A stretch of 64,000 nt of DNA from an uncultured Clostridium sp. Its GTDB lineage: Bacteria > Bacillota > Clostridia > Lachnospirales > Lachnospiraceae. Positions 1-64,000 of the stretch are shown here, piece by piece (the first letter of the stretch is position 1; each line of letters starts with the position of its first letter). The stretch covers positions 248,001-312,000 of the forward strand of contig UPYT01000001.1 of NCBI GenBank assembly GCA_900538475.1, written 5' to 3'. Position numbers and translations under genes: made by a program. The notes below the pieces were generated by a model, which was not told where the DNA came from, did not search any database, and saw only the letters and a list, made by a program, of their open reading frames with translations.

Positions 1-1776
1 ATCGCTGAATTCCAGCGGTAAAGAAACGGTAACACAGGTGTAGCTTCCGATTTCGCTTTCCATTTTCAGACCATATTCCTCTCCGTAAACCAGTTTGATC
101 CGCCGGTCAACATTGGGAAGTCCGATGCCGCTCATATAATTTTTCGTGACTCTTCCTGTGTCTGTCAGAAGACGGCGGATATTTTCTTCAGAAATACCAA
201 TTCCGTTGTCGCGGATGCTGATGTAAAGCACCTGGTCTTCTGCATAAATATGAATTTGAATCAGCCCTGGCTTTCCGCTGGGTTCGATTCCGGAGAAGAT
301 ACTGTTTTCTACAATGGGCTGCAGGGTCAGCTTGACAATGTGGGCGTTGTAAAGCGCCGGATCATCTACGGTAATCTCCACATCAAATAATTCAATATAA
401 CGGATCTTTTCAATTGTAATATAGTTTTCCAAAAAATCAAGCTCCTGACGGATTGTTACTTTTTCATTAAAGCCCTTTGCCATATTTTTCAGCAGGGAGG
501 AGAGGGCAGAAACAACCTTTACAATTCCTGTGCTGTGCTGCATGGTGGCAATCCATTTGATGGAGTCCAGAGTGTTGTACAGGAAGTGAGGATTGATCTG
601 GGCCTGAAGGATCTTGATTTCCATATTCATTTTTTCTTTTTCATCCTGGATTCGGCTGTCCATGAGTTCGGAAATCCGGGATGACATTTCATTGATCTGT
701 TTTCCGATGAGACCAAATTCATCTTTTGTTTCAATATCTGGGTTTTTGGTGAACTCTCCAGTTGAAATAACCCTAATGTGCCTGGTCAGCCGATCGATAG
801 GACGAATCAGGTTTCTGGAGAACAGCAGGGAAAGGGCAAGGCCGATTACCATGGCGGACATAAAAATCAGGAAAATCGTAGTATAAAGAACCTGCTTGTC
901 CAGAGGCATTTCCTTAATCGGAAGAATCTCACAGAAAATCAGCCCGCTGACAGGCTGCCGTTCCCAGGCAATGACACAGTCATTTCCATTGACATGCTCG
1001 ATAATATGTCCGGAAATTTCCGGATGCTCTGCTAAAATCAGTCTGGCAGAGTCAAGCTGGGGTTTTTCCATATTTATAGAGCTGATGGTGGTATAGTCCG
1101 CTGTCAGAATCGTAATGTTTTTATCCTGTGGCATGAAGGACAGGGACTGCTCAAACAGCATGGGAGAAATGGCCAGATAAACCCAGGCATCTCTGGGGGC
1201 CTCGGCGGAAACATGCTCCCAGGGGCGCAGCAGGGGGAGCACCTTAGGATCCCGTCTTGTGTAGGGGAAGAAAATATTGTCCTGAAGCGTCAGCTCGTAG
1301 GCCTGCAGCTCTCTTGTAAGGAGGGTATCAAACCAGGGCGTCTTCATCAGCGATTCCGGCGCTTGGAGACTTCCATAGGAGGTTCCGGCCTGGAGACACA
1401 CAGAATCCTTTTCGTATACAATGATCTGATTAATATACTGATTGTAGCCGGAAACTGCGCAGAGATCCTTTAAAACATTTGCCGAATACAGCTGTATCTC
1501 ATCGGAATGTGCGTAAGTGCTGCGGGTCGAATTGAGAAACAGCGTTTTTCTGCTGGCACAGTTCTGGACAATATTGATCATCTCTGTGTATGCAATATCC
1601 AGTCGGGCAGAAAGCGAGTGAAGTCTGTTGACAGAGTTTTCTGTTTCGTTGGCAATGACATCATTTTTATAAGAAAAAAAGGTATAAAAACTGATGGCAG
1701 AGGCAATACAGATAATGGTCAGAAAATTAAAAAAAATCAATTTTTTTTGAAAAGTTCGAGGTATTTTTTTGTTCAT
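1..1776 (-). CDS. YesM-type sensor histidine kinase (partial, C-terminus beyond the left edge)
   Basis: A membrane sensor kinase is read on the minus strand from an ATG at 1776; 592 codons stay open to the window edge, so only the last few residues are missing. One membrane segment lies near residues 13-34, followed by an extracytoplasmic sensor region, a second membrane segment near 290-315 and a HAMP-like linker. The phospho-acceptor is His397 in the QINPHFLYNTLD motif typical of the YesM/LytS (His_kinase) family. ATPase motifs follow (VENSIF N-box, DNGIGIS, GIGLPNVDRR). In Firmicutes such kinases pair with AraC-type response regulators and control neighbouring sugar ABC importers; the partner would lie off the left edge. 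It is divergent from the sugar importer at 2029, which it probably controls (inferred). Confidence 0.9.
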   Translation of the reverse strand, partial: MNKKIPRTFQKKLIFFNFLTIICIASAISFYTFFSYKNDVIANETENSVNRLHSLSARLDIAYTEMINIVQNCASRKTLFLNSTRSTYAHSDEIQLYSANVLKDLCAVSGYNQYINQIIVYEKDSVCLQAGTSYGSLQAPESLMKTPWFDTLLTRELQAYELTLQDNIFFPYTRRDPKVLPLLRPWEHVSAEAPRDAWVYLAISPMLFEQSLSFMPQDKNITILTADYTTISSINMEKPQLDSARLILAEHPEISGHIIEHVNGNDCVIAWERQPVSGLIFCEILPIKEMPLDKQVLYTTIFLIFMSAMVIGLALSLLFSRNLIRPIDRLTRHIRVISTGEFTKNPDIETKDEFGLIGKQINEMSSRISELMDSRIQDEKEKMNMEIKILQAQINPHFLYNTLDSIKWIATMQHSTGIVKVVSALSSLLKNMAKGFNEKVTIRQELDFLENYITIEKIRYIELFDVEITVDDPALYNAHIVKLTLQPIVENSIFSGIEPSGKPGLIQIHIYAEDQVLYISIRDNGIGISEENIRRLLTDTGRVTKNYMSGIGLPNVDRRIKLVYGEEYGLKMESEIGSYTCVTVSLPLEFSD

Positions 1777-1951
1777 AATCATCCTTTCTTTTACAATTCC
1801 TATGTTATTATACACAAAAAAAACCATCCTTTCAATGCAAAATGTACATAAAATATAAAAATAGTAATAGAATAGGAAAATTGTATATGTTTTTCAAAAA
1901 GAAAGAAAAAACATGTCTAAAAAAAAGAAATCAAAATCCGAAAATTGTTGA

Positions 1952-1980
1952 TTCAGAAAACGATATGTTCCTGTTACACT
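1952..1980 (+). promoter_or_regulatory. Probable extended -10 promoter of the glycan importer operon
   Basis: The 252-base gap between the kinase and the importer is very AT-rich. TGT followed by TACACT (1972-1980) fits an extended -10. The nearest -35-like TTGATT at 1948-1953 is too far away (21 bases), which would suit a promoter needing an activator. No operator repeat was recognised. Confidence 0.4.
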
Positions 1981-2028
1981 TATCTTAACAACGGCGGAGC
2001 GCTTCCGTCGAAAAAATGGAGGGTTATC

Positions 2029-3360
2029 ATGAAAAAGAAACAGGTAGTCGTAATGACAATGGCAGCAGTCATGGCATGCGGTGCTATGACTGCCTGCGGC
2101 GGCAGCAAGTCTGACGCTGGAAACAATGCAGCAGCTGGAAGCGAGGCTTCAGGAGAGACCGGCAGTGCAGAAGGAAAGCAGGTCCTTTCTGTTACTACAT
2201 GGGACAATGAATCCACTCCTCAGTTCCAGGCAGTGATCGATGCCTATGAGGAAAAGAATCCGGATGTAGAGATTAAGATTATCGATACCTCTGCAGATGA
2301 GTATAACAACTCCCTGGGTATCAGCCTTTCTGCAGCACAGCCGGATCCGGATGTTATCTGGGTTAAGGATATGGGTTCCATGCTTCAGATGGCAGACAAA
2401 GAGCAGCTGCTTCCAATTGATGAATTCATCAAGAAGGACAATCTGGATTTATCCATTTACAAGGGAGCTGCTGAGCAGCTGCAGTACAATGGTGTTTCCT
2501 ATGCTCTGCCTTACAGAAATGACTGGTATGTTCTGTACTACAACAAGGATCTGTTTGATGCAGCAGGTGTTGAGTATCCGTCCAATGATATGACATGGCA
2601 GGAGTATTACGATCTGGCAGCAAAGCTGACCAGCGGCGAGGGAAGCAGCAAGGTATATGGCTCTCACAATCATACTTGGCAGGCACTGGTTACCAACTGG
2701 GCAGTACAGGACGGTGAGCATACTGTAGTTGAAAAGGATTACAGCTTTATGAAGCCTTGGTATGAAGAGGCTCTGGCTCTTCAGAAGAATGGCTACATTC
2801 AGGACTATGCAACCTTAAAGACTGCAAACATCCACTATACATCTGTATTTAAGAATCAGCAGTGTGCTATGATGCCGATGGGTACTTGGTTCATCGCAAC
2901 CATGATGCAGTCCCATGCAGCAGGCGAGACCAGCTTCAACTGGGGAATTGCAACCATTCCGCATCCGGAGAACACAGAGGCAGGCTACACCGTTGGCGCT
3001 CTGACTCCTATTGCAATCAGCGCATTTACCGACCAGAAGGATCTGGCTTGGGATTTCGTGAAGTTTGCTTCTTCTGAGGAAGCAGCAACTATTCTGGCAG
3101 CACAGGGCGTATTTACTGGTATTCCGTCTGAGGAAGCACTGAAGACTATCGCAGCAGCTGAGAATTTCCCGGAGGGTGAAAGCAATGTAGAGGCTCTGGA
3201 ATATACCCATTATTCCTTTGACCGTCCGCTGGATCCGAAGATCGAGGAAATCCGTACTGTGCTGAACGAAGTACATGAATTAATTATGATTGAATCCTAC
3301 TCTGTAGACGATGGTCTTGCAGAGCTTCAGGAGAGAGTAGCAGAAATTAAGGGCTGGTGA
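2029..3360 (+). CDS. Sugar ABC transporter solute-binding lipoprotein
   Basis: Family 1 extracellular solute-binding protein, 443 residues, which captures an oligosaccharide outside the cell and delivers it to the permeases encoded just downstream. The ATG at 2029 is preferred over an upstream in-frame start at 1945 because GGAGGG precedes it and the protein then begins with a proper lipoprotein signal: MKKK, a hydrophobic core, and an MTAC lipobox with Cys at about residue 22. A Gly/Ser/Ala-rich linker follows. Motifs such as YALPYRNDWYVLYYNKDLF and the late GIPSEE region fit the MalE/UgpB group. The neighbouring GH88 and sulfatase genes point to a sulfated, uronate-containing ligand (inferred). 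Confidence 0.93.
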   Translation: MKKKQVVVMTMAAVMACGAMTACGGSKSDAGNNAAAGSEASGETGSAEGKQVLSVTTWDNESTPQFQAVIDAYEEKNPDVEIKIIDTSADEYNNSLGISLSAAQPDPDVIWVKDMGSMLQMADKEQLLPIDEFIKKDNLDLSIYKGAAEQLQYNGVSYALPYRNDWYVLYYNKDLFDAAGVEYPSNDMTWQEYYDLAAKLTSGEGSSKVYGSHNHTWQALVTNWAVQDGEHTVVEKDYSFMKPWYEEALALQKNGYIQDYATLKTANIHYTSVFKNQQCAMMPMGTWFIATMMQSHAAGETSFNWGIATIPHPENTEAGYTVGALTPIAISAFTDQKDLAWDFVKFASSEEAATILAAQGVFTGIPSEEALKTIAAAENFPEGESNVEALEYTHYSFDRPLDPKIEEIRTVLNEVHELIMIESYSVDDGLAELQERVAEIKGW

Positions 3361-3372
3361 TAAACCAAATGA

Positions 3373-3403
3373 GCGGGCTGGTGCAATACCAGCCCCGCCT
3401 TTT
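3373..3403 (+). promoter_or_regulatory. Hairpin between binding-protein and permease genes
   Basis: GCGGGCTGGT (3373-3382) pairs with ACCAGCCCCGC (3388-3398) and only a short CTTTT follows. Such weak terminator or 3'-stabilising hairpins often let binding-protein mRNA exceed permease mRNA. Confidence 0.55.
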
Positions 3404-3431
3404 AAACAGATAAAATCTGAGGAGGATGGAT

Positions 3432-4334
3432 ATGAGTAAGCTGACATCCAAACAGAAGAGAGCATTGCGGACCAATATGACAGGTTATGCCTTTATTTTA
3501 CCGAACCTGATCGGATATTCCCTTTTCGTATTTGTTCCGGTTATTTTTTCTTTTGTTCTGAGTGTAATGAGTTGGGATGGTTCACAGAGACCGATGCAGT
3601 TTGTAGGACTGCAGAACTTTACAGAAGTTTTTGGCGACAGAGTTTTCCGCGGCGCACTGGTACATACCTTATCCTATGCGCTGATGACAGTTCTTCCCAC
3701 GCTGGTTCTGGCACTTTTGCTGGCAGTTCTTCTGAACAACAAAATCAAAGGCGTGGCATTTTTCAGAACCGCATTTTACTTCCCATATATCGCTTCTATC
3801 GTTGCGGTAGGCGCTGTGTGGAACATGCTGTTCCAGCCTGATTTTGGACCGGTTAACGAATTCCTGAAATTTATCGGCATCAGTGAGCCTCCTAGGTGGG
3901 TAGTTGATAAGGATTGGGCTATGGTAGCGGTTTCCATCGTAAGCGTATGGAAGTATATGGGTTACTACATGATCGTGTATCTGGCTGCTCTGCAGGGTAT
4001 TTCTAGTTCTCTGTATGAGGCTGCAAGCATTGACGGTGCAAATGGCTTCCAGAAGCTTTTGTACATTACTGTTCCCATGCTGACACCGACAACCTTCTTC
4101 GTATTAATTATGCTGACCATTCAGTGCTTCAAGGTATTTGACCTGGTATACGTTATGACCGGCGGCGGTCCTGGTAACGCAACCAAGACACTGGTTAACT
4201 TCATTTATGAAAAAGCATTTACAAGCTGGGAGTTTGGTCCGGCTAGTGCAGGCGCAATTGTACTGTTTGCAATTGTACTGCTTATCACTCTGATTCAGTT
4301 CAGCGGTGAGAAGAAGTGGTCTAAGGATTTATAA
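3432..4334 (+). CDS. Sugar ABC transporter permease (MalF/UgpA type)
   Basis: Inner-membrane permease of 300 residues with about six hydrophobic segments and the EAA loop (EAASIDGANGFQ) that contacts the ATPase. The ATG at 3432 is chosen because GGAGG sits six bases upstream; an ATG at 3426 overlaps that site. It forms the transport channel with the permease at 4347. No ATPase gene lies in the cluster, which is usual for Firmicutes CUT1 importers that share an MsmX/MsmK-type ATPase encoded elsewhere. Confidence 0.93.
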   Translation: MSKLTSKQKRALRTNMTGYAFILPNLIGYSLFVFVPVIFSFVLSVMSWDGSQRPMQFVGLQNFTEVFGDRVFRGALVHTLSYALMTVLPTLVLALLLAVLLNNKIKGVAFFRTAFYFPYIASIVAVGAVWNMLFQPDFGPVNEFLKFIGISEPPRWVVDKDWAMVAVSIVSVWKYMGYYMIVYLAALQGISSSLYEAASIDGANGFQKLLYITVPMLTPTTFFVLIMLTIQCFKVFDLVYVMTGGGPGNATKTLVNFIYEKAFTSWEFGPASAGAIVLFAIVLLITLIQFSGEKKWSKDL

Positions 4335-4346
4335 GGGGGGAAAGGT

Positions 4347-5174
4347 ATGGAAGCCAAGAAAAAAATAACAAAGACAATACTTTACATCCTTCTGATCTGT
4401 CTGGCCCTGTTCATGCTGGTTCCGTTCTATTGGATGGTAATTTCTTCATTAAAGCTGAATAAAGACGTTTTCTCTATCCCCATGAGATGGTGGCCGGAGA
4501 CAATGCATCCGGAAAACTATTCCACAATCTGGAAAAAGCTTCCGTTGCTTACTTTCTTTAAGAACACTGCAAAGCTGACCCTGTGTACAACAACAATTCA
4601 GCTGTGCACCAGCTGTTTCGCAGCATACGGTTTCACAAAATGTCACTTCAAAGGAAGAGATACTCTTTTCCTGATGTATGTTACTACCATTGCCGTTCCG
4701 TGGCAGGTATACATGGTTCCTCAGTTCATCCTGGTTTCTAAAATGGGACTGAACGATACTCATATCGGACTGATGCTGATGCAGGCTTTCTCCGCATTCG
4801 GCGTATTCTTGATGAGACAGTTCTACATCAGTATTCCGGACGAGCTGTGTGAGGCTGCAAGAATTGACGGACTGAATGAGTTTGGTATTTTCTCCAAAAT
4901 CATTTTCCCGTTAGGTAAGCCGGGTATGGCTACCCTGACCATCTTCACATTCACCAATGTTTGGAACGACTTCATGGGACCGTTGATTTACTTAAAGACA
5001 CAGGAATTAAAGACCGTTCAGCTTGGTATCCGTATGTTTATTTCTCAGTACGGCGCCGACTATGCATGGATCATGGCAGCATCTGTATGTTCCCTGATTC
5101 CGGTTGTAATTGTATTCTTAAGCTGTCAGCGCTTCTTCGTTGAGGGTGTTGCTGCCAGCGGTATCAAGGGCTAA
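4347..5174 (+). CDS. Sugar ABC transporter permease (MalG/UgpE type)
   Basis: Second permease subunit, 275 residues, with the N-terminal membrane segment ILLICLALFMLVPFYWM, about six transmembrane helices in all, and the EAA loop EAARIDGLNEFGIF. A strong AAGGGGGG site precedes the ATG, 13 bases after the first permease stop, so the two are translated from one mRNA. With the 2029 and 3432 products it makes a CUT1-family importer. The substrate is inferred only from the downstream GH88 and sulfatase. Confidence 0.93.
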   Translation: MEAKKKITKTILYILLICLALFMLVPFYWMVISSLKLNKDVFSIPMRWWPETMHPENYSTIWKKLPLLTFFKNTAKLTLCTTTIQLCTSCFAAYGFTKCHFKGRDTLFLMYVTTIAVPWQVYMVPQFILVSKMGLNDTHIGLMLMQAFSAFGVFLMRQFYISIPDELCEAARIDGLNEFGIFSKIIFPLGKPGMATLTIFTFTNVWNDFMGPLIYLKTQELKTVQLGIRMFISQYGADYAWIMAASVCSLIPVVIVFLSCQRFFVEGVAASGIKG

Positions 5175-5223
5175 GATTTTACAGCTAATTGTTTTAGGCT
5201 AATATTAAGGAGAAGGAATTATT

Positions 5224-6402
5224 ATGGCACAGACATTTGAGTCAATCATGAACTATCCTGTTATGGATGCAGAGGGTGCAAAAAAGGCACTGGAGGAAGC
5301 GGTAAAGATTGTAAAGGCAAATCTGCCGAAATATACCGATCATTTCCAGTCCTCCAACAGCTTTGATGGTTTTTACGAAGCAACGGAGAACGTAGAATGG
5401 ACAACAGGCTTCTGGACAGGCGTTATCTGGCTGGCTTATGAATTTACCGGAGACGAGGCATTCCGTAAGGCAGCAGAAGTACAGGTAGAAAGCTTCCATG
5501 ACAGAATTCTCAATAAGATTGATGTAAACCATCATGATATGGGCTTTCTGTTCAGCCTTTCCTGCGTAGCAGCTTACAAGCTTACAGGAAATGAGCGGGC
5601 AAAGGAAGCTGCTCTGATGGCAGCAGATCACCTGGCATCTCGTTACAGAGAGAAGGGTCAGTTTTTACAGGCATGGGGTAACGTAGGAGAAGCGAAAGAA
5701 TATCGTATGATTATCGACTGTCTGCTGAATCTGCCGATTCTTTACTGGGCAAGTGAGGTGACTGGTGATGGACATTATGCTCAAATGGCTGAAAACCATA
5801 TTAAGACAGCGATGAAATGTATCCTTCGCCCGGATAATTCTACCTATCATACTCATTTTATTGATATGGAAACCGGAGAGCCGACTTACGGTGTAACCCA
5901 CCAGGGTAATAGAAACGGTTCTGCATGGGCGCGTGGACAGGCATGGGGAGTTTATGGAATCGCGCTGAGTTACCGTTATTTGAAGGATCCTTCTTATATT
6001 GATTTGTTCTGCAGAGTAACCGATTTCTTTGTAGAGCATCTGCCGGAGGATTTAATTCCTTACTGGGATTTCGATTTTGATACAGGAAGTGATGAGCCGA
6101 GAGATTCTTCAGCAGCTGCAATTGCATGCTGTGGTATCTTCGAGATGGCAAAATATCTTGAGCCGGAAAAAGCAAAGAAATATCTTGACGCAGCATACCG
6201 CATGATGTATGCTCTGGATGAAAAGTGCGGTAATAAGGATATTACCAAGTCCAACGGCATTCTGCTTCACGGAACCTATGCAAGAGATTCCAAAGAAAAC
6301 ACCTGTAAAAACAGGGGCGTAGATGAGTGTAACACATGGGGAGATTATTTCTATATGGAAGCACTGACCAGGATGATTACTGACTGGAAGCTTTACTGGT
6401 AA
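5224..6402 (+). CDS. GH88 unsaturated glucuronyl hydrolase
   Basis: Glycoside hydrolase family 88 enzyme, 392 residues, with no signal peptide, so cytoplasmic. It removes the 4,5-unsaturated uronic acid that polysaccharide lyases leave at the non-reducing end of glycosaminoglycan or related fragments. Family signs are NVEWTTGFWTGVIWLAYE near residue 57, Asp105 (HHDMGF) and Asp165 (MIIDCLLN), whose 60-residue spacing matches the two catalytic aspartates of Bacillus UGL (Asp88 and Asp149), plus the RGQAWGVYG motif. An AAGGAGAAGG site precedes the ATG. It lies in the importer operon, consistent with acting on imported disaccharides. No lyase is encoded in the window, so the cell may use fragments made by itself elsewhere or by neighbours. 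Confidence 0.93.
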   Translation: MAQTFESIMNYPVMDAEGAKKALEEAVKIVKANLPKYTDHFQSSNSFDGFYEATENVEWTTGFWTGVIWLAYEFTGDEAFRKAAEVQVESFHDRILNKIDVNHHDMGFLFSLSCVAAYKLTGNERAKEAALMAADHLASRYREKGQFLQAWGNVGEAKEYRMIIDCLLNLPILYWASEVTGDGHYAQMAENHIKTAMKCILRPDNSTYHTHFIDMETGEPTYGVTHQGNRNGSAWARGQAWGVYGIALSYRYLKDPSYIDLFCRVTDFFVEHLPEDLIPYWDFDFDTGSDEPRDSSAAAIACCGIFEMAKYLEPEKAKKYLDAAYRMMYALDEKCGNKDITKSNGILLHGTYARDSKENTCKNRGVDECNTWGDYFYMEALTRMITDWKLYW

Positions 6403-6433
6403 TTTTAGCAAAGCGGCAAACGCCAGAAAACTG

Positions 6434-6476
6434 TGGTACCCTGAGATGGAGTTCTTCCGTCTCAGGGTGCCCTTTT
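6434..6476 (+). terminator. Rho-independent terminator or attenuator after the GH88 gene
   Basis: ACCCTGAGA (6438-6446) pairs with TCTCAGGGT (6460-6468), followed by GCCCTTTT. It lies before the sulfatase gene, which has no obvious promoter of its own, so some read-through is likely. Confidence 0.75.
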
Positions 6477-6512
6477 AGTTCTTTTGAATCAAGAGAAAAG
6501 AAAGGGTTGCTT

Positions 6513-7904
6513 ATGAAAACAAATTTAATTTATGTGTTTGCAGATCAGTGGCGGTATCATGCCATGGGCTGTGTAAATCAGGACCAGGTGCAGACGCCCA
6601 ACATGGATCAGTTTGCTCAGGAAAGCCTGCAGTTTGACCATGCCTACAGCACTTTCCCCCTCTGTACGCCTCATCGGGGATGTCTGATGACGGGAAAATA
6701 TCCGCTTTCTATTGGTCTGTGGACCAACTGCAAAATCGGTCTGGAAGAAAAGCTGATGTTAAAGCCTCAGGAAACCTGCATTGGAAATGTATTAAAAGAC
6801 AGCGGATATCAGACTGCTTATATAGGAAAGTGGCATCTGGATGCTTCAGAGCAGAATTTCTGTGAACATCCGGAATCCGGCGCAGAGCACTGGGATGCCT
6901 ATACGCCGCCGGGAGAGCGCAGACAGGGCTTTGATTACTGGCTGTCTTATGGTGCCTGTGATGATCATCTGAATCCTCATTACTGGCAGGATACGCCGGA
7001 ACAAATTCGTCCAGGTAAGTGGTCGGCAGAATATGAGACAGATAAGGCGCTGGAATATATGGACAGTCATAGGGACAAGGACGAGCCTTTTGCGCTGTTC
7101 GTATCCTACAATCCACCGCATCTTCCCTATGAGCTGGTTCCTGACCGCTATTATGAGAAGTTTAAGGATATGCCTGTGAACTGGAGACCCAATGTACCTG
7201 AGGAAAAGAGAACTCCGGAGATGGAGGTTATTGCCCGTCAGTATTTTGCAGCAGTATACGGAATTGACGAGCAGTTTGGACGAATCACCCAGTATCTGAA
7301 GGAGCATGGAATGGAGGAAAACACTCTGGTGGTGCTTTCAGCCGATCATGGCGAGATGCTTGGTTCTCACGGAAGAATGAGCAAAAATGTGTGGTATGAG
7401 GAATCGATCCATATCCCGCTTCTGTTCCGTCAGAAGGGACGGATCCATCCTGGCAGCTGTGACAGAATGTTTGCCAGCCCGGATCATATGCCTACGCTTT
7501 TGGAACTTCTGGAGCTTTCCGTTCCGGATACCTGTGAGGGAATGAGCCACAAGGATGCAGTTCTGGGAGAAGAAAGCACAGACGCGCCGGATTATATGTT
7601 TTTATGTTCTTATCCAGGAATGCCGGAAAGCGTATCTGCCTATGCGGCGTTGGGGCTGACTCACAAGGCCCATGGATGGCGCGGAATCAAAACGCCGGAA
7701 TATACATACGTGATTTATAATGGCTATATGCCGGATGAAAAGCAGAAGGAATATCTGTACGATGATAAGAAGGATCCCTTCCAGCTGAATCCGGAAGTGA
7801 TTGACCGGGACAGCAGCGATCCGAGAATTTTAAAATTCCGCAGTCTGCTGAAGGAATATCTTGCGAAATTAAATGATCCATTTTTATGGGATTGGGAGCG
7901 ATAG
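6513..7904 (+). CDS. Sulfatase (type I, formylglycine-dependent)
   Basis: Alkaline-phosphatase-superfamily sulfatase, 463 residues, no signal peptide. It hydrolyses sulfate esters on a glycan. Metal-binding Asp11 (FADQWR) and the modification motif C51-T-P-H-R55 (CxPxR) are present, the Cys being converted to formylglycine; further metal and active-site motifs are GKWHLD and LSADHGEMLGSHG. The ATG at 6513 follows AAAGAAAGGG; a TTG at 6507 would add two residues. A Cys-type sulfatase in an anaerobe needs an anSME radical SAM maturase, and none is encoded in the window. The position after GH88 suggests desulfation of imported glycosaminoglycan-like disaccharides, but the exact sulfate position cannot be told. 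Confidence 0.92.
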   Translation: MKTNLIYVFADQWRYHAMGCVNQDQVQTPNMDQFAQESLQFDHAYSTFPLCTPHRGCLMTGKYPLSIGLWTNCKIGLEEKLMLKPQETCIGNVLKDSGYQTAYIGKWHLDASEQNFCEHPESGAEHWDAYTPPGERRQGFDYWLSYGACDDHLNPHYWQDTPEQIRPGKWSAEYETDKALEYMDSHRDKDEPFALFVSYNPPHLPYELVPDRYYEKFKDMPVNWRPNVPEEKRTPEMEVIARQYFAAVYGIDEQFGRITQYLKEHGMEENTLVVLSADHGEMLGSHGRMSKNVWYEESIHIPLLFRQKGRIHPGSCDRMFASPDHMPTLLELLELSVPDTCEGMSHKDAVLGEESTDAPDYMFLCSYPGMPESVSAYAALGLTHKAHGWRGIKTPEYTYVIYNGYMPDEKQKEYLYDDKKDPFQLNPEVIDRDSSDPRILKFRSLLKEYLAKLNDPFLWDWER

Positions 7905-7977
7905 GCGATGATTGCGCCAGGGGATTGGAAAAAACTGCAAAAAGCAGTTTAATTAAAAATAAAGGAAGGTTGTTATC

Positions 7978-8910
7978 ATGAAAAAGAAACCGGTTCTGGT
8001 AATTATGGCAGCAGGAATGGGAAGCCGTTATGGCGGACTCAAGCAGATTGACCCTGTAGATGAGTACGGAAATCTGATTATTGATTTTTCCATTTATGAT
8101 GCAGTGGCAGCTGGATTTGAGAAGATTGTATTTATCATCAAGAAGGCAATCGAAGAGGACTTTAAGGAGCACATTGGAAAACGCATGGAGCAGCACGCAG
8201 AGGTTGCTTATGTATATCAGGAGCTGGATAAGCTGCCGGAAGGCTATACCTGTCCGGAAGAACGCGTAAAACCGTGGGGAACTGGCCATGCAATTCTCTG
8301 CTGTGCAGAGGAAATCGGAGATGCACCGTTTGCAGTGATTAATGCAGATGATTACTACGGAAAATCTGCATTCAAGACCATTTACGATCAGCTTTGCAGC
8401 ATGGAGGATGATGACATCTGCCATTACACCATGGTAAGCTACGATCTGTATAAAACTCTGACCGACAATGGCCATGTTGCCAGAGGCGTATGCTCTGTTG
8501 ATGAGAACAGAATGCTGACTGATATTGTAGAAAGAACAAAGATTGAAAAGCATGGAGAGCAGGCTGAATTTACAGAGGATGACGGAGCAACCTGGAATCC
8601 GCTTCCACAGGGAACAGAGGTTTCCATGAACCTGTGGGGCTTTACACCCAGCATTTTCCGTGAATTAAAGGGACGCTTCTCTGCATTCCTGGATAAGAAT
8701 CTGCCGGTAAACCCGCTGAAGTGTGAGTATTTCCTTCCCTTCGTTGTAGACGAGATGTTAAAAGAGGGAATGGCTGACGTTAAGGTTTTAAGCTCTGCTG
8801 ACAGCTGGTATGGCGTAACCTACAAAGAAGATAAAGAAAAAGTAATGAGTGCAATCCGTGGATTTAAGGAAGCCGGTCTGTATCCGGAGCGTTTGTGGGA
8901 GGAGAAATAA
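7978..8910 (+). CDS. Sugar-phosphate nucleotidyltransferase
   Basis: NTP_transferase-fold enzyme, 310 residues. The N-terminal nucleotide loop is IMAAGMGSRYGGLKQ (residues 9-23), followed by WGTGHAILC and the metal-binding INADDYYG motif. It would transfer a nucleotide onto a sugar-1-phosphate. The next gene overlaps by one base (TAATG) and encodes a NahK-like 1-kinase, so the likely substrate is the sugar-1-phosphate made by that kinase, for example GalNAc-1-P or GlcNAc-1-P (inferred). Unlike GlmU, no left-handed beta-helix acyltransferase domain follows. The nucleotide used (UTP or other) cannot be read from the sequence. Confidence 0.85.
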   Translation: MKKKPVLVIMAAGMGSRYGGLKQIDPVDEYGNLIIDFSIYDAVAAGFEKIVFIIKKAIEEDFKEHIGKRMEQHAEVAYVYQELDKLPEGYTCPEERVKPWGTGHAILCCAEEIGDAPFAVINADDYYGKSAFKTIYDQLCSMEDDDICHYTMVSYDLYKTLTDNGHVARGVCSVDENRMLTDIVERTKIEKHGEQAEFTEDDGATWNPLPQGTEVSMNLWGFTPSIFRELKGRFSAFLDKNLPVNPLKCEYFLPFVVDEMLKEGMADVKVLSSADSWYGVTYKEDKEKVMSAIRGFKEAGLYPERLWEEK

Positions 8911-10037
8911 TGGACTATCAGAAAGTTGCAGAAGGTGCCTGCGCAAAAATAGAAGAGGCAGTGGCAAAATTCGCTTTTAAAGGAACTCCGGTTGAGTGCA
9001 GACGGTATGGAAACGGACATATTAATGATACCTTCCTTCTGGTTACAAAGGACGGAGAAAAGGAGTACCGTTATATCTGGCAGCGTATGAATACAAATGT
9101 GTTTAAGGATCCCAAGGGTCTGATTCAGAACGTTTCCGGAGTAACCGGATTTTTAAGAGAGCAGATTATTGCCAATGGCGGAGATCCGGACAGAGAGACT
9201 CTGACTCTGGTAAAGACTCTGGACGGACAGGACGCCTACGAGGACAGCATTGGTTCCTGGTGGAGAATGTATCTGTTTATTGATGATGCAACCACCTATG
9301 ACGTCGTTGAGACTGAAGAAGATTTTTATCAGAGCGCAAAGGCTTTCGGTCATTTCCAGCGTCTTCTGGAGAAGTACCCGGTTGAGAATCTGACAGAGAC
9401 AATTCCGGACTTCCACAATACGCCAAAGCGTTTCGAGACCTTTAAAAAGGTTCTGGAGGCAGATGTATGCGGACGGGCAAAGGACGTTCAGGCTGAGATT
9501 GATTTTGTAATGGCTCATGAAGCAGATATGTCTGTTGTTATGGATAAGCTGAAAAGCGGGGAAATGCCGTACCGTGTTACCCACAATGATACAAAGCTCA
9601 ACAACATCATGATTGACAACAAGACAAGACAGGCTCTGTGCGTGATCGATCTGGATACGATTATGCCGGGTGCTTCTGTATTTGACTACGGCGATTCTAT
9701 CCGTTTCGGTGCGAATACAGCAGAAGAGGATGAGACTGATTTAAGTAAGGTTTCTCTGTCTCTTCCGTTGTTTGCAGCCTATACCAGAGGTTTTCTGGAG
9801 GGATGTGCAGGAAGTCTGACAAAAACTGAGCTGGAGATGCTTCCATGGGGTGCGAAGCTGATGACTCTGGAATGCGGTACCCGTTTCCTGACCGATTATC
9901 TGGATGGAGATCATTACTTCCGGATTCACAGACCGAACCACAATCTGGATCGTGCGCGGACACAGTTTGCACTGGTTGCAGATATGGAGAAAAAGTGGGA
10001 TGAGATGAAGCGCATCGTAGAAGAGGCATCCAAATAA
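8910..10037 (+). CDS. NahK-like sugar 1-kinase (APH phosphotransferase fold)
   Basis: Aminoglycoside-phosphotransferase-fold kinase, 375 residues. Catalytic residues are clear: H225-N-D227 in RVTHNDTKLNN and the metal-binding D247-x-D249 in CVIDLDTIMPG. The N-terminal YGNGHINDTF and these motifs resemble NahK, the N-acetylhexosamine 1-kinase of bifidobacterial lacto-N-biose metabolism. The ATG at 8910 overlaps the preceding stop and follows GGGAGGAG; a GTG at 8895 is less likely. It probably phosphorylates the anomeric carbon of the hexosamine freed by GH88 and sulfatase action, feeding the nucleotidyltransferase. The substrate is inferred; homologues may act on other sugars. Confidence 0.85.
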   Translation: MDYQKVAEGACAKIEEAVAKFAFKGTPVECRRYGNGHINDTFLLVTKDGEKEYRYIWQRMNTNVFKDPKGLIQNVSGVTGFLREQIIANGGDPDRETLTLVKTLDGQDAYEDSIGSWWRMYLFIDDATTYDVVETEEDFYQSAKAFGHFQRLLEKYPVENLTETIPDFHNTPKRFETFKKVLEADVCGRAKDVQAEIDFVMAHEADMSVVMDKLKSGEMPYRVTHNDTKLNNIMIDNKTRQALCVIDLDTIMPGASVFDYGDSIRFGANTAEEDETDLSKVSLSLPLFAAYTRGFLEGCAGSLTKTELEMLPWGAKLMTLECGTRFLTDYLDGDHYFRIHRPNHNLDRARTQFALVADMEKKWDEMKRIVEEASK

Positions 10038-10046
10038 AAGGAGCAG

Positions 10047-11003
10047 ATGTTAAAAATGAAACAGTGCTGTGTGGGAATTGATATTGGTGGAACAACGGTA
10101 AAATGCGGACTGTTTACTCTGGAGGGGGAGCTTCTCGATAAATGGGAGGTTCCCACCAGAAAGGAAGACAGCGGACAGCATATTTTACCGGATGTAGCAA
10201 AAAAATTAAAGGAAAAACTGGCAGATCACGGGTTGACTGCAGACGAGCTTAAGGGTATCGGAATGGGGGTTCCGGGACCGGTTATGCCTGATGGGTGTGT
10301 AGAGGTCTGTGTCAATCTGGGATGGCATGACTGCTGGCCTGCCAGAGAAATGCAGAAGCTGATGGGAGCAGAGATTCGCTGTGAAGCAGCAAATGATGCC
10401 AACGTTGCCGCACTGGGAGAGATGTGGCAGGGCGGCGGAAAAGGCTGTTCAAATGTAGTAGCAGTGACTCTGGGCACCGGTGTAGGCGGCGGCGTGGTAA
10501 TTAATGGCCACGTGATTGCAGGCGTACACGGCCTCGGAGGCGAATTGGGGCATATTCATGTGCGTGATGAGGAGAAGGAATTTTGTAATTGCGGCGGCAG
10601 AGGTTGTCTTGAGCAGGTTGCAAGCGCAACGGGAATTGCAAGAGAAGCCAGACGGAATATGGCCGCAAGCACACAGCCGTCGGCTCTTCGGAAATTTGGC
10701 GATAAAGTAACAGCAAAAAATGTCTGTGACTGCGCAAATGACGGAGATTCCATGGCAATGGAAACACTGGACACAGCCTGCCGATATCTGGGGCTGGCTA
10801 TGGCCTATGTTACTCATATTGTAGATCCGGAGGTTTTTGTAATCGGCGGTGGGGTAAGCCGGGCAGGAAAGATTTTAACGGATCTGACTATGAAGCATTA
10901 CGAGGAGTTTACGCCTGTCTCCAAGAAAAAAGCAGGCATTGTCCTGGCATCGTTGGGGAACGATGCAGGTATATACGGGGCAGCTCGCATGGTACTTGAC
11001 TAA
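10047..11003 (+). CDS. ROK-family sugar kinase (glucokinase-like)
   Basis: ROK kinase, 318 residues, phosphorylating glucose or an N-acetylhexosamine at C6. The phosphate-binding GIDIGGTTVKCG motif lies near the N-terminus, then the hexose-binding LGGELGHIHV motif and the zinc cluster C180-N-C182-G-G-R-G-C187, and a second phosphate motif VIGGGVS. The start is uncertain: the ATG at 10047 is only three bases from GGAG, while one at 10056 is twelve bases away. It closes the glycan operon, ten bases after the NahK-like gene. Confidence 0.88.
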   Translation: MLKMKQCCVGIDIGGTTVKCGLFTLEGELLDKWEVPTRKEDSGQHILPDVAKKLKEKLADHGLTADELKGIGMGVPGPVMPDGCVEVCVNLGWHDCWPAREMQKLMGAEIRCEAANDANVAALGEMWQGGGKGCSNVVAVTLGTGVGGGVVINGHVIAGVHGLGGELGHIHVRDEEKEFCNCGGRGCLEQVASATGIAREARRNMAASTQPSALRKFGDKVTAKNVCDCANDGDSMAMETLDTACRYLGLAMAYVTHIVDPEVFVIGGGVSRAGKILTDLTMKHYEEFTPVSKKKAGIVLASLGNDAGIYGAARMVLD

Positions 11004-11040
11004 CAGGTACCTGCATAGGGGGTAGTGTTTTAAATAGAGG

Positions 11041-11083
11041 GACGCAGCAAACGTTGGGGGACGGTTGCTGCGTCTGTTTTTTT
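11041..11083 (+). terminator. Rho-independent terminator of the glycan operon
   Basis: GACGCAGCAAACG (11041-11053) pairs with CGGTTGCTGCGTC (11062-11074), then a run of T at 11076-11083. Confidence 0.85.
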
Positions 11084-11210
11084 GTGTCATAGGAAAGTGC
11101 GTCCTATGACATAAAAACGCCTCCGCGAGGATCGCCATGGGTTGGAAGAGAATTGGGCCGATGAGACGACCCGCCGCAGGCGGAGAAGCTCGCGAGCGGG
11201 CTTCTTTTTT
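11084..11210. repeat. Cluster of inverted repeats, REP-like, ending in a T-run
   Basis: Much of the 382 bases between the ROK and ahpC genes is structured. TGTCATAGGA (11085-11094) is perfectly inverted at 11102-11111; CCGCC/GGCGG pair at 11171-11183; GCTCGCGAGC (11188-11197) is a palindrome; AGAAGC and GCTTCT (11184-11206) form a last hairpin before TTTTTTT. The part at 11171-11198 resembles 61832-61860, so it may be a dispersed intergenic element. Confidence 0.5.
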
Positions 11211-11238
11211 TCGTCCTCTCTTACAAGAGAAAAATTCA

Positions 11239-11268
11239 TTGACAGTGTCCTCTTTATTTCCGTATAAT
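11239..11268 (+). promoter_or_regulatory. Sigma-A promoter of ahpC
   Basis: TTGACA (11239-11244), an 18-base spacer and TATAAT (11263-11268) match the consensus exactly. The 5' leader to the ahpC start is about 110 bases. Confidence 0.85.
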
Positions 11269-11385
11269 GAAAATAGAATCCCTGTGGAGGGATGGCTGTA
11301 TGCAGAGCATAGAAACGGAAACGAGTGTATTTTATCCGTAATAGATCCGGCTGGCAGGGCAGGATTTTCGGGGAAAGGAGTACGG

Positions 11386-11952
11386 ATGCATCATTTGATT
11401 GGAAAGGAAGCGGAAGAATTTAAGGTTCAGGCCTTCTGCAGAGGAAAATTTGAAGAAGTGACGAAGGAAAGCCTTCTGGGGCACTGGTCTGTGCTGTTTT
11501 TTTATCCGGCTGATTTCACCTTTGTGTGTCCCACAGAGTTGGGAGATCTTCAGGATTATTATGAGGATTTCCAGGAAGAGGGATGTGAGATTTATTCTGT
11601 TTCAGAAGATACCCATTTTGTACACAAGGCATGGGCAGATGCTTCTGAGACTATTCGGAAAATTCAGTATCCCATGCTGGGGGATCCGGCAGGTGTTCTT
11701 GCCAGGCAGTTTGGCGTCCTGGAGGAGGAAGCAGGGCAAGCTCTTAGGGCAACCTTTATTCTGAATCCAGAGGGAAAGATCCGGGCTTACGAGATTCATG
11801 ATATGGGAATCGGTCGAAATGCCCAGGAGCTTTTAAGAAAGGTACAGGCGGCAAAATATGTAGAGGAGCACGGAGATCAGGTGTGTCCGGCCAAATGGAA
11901 GCCGGGAGAGGAAACCCTGATGCCAAGTCTGGATCTGGTAGGACTTTTATAG
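11386..11952 (+). CDS. ahpC: Alkyl hydroperoxide reductase AhpC (typical 2-Cys peroxiredoxin)
   Basis: Peroxiredoxin of 188 residues that reduces hydrogen peroxide and organic peroxides. Peroxidatic Cys48 lies in FYPADFTFVCPTE and resolving Cys167 in GDQVCPAKWKPG, the typical AhpC arrangement and length. The ATG at 11386 follows GGGAAAGGAG and gives the normal N-terminus; the frame stays open upstream to 11137, but that stretch runs through the promoter and repeats and is not credible protein. It is followed 12 bases later by an AhpF-domain-like partner rather than a full AhpF. Confidence 0.95.
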   Translation: MHHLIGKEAEEFKVQAFCRGKFEEVTKESLLGHWSVLFFYPADFTFVCPTELGDLQDYYEDFQEEGCEIYSVSEDTHFVHKAWADASETIRKIQYPMLGDPAGVLARQFGVLEEEAGQALRATFILNPEGKIRAYEIHDMGIGRNAQELLRKVQAAKYVEEHGDQVCPAKWKPGEETLMPSLDLVGLL

Positions 11953-11964
11953 GGAGGTGATGGG

Positions 11965-12654
11965 ATGATAGACATTTCTCTGATTTCTGCAGAAACTCCC
12001 CTTCTGGATGAAAAAACTGCGGAAACTATGAGAGGAGTTTTTCAGAAGCTGGAAAAAGCTGTGGTTCTGAAAGCGGTGGTGGATCTTAAGGAGGAAAAAT
12101 CTGCTCAGATGGCATCATTTCTGAAGGGAATTGCAGGACTTTCTCCAAAGCTTTCCCTGGAGCTTTATAGTCCGGAGGAATCCGGTATTCTTTCGGCTCA
12201 GACCAGAGAACAGGGGACAGAGATAGATGTTTCCCATTTGCCTGTAACCGGTATTTTTGTGGACGGGCTCTATCAGAGGGCAGCATTTCATGGAGTGCCG
12301 GGAGGAAAGGAAATCAACTCCTTTGTTATTGGAATCTACAATGCGGCAGGGCCTGGGCAGGAGATTTCCAGGGCTGCCATAAAAAAGATTGGAAAGCTGA
12401 AGCGGCCAGCCGATGTGAAGATTTGTGTTTCTCTGGCCTGTCATCACTGCCCTGGCGTGGTGATTGCCAGTCAGCGGATTGCCATGTTAAATCCCCTGGT
12501 TCAGGCTCAGATGTACGATGCCAATTTGTATCCGGATTTGGTGGAAGCCTATCAGATTGAGCGGGTTCCTCTGGTTATTATTAACGACAGTCAGGTTTAT
12601 ACAGGACCCCGGAGTATTGAGGATCTGACCCAGCTTTTGCTGGATGCCAGGTAA
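11965..12654 (+). CDS. Stand-alone AhpF N-terminal-like (tandem thioredoxin fold) dithiol protein
   Basis: Protein of 229 residues matching only the N-terminal domain of AhpF, the part that passes electrons to AhpC. The redox motif is C159-H-H-C162 (SLACHHCPGV), followed by a cis-Pro region (ERVPLVIIND) and the typical thioredoxin-like end. The flavin and NADH domains of AhpF are absent; the frame ends cleanly with a stop and no reductase sequence follows, so this is a natural split form rather than a frameshift. An AGGGAGGTGATGGG site precedes the ATG. It probably reduces AhpC and must be recharged by a separate reductase; the thioredoxin-reductase-like protein at 24941 lacks a CxxC and is not an obvious donor. 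Confidence 0.85.
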   Translation: MIDISLISAETPLLDEKTAETMRGVFQKLEKAVVLKAVVDLKEEKSAQMASFLKGIAGLSPKLSLELYSPEESGILSAQTREQGTEIDVSHLPVTGIFVDGLYQRAAFHGVPGGKEINSFVIGIYNAAGPGQEISRAAIKKIGKLKRPADVKICVSLACHHCPGVVIASQRIAMLNPLVQAQMYDANLYPDLVEAYQIERVPLVIINDSQVYTGPRSIEDLTQLLLDAR

Positions 12655-12790
12655 AGGAAAAAGAAATTCAACAAAAAAGCAGATTATGTGCATTGTGATA
12701 AAAAAATAACGAATTATTTATGAAACATGCACAATTTAAGCAAAAAGAATCTAATAGAATTTTAAATAATGCCGAAAAAACAAATTACTA

Positions 12791-12820
12791 TTGAAAAGAA
12801 TATGTACAGTGTGCTATATT
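12791..12820 (+). promoter_or_regulatory. Promoter of the glp-dha operon
   Basis: TTGAAA (12791-12796), an 18-base spacer and TATATT (12815-12820). The stretch 12655-12790 before it is AT-rich and shows no gene or clear terminator. Confidence 0.65.
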
Positions 12821-12846
12821 AGAGACAGGAAAACAAATAACATGCT

Positions 12847-12905
12847 GAGAGAGTGAGAGCATAGCGTTACAACAGAAATGTTGTTTGAAGCTATGCTCTT
12901 TTTGT
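12847..12905 (+). promoter_or_regulatory. Leader attenuator, probable GlpP target
   Basis: AGAGCATAGC (12856-12865) pairs with GCTATGCTCT (12890-12899), followed directly by TTTTTG, so it forms an intrinsic terminator in the 5' leader of glpP. GlpP family proteins bind such leaders with glycerol-3-phosphate and allow read-through (known for Bacillus glpD and glpFK). Autocontrol of the whole operon is inferred. Confidence 0.7.
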
Positions 12906-12998
12906 ATTTTCTTGCAGGAAATTTTACAGCTTTATGCAGGAAACAGCAGAGGAATACTACGAAGAGAGAACAGCAGAAAGTAGAGGGTTCATACAGAA

Positions 12999-13568
12999 AT
13001 GGAACAAAGATTTTATGACATGGTTGAGGCAAATCCAGTGATTGCGGCAATTAAGGACATGGATGGTCTGGAGCAGTGCTGTCGGGTGCCGGATATAAAA
13101 GTAGTATTTATTCTGTATGGAGATATCTGTAATATTGCAGATATCGTTAGAAAGATAAAAGAAGCAGGAAAAATTGCGATAGTCCATGTGGATTTGATTG
13201 CGGGACTCAGCTGTAAGGAGGTTGCTGTTGATTTTATCCGGCAGCATTCCGGGGCAGATGGAATTATTTCCACAAAGCCTTCTATGATACGGCGGGCAAA
13301 GGAGCTGGGGCTTTACACCGTTATGCGTTTCTTTGTATTGGACTCCCTGTCCTTTGAAAATATTGAAAAGCAGCTGGTTTCTGTAAAGCCGGATTTTATT
13401 GAAGTGCTTCCCGGCGTGATGCCTAAGATTATCCGGAGAGTCTGCAAAAGAGTCAGAACGAATCTCATTGCAGGCGGTCTGATTTCTGACAAGGAGGATG
13501 TGATGGCAGCGCTGGATGCAGGTGCTATTGCTGTCTCTTCCACCAATCAGAAGGTGTGGCTTATGTAG
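12999..13568 (+). CDS. glpP: Glycerol-3-phosphate-responsive antiterminator GlpP
   Basis: GlpP-family RNA-binding antiterminator, 189 residues, a TIM-barrel-like protein. Motifs include the start PVIAAIKD, HVDLIAGLS, DGIISTKPS, DFIEVLPGVMPKII, LIAGGLISDKEDV and the ending AIAVSSTNQKVW, all characteristic of the family. It senses glycerol-3-phosphate and prevents termination in glp leaders; here a terminator-like leader precedes its own gene and glpK follows, so it likely controls the complete operon. The ribosome site is weak (AGTAGAGGGTTC before the ATG at 12999). Confidence 0.93.
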   Translation: MEQRFYDMVEANPVIAAIKDMDGLEQCCRVPDIKVVFILYGDICNIADIVRKIKEAGKIAIVHVDLIAGLSCKEVAVDFIRQHSGADGIISTKPSMIRRAKELGLYTVMRFFVLDSLSFENIEKQLVSVKPDFIEVLPGVMPKIIRRVCKRVRTNLIAGGLISDKEDVMAALDAGAIAVSSTNQKVWLM

Positions 13569-13575
13569 ATACTTT

Positions 13576-13596
13576 CTGCCGAAGGGGGTTCGGCAG
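13576..13596 (+). promoter_or_regulatory. Short hairpin between glpP and glpK
   Basis: CTGCCGAA (13576-13583) pairs perfectly with TTCGGCAG (13589-13596) across a five-base loop. No T-run follows directly, so it more likely protects or separates mRNA segments than terminates. Confidence 0.45.
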
Positions 13597-13605
13597 TGCG
13601 TATAG

Positions 13606-15138
<1,533 letters not shown>

Positions 15139-15196
15139 GAAAACAGGAAAAAAGGGTAACAGCAAAATTCATACTGTATGAAAGGGGAAATTAATT

Positions 15197-15901
15197 ATGT
15201 TGCCATATATCGCAGAATTTATTGGGACGATGCTTCTGATTCTTTTAGGTGATGGTGTAGTAGCAAACGTAACCCTGAACAAATCCGGAATGAAGGGCGC
15301 AGGCTCCATTCAGATTACTTTTGCCTGGGGTCTTGCTGTTATGGTTCCGGCATTTATTTTTGGCGCTGCATCCGGCGCACATTTTAACCCGGCTCTGACC
15401 ATCGCTCTTGCAGTGGATGGCAGCTTTGCATGGTCCATGGTTCCCGGATATATTGTTGCTCAGTTTGCAGGTGCATTTTTAGGTGCGTGCCTTGTATACA
15501 TTCTGTTTAAAGATCAGTTTGATGCAACCGACAATCCCGGAACAAAGCTGGGCGTTTTCTCTACTGGCCCGTCCGTTGCCAATATGCCTCTGAATATTTT
15601 AAGTGAAGCAATCGGAACCTTCGTTCTGGTATTTGCAATTAAGGGAATCCCTGCAACTGCAGCTGCAGGCGTTGAGAAATTTATGGTATTTGGCATTATT
15701 GTTTCCATTGGTATGTCCCTGGGCGGACTGACTGGATATGCAATCAACCCGGCCCGCGACCTGGGTCCCCGTCTGGCACATGCAATCCTTCCGATTAAAG
15801 GAAAAGGCGATTCCAACTGGGGTTATGCACCGGTTGTGCTGGTGGGCCCGCTGCTTGGCGCAGTAGCAGCTGTACTTCTGTATGGAGCAATTCCGTGGTA
15901 G
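15197..15901 (+). CDS. glpF: Glycerol uptake facilitator GlpF (aquaglyceroporin)
   Basis: MIP-family channel, 234 residues and six membrane segments, letting glycerol diffuse into the cell. Both NPA-box regions are present: HFNPALTIAL in the first half and AINPARDLGPR in the second, the Asp after NPAR being typical of glycerol channels rather than water channels. An AAAGGGG site lies upstream. Oddly, after the UAG stop at 15899-15901 the same frame continues for 27 codons to a second UAG at 15983-15985 (see findings). Confidence 0.95.
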   Translation: MLPYIAEFIGTMLLILLGDGVVANVTLNKSGMKGAGSIQITFAWGLAVMVPAFIFGAASGAHFNPALTIALAVDGSFAWSMVPGYIVAQFAGAFLGACLVYILFKDQFDATDNPGTKLGVFSTGPSVANMPLNILSEAIGTFVLVFAIKGIPATAAAGVEKFMVFGIIVSIGMSLGGLTGYAINPARDLGPRLAHAILPIKGKGDSNWGYAPVVLVGPLLGAVAAVLLYGAIPW

Positions 15902-16000
15902 GAAGCGCTGGACACAGGTGCAAAAAAGAATCAGCAGGTTTCTGTAGAGACAAAACAGCCAGAGTACCTGACTCAAATTAAATAGTGAATTTTGAGAGCG

Positions 16001-16052
16001 GAGCCTGGCAAATGGATATCGAAAGATACGAAGATGCCGGGTTCTGTTTTTA
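16001..16052 (+). promoter_or_regulatory. Hairpin with T-run between glpF and the GlpA-like gene
   Basis: GAGCCTGGCA (16001-16010) pairs, with two wobbles, with TGCCGGGTTC (16035-16044), followed by TGTTTTT. It can act as a partial terminator lowering expression of the dehydrogenase genes. Confidence 0.5.
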
Positions 16053-16068
16053 AGGAGGAATAAGAAAC

Positions 16069-17505
16069 ATGTATGATGTAATTATTATCGGCGCAGGTGT
16101 TTCCGGAGCGGCCTCTGCAAGAGAGCTGTCCCGTTACCAGGTAAAGGCCTGCGTTTTGGAGAAGGAAGAGGATGTGTGCTGCGGAACCTCAAAGGCAAAC
16201 AGCGCTATTGTCCATGCAGGATACGATGCTGCAAGCGGTTCTCTGATGGCTAAGCTGAATGTTCAGGGAAACAAAATGATGGCTAAGCTGGCAGAGGATC
16301 TGGATTTTGAGTTTATGCAAGCGGGTTCTCTGGTTGTCTGCACAGAGGAAGAAAACCGTCCGGGGCTGCAGATGCTTCTGGAGCGGGGCATCAAAAACGG
16401 AGTAGAAGGTCTCCGGATTATTGAGCGGGATGAGCTGGTGAAAATGGAGCCTAATATTTCTGATGAGGCAGTAGCAGCTCTTTATGCACCCACCGGCGGT
16501 ATTGTATGTCCTTTTAATCTGAATATCGCTATGGCAGAAAATGCCTGTACCAATGGTGTGGAATTTAAGTTTAACACTCAGGTGGAAGGAATCGAAAAGA
16601 AAGAAGACGGATTCCTGATTCATACCAATAAGGGCGATTTTGAAGCAAGATGTGTGGTGAATGCAGCAGGCGTTTATGCAGATCAGATTCACAATATGGT
16701 CAGTGACAGGAAGCTTACGATTACACCAAGACGGGGAGACTACTGTCTGCTGGATAAGACGGCAGGAAAGCATGTAAATCATACCATTTTTGCCTTGCCT
16801 GGAAAATATGGAAAAGGCGTTCTGGTATCTCCAACTGTACACGGAAATCTGATTGTGGGTCCGACGGCGATTGACATTGAGGATAAGGAAGGAACCAATA
16901 CAACCAGAGCAGGACTTGACGAAGTAATTACCAAGTGTGCGAAAACAGTGAAAAATGTTCCCCTTCGTCAGGTGATTACCTCTTTTGCAGGACTTCGCGC
17001 CCACGAAGACGGACATGAGTTTATTATTGAAGAGCTCAAAGAGGCTCCTGGTTTTGTTGACTGTGCAGGCATCGAATCTCCGGGGCTGACCAGCAGTCCG
17101 GCGATTGGCTGCATGGTGGCAGATATTGTAAAGGGAATCCTGGATCTGAAAGAAAATCCAGACTTTGTAGGAACAAGAAAAGGTGTGCTGAATCCGGAGA
17201 AGCTCTCCATGGAGGAGCGCAATGAGCTGATTAAAAAGCAGCCGGCTTACGGAAATATTATATGCCGCTGTGAAATGGTGACAGAGGGAGAAATCCTGGA
17301 TGCCATTCATCGCCCATTGGGAGCCCGTTCTCTGGACGGTGTAAAGCGCAGAACCAGAGCCGGAATGGGACGCTGCCAGGCAGGCTTTTGTTCGCCGAAG
17401 ACTATGGAAATTCTTTCCAGAGAGCTTTCTATGGATATGGAAGAGATTACAAAATGCGGCGGCGATTCAAAAATCGTTGTTGGAACAAACAAGGATCGGA
17501 TATAG
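16069..17505 (+). CDS. GlpA-like FAD glycerol-3-phosphate dehydrogenase with BFD-like iron-sulfur domain
   Basis: FAD-dependent oxidoreductase, 478 residues. The Rossmann motif GAGVSGAASARELSRY opens the protein and a DAO-type flavin domain fills the first 370 residues. The C-terminal part has C399-R-C401 and C436-x4-C441, the cysteine pattern of a BFD-like [2Fe-2S] domain, as in anaerobic GlpA. It is expected to oxidise glycerol-3-phosphate to dihydroxyacetone phosphate, passing electrons to the next flavoprotein. An AAGGAGGAA site precedes the ATG. Operon position after glpK and glpF supports this; a hydroxyacid oxidase of the LhgO type is the alternative. Confidence 0.87.
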   Translation: MYDVIIIGAGVSGAASARELSRYQVKACVLEKEEDVCCGTSKANSAIVHAGYDAASGSLMAKLNVQGNKMMAKLAEDLDFEFMQAGSLVVCTEEENRPGLQMLLERGIKNGVEGLRIIERDELVKMEPNISDEAVAALYAPTGGIVCPFNLNIAMAENACTNGVEFKFNTQVEGIEKKEDGFLIHTNKGDFEARCVVNAAGVYADQIHNMVSDRKLTITPRRGDYCLLDKTAGKHVNHTIFALPGKYGKGVLVSPTVHGNLIVGPTAIDIEDKEGTNTTRAGLDEVITKCAKTVKNVPLRQVITSFAGLRAHEDGHEFIIEELKEAPGFVDCAGIESPGLTSSPAIGCMVADIVKGILDLKENPDFVGTRKGVLNPEKLSMEERNELIKKQPAYGNIICRCEMVTEGEILDAIHRPLGARSLDGVKRRTRAGMGRCQAGFCSPKTMEILSRELSMDMEEITKCGGDSKIVVGTNKDRI

Positions 17506-17523
17506 AAGGAGGGGCGTCGAAAC

Positions 17524-18789
17524 ATGAAAGCATATGATATCGTAATCATTGGCGGCGGCCCTGCAGGGCTTGCAGCTGCCGCAGCAGCAAGAAAAAGCGG
17601 AGTGGAGAAAATCCTGATTCTGGAACGAGACAAGGAACTGGGCGGAATTTTAAACCAGTGTATTCACAATGGTTTCGGACTTCATACATTTAAGGAAGAG
17701 CTGACGGGACCAGAATATGCTGCCCGGTTTATTGATCAGGTAAAGGAACTGGAAATTGAATACAAACTGCATACCATGGTTATGGACATCAGTTCAGATA
17801 AGGTAGTGACTGCTATGAACCGGGAAGAGGGGATGTTCCAGATTCAGGCAGGAGCCGTGATTCTGGCAATGGGATGCAGAGAGCGTTCCAGAGGAGCGCT
17901 GAACATTCCCGGATATCGTCCGGCCGGAATTTATTCTGCCGGAACAGCGCAGCGACTGGTAAACAGAGAGGGCTTTCTGCTGGGTCGTGAGGTGGTAATA
18001 CTGGGATCCGGAGATATCGGACTAATTATGGCAAGACGTATGACCTTTGAAGGTGCCAAGGTCAAGGTTGTGGCAGAGCTGATGCCATATTCCGGCGGCT
18101 TAAAGAGAAATATTGTTCAGTGTCTGGATGACTACGGAATTCCCTTAAAGCTGAGCCATACCGTTGTGGAAATTCGCGGAAAAGAGCGCCTGACCGGCGT
18201 TACTATTGCAAAGGTGGATGAGATGGGAAAACCGATTCCAGGAACAGAGGAGGATTATGACTGCGATACTCTTCTTCTTTCGGTTGGACTAATCCCTGAA
18301 AATGAGCTTTCCAGAGGAGCCGGTGTGGATATGAGTCCTGTAACCTCGGGACCGATTGTAAATGAAAGTCTGGAAACCAATATCGAAGGCGTGTTTGCCT
18401 GCGGTAATGTGCTTCACGTTCATGATCTGGTGGATTTTGTTTCCGAGGAGGCAGCAGCAGCAGGAAGAAATGCGGCTCTGTATGTACAGGGCAGACGACA
18501 GTCTGAAGCAGGAAAAGCCATTTTGCTGAATCCGGTGGAGGGTGTCCGTTATACCGTACCTTCTGTGATTCATCCGGATCGGATGGACGACAAGCTGACG
18601 GTTCGTTTCCGTGTGGGCGGAGTTTATAAAAACTGTTATATCAGCGTATATTTTGATGATGAACGGGTGATTCATCGGAAACGTCCTGTAGTAGCACCGG
18701 GAGAAATGGAAGAGATTAAGCTGGAGAAGGACAAGCTTCTGGCATATCCGGATTTAAAGACGATAACCGTAAAAATTGAGGAGGCATAA
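17524..18789 (+). CDS. FAD/NAD-binding oxidoreductase, GlpB-like partner
   Basis: Pyridine-nucleotide-disulfide-type flavoprotein, 421 residues. It has an FAD motif IGGGPAGLAAAAAARKSG, a second Rossmann motif VILGSGDIGLIMARRM near residue 160, and a C-terminal FAD motif GVFACGNVLHVHDLVD. No redox CxxC is seen. It starts 19 bases after the GlpA-like gene behind AGAAGGAGGGG. In many Firmicutes the same three-gene set (GlpA-like, this flavoprotein, DUF1667) follows glpK, and it probably replaces the GlpB/GlpC subunits, connecting glycerol-3-phosphate oxidation to an electron carrier (inferred). Confidence 0.85.
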   Translation: MKAYDIVIIGGGPAGLAAAAAARKSGVEKILILERDKELGGILNQCIHNGFGLHTFKEELTGPEYAARFIDQVKELEIEYKLHTMVMDISSDKVVTAMNREEGMFQIQAGAVILAMGCRERSRGALNIPGYRPAGIYSAGTAQRLVNREGFLLGREVVILGSGDIGLIMARRMTFEGAKVKVVAELMPYSGGLKRNIVQCLDDYGIPLKLSHTVVEIRGKERLTGVTIAKVDEMGKPIPGTEEDYDCDTLLLSVGLIPENELSRGAGVDMSPVTSGPIVNESLETNIEGVFACGNVLHVHDLVDFVSEEAAAAGRNAALYVQGRRQSEAGKAILLNPVEGVRYTVPSVIHPDRMDDKLTVRFRVGGVYKNCYISVYFDDERVIHRKRPVVAPGEMEEIKLEKDKLLAYPDLKTITVKIEEA

Positions 18790-18792
18790 GCA

Positions 18793-19158
18793 ATGGAAAA
18801 AAGAGAACTGATCTGCATAGGCTGTCCTCTGGGCTGCCCGGTAACGGTAACCATGGAAGCCGGCGAAGTAATTAAGGTGGAAGGAAATACCTGTAAACGG
18901 GGCGACGATTACGCCAGAAAAGAAGTGACCAACCCTACCAGAATTGTGACCAGTACCGTTATGGTGGAGGGCGGTAAGGATGTTACCGTTTCTGTGAAAA
19001 CAAAGACAGATATTCCAAAGGAAAAGATCTTTGATTGTGTGAAATCCTTAAAGGGCGTGACGGTTCAGGCTCCGGTTCATATTGGAGATGTGATTCTGGC
19101 AAATACGGCAGATACCGGTGTGGACATCATTGCCACCAGCAATGTAGAAGCAAAATAA
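18793..19158 (+). CDS. DUF1667 protein with ferredoxin-like cysteine motif
   Basis: Small protein of 121 residues beginning three bases after the preceding stop. Four cysteines near the N-terminus, C8-x2-C11-x3-C15-x18-C34, resemble the [4Fe-4S] motif at the start of molybdopterin oxidoreductases, and VIKVEGNTCKRG also echoes those proteins, but no molybdopterin domain follows. Proteins of this family (DUF1667) accompany GlpA-like dehydrogenases. An electron-transfer role between the flavoproteins and the respiratory chain or ferredoxin pool is an inference. Confidence 0.83.
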   Translation: MEKRELICIGCPLGCPVTVTMEAGEVIKVEGNTCKRGDDYARKEVTNPTRIVTSTVMVEGGKDVTVSVKTKTDIPKEKIFDCVKSLKGVTVQAPVHIGDVILANTADTGVDIIATSNVEAK

Positions 19159-19175
19159 GACAAAATGGGCAGAAC

Positions 19176-19207
19176 ATCCCGGCATGGCAAAAAGACCATG
19201 GCGGGAT
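19176..19207 (+). promoter_or_regulatory. Hairpin upstream of the six-cysteine repeat gene
   Basis: ATCCCGGCATGG (19176-19187) pairs with CCATGGCGGGAT (19196-19207) with one mismatch and an eight-base loop. There is no T-run. It may mark an mRNA processing or stability point in the operon. Confidence 0.4.
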
Positions 19208-19294
19208 ACTGCTGATTCGTGGAAGACTGGTTTTCCCGGCAGAAGGAGCCCGGGAGCCATGCAATATGGCAGATATAGAAAGAGAGGAAGGAAA

Positions 19295-19498
19295 ATGGAA
19301 GAAAAGAAAAAAGCTTCAGGATGGAGTAATTTAAACGGAATCAGTGATGACGACAAGACGTGCGGACTCAATGATATGAACTGTCTGGAGGATGAAAAAG
19401 ACACCAGCTGCGGATTAAATGATATGAACTGCTTAAGCGGAGAGGATGACAGCACCTGCGGACTTAATGACATGAATTGTCTGGGAGAAGACAAGTAG
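19295..19498 (+). CDS. Small acidic six-cysteine repeat protein (CGLNDMNCL x3), function unknown
   Basis: Protein of 67 residues, not recognised from any family. The ATG at 19295 follows AGAGGAAGGA; the frame is open further upstream, but that part lacks a ribosome site. After a Lys-rich start and a short GWSNLNGI segment come three copies of the nonapeptide CGLNDMNCL at residues 23-31, 39-47 and 55-63, a strict 16-residue period joined by acidic linkers such as EDEKDTS and SGEDDST. SNLNGISDDDKT at 11-22 looks like a degenerate first unit without Cys. The DNA copies differ at silent sites (tgcggactcaatgat, tgcggattaaatgat, tgcggacttaatgac), so the peptide sequence is under selection. Metal binding, redox scaffolding or a modified-peptide precursor are possible; no modifying enzyme is adjacent. 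Confidence 0.8.
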   Translation: MEEKKKASGWSNLNGISDDDKTCGLNDMNCLEDEKDTSCGLNDMNCLSGEDDSTCGLNDMNCLGEDK

Positions 19499-19598
19499 AC
19501 GAAAAAAGAAAATCTGCGGGGAACGAAAGACCTTTATAGAAGAGGGAAGCAGACAGAATGTACAGGAGAAAATAAGCGGAACGAAAGGAGATTTCAGA

Positions 19599-20588
19599 AT
19601 GAAGAAATTTATCAATGGCGTTGACCAGGTAGAGGATCAGATGATTCAGGGTATGGTAAAGGCTTATCCAAAGCATCTTAGAAAGCTGGAGTGCGGAAAT
19701 GTAGTCGTTCGTGCTGAGAAAAAGGAAGGAAAGGTTGCCCTGATCAGCGGAGGCGGAAGCGGTCATGAACCGGCACACGGGGGATTTGTGGGACGCGGTA
19801 TGCTGGATGCGGCAGTTGCAGGCGCAGTATTTACTTCTCCGACCCCGGATCAGATTCTGGAAGGCATTAAGGCCATTGCTACTGACAAGGGTGTTCTGAT
19901 GGTAGTAAAAAACTATACCGGTGATGTCATGAATTTTGAAATGGCAGCGGAAATGGCGGAGATGGAGGGCATTTCTGTAAAACATGTGGTAACCAACGAT
20001 GATGTTGCTGTTGACGGAAGCTTATATACCATTGGCAGAAGAGGAGTGGCAGGAACTGTATTTGTTCACAAGATTGCAGGGGCCCTGGCAGAGACAGGAG
20101 CTGATTTGGATGAGGTTCAGACAGTCGCTCAGAGGGTAATTGACAATGTGCGGACGATGGGAGCGGCTATTGCTCCGTGTACGGTTCCGGCAGCAGGAAA
20201 ACCAGGATTTGAGCTGTCTGAAAATGAGATGGAGGTTGGAATCGGTATTCACGGCGAACCGGGTACCCATAAGGAGGAAATGAGACCGGCAGATGAGATT
20301 GTGGATCTGCTTTTGGAAAAGATTCTTGCAGATCTGGATTATTCCGGCAGCGAGGTGGCTGTGATGATCAATGGTTCCGGAGCAACTCCTCTAATGGAGC
20401 TGTTTATTATCAACAATCATGTGGCAGACGTTCTTGCAGAAAAGGGAATCCGCATATATCGGACTTTAGTGGGAGAATATATGACCTCTATTGAGATGCA
20501 GGGCTTTTCTATTTCCCTGCTGAAGCTGGATGAGGAGATGAAGCAGCTTCTGGATGCAGAGGCAGATACACCGGCTTGGAAAGAATAG
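19599..20588 (+). CDS. dhaK: Dihydroxyacetone kinase substrate-binding subunit DhaK
   Basis: DhaK subunit, 329 residues, which holds dihydroxyacetone as a hemiaminal on a histidine while DhaL supplies phosphate. The GGGSGHEPAHGGFVG motif near residue 50 and His218 in GIGIHGEPGTH, the equivalent of the E. coli covalent His230, are present. An AAAGGAGATTT site precedes the ATG. It is followed by dhaL and dhaM, forming the complete PTS-dependent dihydroxyacetone kinase. Confidence 0.96.
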   Translation: MKKFINGVDQVEDQMIQGMVKAYPKHLRKLECGNVVVRAEKKEGKVALISGGGSGHEPAHGGFVGRGMLDAAVAGAVFTSPTPDQILEGIKAIATDKGVLMVVKNYTGDVMNFEMAAEMAEMEGISVKHVVTNDDVAVDGSLYTIGRRGVAGTVFVHKIAGALAETGADLDEVQTVAQRVIDNVRTMGAAIAPCTVPAAGKPGFELSENEMEVGIGIHGEPGTHKEEMRPADEIVDLLLEKILADLDYSGSEVAVMINGSGATPLMELFIINNHVADVLAEKGIRIYRTLVGEYMTSIEMQGFSISLLKLDEEMKQLLDAEADTPAWKE

Positions 20589-20607
20589 GAATCAGGAGGA
20601 GAAAACA

Positions 20608-21234
20608 ATGGCAGATAACAAAATGGTGCTTTTGGTTTTAAAGAGAATTGGAGAAAAAATCGAAGCAGAAAAGGAATATCTTACAGAGCTGGATCAGCCT
20701 ATCGGAGACAGTGATCATGGGATCAATCTGGCCAGAGGATTTCAGGAAGTGGAGAATAAACTGCCATCGATGGAAGATAAGGATATTGGAACGATTCTGA
20801 AAACAGCAGGAATGGCTCTAGTATCAAAAGTAGGAGGTGCTTCCGGGCCTCTTTATGGATCGGCATTTATGAAAATGGGCATGGCTTTAAATGGAAAAAT
20901 GGATATGGATATGAATGATTTTCTCGGAGCTGTAGAGGCTGCTGTCGAAGCGGTGAAGCAGAGAGGAAAGGCAACCGTGGAGGAAGCTACCATGCTGGAT
21001 GCTATGGTTCCGGCTTTAGATGCCATGAAACAGGCAGCAGCAGACGGAATGGACAGAAATGGCGTTCTGGAGGCTGGCTGCAAAGCATCCTGGGCTGGTG
21101 CAGAGCATACCAAGGATCTGGTGGCAACAAAGGGCCGCGCCAGCTATGTAGGAGAGCGGGGGCTGGGACACCAGGATCCGGGAGCCACGTCCTTTTCCTT
21201 TATGTTGGAAACGGTAAAAAATACTCTGAGCTAG
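20608..21234 (+). CDS. dhaL: Dihydroxyacetone kinase ADP-binding subunit DhaL
   Basis: DhaL subunit, 208 residues. It carries a tightly bound ADP that is rephosphorylated by DhaM and passes phosphate to dihydroxyacetone on DhaK. Metal-binding aspartates Asp29, Asp34 and Asp36 sit in LDQPIGDSDHG, followed by SKVGGASGPLYG. The ATG at 20608 is preceded by AGGAGGAG; the frame is open slightly upstream inside dhaK, but there is no ribosome site there. Confidence 0.96.
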   Translation: MADNKMVLLVLKRIGEKIEAEKEYLTELDQPIGDSDHGINLARGFQEVENKLPSMEDKDIGTILKTAGMALVSKVGGASGPLYGSAFMKMGMALNGKMDMDMNDFLGAVEAAVEAVKQRGKATVEEATMLDAMVPALDAMKQAAADGMDRNGVLEAGCKASWAGAEHTKDLVATKGRASYVGERGLGHQDPGATSFSFMLETVKNTLS

Positions 21235-21250
21235 GAAAGGGGAGAACAGG

Positions 21251-21634
21251 ATGGTTGGATTTGTAATCGTTTCTCACAGCAGAAAGCTGGCTGAGGGTGT
21301 TGTGGAATTGGCAAAAATGATGGCTCCGGATGTCCCTCAGGTCGCCGCAGGCGGCCTGGAGGACGGAAGCTTTGGTACCAGCTTTGAGCGAATTCTGGAG
21401 GCTGTTAATGAGATATACTCAGAGGACGGAGTCATTGTGCTGATGGATCTGGGCAGCGCGGTGATGACCACGGAGATGGTACTGGAGGCTCTGGATGGAC
21501 AGAAGCTGGCAATGGCAGACTGCCCTCTGGTAGAGGGCGCTGTTGTGGCAGCCGTGAATGCAGCCGGAGGAATGAGCTTTGAAGAGATTTTAAAGGATTT
21601 GGAAAAGGTTCGAGATATGAAAAAGCTCTCATAA
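21251..21634 (+). CDS. dhaM: Dihydroxyacetone kinase phosphotransfer subunit DhaM (EIIA domain only)
   Basis: DhaM of 127 residues with the phosphorylatable His9 in FVIVSHSRKLAEG and the VLMDLGSAVMTTEM motif. Only the EIIA(mannose)-like domain is present; the HPr and EI-like domains of E. coli DhaM are missing, as is normal for Firmicutes, so general HPr must phosphorylate it. It ends the operon. No glycerol dehydrogenase gene lies in this cluster. Confidence 0.94.
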   Translation: MVGFVIVSHSRKLAEGVVELAKMMAPDVPQVAAGGLEDGSFGTSFERILEAVNEIYSEDGVIVLMDLGSAVMTTEMVLEALDGQKLAMADCPLVEGAVVAAVNAAGGMSFEEILKDLEKVRDMKKLS

Positions 21635-21677
21635 AGATAATAATTATTTTGTTATCAGTTTAATCAAATACAGGTAT

Positions 21678-21706
21678 TTTACATATTGCTTAAACTGGGG
21701 TATGAT
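21678..21706 (+). promoter_or_regulatory. Promoter of the chromate-type transporter genes
   Basis: TTTACA (21678-21683), 17-base spacer, TATGAT (21701-21706), 51 bases upstream of the first transporter start. Confidence 0.55.
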
Positions 21707-21756
21707 TTTCTTCGAAAGAAACACAGAAAAAGTGAAGCTTAAGGAGGAAAATACCA

Positions 21757-22365
21757 ATGAATAAGCAAGTATGGAAAGAAACAAAGCCCGGAAAGCTGTG
21801 GACACTGTTCCGGGCTATGTTTGTGTTAAGCGCCTGTACCTTTGGAGGCGGGTTTGTGATTGTATCTCTGATGAAAAAGAAGTTTGTTGAGGAACTGGGG
21901 TGGCTGGATGAAGCAGAAATGCTGGATATTACAGCCATTACTCAATCCGCGCCAGGTCCGCTTCCGGTAAATGCCTCAGTGATTATTGGATACCGGATCT
22001 GTGGAGTGACAGGTGCTTTGGCTGCAGTTCTTGGAACAATTATTCCGCCGATGGCAATTATTTCCCTGATCTGTGTATTTTACACAGAATTTCGCACCAA
22101 TGCCTACATTGCTTTGGCCCTTCAGGTGATGCGGGCCGGTGTGGCGGCAGTGATTGCAGATGTTGCCTGGAATCTGGCAAAGAATGTGTGGGATATGGGT
22201 TCTGTTTTTTATACGGGTCTTATGAGTGCAGCTTTTGTGGCAACCTGCTTTCTGAATATCAGCGCTATGACAGTGATTCTCATTTGTCTGGGTGTGGGCA
22301 TATTTCAGGCATGGTGGAATGCAGCGTCAGTGAAGGGAGGAAAAAAACGTGAATATGCTTGTTAA
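21757..22365 (+). CDS. Chromate transporter family protein (short form, subunit 1)
   Basis: Membrane protein of 202 residues from the CHR family. It has the family signature FGGGFVIVSLM near residue 30 and APGPLPVNASVIIGYR near 68, with about five to six hydrophobic segments. Short-chain CHR proteins come in pairs of half-size proteins that work together; the second overlaps by 17 bases. Chromate efflux is the classic activity, but in anaerobic gut bacteria the natural substrate may be sulfate or another oxyanion. An AAGGAGGAAA site precedes the ATG. Confidence 0.9.
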   Translation: MNKQVWKETKPGKLWTLFRAMFVLSACTFGGGFVIVSLMKKKFVEELGWLDEAEMLDITAITQSAPGPLPVNASVIIGYRICGVTGALAAVLGTIIPPMAIISLICVFYTEFRTNAYIALALQVMRAGVAAVIADVAWNLAKNVWDMGSVFYTGLMSAAFVATCFLNISAMTVILICLGVGIFQAWWNAASVKGGKKREYAC

Positions 22366-22933
22366 ACTGTTTTTTGCCTTTATTCAGGTAGGTCTGTTTT
22401 CCGTTGGAGGAGGATATGCTGCGATTCCTCTGATTCAGGCTCAAATTGTAAATATTCACAGGTTGATGTCCATGGAAGAGTTTACGGATTTGATTACCAT
22501 TGCAGAAATGACTCCCGGGCCAGTATCCATTAATTCTTCCACCTTTGTGGGAACAAGACTGGGCGGACTGGGCGGAGCAATTTTATGTACTCTGGGATGT
22601 ATCCTTCCATCCTTTTTCATCTGCCTGACGCTGGCATATTTTTATTACAAATATCGTTCCTTTTCTGGCGTACAGACGGTTCTGGCCGCTATGCGGCCGG
22701 CTGTAGTGGCCCTGATTGGCTCTGCAGGTTTTTCCATTCTTTTACTGGCTTTGTTTGACTCTGGGCTATCTGGTCTTCAGGCAGAAAATCTGAAAATCGT
22801 GGAGCTGGTTCTTTTTGCAGGAGGTCTGTTTTTGCTTCGCCGGTTCCGGGAAAAGGTGGGAGCCATTCAGATTATCTTCGGTTCCGGAGTTGTGGGAACG
22901 GCGGCCTATCTGATAGGAGGCCTTTTCCTGTAA
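22349..22933 (+). CDS. Chromate transporter family protein (short form, subunit 2)
   Basis: Partner of the preceding transporter, 194 residues, with matching signatures SVGGGYAAIPLI and TPGPVSINSSTFVGTR and several hydrophobic helices. The GTG at 22349 lies eight bases after GGGAGG and overlaps the end of the first gene; an ATG at 22355 is an alternative start. It ends 15 bases before the convergent LysR gene. Confidence 0.9.
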   Translation: MNMLVKLFFAFIQVGLFSVGGGYAAIPLIQAQIVNIHRLMSMEEFTDLITIAEMTPGPVSINSSTFVGTRLGGLGGAILCTLGCILPSFFICLTLAYFYYKYRSFSGVQTVLAAMRPAVVALIGSAGFSILLLALFDSGLSGLQAENLKIVELVLFAGGLFLLRRFREKVGAIQIIFGSGVVGTAAYLIGGLFL

Positions 22934-22947
22934 AGAGAGTACAGCTG

Positions 22948-23850
22948 TCAGGAGACAGGCTCTCCGATAACAGAGCAGAGTGAGAGGCGGCACAGCTTGG
23001 CCAAACCTTCCATTTCCGGAGAAAGCAGCTTGTCTTTGTGATAGACCAGCCGGATATCCCGGCGGATATGAACCTGCTCCAGAGAAAGGGCAGTCAGTTT
23101 CTTCTCCTTCAGATACGGTTCAACCAGCATTCTGGAGAGAATAGCAAGCCCATGTCCGGCTAAAACAGCATTGATAATTGCCTGGGTGTTGGTGCAGGTC
23201 CAGCTTTTTGTCAAAGGAATATGGTGGCTTTGAAGAAACTGCTCAAACTGATTGCGATCGTTGCTTCCGGATTCCCGGGAAATAAAGGTTTCTCCGGCCA
23301 GTCGCTCTATGGGAATACAGGGCTGGCTGGCCAGAGGATGATTTGGCGGAGCAACAATTAAAAGTTCATCTTCGCATACCCTTGTGCAGAGCAGGTCTGG
23401 ATTTACAATGGTGCCTTCAACAATACCTGCATCCAGCTGGCTTTCCAGAAGCATTTGCTCGATTCGGCTGGTATTGTTGACTGTAACCTGAAGATCTATG
23501 TCAGGGTGTCTGATTTTCAGCTGACTGGCGAGTTCCGGAATCAGGCAGGTACCTACCGATACGCTGGCTCCCAGCCGCAGACATTGGTAGGTTCCCTGGG
23601 AAATCAGAAGCTGTTCCATATCTTCGTAGGTTCTGAGCAAACGATAGGCATAGGCTAAAAGCTTTTCCCCGGCCGCAGTAATGTAAAGCCTCTGAGAAAG
23701 CCGCTCAAACAGCTGTACATGGTATTCTTTTTCCAGCTCGGAAATTGCCTGACTGACAGATGGCTGGGAGATATACAGTTTTTTTGCCGCTGCATGCATG
23801 GTCTTCTCTTCGGCAATTGTCACAAATATTCGGATAGTTCTTAGTGTCAT
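22948..23850 (-). CDS. LysR-family transcriptional regulator
   Basis: LysR-type regulator of 300 residues. The winged helix-turn-helix covers residues 1-60 (TMHAAAKKLYISQPSVSQAI), followed by a periplasmic-binding-protein-like effector domain. It lies convergent to the chromate-type transporter and 39 bases downstream of a second LysR gene on the same strand, so both may be one transcript. Target and effector are unknown; the transporter pair or the flavoprotein at 24941 are candidates. Confidence 0.9.
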   Translation of the reverse strand: MTLRTIRIFVTIAEEKTMHAAAKKLYISQPSVSQAISELEKEYHVQLFERLSQRLYITAAGEKLLAYAYRLLRTYEDMEQLLISQGTYQCLRLGASVSVGTCLIPELASQLKIRHPDIDLQVTVNNTSRIEQMLLESQLDAGIVEGTIVNPDLLCTRVCEDELLIVAPPNHPLASQPCIPIERLAGETFISRESGSNDRNQFEQFLQSHHIPLTKSWTCTNTQAIINAVLAGHGLAILSRMLVEPYLKEKKLTALSLEQVHIRRDIRLVYHKDKLLSPEMEGLAKLCRLSLCSVIGEPVS

Positions 23851-23889
23851 AACGATTCCTTTCTGCTCCTTTCTGGCGCATGTCTTTTT

Positions 23890-24768
23890 TTATTTCTGTA
23901 ATTCCTGGAAAATTGCTTCGTACTGAGCAGAAAAAATACTGTCTTTATTCCAGATAAATGAAAAATCGTGTGCGATTTTAAAATCAGATAAAGGAATTTC
24001 TATAAGGGTTTTGTCTTCCAGTTCTTTTTGGACAGCAGACTGGTACAAAAATGAAATTCCACAGTCCTCCCGTAGCAGAGAAACGATGGCATGAATATTT
24101 TCTATTTCGATAATATGGGAAAAATCTTCTGCAGACAGGTTGTTGAGGGCCAGGATTTTCGTAAGAATAGCCCGTGTTCCGGAACCGTGCTCTCTCAGAA
24201 GAAGACGTTCGCCTGTCAGATCCCGCAGGCAGGAAACAGGCTTTTGAAAAATATGTTTGCTGGAGGCAACGCCGATAAAGGGTTCCTTTTGGAGAATTCG
24301 TGTAGTGTAAAGATCTTCCCTAAAATACCCCTCAACAATAGCAAAATCAAGAGTTCCTTCCCGAAGGCGAGAAAGAAGTGTCTGAGTATTGCCGTAGCAG
24401 ATATGGATCTCCCATTGTGGATGGGCTTTTAAAAAGCGGGCAAGGGAGGGAATGACAGCGTATTCTCCTATTGTCATAGTAACGCCAAAGGTCAGTCCCT
24501 TTTTTCCTGCCATACTTTGCTGCATCCTGATTTTCATCCGATGATCATCGCTTTGCAGAGTTTCTAGAGAGTCCTTCAGAATCTGCCCGGCGTCTGTCAG
24601 ATAGAGTTTCTTTTTCTCACGGATAAATAAAGGTGTATCATATTGCTCCTCCAGATAGCGGATATGCTGGGAAACAGCAGGCTGTGTCAGATTCAATACC
24701 TGAGCCGCCCGAGTAAAGTTCATACATTCACATACAGTTAAAAATGTTTTCATACGAAAATCAATCAT
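23890..24768 (-). CDS. LysR-family transcriptional regulator (divergent from the flavoprotein at 24941)
   Basis: LysR regulator of 292 residues with helix-turn-helix NFTRAAQVLNLTQPAVSQHI and an effector domain of the CysB/CbbR-like fold. It is divergent from the thioredoxin-reductase-like gene; the 172-base gap is AT-rich with several ATA/TAT inverted elements that could hold its binding site. Control of the divergent gene is likely by the usual LysR layout (inferred). Confidence 0.9.
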   Translation of the reverse strand: MIDFRMKTFLTVCECMNFTRAAQVLNLTQPAVSQHIRYLEEQYDTPLFIREKKKLYLTDAGQILKDSLETLQSDDHRMKIRMQQSMAGKKGLTFGVTMTIGEYAVIPSLARFLKAHPQWEIHICYGNTQTLLSRLREGTLDFAIVEGYFREDLYTTRILQKEPFIGVASSKHIFQKPVSCLRDLTGERLLLREHGSGTRAILTKILALNNLSAEDFSHIIEIENIHAIVSLLREDCGISFLYQSAVQKELEDKTLIEIPLSDFKIAHDFSFIWNKDSIFSAQYEAIFQELQK

Positions 24769-24838
24769 AGTTTGACACCTCCAAGAACAGGATATTTATA
24801 TCATAATATAAATTTATTATATAATCAATATACATAAT

Positions 24839-24867
24839 TTTACAAAATGATAAAACAGATCTATATT
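24839..24867 (+). promoter_or_regulatory. Promoter of the thioredoxin-reductase-like gene
   Basis: TTTACA (24839-24844), 17-base spacer, TATATT (24862-24867), in the divergent gap with the LysR gene. Confidence 0.55.
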
Positions 24868-24940
24868 ATAGAGGAAGGAAACAAGAGACAGGCCGGAGAC
24901 GGCTAGGGAAGAGAACAAGAAGGTCAGGAGGAGCAAAGCT

Positions 24941-25840
24941 ATGTATGATGTAATTATTATCGGAGCAGGTCCCGCAGGTATCAGTGCTGGAATTTATTCT
25001 GTAAGCAGAGGAAAGAAAACTCTGATACTGGAAAAGCAGGCCATTGGAGGGCTGATTGGAAAGGTTTCGACAGTAACCCATTATGCCGGAATTACAGAAG
25101 GAGAAACAGGAAAAACCTTTGCAGAAAGAATGAAAAAGCAGGCCATGGATGCAGGCGTGGAGTTTAAAATGGAAACAGTCACTGAGGTGGAGCTGAAAGG
25201 GAAAACAAAGACGGTTACTACGGAACGAGGCGTATATCAGGCGGAAAAGGTGATTATTGCCGCAGGCACATCTCCCAGAATGCTGGGAATCCCTGGAGAA
25301 AAGGAACTCAGCGGAAAAGGAATGACCATGAATGCAGCAAGGGATTGCGATACCTACGCAGGAAAGCATGTATATGTAGTGGGAGGCTCTGATGGTGCTG
25401 TAAAGGAGGCGCTGTATCTGTCAAAATCAGCCAGCCAGGTAACGATTATTCATTTTGAAGACGGGCTGGGATGTATTGCAGAATTTCGAGAAAAGGCAGA
25501 GAAGTGTCCGAACATGATTGTAAGATTGAATTCAAGACTTCATGGAGTTTATGGAACAGAACGGGTGGAAGCTTTGGAAATTGCCGATGAGAGAACTGGA
25601 GCAATTGAAACCATAGAAGATCCGGGCTGTGGAATTTTTGTATATGCGGGAACAGTTCCCAATACGGAATTATACGGACAGTTGAAGCTGGAAAATGGAT
25701 TTATTCCAGTAAATGAACGAATGGAAACAGAGATTCCCGGGGTGTATGCAGCCGGTGATATTCGAGTAAAGGGTGTGCGCCAGGTATCTACGGCAGTGGC
25801 TGACGGCACAATAGCTGCTGTCTACGCAGCCATGAACTAA
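24941..25840 (+). CDS. Thioredoxin-reductase-like FAD/NAD(P) oxidoreductase without CxxC
   Basis: Flavoprotein of 299 residues, the length and domain order of thioredoxin reductase: FAD motif IGAGPAGISAGIYSVSRG, nucleotide motif VVGGSDGAVKEALYLS near residue 147, and C-terminal GVYAAGDIRVKGVRQ. Where thioredoxin reductase has the redox pair CATC, this protein reads N131-A-A-R134, with a single Cys136 two residues later, so the usual dithiol is absent. It may therefore be a ferredoxin/flavodoxin reductase-like or other one-Cys enzyme rather than a thioredoxin reductase. An AGGAGG site precedes the ATG. Monocistronic, with a terminator at 25861. Confidence 0.87.
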   Translation: MYDVIIIGAGPAGISAGIYSVSRGKKTLILEKQAIGGLIGKVSTVTHYAGITEGETGKTFAERMKKQAMDAGVEFKMETVTEVELKGKTKTVTTERGVYQAEKVIIAAGTSPRMLGIPGEKELSGKGMTMNAARDCDTYAGKHVYVVGGSDGAVKEALYLSKSASQVTIIHFEDGLGCIAEFREKAEKCPNMIVRLNSRLHGVYGTERVEALEIADERTGAIETIEDPGCGIFVYAGTVPNTELYGQLKLENGFIPVNERMETEIPGVYAAGDIRVKGVRQVSTAVADGTIAAVYAAMN

Positions 25841-25860
25841 ATTTTGAAAATAAAACTACA

Positions 25861-25900
25861 AAAAAGAGGAAATGCGGTTGGAGCTGCATTTCCTCTTTTT
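25861..25900. terminator. Bidirectional terminator between convergent genes
   Basis: AAAAAGAGGAAATGC (25861-25875) and GCATTTCCTCTTTTT (25886-25900) form a perfect 15-bp stem with A- and T-runs at the ends, serving both the flavoprotein and the aldose epimerase genes. Confidence 0.88.
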
Positions 25901-25904
25901 GGAA

Positions 25905-26786
25905 TTACAAGATCCGGATGCCCAGATGGTAGCTTTTTTCCTCCTGTGGATTCAGAGACTGAACGTGGTGGCGGTGTGCAAACTCATCGTCCTCGTCAGA
26001 ACGGATGGCAGAACCGTTCCAGGGCTCTACGCAGACGAAAGGAGCCTGAGACTCGTAAGGAGTCCAGAATGCCACAGTTTCAAAGCCGGCATAATCAACT
26101 TCGATTCCTTTTCCAGTAGATGGATTTACTACGGAAACCTTTCTGGAACGGATTTCGTCAAAATAAACAGCGTCATTATGGAATAACTCGTAGTCTAAGG
26201 GCAGAAAACGGGTGTTTTCCAGATGAAAGCGAGTGCTCTCTGCATTAAATTCCATTCGTTCTGGGTTGTAAGGCATGGAAGCGGTATTTTCTGTCTGTTC
26301 AAACTCTAACCGATAATCTTCAAAGGATTCTCCTTCCTCAAGCGGGCATACAAAGCCTGGATGAGCGCCGATACAGTATACCATGCGGCTGTCGCCGATA
26401 TTTTTTACGGAATAATCCATGGAAAGTACTCCGTCATTCAGGCGGTAGGTCAGGGTAAGGATGAAGTAATATGGATAGAACCGTAGTGTATTTTCGTTGG
26501 CTGTAAGCTGGAATGTGGCATGAGTTTCGGACTGATCGGAAACAGAAAATTCAGAAGTTGCACAAAAACCATGTTTTGGCATCTCATACCACACACCATC
26601 AAAAAGCGTTTTTCCGTTACGGCAGTTTCCTACAGAAGGAAAGAGGAGGGGAGAACAGCGGGCCCAGACAGCAGGATCTCTCTGCCAGATATATTCCTTT
26701 CCGGAAGCGTCTTTCATAGAAATCAGCTGGGCTCCTAAGGTGTCGATAGATGCAGTTGTTTTGGAATCGCAGATAGTAATAATCAT
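25905..26786 (-). CDS. Aldose 1-epimerase family protein (galactose mutarotase-like)
   Basis: Protein of 293 residues in the LacX-like branch of the galactose mutarotase superfamily, which interconverts sugar anomers. Motifs include YIWQRDPAVWARCSPLLFP at the N-terminal side, GAHPGFVCPLEEGE with the conserved His, and CVEPWNG with the expected catalytic Glu. The ATG at 26786 is chosen because AAAAGGAGAA precedes it; an upstream ATG at 26804 has no ribosome site. It follows the LacI regulator gene by 19 bases on the same strand, so it is probably under that repressor. Confidence 0.9.
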   Translation of the reverse strand: MIITICDSKTTASIDTLGAQLISMKDASGKEYIWQRDPAVWARCSPLLFPSVGNCRNGKTLFDGVWYEMPKHGFCATSEFSVSDQSETHATFQLTANENTLRFYPYYFILTLTYRLNDGVLSMDYSVKNIGDSRMVYCIGAHPGFVCPLEEGESFEDYRLEFEQTENTASMPYNPERMEFNAESTRFHLENTRFLPLDYELFHNDAVYFDEIRSRKVSVVNPSTGKGIEVDYAGFETVAFWTPYESQAPFVCVEPWNGSAIRSDEDDEFAHRHHVQSLNPQEEKSYHLGIRIL

Positions 26787-26805
26787 GTTTATTCTCCTTT
26801 TCATT

Positions 26806-27882
26806 TTATTTTTTTAATCCATATCGGTCAGCAGAGTGCAAAGCACCTGCTGGCTGTATTTGGACAACAGCAGGACCACAGCTCTCTCGATTGGCAATAT
26901 AATAGGGGAGGCTGATTTTCATGGGAAGCGTGTGTCCCCCCTCGATTCGATCAATGAGAATTTTAGCAGTCATCTGTCCCATTTCATCGACAGGAATATG
27001 AATGGTAGTCAGCATTGGTGTTAAATACTGAGCTGTTTCAATATCATCAATACTGATGAGAGAAACATCCTCTGGGATGGAGAGATTGTGCTCTTTTAGG
27101 GCACGCATTACACCTATGGCAGTAATATCATTGGGGCAGAAGTAGGCAGTAGCTCCGCAATTTTTATCAAGAAGACTGCTGGCTCCGCGGTATCCGCCTT
27201 CAGAAGACAAAGCAACGTTAGCAGTTAGTTCCTTGCGTAAGGGGATTTTTGCAGCTGCTAAAGCATCACAATAGCCCCGGTAGCGATCCTCGTGTTCTGT
27301 TTCTCCAATATAGGCAATCTGCCTATGTCCTAAAGAAAGAAGATGATTGACAGCTGTTACAGCGGTGTCGTAACCACTGCAGATAATCTGATCATACTTG
27401 GCATCCAGGCTGTTAAGTCCCGTATAGGCTATACATTTAAAATATCGTTTGAGGAACTTCAGAAGCTGCTTGTCGCAGCGGCCTAAAACGGCAACTCCAT
27501 CAACATGATTATCTGTAACCAGACGATAAGTGCCTGGATGGTTAATATCAAAGGCGGTAAAGGTATATTTTAAAATATAATTATACCGAAAGGCTTCTTT
27601 TTCAATACTTCTTGCAAGTGCTGCAAAAAAGCTGTCCGTTTCTTTTTCAGAAACACGGGCAAAAATGCAGGCAATGGAGCGGGAGCGGCTGCCGGTGCTT
27701 TCCTGGATTCCCATTTTTAGCTCACGTGCAGAGCTGTTGGGGACATAGCCGGTGCGGCGTACAATTTCCCAGATTCGATCCTGAACTTCTTGGCTGGCCG
27801 GGCATTTGCTGCTTTTGTTAATGACGCGGGATACAGTGGAAATCGATACGCCGGCCTCTGCTGCAATTTCCTTCAGTGTCAT
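26806..27882 (-). CDS. LacI/GalR-family transcriptional regulator
   Basis: Regulator of 358 residues. The N-terminal helix-turn-helix (LKEIAAEAGVSISTVSRVINKS) is classical LacI, followed by a sugar-binding domain of the periplasmic-binding type. An AGGAGG site lies upstream of the ATG. It is divergent from the ABC importer at 28180 and co-directional with the aldose epimerase. A 10-bp palindrome at 27954-27963 in the gap matches a LacI-family operator. Confidence 0.92.
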   Translation of the reverse strand: MTLKEIAAEAGVSISTVSRVINKSSKCPASQEVQDRIWEIVRRTGYVPNSSARELKMGIQESTGSRSRSIACIFARVSEKETDSFFAALARSIEKEAFRYNYILKYTFTAFDINHPGTYRLVTDNHVDGVAVLGRCDKQLLKFLKRYFKCIAYTGLNSLDAKYDQIICSGYDTAVTAVNHLLSLGHRQIAYIGETEHEDRYRGYCDALAAAKIPLRKELTANVALSSEGGYRGASSLLDKNCGATAYFCPNDITAIGVMRALKEHNLSIPEDVSLISIDDIETAQYLTPMLTTIHIPVDEMGQMTAKILIDRIEGGHTLPMKISLPYYIANRESCGPAVVQIQPAGALHSADRYGLKK

Positions 27883-27953
27883 AAAGGGCCTCCTTTCTGA
27901 ACGGTTGCTTTTATTCTATAAAAACACCTGGAAAAAAGCTATGGCAATATACA

Positions 27954-27963
27954 CAAACGTTTG
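27954..27963. promoter_or_regulatory. Candidate LacI-family operator
   Basis: CAAACGTTTG is a perfect palindrome with the central CG typical of LacI/GalR and CcpA sites. It lies 72 bases upstream of the LacI gene and about 215 bases before the ABC importer. A TATAAT at 28020-28025 lies between; no good -35 was seen. Confidence 0.5.
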
Positions 27964-28179
27964 CGTAAAAATTGTGAAAATTGCACGGATTTTTCTTTTC
28001 GCAAATGACTTTGATCCCTTATAATAGAAATCATGTATAATAAAAGAAACAGAGCAGGATTTTCAGGCAGCCTTCAAAAGGGTATGATAATATTTCATAC
28101 TGTTTTTTCTTCCCAAAACACGGTACACTTAGGTCAGTGAAGAAAATATACGGCATGACCGAAAAATGGGAGGTTTTTT

Positions 28180-28968
28180 ATGGATAACGTGAAAGACAAA
28201 AAAGCCTTTTGGACGCGAATTCCTAACAGCGCCTGGATGGCATTATCGCTTCTTCTGGCAATTCTTCTCTGGATTTTGATTGCATCTACAGAATCCGGCG
28301 GAGTAGTATTTGCAGAACCTTGGGAGGTTTTTTCCAAGCTGACTGCAAAGATTCAGGATGGAACTCTGTGGCCTCATATTTATTCCAGCCTGTTTCGTGT
28401 AATTGTAGGATTTTCTCTGGGATTTATTGTTTCTATTCCGATTGCATTTCTGATGGGATGGTATGCTCCTTTTAGAAACTTGGTAGCGCCTTGGGTGCAG
28501 TTTGTTCGTAACATTCCGCCTTTGGCATATATTCCGTTGATTATTACAGGAGCAGGAGTAGGCGAAGAGGCAAAGGTAATAGTTATCTTTATTGCATCGT
28601 TTTTGGTTCTGGTAGTAACAATTTACCAGGGGGTATGTAATGTAGATGTGACACTGATTAAAGCAGCAAGGGTGTTGGGTGCTTCTGATAAAGATATTTT
28701 CTTTAAAGTAATTATTCCGGCCTCTACTCCATTTATTCTGGTAGGTGCCAGATTAGGACTTTCCGCTTCCTTGACAACACTGGTTGCGGCGGAGCTTACT
28801 GGTGCTTCAAAGGGCTTGGGCATGATGATTCAGAAAGCACAGGGATATTATGATATGGCAACCGTGCTTCTCGGAATTCTTATTATCGGTGTGATTGGTA
28901 TGCTGATGGAACAGCTGGTTAAATTCTTAGAAAGGAAGCTAACGGGATGGCAGGAAACGGTACAGTAA
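28180..28968 (+). CDS. ABC transporter permease (Ssu/Tau/Nrt type)
   Basis: Permease of 262 residues from the nitrate/sulfonate/taurine/bicarbonate importer group, with about six membrane segments. Characteristic stretches are FVRNIPPLAYIPLIITG, the EAA-like loop AARVLGASDKDIFFKVIIP and LTTLVAAELTGASKGLG. A GGGAGG site precedes the ATG. The ATPase gene overlaps its end by 22 bases. The substrate could be a sulfonate, nitrate, or a small heterocyclic compound; the family alone does not settle it. Confidence 0.92.
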   Translation: MDNVKDKKAFWTRIPNSAWMALSLLLAILLWILIASTESGGVVFAEPWEVFSKLTAKIQDGTLWPHIYSSLFRVIVGFSLGFIVSIPIAFLMGWYAPFRNLVAPWVQFVRNIPPLAYIPLIITGAGVGEEAKVIVIFIASFLVLVVTIYQGVCNVDVTLIKAARVLGASDKDIFFKVIIPASTPFILVGARLGLSASLTTLVAAELTGASKGLGMMIQKAQGYYDMATVLLGILIIGVIGMLMEQLVKFLERKLTGWQETVQ

Positions 28969-29735
28969 AAGTAAAAATTGACAAGGTTGAGAAAATATAT
29001 AGTGGGCGAAATGGCGATATGGTTGCCTTAAATGGTGTCAGCCTTGATATCATGGAAAATGAATTTGTCTGTGTAGTAGGGCCGTCTGGATGTGGAAAAT
29101 CGACACTGCTAAATATTATTGCAGGTCTTTTGGAACCTACCTCAGGTGCAGTTTATGTAGATGGAAAAGAAGTACATGGACCTGGTCCGGAGCGTGGTGT
29201 AGTATTTCAGCAGTATGCATTATTCCCCTGGCTGACTGTACTGAAAAACGTACAGTTTGGCCTGAAACTGAAGGGAATGGGTGAGGCAGAGTCCAGGGAA
29301 ATTGCCATGAAATATTTGAAAATGGTAGATTTGGAACAGTTTGCCGATTCTTATCCGAAAGAGTTGTCTGGTGGTATGAAGCAGAGAGTAGCGATCGCAA
29401 GAGCCTATGCCGTGGATCCTTCCGTTCTTCTGATGGATGAACCCTTTGGAGCTCTGGATGCTCAGACAAGAACGCAGCTTCAGTCAGAGTTGATTAAAAC
29501 CTGGCAGGAGCAGAAAAAAACGTGCTTCTTTATTACTCACGATGTGGAAGAGGCAGTGATTCTGGCAACGAAAGTAATTATTATGAGTGCAAGACCAGGA
29601 CGAATTAAAAAGATTGTTGATGTCAATCTTCCGTATCCACGAACACAGGAAATGAAGATGGAGCTTCCGTTCCTGGATTTGAAGACCTACATTTGGGGCG
29701 AGGTATATCAGGAGTATCTGGAGGTTCGCAAATAG
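28947..29735 (+). CDS. ABC transporter ATP-binding protein (Ssu/Tau/Nrt type)
   Basis: ATPase of 262 residues energising the importer. Walker A GPSGCGKST, Q-loop FQQYALFPWLTV, signature LSGGMKQRVAIARAY, Walker B VLLMDEPFGALD and the switch His in FITHDVEEAV are all intact. AAAGGAAG lies inside the permease gene eight bases before the ATG, so translation of the two is coupled. Confidence 0.94.
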   Translation: MAGNGTVKVKIDKVEKIYSGRNGDMVALNGVSLDIMENEFVCVVGPSGCGKSTLLNIIAGLLEPTSGAVYVDGKEVHGPGPERGVVFQQYALFPWLTVLKNVQFGLKLKGMGEAESREIAMKYLKMVDLEQFADSYPKELSGGMKQRVAIARAYAVDPSVLLMDEPFGALDAQTRTQLQSELIKTWQEQKKTCFFITHDVEEAVILATKVIIMSARPGRIKKIVDVNLPYPRTQEMKMELPFLDLKTYIWGEVYQEYLEVRK

Positions 29736-29843
29736 AAACAAAGAGATTTGCTGAAAGTGGGAACGATACAGACAGAAATCAAGATGGCAGATAACACAAA
29801 ATTAAGTAGAAACATACCCTGCGGGGAAGAAGGAGGATAAACT

Positions 29844-30947
29844 ATGAAAAAACAGGTAAGCGTGATTCTGGCAGCAGCATTGGCGGCAGCGTCTCTTGCA
29901 GGCTGCGGTGGAGCTAAGAAGGAAGAAACACAGGCAGCAGCAACAGAGGCTCCCAAAACAGAAGCAGCAACAGAAGCTGCGACATCTGCTGAGGCAGAGT
30001 CAGAAACAGAGGCAGAAAGCTTTGAACCGGAAACAGTTCGAGTTGCCTATATGCCTAATATGGGAAGTGCTTCCCTGGCTGTAACGGCAAGAGAAAAGGG
30101 ATATTTTGAAGAGATGGGGCTGACTGTTGAATTAGTTGAGTTCCAGGGCGGACCGGCTGAAATAGCAGCTATGGCGGCAGGTGATATCGCAATTTCTCAG
30201 ATCGGTCATGGAGCACATGCTCTTTGTGCTGAGGGTGAGGCTGTTATTTTCCAGATTGACTGTACCAGCCTTGCGGATGCAGTTATCGGAAATGCAGACA
30301 AAGGAATCAGCTCTATCGCAGATTTAAAAGGTAAGAAGGTGGCTGCAACCAGTGGTACTTCTGCAGAAATTATTTTGAATCTGGCTTTGAAGTCTGCTGG
30401 ACTGACTTCTGATGATCTTGAGATTGTAGAAATGGATGCTAACGGTATGGTAAGTGCTATGGTAAGCGGCAATGTAGATGCCTGCGCAACCTGGTCTCCG
30501 GGAACTGTAACCATCAGCGAAGCTCTGGGAGATAAGACCGTATGGCTTGCTACAAACCAGGATTATATCAATGAAGCAACCTTCCCGTCCAGCTTTATTA
30601 CAACTCAGAAATATGCAGATGAGCATCATGATGTTCTGGTTCGCTTCAGCCGCGCACTTCAGAAGGCTGCAGATTACAGAAATGAGCATATCGAAGAAGT
30701 TGCAGAAATGGTTGCAAAACAGTGTGAGGTTGATGCATCTACTATGCTGGCTTGTGTTGGCGAAGGAAACTGGACTATTACCAGTGATTTCCAGAAAAAA
30801 GCTCTGGAAGATGGAACCATCCAGAAGTATTACGAGAACCAGCAGCAGGTATTTATTGATGGTGGACGTCTTACCGAGAAGGTAGATGTAAATAAATATG
30901 TTCTGTTTGATGTTATGAAAGAAGCTAACGAGGCAAATAACAAATAA
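29844..30947 (+). CDS. ABC transporter solute-binding lipoprotein (SsuA/TauA/NMT1-like)
   Basis: Lipoprotein of 367 residues that binds the importer's substrate outside the membrane. It has a signal peptide with an LAGC lipobox (Cys about residue 20), then a 40-residue Glu/Thr/Ala-rich linker, and an NMT1/SsuA-like domain starting at VRVAYMPNMGSASLAV with the DLKGKKVAATSGTSAE segment. A strong GAAGGAGGATAA site precedes the ATG. The gene is placed third, after the permease and ATPase genes. A hairpin at 30965 follows. Confidence 0.92.
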   Translation: MKKQVSVILAAALAAASLAGCGGAKKEETQAAATEAPKTEAATEAATSAEAESETEAESFEPETVRVAYMPNMGSASLAVTAREKGYFEEMGLTVELVEFQGGPAEIAAMAAGDIAISQIGHGAHALCAEGEAVIFQIDCTSLADAVIGNADKGISSIADLKGKKVAATSGTSAEIILNLALKSAGLTSDDLEIVEMDANGMVSAMVSGNVDACATWSPGTVTISEALGDKTVWLATNQDYINEATFPSSFITTQKYADEHHDVLVRFSRALQKAADYRNEHIEEVAEMVAKQCEVDASTMLACVGEGNWTITSDFQKKALEDGTIQKYYENQQQVFIDGGRLTEKVDVNKYVLFDVMKEANEANNK

Positions 30948-30964
30948 AAATCAGGCAGGAAAAA

Positions 30965-31001
30965 GGGAAAAGGCAGAAATGTAATGTTTCAGCCTTTTCC
31001 C
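30965..31001 (+). terminator. Hairpin after the solute-binding gene (leaky terminator)
   Basis: GGGAAAAGGC (30965-30974) pairs perfectly with GCCTTTTCCC (30992-31001). A T-run is lacking, so partial read-through into the kinase gene is plausible. Confidence 0.6.
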
Positions 31002-31012
31002 TGCACCTGTTT

Positions 31013-32560
31013 ATGGAGTTAAAAATGCTGTTTATTATTCTACTGTTTCTTGCTGTTTCATCCATAATCCTGTTTTTCTTGAAACGTGACAGGGAAACCT
31101 TTTTTTTGCTGGGAATGTGCTTCAGCTTTATTGTTATGTTTATAGGTATTACTATTTACCTGGCAAAAACAGGAGGTCTTTCCCCGGAACAGAAAATGTT
31201 CCTTTTTTTTGATACCAGAATTCAGAGATGGCTGTCTTATCTCATTTTCCCTTTGAGAAATCTGGGATATACCATAGCGGTAGGAAGATATTTGTTCCCT
31301 TTCTTTTTGCTGACGTTTGCAGCAAATAAAAGTATGATTCCTTCTATCCAGAGGCTCAAACATAAGTTTTGGTTGTTTTTGCTTCTGCCTGCAGTCAGCC
31401 TTCTGATTTATTATCCCAATTTCTTTTTCGAACTGGTAAAGGGAAGGTTTGAACTTCAGAAGCTCTTGATGAGAGGTACCTTCTGCTGGATTCATATTTA
31501 TTTAGCGGTTTCTGTGTTTCTTCTGTGTTATGAGTATTACCGCATTACAATTCCTCATTGTAAACGCCAGTTCCGGTATATCTTAGTGTTTATCCTTAGT
31601 GTAACGGTACAGTATGCTATTTATTGTGTCCAGGATCCGATTCAGGTATATCAGATTTATTCTCAGGAATATATGCGGTTTAATGGGCGTTTATATACAG
31701 ATTCGACGATGAGTGTCGCAGGCTGGTATCTGTTTGCTGTAATAACACTTTTGTTTGTCGTTCTTGGATTCTGGAGTCTGCGCACCTATACAGAGATCGA
31801 CAGAAAAGAAAACAGAGATGAGATCCGCATTCAGCGTAAATTTGAAACAGCAAGTATGGGAGTGACGGTGTTTGTCCACAGCATAAAAAATCAGCTGCTT
31901 TCAAACCGTGTTCTGTGTAAAAAAATACGCCGGGAATTAGCTGCAGAGCAGCCGGATATGGAAAAACTGAGAGAATATGCCTGTATGTTGGAGCAGTTTA
32001 ATGAAAATATGCTGGGAAGAATGGAAGAACTATATAAAAGCATTAAATCCAATGCTTTGATTTTATCACCAATTCCGGCAGGACAGGTGGTTACCCAGGC
32101 AATCCGGCAGTTTCAGCAGAAATATCGAGGAGTGTCCGTAGATGTTCTCGGAGATCAGGATGAGGTTATTCTGGCGGATGTGCAGCATTTGGGAGAAGCT
32201 GTGTATAATCTGCTGACCAATGCTCATGAGGCATTTTTAGTTTCTGGAAAAACAGAAAAAGAAATTCTTCAAATTATTCTTCACAGTGAACGTTTTTATA
32301 TTGGATTTGAAATTCGGGATAATGGAAATGGGATCGCAGAAAAGGAACGGCAGAAAATTTTTTATCCATTTTATACGAGTAAAAATACCAATAATAACTG
32401 GGGAATGGGACTTTATTATGTACGAGAAATTGTAAAGGGGCATTTTGGTATGATGAAGATGGAAAGCGTTCCTGGAGAAGGAACCAGTTTTTGTATGATG
32501 ATACCTCGATATGAACCCAGAAAGAGACTAAACTTGAAGTGGAAGAGAGGGGAAGTATGA
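31013..32560 (+). CDS. Sensor histidine kinase with multi-helix membrane domain
   Basis: Membrane sensor kinase of 515 residues. The first 260 or so residues hold about seven hydrophobic helices with little extracellular sequence, a layout for sensing in or at the membrane. The presumed phospho-acceptor His lies in FVHSIKNQLLSN near residue 288. The ATPase domain has EAVYNLLTNAHEAF, DNGNGIAEKE and WGMGLYYVREIVKGH. No ribosome site is visible before the ATG at 31013; an internal ATG at 31025 is an alternative. The regulator gene overlaps by four bases. Control of the preceding ABC importer is plausible but unproven. Confidence 0.87.
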   Translation: MELKMLFIILLFLAVSSIILFFLKRDRETFFLLGMCFSFIVMFIGITIYLAKTGGLSPEQKMFLFFDTRIQRWLSYLIFPLRNLGYTIAVGRYLFPFFLLTFAANKSMIPSIQRLKHKFWLFLLLPAVSLLIYYPNFFFELVKGRFELQKLLMRGTFCWIHIYLAVSVFLLCYEYYRITIPHCKRQFRYILVFILSVTVQYAIYCVQDPIQVYQIYSQEYMRFNGRLYTDSTMSVAGWYLFAVITLLFVVLGFWSLRTYTEIDRKENRDEIRIQRKFETASMGVTVFVHSIKNQLLSNRVLCKKIRRELAAEQPDMEKLREYACMLEQFNENMLGRMEELYKSIKSNALILSPIPAGQVVTQAIRQFQQKYRGVSVDVLGDQDEVILADVQHLGEAVYNLLTNAHEAFLVSGKTEKEILQIILHSERFYIGFEIRDNGNGIAEKERQKIFYPFYTSKNTNNNWGMGLYYVREIVKGHFGMMKMESVPGEGTSFCMMIPRYEPRKRLNLKWKRGEV

Positions 32561-33225
32561 TAAAAGTAGCAATTGTAGAGGATTTTGAACTGATTCGGGA
32601 AGATCTAAAGGAGCTGATTGACAGCCAAGAAGATATGCAGGTTGTGTGGGCAGCAGAAACAGGTGTCCAGGCAGTAGAGCTGGCAGAAAAAGAAGCGACA
32701 GATATTATTTTGATGGATATTGAAATGGAAACCATCAACGCAGGGATTCTTGCGGCAGAAAAAATCAGGGATAAGAATTCGGAACAGAAGATTATTTTTA
32801 TGACAGCTCATGAAACGAATGAGATGATCATTACTGCCATGGGAACAGGGGCTGTTGATTATTTGGTAAAAGGAGAGGATAGTGAAGAGATCCTGTCTCA
32901 TATCAGAAATGCTTTTGCTGGGCGGGCGACAATGAATTCTCGCATTCAGGAAACGATTATGCGTGAATACTCCCGCTTGCAGCGTTCAGAACGGAGCCTT
33001 TTGTTTTTCATTCATAATGTTTCTCAGCTAACAGCAGCAGAGCGAGAACTGGTAAAGCTTTTGCTGGAAGGAATGAAAGTAAAAGAGATTGCGCAGGTTC
33101 GCTGTGTGGAAATGATCACCGTCAAAACTCAGATTAAAAGCTTGCTGCGGAAATTCGGATGCAGCAGAACAAAGGAAATTGTGTCTATGATCCGGGATTT
33201 AAATTTATCCCATCTCTTTGTGTAA
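32557..33225 (+). CDS. Response regulator with LuxR-type DNA-binding domain
   Basis: NarL-group regulator, 222 residues. The receiver domain has VAIVEDFELIREDL, the phospho-acceptor Asp in IILMDIEMET and the conserved Lys in DYLVKGED. The output domain LTAAERELVKLLLEGMKVKEIA is a LuxR-type helix-turn-helix. The ATG at 32557 overlaps the kinase stop (ATGA) and follows AGAGGGGAAG; a start at 32539 is less likely. It is the partner of the kinase at 31013. Confidence 0.92.
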   Translation: MIKVAIVEDFELIREDLKELIDSQEDMQVVWAAETGVQAVELAEKEATDIILMDIEMETINAGILAAEKIRDKNSEQKIIFMTAHETNEMIITAMGTGAVDYLVKGEDSEEILSHIRNAFAGRATMNSRIQETIMREYSRLQRSERSLLFFIHNVSQLTAAERELVKLLLEGMKVKEIAQVRCVEMITVKTQIKSLLRKFGCSRTKEIVSMIRDLNLSHLFV

Positions 33226-33252
33226 AAATAAGGCAAACGATTGAGTAAAAAT

Positions 33253-33283
33253 TTGAACAAAAAAGACTGGTTTATGTTACAAT
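33253..33283 (+). promoter_or_regulatory. Possible promoter of the NagB-like to aldolase operon
   Basis: TTGAAC (33253-33258) and TACAAT (33278-33283) with a 19-base spacer; -10 is good, spacing is long. Weak support. Confidence 0.4.
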
Positions 33284-33310
33284 GAAAATAAGAAAAGGAG
33301 GTATGTCACA

Positions 33311-34132
33311 ATGAGACACGAATACTACGGATACAGCAAAGAGGAACTTCTTGCAAATCCGAAGATTTCCCTTGTATGTATGGCGGATAATGAGCAGGTA
33401 TTTCGTCATATGGCAGGGGAAATGGCTGAAACAATTGAAGCCCACAACGCAGAGGGAAAAACAACGGTATTTATCTGCCCTGTCGGCCCGGTTGGCCAGT
33501 ATCCATTTTTCGTTGAAATGGTAAATGAAAGAAATATCAGTTTAAAAAACACATGGTTTATTAACATGGATGAATATCTTGACGACGAAAAGCAATGGGT
33601 TCCTATGGATCATCCTCTGAGCTTCCGCGGTTTTATGGAAAGAACGGTGTATTCGAAGGTGAAACCGGAGTTGGTAATGCCGCCAGAACAGAGAGTATTC
33701 CCGGATCCCAATAACATTTCCTATATTCCGGAGCTGATTGAACGTCTTGGAGGAGTTGATATTGCATTTGGAGGCATTGGAATCAATGGTCATGTAGCAT
33801 TTAATGAAGCAGATCCTTCCCTGACAGGAGATGAATTCCTTGCACAGAAAACGAGAGTGCTGGAAATCAGTCCGGAAACGAGAGCAGCGAATGCGATTGG
33901 TGATTTTAATGGTGCCCTGGAAGATATGCCACACTATTGTGTAACCATTGGTATTTATGAGATTGCTCATGCAAGGAAAATTCGCCTGGGCTGTTTCCGT
34001 AACTGGCACAGAGCAGTTGTCCGCAGAGCAGCTTATGGTGAACCTACTGCTGAATTTCCGGTAACCTTGCTTCAGAGTCATCCGGATCTTACACTGACGT
34101 TTACAGATTTCGTGGCTGCATTGGAAGGCTAA
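33311..34132 (+). CDS. Glucosamine-6-phosphate deaminase-like protein (NagB family, divergent)
   Basis: NagB/6-phosphogluconolactonase-fold protein, 273 residues, longer than the usual 240-266. Expected catalytic positions are present: Asp87 in NMDEYL, and His161 and Glu166 in GIGINGHVAFNE. The C-terminal part, where NagB normally has a GSxKA segment with a substrate-binding Lys, reads RNWHRAVVRRAAYG (around His233), so the phosphate or sugar site may differ. Family activity is conversion of glucosamine-6-P to fructose-6-P plus ammonia; galactosamine-6-P or another amino sugar is possible here. AAGGAGG precedes the ATG and the NagA-like gene follows 30 bases later. Confidence 0.82.
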   Translation: MRHEYYGYSKEELLANPKISLVCMADNEQVFRHMAGEMAETIEAHNAEGKTTVFICPVGPVGQYPFFVEMVNERNISLKNTWFINMDEYLDDEKQWVPMDHPLSFRGFMERTVYSKVKPELVMPPEQRVFPDPNNISYIPELIERLGGVDIAFGGIGINGHVAFNEADPSLTGDEFLAQKTRVLEISPETRAANAIGDFNGALEDMPHYCVTIGIYEIAHARKIRLGCFRNWHRAVVRRAAYGEPTAEFPVTLLQSHPDLTLTFTDFVAALEG

Positions 34133-34162
34133 ACACGGATAGAAAGAAAGGGGAGGTTTTGC

Positions 34163-35314
34163 ATGAAAACGTTGCTGAAAGGCGGCACTGTTTACAGAGA
34201 TCATAGATTCGTGGCTGCTGACATCCTGACAGAAGATGGTGTGATTCGGCAGATTGGCAGTAATCTTGAAGCAGACGGTGCTGAGGTTTTTGATGTTTCT
34301 GGCTATCGGATTGTACCGGGCTTTCTTGATATTCATACCCATGGGGCAGTTGGTGTGGATGTAAATGCTGCAAAACCGGAAGATTTTGAGAAGGTTTGCC
34401 GTTTTCAGGCAAGCCAGGGCACTACCGGCTGGTTGGGCTCTGTGCTGACAGATACAAGAGAGCAGACCTTATGGTGCATTGAGCAGTTTAAACAGTGGGA
34501 GAACCTGGAGCATAAAGGAGCCGAACTGCTGGGAATTCATTTGGAAGGACCATTTTTGTGCCCGGCCTACAAAGGCGCAATGCCAGAGCATCTGCTTCAG
34601 ATGCCTAATCTCGAACTTCTGAAGGAGTATCAGGAAGCAGCAGAGGGAAGAATTCGCTACATCACCGTATCACCGGAGCTGGATGGAATGGTTGAGTTCA
34701 TTGCTGAGATTGGAAAGCTGGGGATTGTTACAGCAATCGGACATTCTGGAGCGGATTACGAGACTGCCCAGGCAGCGATTGCAAACGGTGCAGAAGCAGC
34801 AACTCATACAGGAAATGCTATGAAGCTTCTTCATCAGCATTTTCCGGCTATTTGGGGCGCTGTTTTAGAGGATGACAACGTTTACTGTGAGATTATTTGT
34901 GACGGACGTCATCTTCATCCAGGAACGGTACGCCTGATCATCAAGACGAAAGGTGTGGATCGGGTAGTTGCTATTACGGATTCTATTATGGCGGCTGGAC
35001 TTCCTGATGGAAAATATAAGCTGGGCGTTAATGATGTTGTTGTTGTGGACGGGGATGCACAGCTGGCAAATGGAGGAAGCCGGGCGGGAAGCACGCTGAC
35101 CTCTGGTCAGGCATTGAAGAATCTGCTGAAATTTACAGGACGTCCGCTGGAGGAAATCATTCCTATGCTGACAGAAAATCCGGCAAAGCTGATTCGGGTT
35201 TACGATCGGGTTGGTTCCATTGAAGAAGGAAAAGCGGCAAACCTGGTTGCTCTGGATGAAGAATGTAATGTCTGCAGAACTTATGTAAAGGGAATGCTGG
35301 TATACGAAAAATAA
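34163..35314 (+). CDS. nagA: N-acetylglucosamine-6-phosphate deacetylase (NagA family)
   Basis: Amidohydrolase-fold deacetylase of 383 residues that removes the acetyl group from an N-acetylhexosamine-6-phosphate, supplying the NagB-like enzyme. Metal and catalytic motifs are DIHTHG, GIHLEGPFL, VTAIGHSGADYE, ICDGRHLHPG and the catalytic Asp in AITDSIMAAG. The usual THLFNAM reads THTGNAMKLLHQH, a small divergence. AAAGGGGAGG precedes the ATG. Confidence 0.9.
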   Translation: MKTLLKGGTVYRDHRFVAADILTEDGVIRQIGSNLEADGAEVFDVSGYRIVPGFLDIHTHGAVGVDVNAAKPEDFEKVCRFQASQGTTGWLGSVLTDTREQTLWCIEQFKQWENLEHKGAELLGIHLEGPFLCPAYKGAMPEHLLQMPNLELLKEYQEAAEGRIRYITVSPELDGMVEFIAEIGKLGIVTAIGHSGADYETAQAAIANGAEAATHTGNAMKLLHQHFPAIWGAVLEDDNVYCEIICDGRHLHPGTVRLIIKTKGVDRVVAITDSIMAAGLPDGKYKLGVNDVVVVDGDAQLANGGSRAGSTLTSGQALKNLLKFTGRPLEEIIPMLTENPAKLIRVYDRVGSIEEGKAANLVALDEECNVCRTYVKGMLVYEK

Positions 35315-35353
35315 AACAGAAGGATTTCTGAAATGAAAGGAGAGGAAAACGGG

Positions 35354-36550
35354 ATGGCAGGAAATGTACTGGTAGTACACGGCGGTGGCCCTACGGCAGT
35401 GATTAACGCTTCTTTATATGGTGTTATTATGGAAGCAAAGGAAAGCGGCGTCATCGATCATGTGTATGGAGCCATCGGAGGAAGCGAGGCGGTGTTAAAG
35501 GAGCAGTTTCTTGATTTGATGAAATATCCCCAGGAAAAACTGGAGCTTCTTTTAACCACACCGGCTACGGCTATCGGCTCCTCCCGCTATGCGCTGGAGG
35601 AAGAGGATTATCAGGCCATGGGGGCGATTTTTAAAAAGCATGATATCCGGTATGTTCTGTTAAACGGAGGAAACGGAACCATGGATACCTGCGGAAAAAT
35701 TTATCGGGCATGTAAGGATGCAGGTGTCTGTGTTGTGGGAATTCCCAAAACCATTGACAACGATATTGCTATTACCGATCATACCCCTGGATATGGAAGT
35801 GCTGCTCGCTATATTGCGGAAACAACGGCAGAGGTTGGCGTAGATGTAAAGGCGCTGCCGATTCATGTCTGCATTATTGAGGCTATGGGCCGTAATGCCG
35901 GATGGATTACCGCAGCCTCTGCTCTGGCAAGAAAAAAACCAGGCGATGCGCCGCATCTGATTTATCTTCCGGAGCGTCCATTTAAAGAAGAAGAGTTTCT
36001 GAAGGATGTAAAACGGCTGTATGATCAGCTGGGCGGTGTTGTCGTTGTTGCCAGTGAGGGACTGAAAAAAGAAAACGGGGAGCCGATTGTTCCTCCGATT
36101 TTCAAGAGCGGCCGTTCTGTATACTATGGTGATGTCAGCGCTTATCTGGCAGAGCTGGTAATTAAGAATCTGGGAATTAAAGCCAGAAGTGAAAAGCCGG
36201 GGCTTTGTGGCCGGGCATCTATCGCGCTTCAGTCCAGTCTGGATCGGGACGAGGCTGTTCTGGCTGGCCGGGAAGCTTTGAAAGCAGCCATGCGAGGCGA
36301 AGGCGGAACTATGGTGGGCTTTATCCGGGAAGAGACACCGGACGGCTCCTATAAAATGCATACCCGCATGATCCCCATCGAAGAGGTTATGCTGTATGAG
36401 CGTACCCTTCCAGGAGAATATATTAACGAGCGGGGCAACGATGTAACCCAGGCATTTACTGACTGGTGCAAACCGCTGATTGGAAGCGAAATCCGTGATT
36501 TCATTGATTTTCAGGAGCTTTACAGAGAAGAAAAGGGAGAACAGGCATGA
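35354..36550 (+). CDS. 6-phosphofructokinase family protein (ATP or pyrophosphate type unclear)
   Basis: Phosphofructokinase of 398 residues, making a sugar-1,6-bisphosphate. The ATG at 35354 follows GGAGAGGA; one at 35333 lacks a site. Key positions: HGGGPTAVIN at the N-terminus, GGNGT with Asn107-Gly108 (the positions that are Asp103 and Gly104 in E. coli PfkA, Asp-Asp in many pyrophosphate enzymes), GIPKTIDND with Lys132 (pyrophosphate-type; Gly in classical ATP enzymes) and catalytic Asp135. The Gly/Lys mix is found in the mixed subgroup of the family, so the phosphoryl donor must be tested. The next gene overlaps by four bases. Confidence 0.88.
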   Translation: MAGNVLVVHGGGPTAVINASLYGVIMEAKESGVIDHVYGAIGGSEAVLKEQFLDLMKYPQEKLELLLTTPATAIGSSRYALEEEDYQAMGAIFKKHDIRYVLLNGGNGTMDTCGKIYRACKDAGVCVVGIPKTIDNDIAITDHTPGYGSAARYIAETTAEVGVDVKALPIHVCIIEAMGRNAGWITAASALARKKPGDAPHLIYLPERPFKEEEFLKDVKRLYDQLGGVVVVASEGLKKENGEPIVPPIFKSGRSVYYGDVSAYLAELVIKNLGIKARSEKPGLCGRASIALQSSLDRDEAVLAGREALKAAMRGEGGTMVGFIREETPDGSYKMHTRMIPIEEVMLYERTLPGEYINERGNDVTQAFTDWCKPLIGSEIRDFIDFQELYREEKGEQA

Positions 36551-37383
36551 AACATATTTTTTTAAATCTGAAACGGTTTGATATCCCCAAAGAACTTGGC
36601 GGAGTCAATGCCATTGCCCCCATCCATCAGTGGGGAAGCTATATTGTTGAGAATACACAGGAAGCGCTGAAGGCCTATGAGGGAGAGGACGTGGAGTTTG
36701 CCATGTATTTTCCAGAGGCTCATCTGATTCCGGCAGTCAATGCTCTCTGTGAAAACAGCCCCGTACAGGTAGGCTGTCAGAGCGTATACCGGGATGATAC
36801 GGCAGTTGGCGGAAATTTCGGTGCCTTTACTTCAAACAGAACTGCTAATGCAGCAAAGGCAATTGGATGTGCAACAACCATCATTGGTCACTGTGAGGAG
36901 CGCCGCGACAAGGCTGGGGTTCTGGCAGAGGCAGGTGTTACCGATACAGCAGCAGTAAACCGTCTGCTGAATCAGGAGATTAAGGCTGCTGTAAAAGCAG
37001 GTCTTAAAGTACTTTACTGCATTGGAGAATCCTCTGAGGAGCAGTCCAGATGGCAGGAGGTGCTGAGAGAACAGCTGGAAACTGGTCTGGAGGGTGTAGA
37101 CAAGTCTATGGTTACGATTGCCTATGAACCTATCTGGGCTATCGGACCTGGAAAAACTCCGCCGGATCAGGAATACATAACTATGATTGGTACCTTTGTA
37201 AAAGAAGTGACCGGAGGAATGGATGTGGTTTACGGCGGCGGTCTGAAAACAGACAATGCGAAAATGCTGGCATCGATTCCGGTAATGGACGGAGGTCTGA
37301 TTGCTCTGACCCGTTTTTCCGGCGAGATCGGATATTATCCGGAGGAATATCTGGAAATCATCCGTACCTACATGGGTAAATAA
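36547..37383 (+). CDS. Triosephosphate isomerase family protein
   Basis: TIM-barrel isomerase of 278 residues, some 25 longer than usual. The catalytic set is retained: Lys9 in NLKRF (NWKMN in classical enzymes), His in IIGHCEERRD and Glu in AYEPIWAIGPGKTPP, then VYGGGL near the end. It interconverts glyceraldehyde-3-phosphate and dihydroxyacetone phosphate, or a related ketose phosphate such as erythrulose phosphate. The ATG overlaps the preceding stop. Its divergence suggests a pathway-specific copy rather than the housekeeping one. Confidence 0.87.
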   Translation: MKHIFLNLKRFDIPKELGGVNAIAPIHQWGSYIVENTQEALKAYEGEDVEFAMYFPEAHLIPAVNALCENSPVQVGCQSVYRDDTAVGGNFGAFTSNRTANAAKAIGCATTIIGHCEERRDKAGVLAEAGVTDTAAVNRLLNQEIKAAVKAGLKVLYCIGESSEEQSRWQEVLREQLETGLEGVDKSMVTIAYEPIWAIGPGKTPPDQEYITMIGTFVKEVTGGMDVVYGGGLKTDNAKMLASIPVMDGGLIALTRFSGEIGYYPEEYLEIIRTYMGK

Positions 37384-37455
37384 TTAAAACAGCTGTTTGT
37401 GCCGCGGCAAGCGGCACAGAAAATAAAAATGCGATCAAAATCAAGGAGGTAATAT

Positions 37456-38907
37456 ATGAAAGTATCATTTGAGTACGGACATGGCCTGATGACAGCAGAG
37501 CTTCCGGATTCTACAGACATTTTTATTCCAGGAGAAACTGTTCCGGATCCGCCTTATATTCCAGAGGATCAGATTGAGGCAAAAACCCTGGAATCTATCC
37601 GCAATCCAATGGGAATGGAGCCGCTTTCCAAGCTGGCTCATAAAGGCTCCAAGGTTACCATTATTTTTCCGGACCGTGTAAAGGGAGGCGAGCAGCCGAC
37701 CTCTCACAGAAAGGTGTCTATTCGTCTGATTCTTCAGGAACTGTATGCAGCAGGTGTAGAAAAGAAGGATATTCTTCTGATTTGCTCAAACGGTCTTCAC
37801 AGAAAGAATACAGAGCAGGAAATCCGCGGTGTTCTGGGTGATGAGCTGTTTAACGAATTCTGGTATACGCATCAGATTATTAACCATGACAGTGAGGATT
37901 ACGATCATCTGGTTGATCTGGGAACTACCGATCGCGGTGACCCTGTACTGATGAATAAATATGTATATGAAAGTGACGTGGCAATTCTGATTGGCCATAC
38001 ACAGGGTAACCCGTACGGCGGTTATTCCGGAGGATACAAGCACTGTGCAACAGGTATTACCCACTGGAGATCCATTGCATCTCATCATGTTCCGCAGGTT
38101 ATGCATCGCAAGGACTTTACACCGGTAAGCGGCAAGTCTCTGATGCGTACTAAATTTGATGAGATTGGACAGCACATGGAAAAATGCATGGGCAAGAAAT
38201 TCTTCTGCTGCGATGCAGTTCTGGATACAAGATCACGCCAGATTGAGATTAACAGCGGCTATGCTAAGGTAATGCAGCCTCATTCCTGGATTATGGCAGA
38301 TAAGCGTACCTATGTTCCGTGGGCAGAGAAAAAGTATGATGTTATGATTTTTGGTATGCCTCAGTTCTTCCATTACGGCGAAGGTATGGGAACGAACCCC
38401 ATCATGCTGATGCAGGCGATTTCCGCTCAGGTAATCCGTCATAAGAGAATTATGAGCGATAATTGTGTCATTATCTGTGCTTCTCTGTGCAACGGCTATT
38501 TCCACGATGAGCTGTGGCCGTATTTAAGAGAAATGTATGATATGTTCCAGAAGGACTACATGAATACTCTTCCGGATATGAACCGGTATGGTGAGTATTT
38601 TGCAACCAATGAGGAATATATCCGCAAATACCGCTTCTGCAATGCCTTCCATCCGTTCCACGGCTTTTCTATGATTAGCTGTGCTCACATTGCAGAAATG
38701 AACACCTCTGCTATCTATCTGTGCGGCGCTCAGGAGCCGGGCTACGCAAGAGGAATGGGTCTTAAGACAAGAGCGACGATTGAAGAGGCTCTGGAGGATG
38801 CAAAGAAGAAATTTGTAGGACCGAACCCCAACATTCTGGCTCTGCCTCAGACCTTTAAGCTGGGCGCAGTTCATCTGATGATGAAGGATGATGTATATCA
38901 GGGCTAA
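37456..38907 (+). CDS. LarA-family (nickel-pincer cofactor) isomerase-like protein
   Basis: Protein of 483 residues from the lactate racemase LarA / DUF2088 family, which uses a nickel-pincer nucleotide to epimerise hydroxy acids or sugar acids by hydride transfer. Matches include Asp73-Arg74 (FPDRVKGG), His115 (NGLHRKNTEQE), HTQGNPYGGYSGGYK ending in cofactor Lys195, and His211 as presumed nickel ligand. By my alignment the second catalytic His of LarA (His174) is Asn185 here. AAGGAGG precedes the ATG. The cofactor genes larB, larC and larE are not in the window. Its place inside a sugar-phosphate operon suggests a sugar-derived substrate. Confidence 0.84.
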   Translation: MKVSFEYGHGLMTAELPDSTDIFIPGETVPDPPYIPEDQIEAKTLESIRNPMGMEPLSKLAHKGSKVTIIFPDRVKGGEQPTSHRKVSIRLILQELYAAGVEKKDILLICSNGLHRKNTEQEIRGVLGDELFNEFWYTHQIINHDSEDYDHLVDLGTTDRGDPVLMNKYVYESDVAILIGHTQGNPYGGYSGGYKHCATGITHWRSIASHHVPQVMHRKDFTPVSGKSLMRTKFDEIGQHMEKCMGKKFFCCDAVLDTRSRQIEINSGYAKVMQPHSWIMADKRTYVPWAEKKYDVMIFGMPQFFHYGEGMGTNPIMLMQAISAQVIRHKRIMSDNCVIICASLCNGYFHDELWPYLREMYDMFQKDYMNTLPDMNRYGEYFATNEEYIRKYRFCNAFHPFHGFSMISCAHIAEMNTSAIYLCGAQEPGYARGMGLKTRATIEEALEDAKKKFVGPNPNILALPQTFKLGAVHLMMKDDVYQG

Positions 38908-38966
38908 GACACAGGGAATTGCTTATGCGTATTTTTGATGCATGCAGTCGTGAAAGGAGAAGCAAC

Positions 38967-40121
38967 ATGCCATTAATTCCATTACGGCCTCTTCTGGAGG
39001 CAACAGTGAAATACGGTTTTGGTCAGGGCGCATTTAATGTAAATGCTGTTGCTCAGGCTAAGGCAGCGATCGAGGTTCATGAGATGTTCCGTTCCGCAGC
39101 GATTCTTCAGGGCGCGGATCTGGCTAACGGATTCATGGGCGGAAGAACAGATTTTATGAATGCAACACTGGAAGATAAAAAAATCGGTGCTAGAAATATT
39201 GCGAATGCAGTGAAAAAGTACGGTGCTGATTCAGAGATTCCAATTGTACTCCACCTGGATCATGGAAGAGACTTTGATTCCTGTGTGGCGGCGATTGAGG
39301 GAGGATATACCTCTGTTATGATTGATGGTTCTTCCCTTCCGTTTAAGGAAAATATTGAGCTGACCCGGGAAGTTGTTAAGTATGCGCATGCCAGAGGCGT
39401 TAGTGTAGAAGGAGAACTGGGCGTTCTGGCAGAAGTAGAGGATCATGTTTTTTCTGCGTCTTCCACTTACACCAATCCCCTGGATGCAGTAGAATTTTTC
39501 CAGAAAACAGGTGTAGATGCTCTTGCAATTTCTTATGGAACCATGCATGGTGCATCAAAAGGAAAAGATGTTAAACTGAGAAAAGAGATTGCAATTGCAA
39601 TCCGGGAATGCATGAATCATCTTGGAATATTCGGTGCCCTTGTTTCCCATGGCTCTTCTACCGTTCCGAAATATATTGTAGACGAGATTAATGGTCTGGG
39701 CGGCGAACTGACGAATACTTATGGTATTTCTATTGAAGAGCTCAAGAGTGCTATTCCCTGCGGCATCAGCAAAATCAACGTAGATACCGATATTCGTTTG
39801 GCAGTTACCCGCAATATGAAGGAACTTTTTGCCAAATATCCGGAGAAACGGAGCAGCAGCTCCATCGGTGCTATTTATGAATTGCTGGAAAGCAAGAAGA
39901 ATCAGTTTGATCCTCGTGTGTTCCTTCCTCCGATTATGGATACCGTAATGTATGGAAACATTCCGGATGATGATGTTGCAGCAATTGTAGATTGCGTGGA
40001 ACGCGGAGTTCGGGAAGTTGTTGGTACTTTGATTGTTCAGTTTGGCTCCTTCGGAAAGGCTCCTCTGGTTGAGCAGGTAAGCCTGGATGAGATGGCAGAA
40101 CGTTACAAGAAAATGAAATAA
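38967..40121 (+). CDS. Class II ketose-bisphosphate aldolase (fructose-bisphosphate aldolase type)
   Basis: Zinc aldolase of 384 residues that cleaves a ketose-1,6-bisphosphate into triose phosphates. Signatures are QGAFNVNAV, VLHLDHGRDFDS (zinc His), SVEGELGVLAE, ISYGTMHGASKG, LVSHGSSTVP and GISKINVDTDIRLA. The ATG at 38967 follows AAAGGAGAA; the frame is open back to 38919 without a ribosome site. It is longer than the 280-residue bacterial form, with an extra segment around RVFLPPIMDTVM. It could act on fructose- or tagatose-bisphosphate, depending on the upstream amino sugar. Confidence 0.9.
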   Translation: MPLIPLRPLLEATVKYGFGQGAFNVNAVAQAKAAIEVHEMFRSAAILQGADLANGFMGGRTDFMNATLEDKKIGARNIANAVKKYGADSEIPIVLHLDHGRDFDSCVAAIEGGYTSVMIDGSSLPFKENIELTREVVKYAHARGVSVEGELGVLAEVEDHVFSASSTYTNPLDAVEFFQKTGVDALAISYGTMHGASKGKDVKLRKEIAIAIRECMNHLGIFGALVSHGSSTVPKYIVDEINGLGGELTNTYGISIEELKSAIPCGISKINVDTDIRLAVTRNMKELFAKYPEKRSSSSIGAIYELLESKKNQFDPRVFLPPIMDTVMYGNIPDDDVAAIVDCVERGVREVVGTLIVQFGSFGKAPLVEQVSLDEMAERYKKMK

Positions 40122-40128
40122 AAGACCG

Positions 40129-40166
40129 AACAGCCCTGCTCCCTGATTGTGGGAGCGGGGTTGTTT
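40129..40166 (+). terminator. Rho-independent terminator after the aldolase gene
   Basis: AACAGCCCTGCTCCC (40129-40143) pairs with GGGAGCGGGGTTGTT (40151-40165), with wobbles, then TTT. Confidence 0.8.
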
Positions 40167-40200
40167 AATTTCACAGAAAAGTTTGTTTCGTGAAATTAAA
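40164..40200. repeat. Perfect 11-bp inverted repeat upstream of plsX
   Basis: TTTAATTTCAC (40164-40174) is inverted at 40190-40200 with a 15-base loop. It lies between the terminator and the plsX promoter; it could be an operator or a second hairpin. Confidence 0.5.
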
Positions 40201-40273
40201 TATTCTTCGAGAATCTGTCCTGATATAAGCTTTTCTGTTTTATGAGTTCCGTGTGGAGCTGTAAAAATATATA

Positions 40274-40302
40274 TTGATTTATATACCATAATTTAGTATA
40301 TT
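40274..40302 (+). promoter_or_regulatory. Promoter of plsX-acpP
   Basis: TTGATT (40274-40279), 17-base spacer, TATATT (40297-40302), 47 bases before the plsX ATG. Confidence 0.65.
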
Positions 40303-40349
40303 AGTTAAGGAACAGAGTTACCGGCAGACACCGGAAAGGAGATACGTAA

Positions 40350-41363
40350 ATGATTAGGATAGCTGTGGACGCCATGGGAGGCGACAATGCCCCAGGCGAA
40401 ATTGTAAAGGGTGCAGTGGATGCAGTGTCCAAAAGAAGCGATATTCAGGTGCTTTTAACAGGACAGGAGGAAGTGGTGAGAAAGGAGCTGGAGAAGTACA
40501 GCGTCTCCCAGGACCGGATTACGATAGTCCCTGCCTCAGAGATCATAGCTACGGATGAGCCTCCGGTGAACGCCATCCGCCGCAAGAAGGATTCTTCTAT
40601 TGTTGTAGGAATGAACCTGGTGAAAAAGGGTGAGGCAGATGCCTTTGTTTCTGCCGGAAATTCCGGAGCGGTTTTAGTTGGCGGACAGATGATTGTCGGC
40701 AGGATCAAGGGTGTGGAGCGAGCTCCCTTTGGTGCGCTGATTCCCACAGAAAAGGGGGTATCCCTTCTTCTTGACAGCGGTGCCAATGTGGACGCCAGAC
40801 CGTCCCATCTGGTTCAGTTTGCACGGATGGGTTCTATTTACATGGAACATGTAATAGGTATTACCAGACCCAGAGTGGGAATTGTGAATGTCGGCGCGGA
40901 AGAGGAAAAGGGCAATGCACTGGTGAAGGAAACCTTCCCTCTGTTAAAGGCATGTGAGGATCTGAATTTTACAGGAAGCATTGAGGCCAGAGAGATCCCT
41001 CATGGCGGAGCAGATGTAATTGTGTGTGAGGCGTTTACCGGAAATGTAATTTTAAAGCTGTATGAAGGAACCGGGGCTACGCTGATCAGCATGGTAAAAA
41101 AGGGAATGATGAGCTCCTTTAGGAGCAAGCTGGGTGCTTTGCTTGTTAAGCCTGCTTTGAAGGAAACCCTGAAGCGTTTTGATGCTTCCCAGTATGGCGG
41201 AGCGCCCCTTTTGGGACTGAAAGGCCTTGTGGTGAAAACCCATGGAAATGCAAAGGCTGGCGAGGTCTGCAATTCCATTATTCAGTGTGTGACCTTTAAA
41301 GAACAGGGGATTAGTGAAAAAATCAAGGAAAGCCTGGATGCCAAAGAACAGGCAGAAAAATAA
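40350..41363 (+). CDS. plsX: Phosphate acyltransferase PlsX
   Basis: PlsX of 337 residues makes acyl-phosphate from acyl-ACP for phospholipid synthesis. The start IRIAVDAMGGDNAPGEIVKG is the family signature, followed by VSAGNSGAVL, LLDSGANVDARP and IVNVGAEEEKGN. AAAGGAGA precedes the ATG. acpP follows 20 bases later, the normal Firmicutes order. Confidence 0.97.
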   Translation: MIRIAVDAMGGDNAPGEIVKGAVDAVSKRSDIQVLLTGQEEVVRKELEKYSVSQDRITIVPASEIIATDEPPVNAIRRKKDSSIVVGMNLVKKGEADAFVSAGNSGAVLVGGQMIVGRIKGVERAPFGALIPTEKGVSLLLDSGANVDARPSHLVQFARMGSIYMEHVIGITRPRVGIVNVGAEEEKGNALVKETFPLLKACEDLNFTGSIEAREIPHGGADVIVCEAFTGNVILKLYEGTGATLISMVKKGMMSSFRSKLGALLVKPALKETLKRFDASQYGGAPLLGLKGLVVKTHGNAKAGEVCNSIIQCVTFKEQGISEKIKESLDAKEQAEK

Positions 41364-41383
41364 TAAGGACAGGAGAGGGATTT

Positions 41384-41614
41384 ATGGAATTTGAAAAGTT
41401 ACAGGAAATCATTGCAGAGGTTATGAACGTGGAGACGGATGATATTACTCTGGATACTTCCTTTGTGGAGGATCTGGGTGCAGATTCTCTGGATATTGCC
41501 CAGATTGTCATGGGAATTGAGGAAGCGTTTGACATTGAGATTCCGTCTGAGGCTTCCGAGCAGATCGCTACGGTAGGAGATGCTGTAGAGCAGATTAAGA
41601 ACGCAATGAACTAA
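41384..41614 (+). CDS. acpP: Acyl carrier protein AcpP
   Basis: Acyl carrier protein of 76 residues, acidic, with the 4'-phosphopantetheine site Ser35 in LGADSLDIAQ (the common form is DSLD-V/T-VE). It carries growing fatty acids and donates acyl groups to PlsX. A CAGGAGAGGG site precedes the ATG. Confidence 0.97.
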   Translation: MEFEKLQEIIAEVMNVETDDITLDTSFVEDLGADSLDIAQIVMGIEEAFDIEIPSEASEQIATVGDAVEQIKNAMN

Positions 41615-41628
41615 GGTTGCTAAAAGCG

Positions 41629-41663
41629 AAGGGGCTGACGCAGAATATCTGCGCGCCCCTTTT
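41629..41663 (+). terminator. Terminator or attenuator between acpP and rnc
   Basis: AAGGGGC (41629-41635) and GCGCCCC followed by TTTT enclose an inner stem GCAGA/TCTGC (41640-41652). Confidence 0.7.
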
Positions 41664-41734
41664 CTGAATACCTGAGAGAACACAAGACAGAGTTCCGGAA
41701 AAGCACCGGCACACTGTTTGTAATAGGAAGGAGC

Positions 41735-42442
41735 ATGCAGGAAATTATGAATCGTGATTTAAACGAACTGCAGGAAATTACCGGCTATGAGTTCCGGGAC
41801 AAAGAACTGTTTTGCCGTGCGCTGACTCACAGCTCTTATGCAAACGAACACAGAATGGCAAAAAAACAGTGCAATGAAAGACTGGAGTTTTTGGGAGACG
41901 CTGTGCTGGAACTGGTATCCAGCGATTTTTTATATCACAAGTATCCGGACAAGCCGGAGGGAGAACTGACGAAAATCCGTGCAAGTATTGTGTGCGAACC
42001 AACACTGGCATATTGTGCTGCGGACATTCATCTGGGCTCTTATTTGCTTTTGGGAAAAGGAGAAGAAGCGACGGGAGGAAGAGAGCGGAATTCTGTTGTT
42101 TCTGATGCCATGGAGGCGCTGATCGGCGCAATCTATCTGGATGGTGGTTTTGCTAGTGCAAAAGAGTTCATTCACCGTTTTATATTAAATGATATTGAGC
42201 ACAAACAGCTCTTTTATGATAGCAAGACTATCCTGCAGGAAATCGTGCAGGCTTCCTACGAGGAACCTCTGGAGTATGAGATTTTAAAGGAGGAGGGGCC
42301 GGATCACAATAAAACCTTTGAGGTTCGTGCGCTTCTCGGCACAAAGGAAATCGGACGGGGCAGCGGCCGGACGAAAAAGTCTGCAGAAGCTGTTGCGGCT
42401 TATCGCGGAATTCTGAAGCTGAGGGAAGAGGTATGTATTTAA
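41735..42442 (+). CDS. rnc: Ribonuclease III
   Basis: Double-strand-specific endoribonuclease of 235 residues for rRNA and mRNA processing. The catalytic signature NERLEFLGDAVLEL lies near residue 47, with a second acidic site SDAMEALIGAIYLDGG, and a C-terminal double-stranded RNA-binding domain (ILQEIVQ to KSAEAVAAYRGILKL). AGGAAGGAG precedes the ATG at 41735; an ATG at 41747 is possible. It overlaps smc by ten bases. Confidence 0.96.
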   Translation: MQEIMNRDLNELQEITGYEFRDKELFCRALTHSSYANEHRMAKKQCNERLEFLGDAVLELVSSDFLYHKYPDKPEGELTKIRASIVCEPTLAYCAADIHLGSYLLLGKGEEATGGRERNSVVSDAMEALIGAIYLDGGFASAKEFIHRFILNDIEHKQLFYDSKTILQEIVQASYEEPLEYEILKEEGPDHNKTFEVRALLGTKEIGRGSGRTKKSAEAVAAYRGILKLREEVCI

Positions 42443-45400
42443 AAAGTATTGAAATACAGGGATTTAAGTCCTTTGCCAACAAGATCCTTTTTGAGTTTCA
42501 CAATGGAATTACAGGAATTGTAGGGCCAAACGGAAGCGGAAAAAGCAATGTTGCAGATGCCGTCCGGTGGGTGCTGGGAGAGCAGCGCGTAAAACAGCTG
42601 CGGGGCGGCTCTATGCAGGATGTTATTTTTGCCGGTACAGAAATGAGAAAGCCTCAGGGCTTTGCCTATGTAGCAATTACTCTGGATAACTCGGATCATC
42701 AGCTTTCTATTGATTATGATGAGGTTACGGTTTCCAGGCGCCTTTATCGTTCCGGAGAAAGTGAATATCGGATTAACGGCAGTGCATGCAGGCTGAAGGA
42801 TATTAACGAGCTGTTTTATGATACCGGAATCGGAAAAGAAGGTTATTCTATTATCGGGCAGGGTCAGATTGATAAGATTCTAAGCGGTAAGCCAGAGGAA
42901 CGGCGGGAGCTGTTTGACGAGGCCGCCGGGATTGTGAAATTCAAACGGCGCAAGGCCATCGCCCAGAAAAAGCTGGAGGACGAGAAGCAGAATCTGGTCC
43001 GGGTGACAGATATTCTTACAGAGCTGGAAAAGCAGGTAGGCCCTCTTGCCCGCCAGTCAGAAACGGCAAGAAAATATTTAAGTCTGAAGGAGGAACTGAA
43101 GACTTATGATGTAAACCTGTTTCTGATGGAAGCGGAGGTTCTTCGCAGTCAGCTGGGAGAACTGGAGAAAAAAGAGGTAATTGTGTCCGGAGATCTGAAA
43201 GAAACGATGGAACAGTCAGAGGCACTAAAGAGTGAGTACCAGCAGCTAGAGCAGGAAATTGCCGGATTGGATACAGAGATTCTTGAGGAGCGGGGAAAAT
43301 TAAGCCAGGCGGAAATGCGCAAAGGAAGTCTTGAGGGACAGATTAATGTGATCCGTGAGCAGATTAACAGTGAACGGATGCATGCAGAGCATATTCGTTC
43401 CCGGATTCAGGCGATTGCCCAGGATGCGGAGGAAAAAAGCAGCCAGATTGCTCTGTACCGGGAGGAACACGCAGGAATCGCTTCTGAGGAGGAGATAAGC
43501 CGGAAGCGTCAGGAGGAAGCTGAGGCCGGACTGATGCACAGGGATGAGCAGCTGATGCTTTTGGATCAGAAGCTGGAGGAGGCAAAAAGCAGTATTATTG
43601 CCGGGCTGAATGAAAAAGCGTCTCTCACTGCAAAGCAGCAGCGGTATGAAACTATGCTGGAGCAGGTTCAGGTAAGGCGCTCTGAGGTAGCTCAGAAAAT
43701 TCTCAAGTTCAAAAGTGATGAGTCTGTTCAGGATGAACAGCTTCAGGAGGCATTAAAAAAGCTGGCAAAGGCTCAGGAGGAGCAGGAGGCGCTGGCATCT
43801 GCCCAGACAGAATGTGAGGAGCAGCTGGCTTTCTATGAACAGGAGCAGCGGCGCCTGACAAAAAATCTAAATGACCAGCAGCATGAATACCACACAGCTT
43901 CCACAAGGCTGGAATCTCTGCGCAATCTGGCAGAGAGGTATGAAGGCTATGGAAACAGTATCCGACGAGTGATGGAGGTTCGGGATCGGGTTCACGGAAT
44001 TCGTGGTGTTGTGGCAGATTTGGTGACTACAGAGAAGGAATACGAAACAGCCATCGAAACTGCTTTGGGCGGAAGTATTCAGAATGTGGTAACCGATTCC
44101 GAACAGACGGCCAAACAGCTGATAGAATATCTGAAAAAAAATCGTTATGGCCGGGTAACCTTTCTCCCGCTGACCAGCATCGGAGGCGGAAGTGGTTTTT
44201 CCAGACCGGAGGCATTAAAGGAGCCGGGAGTAATCGGACTGGCCAGTGAGCTGGTTTATGTAAAACCGGAATACCAGGTTCTGGCAAAATACCTGTTAGG
44301 CAGGGTGGTCGTGGCAGATACCATTGATCACGCCATTTCCCTGGCAAAAAAGTATAAATATACGCTGCGGATTGTTACGCTGGAGGGAGAGCTTTTAAGT
44401 GCAGGCGGCTCCATGACCGGCGGTGCATTTAAAAATTCCAGCAATCTCCTGGGAAGAAAGAGGGAGATTGAAGAACTGGAGGCAGTCTGCAAGAAGGCAC
44501 TGTCTGCAGCTGACAGTATTGAAAAAGAACAAAAGCTTAATGAGGGGCTGATGACAGAGAAGCAGGAGGAGCTGGAGGAATTGAAGAACCGGCGCCATCA
44601 GGTTTCTCTGGTACAGAATACCCATCAGATGAGTGTCAGCCAGCTGGAGGATAAAAAGGAGGAGATCCGGGAATCCTATCAGGATCTGAATCTGGAAAAC
44701 AGACAGCTGGAAGCTCAGCTGCGGGAAATTGAGGAAACAAAAAAGAAGCTGGAGCAGGCTGCTACGCAGCTGACTGCCCAGAATGAGGAAACAAACAGCC
44801 AGATTGAACAGATGGCTGTCTGGATGGACGAGGATCGGAAAAACAGGGAAGAGGCCGCAAGGGGATTGGAGGAAATCCGCCTGGAAGCTGCCGCCCTGAA
44901 ACAAAAGGTTGATTTTGTAAAGGAGAATATCCGCCGCGTTGAAACGGAACTTAAGAAGCTCAAGGAGGAGAAAGAAGAGCTGGAAGCTGGAAGCTCTGCC
45001 TCCGGAGAGGCGGTATCTGCAAGACAGAAGGAGATCGAACGCTTAAAGGAAGAAATCGTTCATGCAGAGGAAGAAAAAGAACAGCTGGAGAACAGCGTAA
45101 AAAGCCGCAGTTCATTAAAGGAAGAAAAGGCCAGCCGTCAGAAGGCATTTTTCAGCCGGAGAGAGGAACTGTCTGAGCGGACAGGCCAGCTGGATAAGGA
45201 GCTGTACCGGATTCAGGGACAGAAGGAAAAGCTGGAGGAAAAACAGGAAAGTCAGATCAATTATATGTGGAATGAGTATGAGCTGACTTACAGTACAGCC
45301 CTTCCTCTGAAAAACCCGGAGCTTACAGTTCTGACGGATGTCAGAAAGGGTATTGAGCAGTTAAAAGCTTCCATTCGTGCATTGGGCAATGTGAACGTAA

Positions 45401-45993
45401 ATGCCATTGAGGATTATCGTGAGATTTCTGAGCGGTATGAGTTTATGAAAAACCAGCACGAAGATCTGGTTCAGGCGGAGGCTGCGCTGCTGCAGATTAT
45501 TGAGGAGCTGGATACAGGAATGCGCCGACAGTTTCAGGAAAAATTCCGGGAAATCCGACAGGAATTTGACCGGGTATTTCGGGAATTGTTTGGGGGCGGA
45601 CACGGAACTCTGGATTTGCAGGAGGATGAAGATATTCTGGAAGCAGGGATTCAGATTATTGCCCAGCCGCCGGGCAAAAAGCTGCAGAATATGATGCAGC
45701 TTTCCGGTGGAGAAAAGGCTCTGACAGCAATTTCTCTGCTGTTTGCGATTCAGAATCTGAAGCCGTCACCCTTTTGTCTGTTGGACGAGATTGAAGCGGC
45801 TCTGGATGATTCCAATGTAGATCGGTATGCTGGATATCTTCACAAGCTGACAAAAAATACACAGTTTATCGTTATCACGCACCGAAGAGGCACTATGGTG
45901 GCTTCTGATCGGCTGTACGGAATTACCATGCAGGAAAAGGGAGTATCCACCCTGGTATCTGTTAATTTAATTGAGGATCAGCTGGACGAGTGA
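42433..45993 (+). CDS. smc: Chromosome partition protein SMC
   Basis: SMC ATPase of 1186 residues organising and segregating the chromosome with ScpA and ScpB. Walker A GPNGSGKSN lies at residues 32-40; long coiled coils flank a hinge around residues 520-650 (YGNSIRRVMEV to GGSMTGGAF); the C-terminal head has the signature LSGGEKALTA and Walker B FCLLDEIEAALDD. Length is normal. The start lies within rnc, so the two are translationally coupled. Confidence 0.97.
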   Translation: MYLKSIEIQGFKSFANKILFEFHNGITGIVGPNGSGKSNVADAVRWVLGEQRVKQLRGGSMQDVIFAGTEMRKPQGFAYVAITLDNSDHQLSIDYDEVTVSRRLYRSGESEYRINGSACRLKDINELFYDTGIGKEGYSIIGQGQIDKILSGKPEERRELFDEAAGIVKFKRRKAIAQKKLEDEKQNLVRVTDILTELEKQVGPLARQSETARKYLSLKEELKTYDVNLFLMEAEVLRSQLGELEKKEVIVSGDLKETMEQSEALKSEYQQLEQEIAGLDTEILEERGKLSQAEMRKGSLEGQINVIREQINSERMHAEHIRSRIQAIAQDAEEKSSQIALYREEHAGIASEEEISRKRQEEAEAGLMHRDEQLMLLDQKLEEAKSSIIAGLNEKASLTAKQQRYETMLEQVQVRRSEVAQKILKFKSDESVQDEQLQEALKKLAKAQEEQEALASAQTECEEQLAFYEQEQRRLTKNLNDQQHEYHTASTRLESLRNLAERYEGYGNSIRRVMEVRDRVHGIRGVVADLVTTEKEYETAIETALGGSIQNVVTDSEQTAKQLIEYLKKNRYGRVTFLPLTSIGGGSGFSRPEALKEPGVIGLASELVYVKPEYQVLAKYLLGRVVVADTIDHAISLAKKYKYTLRIVTLEGELLSAGGSMTGGAFKNSSNLLGRKREIEELEAVCKKALSAADSIEKEQKLNEGLMTEKQEELEELKNRRHQVSLVQNTHQMSVSQLEDKKEEIRESYQDLNLENRQLEAQLREIEETKKKLEQAATQLTAQNEETNSQIEQMAVWMDEDRKNREEAARGLEEIRLEAAALKQKVDFVKENIRRVETELKKLKEEKEELEAGSSASGEAVSARQKEIERLKEEIVHAEEEKEQLENSVKSRSSLKEEKASRQKAFFSRREELSERTGQLDKELYRIQGQKEKLEEKQESQINYMWNEYELTYSTALPLKNPELTVLTDVRKGIEQLKASIRALGNVNVNAIEDYREISERYEFMKNQHEDLVQAEAALLQIIEELDTGMRRQFQEKFREIRQEFDRVFRELFGGGHGTLDLQEDEDILEAGIQIIAQPPGKKLQNMMQLSGGEKALTAISLLFAIQNLKPSPFCLLDEIEAALDDSNVDRYAGYLHKLTKNTQFIVITHRRGTMVASDRLYGITMQEKGVSTLVSVNLIEDQLDE

Positions 45994-46094
45994 GAACAGG
46001 TAAGTAAAACAGAAAAAGCTGGATGAATCAAACTGCGGACAACGCAGAAAATACGCCGGTCAGCATGCCGGAGGGGAATAGGAAGGAGAACGAC

Positions 46095-47030
46095 ATGGAA
46101 GAGAAGAAGAAGGGTTTTTTCAGCCGGCTGGTAGAAGGACTGAATAAGACAAGAGAAAATATTGTATCAGGGATTGACTCTATTTTCAGCGGTTTTTCAG
46201 CCATTGACGATGATTTTTTTGAGGAATTGGAAGAAACTCTGATTATGGGAGATATCGGAATCCAGACAACGATGACGATTATGGAGGATCTGAGAAAAAA
46301 GGTAAAGGAGCAGCATATTAAGGATCCGTCCCAGTGCAAGCAGCTTCTGATTGATTCCATCCGAAGCCAGATGGATTTAGGAGAAAATGCCTATGAATTT
46401 GAAAACCGTCAGTCTGTTGTTCTGGTAATCGGCGTAAATGGAGTGGGAAAAACTACTTCTGTAGGAAAGTTGGCCGGACAGCTGAAGGACGAAGGCAAAA
46501 AGGTGGTTCTTGCAGCAGCCGATACCTTCCGTGCAGCAGCGATTGAACAGCTGACCGAGTGGGCAAACCGGGCTGGTGTGGAGATTATTGCACAGCAGGA
46601 GGGCTCTGATCCGGCGGCCGTTATCTATGATGCTGTGGCAGCAGCCAAATCCCGGAAAGCAGATGTTTTGATCTGCGATACAGCCGGACGGCTTCATAAT
46701 AAGAAAAACCTGATGGAGGAGCTGCGCAAGATCAACCGGATTATTGAAAAGGAATATCCGGATGCCTACCGAGAAACCCTGGTGGTGCTGGATGGAACAA
46801 CAGGACAGAATGCTCTGGTTCAGGCGAAGCAGTTTATGGAGGTTGCTGATATTACAGGCATTATTCTGACAAAGCTGGATGGAACGGCGAAGGGCGGAAT
46901 TGCAGTTGCGATTCAGGCAGAGCTGGGGCTTCCGGTTAAATATGTCGGTGTGGGAGAAAAGATTGACGATCTGCAGAAATTCAATTCTACAGATTTTGTT
47001 AATGCCCTGTTTGATGTAAAGCAGGACTGA
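46095..47030 (+). CDS. ftsY: Signal recognition particle receptor FtsY
   Basis: SRP receptor GTPase of 311 residues that docks ribosome-SRP complexes at the membrane. The NG domain has P-loop [47 protein letters not shown] and [10 protein letters not shown]. The ATG at 46095 is preferred because AAGGAG sits seven bases upstream; starting at 46023 would add 24 acidic residues with no clear ribosome site. The acidic A domain is minimal, as in many Gram-positive FtsY. It follows smc by about 100 bases. Confidence 0.95.
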
Positions 47031-47066
47031 TAGAAATAAAGGACAGAGGGAGAGAGGACAAAAGTT

Positions 47067-48341
47067 ATGGAAAATACAGAGAATATGGAGCTTTTAGAGA
47101 ACGGACAGGATGAAGAAAAAATGACTCTGGAGAAATTTGAGGATGCCACAGAAGAGGTAAAAAAGGTTACTCAGGAGACGAAGCTGGTTTTCAGTGAATA
47201 TTATTCATCGATTACAGGAAATAAGGTTTATTTCAAACCGGAAAATATGCAGTATACCGGCGCATATAAGGTGCGGGGCGCTTATTACAAAATCAGTACG
47301 CTTTCAGAGGAGGAAAAGAAACGGGGACTGATCACTGCCTCTGCGGGAAATCATGCCCAGGGTGTGGCCTATGCCGCCAAGCTGGCCGGAATCCGCGCTG
47401 TTATCGTAATGCCCACAACCACGCCTTTAATTAAAGTAAACCGCACCAGAAACTATGGGGCAGAGGTAATTCTGCACGGCAATGTTTTTGACGAGGCCTG
47501 TGCCTATGCTTATCAGCTGGCAAGTGAAAATGGATATACCTTTGTGCATCCCTTTGATGATCTGGATGTGGCAACAGGTCAGGGAACCATTGCCATGGAA
47601 ATCATTAAGGAGCTTCCCACAGTAGACTACATTCTGGTTCCTATTGGAGGAGGCGGACTTTGCACAGGTGTTTCCACCCTTGCCAAGCTCCTGAATCCGA
47701 AGATCCGGGTTATCGGCGTAGAGCCGGCAGAAGCCAACTGCATGCAGGAATCCTTAAAAGCCGGTCATGTAGTAGCGCTTTCTGACGTAAATACCATTGC
47801 AGATGGTACGGCGGTGAAACGCCCCGGTGAAAAGCTGTTCCCTTATATTCAGCAGAATGTGGACGAAATCATTACGGTAGAGGATTCCGAGCTGATTGTT
47901 GCATTCCTGGATATGGTTGAGAACCATAAAATGATCGTAGAGAATTCCGGACTTCTCACAGTGGCAGCACTGAAGCACCTGGATGTGAAAAAGAAAAAAA
48001 TTGTATCTATTTTAAGCGGCGGCAATATGGATGTGATTACCATGTCCTCGGTTGTTCAGCATGGACTCATCCAGAGAGATCGTATCTTTACCGTATCCGT
48101 ACTGCTTCCGGATAAGCCCGGTGAGCTGGCAAAGGTTTCCTCACTTCTGGCGGAGGAGAAAGGAAATGTGATTAAGCTGGAACACAATCAGTTTATCAGC
48201 ATTAACAGAAATGCAGCTGTGGAGCTTCGGATTACTCTGGAGGCAGAGGGTACGGAACATAAAAACAGAATTGTTCAGGCCTTAAATGATGCGGGATACC
48301 GCCCCAAGCTTGTAAAATCCAAGGGCGTGTACAGTGACTGA
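47067..48341 (+). CDS. ilvA: Threonine dehydratase (threonine ammonia-lyase) with ACT domain
   Basis: PLP-dependent enzyme of 424 residues deaminating threonine to 2-oxobutanoate. The PLP Lys lies in YTGAYKVRGAYYK, the phosphate-binding loop in VPIGGGGLCTG, and SGGNMDV near residue 310. A C-terminal ACT domain (RIFTVSVLLPDKPGELAKV) gives allosteric control. The first 30 or so residues are an acidic extension; the ATG at 47067 has GGGAGAGAGGA nine bases upstream, so the extension is probably real. The ACT layout fits the catabolic/TdcB-like or short IlvA group. Confidence 0.92.
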   Translation: MENTENMELLENGQDEEKMTLEKFEDATEEVKKVTQETKLVFSEYYSSITGNKVYFKPENMQYTGAYKVRGAYYKISTLSEEEKKRGLITASAGNHAQGVAYAAKLAGIRAVIVMPTTTPLIKVNRTRNYGAEVILHGNVFDEACAYAYQLASENGYTFVHPFDDLDVATGQGTIAMEIIKELPTVDYILVPIGGGGLCTGVSTLAKLLNPKIRVIGVEPAEANCMQESLKAGHVVALSDVNTIADGTAVKRPGEKLFPYIQQNVDEIITVEDSELIVAFLDMVENHKMIVENSGLLTVAALKHLDVKKKKIVSILSGGNMDVITMSSVVQHGLIQRDRIFTVSVLLPDKPGELAKVSSLLAEEKGNVIKLEHNQFISINRNAAVELRITLEAEGTEHKNRIVQALNDAGYRPKLVKSKGVYSD

Positions 48342-48358
48342 TTCTGCTGTAAGGAAAA

Positions 48359-49630
48359 ATGGGGGTATCTGGGATGAGCGAGGATGCTAGGACTGCGCCG
48401 TTGGCGTTGAATATACATTATTTTATCAAATGGACCCTGATTTCCGTTGTGATTGGCCTTACTGTAGGCGCAATAGGAACGGTATTTGGACACGGCGTAG
48501 CCTGGGCAACCCGGGTGTGGAATCGTTACCATTGGACGGTTTTTCTCATGCCGGCAGCAGGTCTTCTGATTGTCTGGCTGTATCGTGCTTGCCGGGAAGA
48601 AAAAAATCGTGGAACGGACATGGTGATTGAAGCTGTTTCTGCCAATGAAGAGGTAACCTTTGCTACTGCGCCGCTGATTTTTATTTCTACGATACTGAGT
48701 CACTGTGTCAGTGCTTCTCTGGGGCGGGAAGGGGCAGCCCTTCAGCTGGGAGGAAGTCTGGGAAACCTGATCGGCAAAGTGATGAAGCTGGATGAAAAGG
48801 ATAAAAAGGTAGCGGTTATGTGTGGAATGAGCGCAGGCTTTGCAGCTCTTTTTGGGACACCGCTGGCAGCTGCTGTCTTTGCCATGGAGGTAATCAGCAT
48901 TGGTGTCATGTACTATGCGGCCCTGGTTCCCTGTGTATTTTCCGCTTTTCTCGGAGCGGCTCTGTCTTCTCGCTTCGGACTGAAGGCAGAGGCCTTTTCT
49001 GTGGGACAGATTCCGGAATTCGGTTTGTATGGAGCAGCCCTGTCCATATTTTTCGGTATTCTCTGTGCCTGCGTAGGAATTGTTCTTTGTATCAGCCTTC
49101 ATAAAAGCGGCCATCTGTACCGGAAATATCTTCCAAATCCGTTTCTGCGGATTCTGGCTGGAAGCGGAATTTTTATTCTTCTGACATTGATATTTTCAGA
49201 TAGGACATATAATGGAAGCGGTATGGCTCTGATTGAGCGCTGCTTTGAGGGGGAAGCTGTTCCCATGTATGCATTTCTTCTGAAAATTTTGTTTACAGCA
49301 GTAGCGCTGGGGGCCGGATTTAAGGGCGGGGAAATTGTTCCGACCCTTTGCGTAGGCGCGGTATTCGGCTGTACAGCCGGAACCATTCTTCATGCCCCGG
49401 CTGGTCTGTGCACGGCAATGGGCATGGCCTGTCTGTTTGTCAGTGTAACAAACTGCCCTGTAAGCACCATGTTTCTGGCTTTTGAAATGTTTGGATTTGA
49501 AGCCATGCCTTATTATGCCTTGGCAGTGGGAGTGTGTTTTACGCTTTCTGGATACTATGGGCTTTACAGCAGCCAGAAATTTATTTATTCCAAAACAAGG
49601 GCAGAATATATTAACAGAAAATCTCATTAA
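48359..49630 (+). CDS. ClC-family chloride channel or antiporter
   Basis: Membrane protein of about 423 residues with ten or more hydrophobic segments. ClC signatures are present in altered form: SLGREGAALQLGGSLGN (GREGP in most ClCs) and GFKGGEIVPTLCVGAVFG (the GxFxP region, here GGEIVP). It moves chloride or another halide, perhaps in exchange for protons; a fluoride-type ClC cannot be excluded. Two starts are possible: 48359 after AAGGAAAA and 48374 after GGGGG. It lies between ilvA and an amidohydrolase without obvious functional link. Confidence 0.85.
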   Translation: MGVSGMSEDARTAPLALNIHYFIKWTLISVVIGLTVGAIGTVFGHGVAWATRVWNRYHWTVFLMPAAGLLIVWLYRACREEKNRGTDMVIEAVSANEEVTFATAPLIFISTILSHCVSASLGREGAALQLGGSLGNLIGKVMKLDEKDKKVAVMCGMSAGFAALFGTPLAAAVFAMEVISIGVMYYAALVPCVFSAFLGAALSSRFGLKAEAFSVGQIPEFGLYGAALSIFFGILCACVGIVLCISLHKSGHLYRKYLPNPFLRILAGSGIFILLTLIFSDRTYNGSGMALIERCFEGEAVPMYAFLLKILFTAVALGAGFKGGEIVPTLCVGAVFGCTAGTILHAPAGLCTAMGMACLFVSVTNCPVSTMFLAFEMFGFEAMPYYALAVGVCFTLSGYYGLYSSQKFIYSKTRAEYINRKSH

Positions 49631-49654
49631 AAACATAATAAACGGAGGACTTGT

Positions 49655-50971
49655 ATGCGAACCGTAATCAATCATGCAACTATTCTTACCATGGATTCGG
49701 AGAAACACATTTATAAAGACGGATATGTGGTAATGGAAGGGAATACGATCCTGGAAACGGGAGAAGGAGAGGGGCCGAAGGATGCGGACTGTGTTGTAGA
49801 TGGCAAAGGCGGAATCCTGATGCCTGGTATGGTCAATGTACACAGCCATATTTCCATGATTCCGTTTCGCTCCATGGGAGATGACTGTCCTGATCGTCTG
49901 AGGCGGTTTCTGTTTCCTCTGGAGCTGGAGGCCATGACTCCGGAGCTTATTTATTTAAGCGCCCGGTATGCAGTCTGCGAGCTTTTGCTGTCTGGTGTGA
50001 CTACGGTATTGGACATGTATTATTTTGAAGATCAGGTTGCCCAGGCATGTGAAAAAATGGGAATCCGCGCGTGGGTGGGAGAGACCGTTATTAATATGGA
50101 AACCTGTGACAGCAAAGAGCCCTACGGAGGACTTGCCCTCTGTGAGGAGCTTTTGAAAAAATGGTCCGGCCACGACAGGATTCACCCGATGGCTGCTCCC
50201 CATGCTACCAATACCAATTCTCCGGAAATGCTGAAGGCAGCCTATGATCTGGCATGCCGCTATGAGGCTCCCTATACTCTCCATGTAAGTGAAATGGATT
50301 ATGAAATGGAGCTTTTCCGGGAGCAGTATCAGAAGACACCGATTGAATTCCTGGCGGATTTGGGCGTCCTTGGCCCCAGAACCATAGCTGCCCACTGTAT
50401 CCACGCAACCGATCATGACATTGCTCTGTTTGCAGAAACGGGAACAAAGGTGGCTCACTGTGTAGGCGCCAATACAAAAGGAGGAAAGGGTGTCTGCCCT
50501 GTTCTGGATATGAGAAACCAGGGCGTTTGTGTGGGCGTGGGAACAGATGGGCCGTCTTCTGGTAATACGCTGGATCTGTTTACCCAGTTTAAGATGATTG
50601 CTTCTGCTCAAAAAACAAAATACCACAGCCGCGGCGTTTTTCCGGCAGTGGATATTGTGGAGATGGGAACGATGGGCGGCGCCAGGGTTCTGGGGGCAGA
50701 GCAGGAAATTGGCTCTATTGAGCCGGGAAAGAAGGCGGATCTGGTTCTTTTGGAAACAGAGTCTGTTAACATGTTCCCCATATACAATGTATACTCTGCT
50801 ATTGTATACTCTGCAAATGCGTCAAATGTAGACAGTGTATGGGTGGATGGAAAACGCCTGGTGAAAAATCACAGACTTCTTTGCGCGGATCTGGCAGCTG
50901 AGAGAAAGAAGCTGTCAGATGCTATGGGCGAATTTGCCAGCCGGGCAGAAAAATATCCGGATGTGCTTTGA
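49655..50971 (+). CDS. Amidohydrolase (MtaD/SsnA/TrzA-like deaminase family)
   Basis: Metal-dependent hydrolase of 438 residues in the cytosine deaminase / 5-methylthioadenosine-S-adenosylhomocysteine deaminase-like group. Metal-binding motifs are NVHSHISM (HxH), LHVSEMDYE, IAAHCIHATDHD and GVGTDGPSSGNTLDLF. An AACGGAGG site precedes the ATG. Likely substrates are aminated purines or related heterocycles. The next operon is a Pot-type importer and the PfkB kinase and AbgA-like hydrolase lie further on, which might form a nitrogen-compound salvage region (inferred). Confidence 0.87.
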   Translation: MRTVINHATILTMDSEKHIYKDGYVVMEGNTILETGEGEGPKDADCVVDGKGGILMPGMVNVHSHISMIPFRSMGDDCPDRLRRFLFPLELEAMTPELIYLSARYAVCELLLSGVTTVLDMYYFEDQVAQACEKMGIRAWVGETVINMETCDSKEPYGGLALCEELLKKWSGHDRIHPMAAPHATNTNSPEMLKAAYDLACRYEAPYTLHVSEMDYEMELFREQYQKTPIEFLADLGVLGPRTIAAHCIHATDHDIALFAETGTKVAHCVGANTKGGKGVCPVLDMRNQGVCVGVGTDGPSSGNTLDLFTQFKMIASAQKTKYHSRGVFPAVDIVEMGTMGGARVLGAEQEIGSIEPGKKADLVLLETESVNMFPIYNVYSAIVYSANASNVDSVWVDGKRLVKNHRLLCADLAAERKKLSDAMGEFASRAEKYPDVL

Positions 50972-51070
50972 TTGTTTTTCAGTCTTTGACAAAAAACAGA
51001 CAAAGGTACGATTTTTGTCAAAGCTATGCAGAATTGCGATAAAAATATGCACATAATTTGACGAATCGGG

Positions 51071-51099
51071 TTGACATTTGTTCTTTTCAATGTTATGTT
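51071..51099 (+). promoter_or_regulatory. Sigma-A promoter of the Pot-type importer operon
   Basis: TTGACA (51071-51076), 17-base spacer, TATGTT (51094-51099). Transcription would start near 51106. Confidence 0.7.
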
Positions 51100-51105
51100 A
51101 ATATC

Positions 51106-51196
51106 GTTATTAGAGGAATTGATAAAGACTCGGCTATTTATTAGAGGGACTGATTAATGAGTGGGTATTCGACTTATAAATGCAAGTCCCTTTTTT
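51106..51196 (+). promoter_or_regulatory. Structured 5' leader with intrinsic terminator; possible riboswitch of unknown class
   Basis: This holds most of the 319-base gap before the importer. A 20-base imperfect direct repeat (51107-51126 and 51138-51157, 31 bases apart, sharing TTATTAGAGG and TGAT) is followed by a terminator: GGGACT (51146-51151) pairs with AGTCCC (51185-51190) and TTTTTT follows. The second repeat copy overlaps the 5' arm of the terminator, the layout expected of an attenuator. I could not match it to purine, TPP, preQ1, ykkC or other riboswitches I know. Nothing further is seen at 51200-51290. Confidence 0.55.
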
Positions 51197-51290
51197 CTGT
51201 CACAGTTTTTATGTTGCAGAAAGGAGTGTTTTTGCCGTAATATCGCCTCTTGCAACAGCAAAAGATTGAGAAAGAAAGGTTGGTAGAACC

Positions 51291-52124
51291 GTGCTTGAGA
51301 AAAAAACAAAGATTTACTGGCTGTTTATTCTTCCCGGCTGCCTGTTTCTGGCTGTATTTATGCTGATTCCGCTGTTTTCGTTGATTTTGACGACATTTTT
51401 TGATGAAGCGGGCGGGTTTAGCCTGAGAGGATATTTCAGTCTTCTGGAAAGCACCTACTTTAAACAGGTTTTCTGGAGAAGTATCCGTCTGAGTCTTATC
51501 AGTACAGTGGCATGTGCGCTTCTGGGATTCCCTACAGCGTATTATATTTCCAAATATTCCAAGAACAAGGGAATGCTGATGGCTCTGGCCGTATTCCCCA
51601 TGTTTACCAGTCCGGTTATCCGTTCCTTCAGCTGGATGGTTATCCTTGGAAAGAAGGGCTTTGTCAATAATCTTCTGGTCAGCAGCGGAATTGTAGACAA
51701 GCCAATTAGTCTTCTGTACAACGAATTTTCTATGGTGGTAGGCTTTATTCAGCTGTTCCTGCCTCTGATGATTCTCTCACTGATTGGAATTATGGACAAT
51801 ATTTCCGAGGATCTGAATCTGGCAGCCGGAAGTCTTGGGGCATCCAGAGCCAGTACATTCCGCCATGTAATTCTTCCGTTAAGTATTCCCGGTCTGGTAA
51901 CGGGAAGCGTTCTGGTATTTACCGGCTGTCTGACAGCCTACACCACCCCGCAGCTTCTGGGTGGAACCGACACTCGTGTGCTTGCTACCATGATTTATCA
52001 GCAGGCCATGTCTCTGGGTGACTGGACTCAGGCTTCCGTAGTGGCTGTAGTTATGATTGTGGTGACCATGCTGGTTTCCAGCGGCATCACAGCAATCAGT
52101 AAAAAACTGAACCCGACGGTCTGA
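51291..52124 (+). CDS. ABC transporter permease (PotB-like)
   Basis: Permease of 277 residues from the spermidine/putrescine/iron(III)-type importer group, with about six membrane helices and the EAA loop LAAGSLGASRASTFRHVILP. Translation starts at a GTG at 51291, 11 bases after AAAGAAAGG. The ATPase, binding-protein and second permease genes follow in the same operon (order B-A-D-C). Substrate is a small cationic or amidated compound by family, not proven. Confidence 0.9.
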   Translation: MLEKKTKIYWLFILPGCLFLAVFMLIPLFSLILTTFFDEAGGFSLRGYFSLLESTYFKQVFWRSIRLSLISTVACALLGFPTAYYISKYSKNKGMLMALAVFPMFTSPVIRSFSWMVILGKKGFVNNLLVSSGIVDKPISLLYNEFSMVVGFIQLFLPLMILSLIGIMDNISEDLNLAAGSLGASRASTFRHVILPLSIPGLVTGSVLVFTGCLTAYTTPQLLGGTDTRVLATMIYQQAMSLGDWTQASVVAVVMIVVTMLVSSGITAISKKLNPTV

Positions 52125-52153
52125 CCGTTGTAGAGAGGATAAAGGAGAAAAGT

Positions 52154-53185
52154 ATGGCACTGTTGGAATTGCAGAATATTACTGCAGGTTATGACAAAAA
52201 CGTGATTCTGAAGGATTTAAACTTTCAGGTAGAAAAAGGAGAGCTGGTTTCTTTACTTGGTTCCAGCGGATGCGGAAAAACCACTACTCTGCGTCTGATT
52301 GCAGGTTTTTCCACTCCCATGGAGGGAAAATTTATCTTTGACGACAAGGATTATACCCAGGTTCCTCTGAACAAGCGGAATTTTGGCTTTGTATTTCAGA
52401 GTTATGCCCTGTTCCCCCACATGACTGTTTTTGATAATGTGGCATTTGGATTGAAGATGCGCAATCTTCCGCAGGAGCAGATTCGTAAGGAAGTGCTGGA
52501 GATGCTGGAGACTGTGGATCTGAAAGGCTTTGAAAACAGGTTTCCCAAGGAAATGTCAGGCGGACAGAGACAGCGAGTGGCTCTGGCGAGAGCTCTGGTG
52601 ATTAAGCCGGATCTGCTTCTTCTTGACGAGCCCCTGTCTAATCTGGATGCCAAGCTCCGTGTAAAAATGAGAGTCGAGATCCGCCGCCTGCAGCAGAAAT
52701 TCGGATTTACGGCAATCTATGTAACCCATGATCAGGAAGAATGCTTTGCTATTTCTGACAAGGTTGCAATTATGAACCACGGCGTGATTGAACAGATGGA
52801 TACCCCATCTGCTATTTACAATCATCCAAAGACAGAATTTATTGCCCGTTTCGTAGGCTTTGAAAATTTCCTGAACCTGAAAAAAGACGGAGAAAATTAT
52901 CTGGCTGAGGACGGAACCCGGATTCAGGTTACGGAGAAAAAGGATGGAGAGCAGTTTAAGGCATGTATCCGTCCGGAGGACATTCAGATTGTCCCGGAAG
53001 GAGAGAGCGCGGTGAATCCCCTGTCCGGTGAAATTGTAGTAAGCACCTTCCTCGGCAAACGCCATCAGTACAATGTACGGACGGCTATCGGCGAGCTGGA
53101 GGTCAGCACAGATCAGGAATGCGTTTACGGCGTTGGAGATCAGGTTACCCTGTCTCTGACTCCCAATAAAATTATTTTACTGTAA
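52154..53185 (+). CDS. ABC transporter ATP-binding protein (PotA-like)
   Basis: ATPase of 343 residues. Walker A LGSSGCGKTTT, signature MSGGQRQRVALARAL, Walker B LLLLDEPLSNLD and the switch His in YVTHDQEEC are intact. The C-terminal 100 residues form a TOBE-type regulatory domain (CIRPEDIQIVPEGE). AAAGGAGAA precedes the ATG. Confidence 0.94.
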   Translation: MALLELQNITAGYDKNVILKDLNFQVEKGELVSLLGSSGCGKTTTLRLIAGFSTPMEGKFIFDDKDYTQVPLNKRNFGFVFQSYALFPHMTVFDNVAFGLKMRNLPQEQIRKEVLEMLETVDLKGFENRFPKEMSGGQRQRVALARALVIKPDLLLLDEPLSNLDAKLRVKMRVEIRRLQQKFGFTAIYVTHDQEECFAISDKVAIMNHGVIEQMDTPSAIYNHPKTEFIARFVGFENFLNLKKDGENYLAEDGTRIQVTEKKDGEQFKACIRPEDIQIVPEGESAVNPLSGEIVVSTFLGKRHQYNVRTAIGELEVSTDQECVYGVGDQVTLSLTPNKIILL

Positions 53186-53203
53186 TGGCAAAGGAGAGAT
53201 ATT

Positions 53204-54370
53204 ATGAAAAAGAAAGTATTGAGTGTTGTACTGGCTGCGTCTATGGCAGCTGCACTGGCAGGCTGCGGAGGAGCTCCGGAAGAGACAAAGGCTCCAGAAA
53301 CCACAGCTGCTAAGACTGAGACTACGGCTGCTGCAGAAGGCGCTGAGAGCGAGGCTGCAGAGGGTGAGGCTGCAGAGGGTGAGGCTGCCGCTCTTGGCAA
53401 TTTTGAAGGACAGGAGCTGAGTGTTTCTACCTTTTCCTTTAATGCAGAGCTGCTTCAGAAGAATGTTTACGATCCCTTTATGGAAGCAACCGGCTGCAAG
53501 CTGATTGTAGAAGGCGGAAAGAATGCAGAGCGTGTAACCAAGATCAAAGAAACTCCGGAAAACTATGATGTTGTGATTATCGGTGATGCTTTCGTGGCAG
53601 ACCTGATTGATGCGGATCTTCTGGAAAAGGCTGATTACAGCACCTTAACCAACAGAGATGCTCTGTATGACAATGCAAAAGCACCTTTTGGCGAGGAGTA
53701 CGGTCCTGCTTACACCTTTAACCGTCTTGGTATTGTGTATGACAAGGCTACCTGCCCCATTGAGATTACCTCCTGGGCAGATCTGTGGAATCCGGAACTG
53801 GAGGATTCTATTGCAATCCCGGATATTACTACTACCTCTGGCCCGCTGTTTTACTACGCTGTAGCAAAGATGGAGGGACTTACTCCCGGAACAGACGATG
53901 ACGCAATCTTTGCAAAGATGGAAGAGTTAAAGCCGAATGTTATGAAGACCTACACCAGCGCAAATGATACCATCACGATGCTGAATCAGGGCGAGATTTC
54001 CGTTGCTGTTCTTCTGGACTTCTCCTACACTGCAGCAAAGGCTGCTTCTGAGGATTATGTCTGGGTAGATCCTTCTGAAGGAAACTACAGCGGATACAAT
54101 ACTCTGAATATTGTTAAGGGCTGTGAGAATAAGGATCTGGCTATGGCATTTATCGATTTCTACATTTCCAAGGAAGTTCAGCTGGCTGAAGCATTAGACG
54201 GCGTTGATTCTCCTGTCCGCATGGATGTAGAGCTGACAGAAGAGCAGGCTGCAAACTTTACCTATGGAAAAGAAATGATCGACGGTCTGCTGCTTCCTGA
54301 CTGGTCTGTTATCAATGCCAACAAGGCTGACTGGACCGCCAGATGGAATGAGCTGTTCTCTGTACAGTAA
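53204..54370 (+). CDS. ABC transporter solute-binding lipoprotein (PotD-like)
   Basis: Lipoprotein of 388 residues. Signal peptide with LAGC lipobox (Cys about residue 22) and a low-complexity Thr/Glu/Ala linker that includes repeated AAEGE units, then a PotD/SBP_bac domain beginning ELSVSTFSFNAELLQKN. An AAGGAGAG site precedes the ATG. PotD-like domain and gene order suggest polyamine-like or amide substrates, but ligand residues were not checked. Confidence 0.92.
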   Translation: MKKKVLSVVLAASMAAALAGCGGAPEETKAPETTAAKTETTAAAEGAESEAAEGEAAEGEAAALGNFEGQELSVSTFSFNAELLQKNVYDPFMEATGCKLIVEGGKNAERVTKIKETPENYDVVIIGDAFVADLIDADLLEKADYSTLTNRDALYDNAKAPFGEEYGPAYTFNRLGIVYDKATCPIEITSWADLWNPELEDSIAIPDITTTSGPLFYYAVAKMEGLTPGTDDDAIFAKMEELKPNVMKTYTSANDTITMLNQGEISVAVLLDFSYTAAKAASEDYVWVDPSEGNYSGYNTLNIVKGCENKDLAMAFIDFYISKEVQLAEALDGVDSPVRMDVELTEEQAANFTYGKEMIDGLLLPDWSVINANKADWTARWNELFSVQ

Positions 54371-54409
54371 TCCGGCATTCCGAATCTGAACCAATAAAAG
54401 GAGTCATTC

Positions 54410-55189
54410 ATGAAAAAGAGTAAATCACTGTTTCTTGTTACTGTGCTGGTATATATTTTCCTGATTGGGCCTCTTCTTGTCATTATGGCGGCCTCCTTCA
54501 GTGATACCACATACCTGAAATTCCCGGGCGAGGGCTTTACCCTCAAGTGGTATGCGCAGATTCTGAAGGTAAAAACCTTCGGAAGCGCAGCAAAATACAG
54601 TATCATTATTGCATTTGCCGCTACCTTCCTTGCTCTGATTCTGGGACTTCCTGCGGCCTATGCTTTGAACCGCTACCGCTTTAGGGGAAAAGAGTTTATC
54701 AAAGGACTTTTCCTTTCTCCGGTGCTGATTCCGGTGATTGTACTTGGTTTTGTTATGCTCCGCTATGTAACCAACCGGTTTAAGCTTCCGGCTCTGCCCA
54801 GCCTGCTGATTGGACATACGATTCTGTCCATTCCCTATGTTATGCGGGTGGTAACCTCCAGTCTGGCTAACTTTGATTTTTCCATGGAGGAGGCTGCAAG
54901 AATTCTGGGAGCGGGAAATGTTTATACCTTTTTCCATATTTTACTGCCGAATATCAAGTCCGGTATTGTATCCGCATGCATCATGGCGATCATTAACTCT
55001 TTCAACAACGTATCTCTGTCAGCCTTCCTGACAAGCGCTGGAGTTACAGTACTGCCGATTGAGATGATGGCTTATGTAGAGTACCATTTTGATCCGACGA
55101 TTGCCGCTCTGGCAAGTCTTTTGATGGTAATTACTCTGGGGGTTATGCTGGTTATTGAGAAAACGCTTGGACTGAAGAGTGTTGTATAG
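54410..55189 (+). CDS. ABC transporter permease (PotC-like)
   Basis: Second permease of the importer, 259 residues and six helices, with the EAA loop EEAARILGAGNVYTFFHILLP. It starts after AAAGGAG, 39 bases from the binding-protein stop, and the operon ends at the terminator at 55232. With PotB-like, PotA-like and PotD-like proteins it makes a complete importer. Confidence 0.92.
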   Translation: MKKSKSLFLVTVLVYIFLIGPLLVIMAASFSDTTYLKFPGEGFTLKWYAQILKVKTFGSAAKYSIIIAFAATFLALILGLPAAYALNRYRFRGKEFIKGLFLSPVLIPVIVLGFVMLRYVTNRFKLPALPSLLIGHTILSIPYVMRVVTSSLANFDFSMEEAARILGAGNVYTFFHILLPNIKSGIVSACIMAIINSFNNVSLSAFLTSAGVTVLPIEMMAYVEYHFDPTIAALASLLMVITLGVMLVIEKTLGLKSVV

Positions 55190-55231
55190 GCTTGAAAAGG
55201 AGTTCCTGTGACGTGGTCATAGAAAAGAAAG

Positions 55232-55270
55232 GCCGCTGCTTTCGATTTCATTTGAGAGCAGCGGCTTTTT
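55232..55270 (+). terminator. Rho-independent terminator of the Pot-type operon
   Basis: GCCGCTGCT (55232-55240) pairs with AGCAGCGGC (55257-55265), followed by TTTTT. It may also serve the convergent PfkB gene. Confidence 0.9.
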
Positions 55271-55293
55271 GTGTATAAAAGTTGTATCAGAGC

Positions 55294-56211
55294 TTATTCC
55301 TGAGTTTCCTTTTTGAGAAGAGGAGGAAGCAGCTCGGGGGGAAGAGAAGAGCCTGTGATTCCTACAACAGCAGCAGAAACACGGTTTGCGTAGGCCACAG
55401 CGTCAGCCAGAGGCATATCGTTTGTCAGGCAGGCAAGAATGGTTCCAATATGGGCATCTCCTGCGCCAATGGTATCCTTTACCTCAGTGACCGGTACAGA
55501 TGGTACCAGATATCCCTCTTTTCCAGGCTCCAGACAGTAGGCGCCTTTGCTTCCAAGGGTCAGAATAACCGTATTATTTGTCACAGCCTGAAGAGCAGCG
55601 GCAGCTTCCTGGTAATCGCTGCAGCCGCTTAGGGCAGCCGCTTCGCCTTCATTCACATGGAGCATGGGATGAAGCGCCATCATGCGGTTTGTTTTGTCCG
55701 GTTCAATCAGTACGCCGCGGGGGCCAGGAGCATAGCACACAGAAAGCTGGGGATGACTCTCCAGATATTCAATCAGATTGATTCCGGTTGATTCTTCAAT
55801 TTCCAGGCCGCATACATAGGTCAGTCCATAGGAGTCAGCCTGATAGGGCTCCATCCAGGATTTCTGGAAGGTATATTCTACTCCGTGGTAGGACATGAAG
55901 GTACGTTCTCCGGAAGCCTCTACCAGGCAGTAGCAGCATCCGTTTTCCTCTTCTGGAATATGGACAGAGACAGGAATTCCCTGAAGTCTCATCTGCTTTG
56001 CCACATAATCGCCGTAGGTTCCTCCGCCTACTGGGCTGATAAAGGTGTGGGGAGCGTGAAGCAGCCGCATCATATGGGAAACATTGTAGGCACAGCCGCC
56101 GAGAGCCATAGTCTGAGAGGTGGGGCGGATATTTTCCTCGGTTTTTGGAAGATGATCAATATGAAGGATGACATCCAGACAGGTGGAGCCAATAATTAAA
56201 GCTGGTTTCAT
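55294..56211 (-). CDS. PfkB-family carbohydrate or nucleoside kinase
   Basis: Ribokinase-fold kinase of 305 residues. The N-terminal GGCAYNVSHMMRLL segment matches the family, and the ATP/catalytic motif DTIGAGDAHIGTILA near residue 235 holds the catalytic Asp in GAGD. Typical substrates are ribose, fructose derivatives, pseudouridine or adenosine; none can be assigned from motifs alone. AAGGAGATTATT lies upstream of the ATG at 56211. The gene stands alone on the minus strand, convergent to the Pot-type operon. Confidence 0.88.
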   Translation of the reverse strand: MKPALIIGSTCLDVILHIDHLPKTEENIRPTSQTMALGGCAYNVSHMMRLLHAPHTFISPVGGGTYGDYVAKQMRLQGIPVSVHIPEEENGCCYCLVEASGERTFMSYHGVEYTFQKSWMEPYQADSYGLTYVCGLEIEESTGINLIEYLESHPQLSVCYAPGPRGVLIEPDKTNRMMALHPMLHVNEGEAAALSGCSDYQEAAAALQAVTNNTVILTLGSKGAYCLEPGKEGYLVPSVPVTEVKDTIGAGDAHIGTILACLTNDMPLADAVAYANRVSAAVVGITGSSLPPELLPPLLKKETQE

Positions 56212-56419
56212 AGCAGATAATAATCTCCTTATTTAATATTATTTTATCATTATACGATCTTTTCTTGGCTTGTTCAATTTCTTTTTGTGTTTTCCCAAGG
56301 AATATGGTAAAATTGACTGTAACTGTTCAGAGCGGCAGGAAAACCGGATAAGAAGATGATCCGTCCTGAACCGTTATCATTGACTTTATGGAAACTGACA
56401 GAACATGGGAGGAAATACG

Positions 56420-57733
56420 ATGTACCAGAAGATAATCGAATATGCAGAAGCCCTGGATAAAATCAGCAGAGAGCGTCGGAGAGATTTTCACAGGTATCCG
56501 GAGACGGCCTGGCTTGAGATGCGAACATCGGCAGTAATTGCAAAGGTTTTAACGGAGCTGGGGTATGAGGTTCTCACAGGAAAGGATGTATGCCTGGAGT
56601 CCAGCCGATTGGGAGTTCCTTCTTCAGAGGAATTGAAGGAGCATGCAGAAAGAGCTCTTTTGCAGGGGGCTCCGGCAGAATATCTGACAGAGGAGATGAG
56701 AGCGGGCTTTACCGGTGTGATTGGAATTCTCCGGTGCGGAGAAGGGCCTGTGACAGCTCTCCGTTTTGACATTGATGCTCTTGGTCTGACAGAGGATGAA
56801 AATGTAAATCACAGACCCTTTGCAGAGGGATTTGCTTCCAGGAATCCGGGAATGATGCACGGCTGCGGTCATGATGGACATGCGGCGATCGGCCTGGGTG
56901 TAGCAGAGGTTCTGATGAAAATTAAGGACGGGCTTCACGGAACGGTAAAGCTGATTTTTCAGCCAGGAGAGGAGGGAGCAAAAGGAGCCTGTGCGATTGT
57001 GGCTCATGGACACCTGGATGATGTTGATTATTTTGCAGGAACTCATATTGCTCCTACAGGCGGACCGGATGACGGAGATGTAACACCCGGTACCTGGGGC
57101 TCTCTGGCTACAAGCAAATATGATGTGTATTTTGAGGGACAGGCTGCTCATGCAGGAGGATTTCCGGAAAACGGACACAGCGCCATTGTAGCAGCAGCCA
57201 ATGCTGTATTGAATCTGACAGCAATTCCCCGCCATTCCGGCGGAATCACAAGAGTAAACGTAGGGATGATTCAGGGCGGAACCGGCAGAAATGTGATTCC
57301 TGACTCTGCCATGATTCAGATCGAGGTTCGTGGGGAAACGACAGAGATTAACGAATACATGGACGAGCAGGCAAGACGTATCTGTCAGGCTTCTGCAGAC
57401 ATGCTCGGTTGTACCTGCCGCATGGTATCTCAGGGCTCCTCTGAATCTCAGCACAGTGACGAGGATTTCCTTTATGACATTGGCAATATGGTCAGAGAGC
57501 ATCTTCCCAGACTGAAGGTCAGCAGCTGTGAAAATGCTCAGAATTGGGGAAGTGAGGATATTTCTCTGATGATGAACCGGGTACAGGCACATGGAGGAAA
57601 GGCAACTTATATGCGTTCTATGACAGATATGGCATCTGCCCAGCATACAACTGCCTTTGATTTTGATGAGAAAGTGCTTGTAGATGCGATTGAAACCTTT
57701 TCTGTGATTGTTTATGATTTGATGAAAAAATAA
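56420..57733 (+). CDS. M20-family amidohydrolase, AbgA-like
   Basis: Zinc peptidase-like amidohydrolase of 437 residues. Its sequence follows E. coli AbgA closely as I remember it: RRDFHRYPETAWLEMRTS, MMHGCGHDGHAAIGLG (metal His/Asp), FQPGEEGAKGA and the C-terminal FDFDEKVL. AbgA with AbgB cleaves p-aminobenzoyl-glutamate, a folate breakdown product. Only one subunit is encoded here; it may be a homodimer or act on other N-acyl amino acids. The ATG at 56420 follows GGGAGGA; an ATG at 56405 lacks a site. Confidence 0.9.
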   Translation: MYQKIIEYAEALDKISRERRRDFHRYPETAWLEMRTSAVIAKVLTELGYEVLTGKDVCLESSRLGVPSSEELKEHAERALLQGAPAEYLTEEMRAGFTGVIGILRCGEGPVTALRFDIDALGLTEDENVNHRPFAEGFASRNPGMMHGCGHDGHAAIGLGVAEVLMKIKDGLHGTVKLIFQPGEEGAKGACAIVAHGHLDDVDYFAGTHIAPTGGPDDGDVTPGTWGSLATSKYDVYFEGQAAHAGGFPENGHSAIVAAANAVLNLTAIPRHSGGITRVNVGMIQGGTGRNVIPDSAMIQIEVRGETTEINEYMDEQARRICQASADMLGCTCRMVSQGSSESQHSDEDFLYDIGNMVREHLPRLKVSSCENAQNWGSEDISLMMNRVQAHGGKATYMRSMTDMASAQHTTAFDFDEKVLVDAIETFSVIVYDLMKK

Positions 57734-57816
57734 AAAGAGAAGAGCCTGACTGGCCTGTAGATAAACCGGACAGACAAAAGGATAACCGGTCCGCGAATGA
57801 ATCGGGGAACAAAAGA

Positions 57817-57847
57817 AGCCTGGGAGGTAAAAGTCCCAGGCTCTTTG
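57817..57847. terminator. Terminator between convergent genes
   Basis: AGCCTGGGA (57817-57825) pairs with TCCCAGGCT (57834-57842), followed by CTTTG; on the minus strand AAAAG sequences allow use in both directions. Confidence 0.7.
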
Positions 57848-57857
57848 TATGTCTTTC

Positions 57858-58679
57858 TTACTGTGCTGTAACTTCAACAGCAGGAATCTCTTTTGCACTG
57901 ATGGTACCGGTGTAAGTAATCTTGAGTGTCTGATCCTCCTCATATTCGGTAAAGTCAATACTGTCAGAGACAAAGGTAAAGAAATCACCGTCTGCTGATT
58001 CCAGAACAATTCCGGCGCCGTCTTCGTTAACCTGTGCAACCGTTCCGATAAAGGCGTTGATCTCAGACTCTGGAGTATCATAAGAGTCTTCCATAACAAC
58101 CTTGAGAGCCATGGGGGCATCATCTAAAGCGCCAAGATAGGTAACAGTCGCATTCTTGTTGACTTCAATGCCGTTTTTACCAACCACATAGGCATTGGCA
58201 GTTTCCAGGGTGTACTGCTCGCCGTCTACTTCCAGAGTCAGGGTGCCTTCCGATGCATCGACAACCTTGCCTTCCGCAGAAGGATCGGTATTCTGCCCGA
58301 TGACAGACTCCATAACATCAAAGATCATAACCGGAACCGGATCCTCCGTGCTTCCAGCCGGGAAGGTAATATCAACCCAGTCGCCTTCAGAAAGAGGGAA
58401 CTCCTTATTGACCTCAGCATTGGAAATATCATAATTCTTTTCTGTTTCATCACTGTCATTTTTTACAGTAATGGTATTGCCGTCAATTTTTGTGATCAGT
58501 CCGCTGACATAATCTTCCTCCACTTCTTCCTCTGTTTCTGTTTCAGCTTCTGTGGTGGCTTCTGTTACTGCCTCAGATGAAATCTCAGCGGTAGTAGGCG
58601 CTGTTTCCTCCTTTTTGGAACAGGCTGCCGCACTGATGGAAAGGGCTGCAATAGTAACCAGTAATAATGTTTTCTTCAT
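57858..58679 (-). CDS. Lipoprotein with three related beta-type repeats, function unknown
   Basis: Secreted lipoprotein of 273 residues, not recognised. A signal peptide ends in an SAAAC lipobox (Cys at residue 20), then a Thr/Glu-rich linker (residues 25-55). The rest shows three similar strands-rich units beginning GLITKIDGNTITVKN, GKVVDASEGTLTLEV and GTVAQVNEDGAGIVL, each with G-x-(I/V)-x(4-6)-(G)-x-(I/L)-x-(L/V), suggesting tandem OB- or beta-barrel-like domains. The protein is strongly acidic. A GAGGAGTG site precedes the ATG. Confidence 0.82.
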   Translation of the reverse strand: MKKTLLLVTIAALSISAAACSKKEETAPTTAEISSEAVTEATTEAETETEEEVEEDYVSGLITKIDGNTITVKNDSDETEKNYDISNAEVNKEFPLSEGDWVDITFPAGSTEDPVPVMIFDVMESVIGQNTDPSAEGKVVDASEGTLTLEVDGEQYTLETANAYVVGKNGIEVNKNATVTYLGALDDAPMALKVVMEDSYDTPESEINAFIGTVAQVNEDGAGIVLESADGDFFTFVSDSIDFTEYEEDQTLKITYTGTISAKEIPAVEVTAQ

Positions 58680-58877
58680 AATTGAATCACTCCTCTTTTT
58701 GTCTCCAAAGCAGCTTGTTCCTGGAAAAGGAGCTTCTTTGGATGATTTTGATTAATAACAGAAGTGTACTACAAAGCTTTGGAAAATACCATTGATTTTT
58801 TATTAAATTTTTGAACTATTTTTTCGTAAAAAACAAAAATTTTTCTAAAATTTCGGAACAGAATAGAAAACTGACAT

Positions 58878-58906
58878 TTGACGGAGCCGCTGAATGGTAT
58901 TACAAT
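58878..58906 (+). promoter_or_regulatory. Promoter of the AEC transporter gene
   Basis: TTGACG (58878-58883), 17-base spacer, TACAAT (58901-58906), in the 273-base divergent gap, which otherwise shows no gene. Confidence 0.65.
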
Positions 58907-58952
58907 ATACATATTTCGGCAGAACAGCAGAGGAGAGGGGAAGTAAGAGGTT

Positions 58953-59867
58953 ATGGATTTTAAAGGTTTGTTTGAAATGCAGGGAATGCTTTTTTCTATT
59001 ATGATACTGGGGCTTTTTCTCCGGAAAAAGAAAATTGTGGGAGCAGAGGGAAAAAAACTTCTGACAGATCTGGTTATTGATGTAACGCTTCCTGCCAGTA
59101 TACTGAAATCCTTCCAGATTGAATTTAACGGAGAGATTCTGAAAAGCTGCATGGTGATTGGAGCGGCAGCTCTGATTATTCAGGTGGGAAGCTATATGCT
59201 GGGGATGGTTCTCTATCCTGGATTTGGCGATGAACGAAAACGGGTTCTTCAGTATGCAACAATTTGCTCCAATGCAGGCGTTCTTGGCAATCCGATTGCT
59301 GAAGGGATTTTCGGTGGTCTGGGACTTTTATATGCTTCTATTTATGTGATCCCGCAGCGAATTTTCATGTGGTCTGTCGGTCTTACTTATTTTACAGAGG
59401 CGCCGGATAAGAAGACTCTGATAAAAAAAGTAGCAACCCATCCCTGTATTGTAGCAGTGGTTATTGGATTTCTTTTGATGATTTTTCAGATTCCGCTTCC
59501 CGGATTTGTGAATCTGACGATCAAGCAGGTGGCAGGAGCCAATACCTTTCTGGCTATGATGCTGGTGGGAACCATTCTGGCAGAGGTGCCTCTTTCCTCG
59601 CTGGCAGATGGAGCAACACTGTATTATTCTTTTGTGCGTCTTGTGTTTGTACCGTTTCTTGTATTTTGCGGCTGCCGGATCTGGGGAATTGACGGACTTG
59701 TGACAGGGGTATCGGTAGTTCTTTCCGGAATGCCGGCTGCCAGTGTTACTGCTGTTATGGCTTCAAAGTATCACAAGGATGAGGTTTTTGCTGTGAGATG
59801 TGTGGTTCTTTCCACTCTGCTTTCTATGCTGACTGTGCCATGCTGGTGTATGATTTTAAATTTTTGA
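58953..59867 (+). CDS. AEC-family permease (auxin efflux carrier-like)
   Basis: Membrane transporter of 304 residues with about ten hydrophobic helices. Motifs typical of the AEC family are DLVIDVTLPASILKSF, CSNAGVLGNPIAEGIFG and the C-terminal VSVVLSGMPAASVTAVMA. Members move organic acids such as malate or malonate, or amino acids. A GGGGAAG site precedes the ATG. The gene is alone between divergent and downstream genes. Confidence 0.9.
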   Translation: MDFKGLFEMQGMLFSIMILGLFLRKKKIVGAEGKKLLTDLVIDVTLPASILKSFQIEFNGEILKSCMVIGAAALIIQVGSYMLGMVLYPGFGDERKRVLQYATICSNAGVLGNPIAEGIFGGLGLLYASIYVIPQRIFMWSVGLTYFTEAPDKKTLIKKVATHPCIVAVVIGFLLMIFQIPLPGFVNLTIKQVAGANTFLAMMLVGTILAEVPLSSLADGATLYYSFVRLVFVPFLVFCGCRIWGIDGLVTGVSVVLSGMPAASVTAVMASKYHKDEVFAVRCVVLSTLLSMLTVPCWCMILNF

Positions 59868-59951
59868 GAGACATGCTTTCATTTTGTAATAGAAAATTCA
59901 TAATTTTTCATATTTTTTTCACATACCTGCCTCGTCAAGCCCGGTGATTTA

Positions 59952-59960
59952 TGGTATACT
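59952..59960 (+). promoter_or_regulatory. Extended -10 promoter of the NlpC/P60 gene
   Basis: TGG directly followed by TATACT (59955-59960); no good -35 is visible. Confidence 0.5.
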
Positions 59961-60053
59961 GTAACGGAATTTAGGTAAAGTACAGCCATGCAAAGATTCG
60001 GACAGGAAGATGCATGGCTGAACTATTATGAATTTAAAGAAGGAGCCCCCAAT

Positions 60054-61706
60054 ATGGCAGAGGAAAAGAACTATATTGATATCTTAAACAAAGCAAGACG
60101 AAGAAGAAAACGGGATCAATATAAAAAATATGTGATGTTTGGCGTGGCCGCTGTGGTTGCGGCAGCGGGAATTGCCGTTGTTGTCGGACATTTCAGAGGA
60201 GATCCTGCAGGAAGCGGAGAGAAGCCGGCGGCTGTCCGAGCAGAAGGAGCAGATGGAAATACGCAGGAAAGTGAAGCTGTAATTTCCTCAGAGGAGCTGG
60301 AAGCTCAAAAGGAAGCCCAGGAAAAACAGGCAGTTGTAGACTCCTATACGAATCTTGGAATGGTACAGCTTCAGGACGGAGGTTATTTAAACATCAGAGA
60401 AACTCCGACAGATGAAAGCATGGCAAATATTATTGGCAAGATACCGGATAAGGGCGCCTGCGAGGTGCTGGGAGAAGAGGAGAATGGCTGGTATCATATT
60501 CAGACTGGCGGTGTAGACGGCTACATCAGCAGCCAGTATGTGCTGACTGGAGAGGAAGCCCGTCAGAAGGCATTGGAATATGCAGCAAAGATGGCCGTGG
60601 TGACCATGGGGGAGGAAAATGAGACACTCCGGATTCGACAGACTCCGGATGCTTCCTCTCTGGATAATGTAGTAGGACAGGCTGCAAACGGATCCCGCTA
60701 TCCGGTTTTAGGAGAGCAGGACGGCTGGGTGCAGATTCGGGAAGGATATATTTCCAGTGAGTTTGTCACCATAGAAATGGGACTTTCCGAAGGAGAAAAG
60801 CTGGATTTAAAGACAATGGCCTTAAATCAATACGACAATCTCCTGATTTCCCGGGTAGACAACTACCTGAATATTCGAAGTGAGCCAAAGGTTGATGCCT
60901 ATGATGAAAATGTAATCGGAAAGCTGCCCAGTGACGCGGCAGGAGAAATTCTGGAAACCCTGGATGGCTGGTATAAGATCAAATCCGGTCCTATCACCGG
61001 TTATGTCAGCGCGGATCATGTGGCAACAGGCCCTGAGGCAAGGGATCTGGCTTTGCGCACGGCACAGCTGACAGCGATTGTGAATACGGATATGCTCAAT
61101 GTCCGCACGGAGCCCAGTACGGAGTCCAGCATCTGGACGCAGATTTCCAAGGAAGAGCGGTATCATGTACTGGATCAGCTGGATGGCTGGGTGCAGATTG
61201 AACTGGATGCAGGAGACGGCGAGGGAGAAGAGGTGGACAAGGCTTATATATCCACCCGGGACAACAATGTCGAGGTACGGTATGCTCTTCCGGAAGCAAT
61301 CAAATTCTCTCCTTTAGAGGAACGGGCCAATCAGCAGGCATCTCTGCGGAGCAAGGTGGTAAACTATGGCTTGAAGTTTGTAGGCGGAAGATATGTATGG
61401 GGTGGAACCAATCCCAATACAGGCGCCGACTGTTCTGGCTTTGTACAGTACGTGATGCGCAATGCAGCCGGTGTAAGTCTGCCCCGTACCTCCAGAGAAC
61501 AGGCAAAAGTAGGAAGGTCTATCAAATCCAGCGAGATGCTGCCAGGAGATCTGATTTTCTATGCCAACAGCGGCGGCACAGTCAATCACGTTGCCATGTA
61601 TATTGGAAACGGTCAGATTGTTCATGCAGCCAGCAGAAAGAGCGGAATCAAGATTTCTACCTGGAATTACCGGAGTCCAAAGACAATCCGGCGCGTTTTA
61701 AACTGA
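60054..61706 (+). CDS. SH3b-repeat NlpC/P60 (C40) peptidoglycan hydrolase, membrane anchored
   Basis: Cell-wall hydrolase of 550 residues. A short cytoplasmic start with basic residues leads to one membrane helix (VMFGVAAVVAAAGIAVVVG), a linker, four bacterial SH3 domains (each with a Y/M-LNIR-x-P motif, for example YLNIRETP, LRIRQTP, YLNIRSEP, MLNVRTEP) and a C-terminal NlpC/P60 domain with Cys460 (GADCSGFVQY) and His512 (NHVAMYIG). It likely cuts stem peptides between D-Glu and the diamino acid during wall growth. The ATG at 60054 follows AAGGAG; an upstream ATG at 59988 has no site. Confidence 0.92.
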   Translation: MAEEKNYIDILNKARRRRKRDQYKKYVMFGVAAVVAAAGIAVVVGHFRGDPAGSGEKPAAVRAEGADGNTQESEAVISSEELEAQKEAQEKQAVVDSYTNLGMVQLQDGGYLNIRETPTDESMANIIGKIPDKGACEVLGEEENGWYHIQTGGVDGYISSQYVLTGEEARQKALEYAAKMAVVTMGEENETLRIRQTPDASSLDNVVGQAANGSRYPVLGEQDGWVQIREGYISSEFVTIEMGLSEGEKLDLKTMALNQYDNLLISRVDNYLNIRSEPKVDAYDENVIGKLPSDAAGEILETLDGWYKIKSGPITGYVSADHVATGPEARDLALRTAQLTAIVNTDMLNVRTEPSTESSIWTQISKEERYHVLDQLDGWVQIELDAGDGEGEEVDKAYISTRDNNVEVRYALPEAIKFSPLEERANQQASLRSKVVNYGLKFVGGRYVWGGTNPNTGADCSGFVQYVMRNAAGVSLPRTSREQAKVGRSIKSSEMLPGDLIFYANSGGTVNHVAMYIGNGQIVHAASRKSGIKISTWNYRSPKTIRRVLN

Positions 61707-61738
61707 GTAACGAATAAATAATTTTTAAATAGTAACAA

Positions 61739-61797
61739 AAAGGAGCTGCGCTCTGGCAGAGGATGAAAGAAAACCTCTGCCGGAGCACAGCTCCTTT
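61739..61797 (+). terminator. Long Rho-independent terminator after the NlpC/P60 gene
   Basis: AAGGAGCTG with inner GGCAGAGG pairs with CCTCTGCC and CAGCTCCTTT, giving an extended stem interrupted by small bulges. Confidence 0.8.
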
Positions 61798-61831
61798 GCT
61801 TTTGATATCATGCCTGTGGAAGAAGCGTGAT

Positions 61832-61866
61832 CCGTCGCAGGCGGGGAAGCTATCTGAGCGTTTTTT
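61832..61866. repeat. Second copy of the CGCAGGCGG-type intergenic element
   Basis: CCGTCGCAGGCGGGGAAGC, followed a few bases later by GAGCG and TTTTTT, resembles 11171-11210 (CCGCCGCAGGCGGAGAAGCT, then GAGCG). It lies just beyond the LysR stop, so it may act as terminator on the plus strand. Confidence 0.4.
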
Positions 61867-61867
61867 A

Positions 61868-62779
61868 TCAGTGAAGAAATGGTTTTTTCAGACCGGAAAG
61901 GATTTCGATAAAATCTCTCATATATTTCGTCAGATACAGCTCTTTCCTGTGGCAGACATAGAAGCTGCGCCGCTGTTCGATTCCCTTAATGGGGTAAACA
62001 CAGCAGCCAGGATACAGCTCCGGCGTCATTTCTATATAGTTGATGGGACAAATCATAACGGCATCACAGGCAATGGCTGTGCGTTTTCCAACCTCAATGC
62101 TGGATGTTTCCATCAAAATTTCCGGTTGAATATCATAGGTGACAAAAAGTCGATCCTGAGTATCCCGGACACTGTGTCCAACCTTGCTGCTGATGAATTT
62201 TTCGTTTTTTGCTTCTGTAATGGAGATGGAAGTTCCGGATGGAATCCGTTTCGCAAGCTGAGAGTTGCGGCTGGTCAGAAGAACCAGCTCTTCCTCTTCA
62301 ATCAGAATATAGTTCAGTTCCTCATGCTTGGGATAGGTGGTCAAGCAGGCCAGATCCACAGTGCCGTCCAGGACGGCTGCCTCTGTAGTGGCAGATCCGC
62401 TTTCCCGCACATCCAGCTTTACATGAGGATATCTGGCATGAAAACGGGGCAGTACATAAGGCATGACCTGCATAGCCCGCTGTACCGGAATTCCCAGCTT
62501 GATGGTGCCATGTTCTTCGTGGTTGATCTCGTCGATTTCTTTGATCAGATTGGCATTGATGGTGAGAATTTTTTTGGCTGCTTCTATGTATTTTTCTCCG
62601 GCATAGGTCAGGGTAATGGGATCTGTTGTGCGGTTAAAAATAGGTGTTCCAAGAGTGTTTTCCACCAGCTTGATCATCTGACTTAAGGATGGCTGGGAAA
62701 TATAAAGCTTTTTTGCAGCAGCGGTAATGCTCCCTTCCTTCAGAACCGTGAGCATATATTGCGCATGTTTAATATTCAT
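61868..62779 (-). CDS. LysR-family regulator, probable citrate lyase regulator
   Basis: LysR regulator of 303 residues. Helix-turn-helix SITAAAKKLYISQPSLSQMI at the N-terminus and an effector domain with RDTQDRLFVTYDI. It is divergent from citD-citE with a 453-base gap, the usual arrangement for LysR control of a neighbouring operon; CitR-type LysR regulators are known for citrate lyase in Clostridia and Bacilli-related bacteria. Direct evidence for citrate sensing is not visible. Confidence 0.88.
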   Translation of the reverse strand: MNIKHAQYMLTVLKEGSITAAAKKLYISQPSLSQMIKLVENTLGTPIFNRTTDPITLTYAGEKYIEAAKKILTINANLIKEIDEINHEEHGTIKLGIPVQRAMQVMPYVLPRFHARYPHVKLDVRESGSATTEAAVLDGTVDLACLTTYPKHEELNYILIEEEELVLLTSRNSQLAKRIPSGTSISITEAKNEKFISSKVGHSVRDTQDRLFVTYDIQPEILMETSSIEVGKRTAIACDAVMICPINYIEMTPELYPGCCVYPIKGIEQRRSFYVCHRKELYLTKYMRDFIEILSGLKKPFLH

Positions 62780-62853
62780 TGAAAATCCCTCACATAATAA
62801 AAAATTATAGATGGCATAAACAGAATCGTATTAGCTATGTGAATAAACGTATG

Positions 62854-62871
62854 ATACCATAAAAATAGTAT
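62854..62871. promoter_or_regulatory. Candidate LysR box
   Basis: ATAC (62854-62857) and GTAT (62868-62871) are inverted around an AT-rich centre, the T-N11-A type. It lies about 75 bases upstream of the LysR gene. Confidence 0.35.
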
Positions 62872-62924
62872 GAATTCAATGCGAAAAACAGGGAATCGTT
62901 TGTTTGCTAGTAACAGTTAGGCCG

Positions 62925-62963
62925 TACATCTTCTTGCCCGCTTACAGTGGACAAGAAGATGTA
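62925..62963. repeat. Perfect 12-bp inverted repeat in the citrate lyase upstream region
   Basis: TACATCTTCTTG (62925-62936) is inverted as CAAGAAGATGTA at 62952-62963 with a 15-base loop and no T-run. It sits midway in the 453-base gap and may be an operator or leader hairpin. Confidence 0.55.
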
Positions 62964-63124
62964 AATATCTGTCCTATGAAGATTCAGATAGGAAAACGAT
63001 TCTTGATGTAGTGAGGAAAATAAAGCCTTATCGGTTTGAAGAAAGTGAAGAAATAAGTGGAAAATAACAAAAAAATCAGAAAGACATAATAAAATAATTA
63101 TAATCAGCATAATAATATATGTAT

Positions 63125-63162
63125 TTGCACAATTGTATTTGAAATGATACACTGAATTCAGT
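63125..63162 (+). promoter_or_regulatory. Possible citD promoter overlapped by a 12-bp palindrome
   Basis: TTGCAC (63125-63130), 17-base spacer, TACACT (63148-63153). The palindrome ACTGAATTCAGT (63151-63162) overlaps the -10 and start region, as an operator would. Confidence 0.4.
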
Positions 63163-63232
63163 TGAAATGACGGAGATCATTCTTCTCCGCTGATTCAGGC
63201 ATAACTTGTCTTTGGACAAAAGGAGGAAGAAA

Positions 63233-63529
63233 ATGGAAGTTAAGAAAGCTGCTATGGCAGGCACGCTGGAGTCCAGTGATGCTCAGGTAACCGTAGAACC
63301 GGGTAATGGCATTGAGCTTTCCATCGAAAGCAGTGTGATTCACCAGTTCGGAAAGCAGATTAAAGCAACAATTCTGGAGACGCTGGATCGTCTGGATGTA
63401 AAAAATGCAAAAGTAACTGTGGTAGATAAGGGTGCTCTTGACTGTACCTTAAAAGCGCGTGTGGAATGCGCGGTATACCGTTCCAATGATATTACTGAAA
63501 ATCTTCCGTGGGGAGGTGTAATCAGATGA
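63233..63529 (+). CDS. citD: Citrate lyase acyl carrier protein CitD (gamma subunit)
   Basis: CitD of 98 residues, the carrier subunit of citrate lyase. Ser14 in GTLESSDA is the attachment site of the phosphoribosyl-dephospho-CoA group, and the family sequence AMAGTLESSDAQVTVEPG is unmistakable. The ATG at 63233 follows AAGGAGGAAG; an in-frame start at 63206 is not preferred. citE overlaps by four bases. Confidence 0.95.
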   Translation: MEVKKAAMAGTLESSDAQVTVEPGNGIELSIESSVIHQFGKQIKATILETLDRLDVKNAKVTVVDKGALDCTLKARVECAVYRSNDITENLPWGGVIR

Positions 63530-64000
63530 GTCATCCCAATAAAAAAAGATTAAGACGTTCCATGATGTTTTTAAACTGTCAGAAGCCAGGTCTGATTAAA
63601 GACCCGTATATCTATCGTCCAGATTCCATTATGCTGGATCTGGAGGATGCAGTAGCAGAAAATCAGAAGGACGCTGCCCGCTATTCTCTGTATCACGCTT
63701 TGCAGGAAATTGATTACAGAGGAGTAGAACGTGTTGTCCGTATCAATGGTTTGGACACGCCTCACTGGAAAGAAGATATTCGTGTCTGCGTAGCAGGAGG
63801 AGCCGATGTTATTCGTATTGCAAAGACAGAGTCTGGTCAGGATGTGCGTACAGTAGAAGAGCATGTGCTGGCTGCAGAGAAGGAATTCGGCAGACCGGAA
63901 GGTTCTACCCTGCTGATGGCAGCTCTGGAATCCTGCCGCGGAGTTCTGAATGCCCTGGAGGTATGTGAGTCCTCCGATCGTCTGATTGGCATTGCTCTTT
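63526..64000 (+). CDS. citE: Citrate lyase beta subunit CitE (partial, runs off the right edge)
   Basis: The first 158 codons of CitE, the citryl-ACP lyase that splits citryl-carrier into oxaloacetate and acetyl-carrier. The start LRRSMMFLNCQKPG, the PDSIMLDLEDAV metal/substrate motif and VVRINGLDTP are characteristic. The ATG overlaps the citD stop (ATGA) after GGGGAGG. The transferase subunit CitF and maturation genes are expected downstream. Confidence 0.95.
   Translation, partial: MSHPNKKRLRRSMMFLNCQKPGLIKDPYIYRPDSIMLDLEDAVAENQKDAARYSLYHALQEIDYRGVERVVRINGLDTPHWKEDIRVCVAGGADVIRIAKTESGQDVRTVEEHVLAAEKEFGRPEGSTLLMAALESCRGVLNALEVCESSDRLIGIAL

Follow-up and report, generated by a model that had tools for sequence, protein, structure and literature searches.

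The gene at 19295..19498 of the window, the 64,000-nucleotide stretch of DNA analysed here, encodes a 67-residue repeat peptide (PEP) that belongs to a real family under selection and is not a chance reading frame. Across its loci PEP goes with ahpC and ahpFN, which encode a 2-Cys peroxiredoxin and a stand-alone protein resembling the N-terminal domain of AhpF, more constantly than with the glycerol genes among which it lies. The preferred reading, at a probability of roughly 0.4, is that PEP is a disordered accessory peptide of the AhpC/stand-alone AhpFN thiol-peroxide branch, in which Cys pairs would gate docking, by analogy with the redox protein CP12.

PEP consists of four units, of which the first is Cys-free and the other three are bracketed by cysteines (architecture oCCC, o being a unit without Cys):

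19284..19291, plus strand: ribosome-binding-like gaggaagg, read by eye
19295..19498, plus strand: PEP, 67-residue four-unit repeat peptide
19316..19339, plus strand: unit 1, Cys-free (SGWSNLNG)
19361..19384, plus strand: unit 2, CGLNDMNC
19409..19432, plus strand: unit 3, CGLNDMNC
19457..19480, plus strand: unit 4, CGLNDMNC

The translation, MEEKKKASGWSNLNGISDDDKTCGLNDMNCLEDEKDTSCGLNDMNCLSGEDDSTCGLNDMNCLGEDK followed by the stop, agrees with the description in the initial annotation: three exact copies of CGLNDMNCL recur with a period of 16, cysteines occupy positions 23, 30, 39, 46, 55 and 62, and codons differ between the copies while the residues are identical. Acidic residues number 17 and basic ones 6. 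Two features favour the start at 19295: relatives are usually about 60-72 residues long, and the gaggaagg lies just 5' of it; a longer frame, open from 19184, also covers PEP.

Relatives were found in two protein searches, with 120 matches listed from each. The first gave 144 relatives (E <= 10) out of 160 candidates and the second, run with an alignment including Cys-poor members, 365 at E <= 1 among 920 candidates; among the matches listed, the closest non-identical relatives have E = 1e-32 and 2e-28. The median NG86 dN/dS is 0.34 (287 pairs, 76 coding sequences), and values above 1 occur in 6 of the 45 pairs listed, all of them comparisons of L033 or L034 with distant sequences. The selection that had been read from the codon differences is borne out. 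PEP is rare, with Cys-type members in 4/299 and 2/300 genomes of two family samples, seeds included.

Profile searches with seven members returned no Pfam or NCBIfam model at cut-off except TnpW, whose match in P0080, a hybrid frame, reached the Pfam cut-off. CFEM (PF05730) was rejected, with 11.2-13.3 bits in three of the seven members against a cut-off of 22 (E 0.09-0.41). PADLOC reported nothing at cut-off for three members, the best PDB match (complement factor B, E 1.1) is taken as chance, and Rfam has no match in window positions 10900-26000. Carriage by mobile elements was likewise rejected: tblastn with the window PEP at E 0.01 found no match in 72,556 plasmid and 50,697 phage records, the ars-type peptide described below has no plasmid match at E 1, and of 14 pattern matches in an IMG/VR scan none was confirmed. 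The string CGLNDMNCL is absent from the papers searched, and of the further motif strings only INNMNG appeared, in a Plasmodium paper; the family was not recognised in the literature searched on AhpF, CP12/peroxiredoxin, type 2 glycerol-3-phosphate oxidase, Cys-repeat proteins, the ArsD fold or Cp34. No description of the PEP family turned up in the libraries, structures and papers covered, and its designation as an unrecognised conserved small protein is upheld.

Using the pattern x-x-[hydrophobic]-x-[polar]-[MLVI]-N-x, in which the N is demanded, 750 units were recovered from 196 distinct relatives (matches listed in both searches, counting fragments but neither the window peptide nor two ars-type sequences). 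Of these units, 433 have a cysteine at each end, 312 have none at either end and 5 have one at a single end, counts that come from related sequences and not from independent events. The commonest architectures are oCoC (108) and oCCC (50), and the third matched unit lacks Cys in 114 of the 189 relatives that have one, while that of the window PEP has it. The 95-row alignment, for which no residue was required beforehand, shows N12, N14, M28, N29, C30, N45, C55, M60, N61 and C62 invariant and M44 kept in 94 rows; mean column entropy among these 95 relatives is 0.78 bits in the cores against 1.92 in the linkers. N12 and N14 belong to the first unit, so the Cys-free extra unit suspected at the N-terminus is real. 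From the unit counts and the alignment it follows that the core, [LIW]-x-[DN]-M-N, is retained where Cys is absent and that Cys is retained as pairs. A conserved core around which Cys pairs are optional has the look that would be expected of a docking motif to which a redox latch can be added.

AlphaFold models of PEP have a mean pLDDT of 47 and pTM of 0.12 with a 24-row alignment, and 61 and 0.22 with the 95-row alignment; they contain no helix of 4 residues and no strand of 3 residues. Low pLDDT is not proof of disorder, and PEP is, on these models, probably mostly disordered.

The same cysteines could be read as ligands. The initial annotation had envisaged PEP as carrying a metal or an Fe-S cluster for the neighbouring glycerol dehydrogenase, and a more general version, a peptide binding Cu(I), Zn or Fe-S on behalf of the glycerol flavoproteins or of peroxide defence, appears improbable. 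Each Cys unit does offer Cys, Met and Asp, and Fe-S-type domains adjoin in the window, but two-Cys units are gained and lost independently and do not obviously make four-Cys sites. Moreover, CxxC and CxC motifs are absent from the window PEP and occur in only 4 of 199 protein records examined, none as a shared motif, no metal family was matched in the profile and PDB searches, and the sister peptide in ars operons has no Cys pairs. As ahp genes are also commoner beside PEP than glp genes, the carrier proposal is now less supported.

The genes around PEP lie on one strand in the order ahpC, ahpFN, then glpP-glpK-glpF-glpA-FAD oxidoreductase-DUF1667-PEP-dhaKLM:

11239..11268, plus strand: promoter-like TTGACA-N18-TATAAT 5' of ahpC, read by eye
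11386..11952, plus strand: ahpC, 2-Cys peroxiredoxin (TIGR03137, 292.4 bits, above the cut-off of 272)
11965..12654, plus strand: ahpFN, stand-alone AhpF N-terminal-domain-like, CHHC (C-terminal half, 343-553, of TIGR03143)
12999..13568, plus strand: glpP antiterminator (PF04309)
13642..15138, plus strand: glpK
15197..15901, plus strand: glpF
16069..17505, plus strand: GlpA-like flavoprotein, DAO and BFD-like [2Fe-2S] domains
17524..18789, plus strand: FAD/NAD(P) oxidoreductase
18793..19158, plus strand: DUF1667 protein
19599..21634, plus strand: dhaK, dhaL, dhaM

The genes at 13642..15138, 15197..15901 and 19599..21634 are presumed from their sequences to be glpK, glpF and dhaK/dhaL/dhaM. The pair ahpC and ahpFN at 11386-12654, 5' of the glycerol genes, had been overlooked in the first reading. 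AhpFN scores 185.8 bits on TIGR03143, where the cut-off is 687.65, and covers the C-terminal half only, short of the full fusion; its PDB matches include 6il7 and 5h29 (named thioredoxin reductase/glutathione-related protein) and the AhpF entries 1zyn and 1hyu. No promoter was found in the window for PEP itself.

Downstream, a thioredoxin-reductase-like flavoprotein (24941-25840) matches TIGR03143 positions 4-304 and has NAARDCD at what we take to be the place of the CxxC of thioredoxin reductases. As a dedicated reductase it was rejected: its matches in all 12 genomes compared are at 29-41% identity and are taken for general thioredoxin reductases, and no dedicated partner was identified.

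Neighbours were assigned by tblastn with the window neighbour genes in 79 PEP loci, obtained by a scan of a species-genome collection from the best 80 of 86 confirmed matches; these include two loci of the same assembly (L033 and L034) and one (L078) in which PEP was not re-found by a pattern search. Either ahpC or ahpFN is present in 69 of the 79 loci, and 60 have one or more glp genes, tallies drawn from related sequences. Seventeen loci, of which seven have full flanks, carry ahp without glp, eight have glp without ahp, and two, both on short contigs, have neither. Among the 36 loci with full flanks (at least 20 kb), ahpC or ahpFN occurs in 35, ahpC in 32, glpK in 29 and dhaK in 21. In the single exception (L035, genome G609) PEP belongs to a glp operon, and no ahp gene is found closer than 10 kb. 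The initial annotation was right in naming redox as a theme for PEP, but its setting, the glycerol operon, was too narrow.

These tallies also led to the rejection of a glycerol-only role as the constant theme, strong as the glp linkage is. The GlpA-like protein scores 323.1 bits on NF033460, the model of type 2 glycerol-3-phosphate oxidase, where the cut-off is 460. Such oxidases produce peroxide, and a peroxide-making enzyme of this kind could account for the presence of glp genes beside ahpC. It is distinctly unlikely that PEP acts as a regulator with the glp/dha enzymes and that its linkage to ahp is secondary, arising because glycerol-3-phosphate oxidation may yield peroxide. The frequency of glp genes, the score of the GlpA-like protein, although below cut-off, and four loci (L012, L017, L035, L078) that have glp genes and no ahp gene close by, and whose genomes encode a fused AhpF at another site, all speak for such a regulator; against it stand the loci with ahp and no glp and a gene order relative to glp that differs between loci. 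One locus (L043) has PEP twice, divergent from ahpC in one case and 3' of DUF1667 in the other.

Neighbouring genes bear equally on the suggestion that PEP is a modified multi-core peptide. A RiPP precursor with three or four cores, its Cys pairs cross-linked by an enzyme encoded elsewhere, would explain the short repeated Cys-bracketed cores and their acidic spacers, but not the conservation of the Cys-free units, and is highly improbable. Inspection by eye of the 45 commonest neighbour clusters (frames of at least 90 residues, 79 loci) recognised no recurring RiPP-type modifying enzyme, protease or exporter. The sole modifying-type enzyme recognised is encoded by a HemW-like radical SAM gene that lies some 8.6 kb from PEP in 10 loci; the suggestion is unsupported. 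Both the metal and the RiPP readings fit PEP worse than docking to the peroxide branch.

Two further loci are unusual. L076 holds two tandem, diverged M-N repeat genes (5175-5733) by an ABC-type cluster and a LysR gene, in a genome with no AhpFN match. In L166 (genome G613) PEP adjoins a decayed ahpC remnant of 48 aligned residues, and the AhpFN match is also weak and broken.

PEP is divergent from a nearby ahpC in 38 loci, and each of these intergenic regions has a promoter-like site 5' of PEP. A TGTCAAA precedes the called PEP -35 element by no more than 50 nt in 30 of the 38, and by 21-25 nt in 22, although some of the -35 calls look misplaced; mononucleotide shuffling predicts 0.16 occurrences. 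Since the loci are related, these counts reflect conservation and not independent cases. The arrangement suggests that ahpC and PEP may share control. By eye, eight loci (L042, L045, L047, L050, L051, L054, L057, L072) have in common an inverted repeat, AGCAATCCGTTCGCATTGCT, which lies in the PEP leader downstream of the promoter, and glpP adjoins in seven of these.

The AhpFN that accompanies PEP forms a clade of its own. A tree of 93 sequences comprises 50 from PEP loci (including the window and G934), 39 from PEP-less genomes of two family samples and 4 fused sequences of PEP genomes; the 50 split off exactly from the other 43, with support 1.0. The inner pair of the CxxC site in the 50 is HH in 44, QH in 3, HY in 2 and SH in 1, while in the 39 it is TM in 33, HF in 2 and AF, SM, NM and SK in one each. 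The loop before the cis-proline reads R-[VI]-P in 49 of the 50 (EKVP in one) and MSVP in 37 of the 39. Because the AhpFN search model was made from PEP-linked sequences, its scores favour PEP genomes; the CxxC and tree results are independent of these scores, but the tree sample was picked by them. The clade has no bearing on function.

The same association is seen between genomes. Among 299 genomes from the family to which G001 belongs (Lachnospiraceae), PEP occurs in 5, one of them of ars type (G276), and an AhpFN-like sequence in 54; the four highest AhpFN scores come from stand-alone proteins of the four genomes with Cys-type PEP, the seed G001 among them. Fisher's test gives p = 2.3e-7 without the seed and 9.2e-7 if G276 is counted as PEP-positive. 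Thirty of the 54 AhpFN genomes became loci and 29 of these were read; the other 24 were assigned from their scores only, which do not exceed 170 bits, whereas those of the four PEP genomes are at least 288. Of 300 genomes in the family that includes G004 (Candidatus Faecousia), two have PEP (the seed G004 and G488) and 13 have AhpFN. Of 392 genomes in the order that includes G276, a Cys-poor model matched four: G276, G779, G934, where PEP accompanies ahpC, a CHHC ahpFN, glp and dha, and G802, whose match (E 0.008, inside a 1165-residue frame) is taken as chance. Fifteen genomes, mostly exceptions or loci with incomplete flanks, were checked for AhpFN: 7 have a stand-alone AhpFN, 4 (G604, G605, G609, G614) only a fused AhpF, with CTMC in three and CGMC in one, 1 the weak broken match of G613, and 3 (G276, G488, G607) no match. 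PEP lies on short contigs in G488 and G607, and beside ahpC in the latter. The fused-only genomes, together with the full-flank locus devoid of ahp, mean that a CHHC AhpFN is not the sole partner. The PEP-AhpFN association is strong but not exclusive.

Such linkage would also be expected if PEP were a gene-encoded thiol buffer or electron carrier, its Cys pairs cycling between dithiol and disulfide as a substitute for a low-molecular-weight thiol and passing electrons on to AhpC, or carrying them from a flavoprotein to split AhpFN. This is a plausible though doubtful alternative. The pairing of Cys within units and the absence from the PEP-side AhpFN of the reductase half of its fused homologue are in its favour; however, it leaves unexplained why Cys-free units and their M-N core are conserved and why the sisters in ars operons lack Cys pairs, and split AhpFN exists without PEP (G020, G210, both grouping with the PEP-less set in the tree).

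These sisters occur in G276, G779 and G003 (L161:8539-8736, L174:1461-1655 and L175:4297-4533) as four-unit peptides without Cys pairs, with a single Cys in the last unit. The gene order is acr3-sister-arsD-arsA-arsC, with an arsR-like gene 5' in G276 and G003. Pfam confirms ArsR, an SBF transporter, ArsD, ArsA and an LMW phosphatase in G276; the ars genes were assigned by tblastn with the G276 proteins in G779 and by eye in G003, the Lacrimispora celerecrescens genome of L020, which also carries a Cys-type PEP. An ars-type query matched only 2 proteins in a large database. The G276 copy sits among recombinase-like and relaxase-like frames, judged by eye. We know of no description of an ars operon with such a repeat-peptide gene. 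Homologues in unrelated contexts had been named as grounds for abandoning the initial interpretation, and the ars operons go half way towards this. ArsD of this context matches 3ktb, described as a thioredoxin-fold protein in PMC3091736, so that an M-N repeat gene adjoins a thioredoxin-fold protein in both contexts. This coincidence, drawn from two contexts, is no more than suggestive.

Under the preferred reading, PEP would be a cytosolic, largely disordered accessory to the AhpC/AhpFN branch, with each core a putative docking motif for a protein partner. The partner would most likely have a thioredoxin fold, namely AhpFN or AhpC, and perhaps ArsD for the sister peptide. Cys-free units may bind constitutively, whereas in Cys units an 8-residue disulfide loop would close when peroxide oxidises the branch and could be reopened by the CHHC site of AhpFN. 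The state of the loops would switch binding, such that PEP might tether or regulate AhpFN and AhpC according to redox state and, where linked, the glycerol enzymes likewise. More broadly, M-N repeats may represent a new class of multivalent adaptors for thioredoxin-fold proteins in gut Clostridia, constitutive when Cys-free (ArsD) and peroxide-switchable when Cys pairs are present (AhpC/AhpFN), coupling peroxide status to glycerol breakdown; this extension is speculative and rather unlikely.

To our knowledge, peroxide handling by strict gut anaerobes is incompletely understood. Standing beside one clade of stand-alone AhpFN, PEP offers a way into the split AhpF system and into the question of how glycerol metabolism might be informed of peroxide status. 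If docking is true, the family would be a natural experiment in which a constitutive linear motif becomes a redox switch through two flanking cysteines.

Several known systems share features with these genes. AhpFN resembles the AhpF/TIGR03143 homologues in the profile region and PDB entries that it matches, but it stands alone, without the flavin reductase half, and combines a CHHC-type site with R-[VI]-P where the others mostly have CTMC and MSVP. The ars operon with arsD and arsA differs in housing, between acr3 and arsD, a four-unit sister without Cys pairs. Ranthipeptide/SCIFF-type RiPPs are short Cys-rich peptides with six Cys, as is PEP, which has no maturase nearby that was recognised by eye and is built as a 16-residue repeat with a conserved M-N core. 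Fe-S and zinc-ribbon proteins are set apart by their CxxC-type ligands, which PEP lacks, and PEP matches none of their profiles at cut-off. CP12, a conditionally disordered redox protein of chloroplasts and cyanobacteria, comes closer: like PEP it is small, charged and of low order, with spaced Cys pairs acting as units, and in some lineages one Cys pair is missing as a whole (PMC9406205). The AWD_VEEL core sequence given there for CP12 occurs in 0 of the 199 protein records, the Cys spacing of PEP is Cx6C and that of CP12 Cx7-8C, and PEP contains as many as three Cys-bracketed copies of a single repeat unit, in other bacteria and beside other neighbours. PEP is therefore not a member of the CP12 family, which is, as far as we know, its nearest working analogue, and its mode of action may, purely by analogy, resemble that of CP12.
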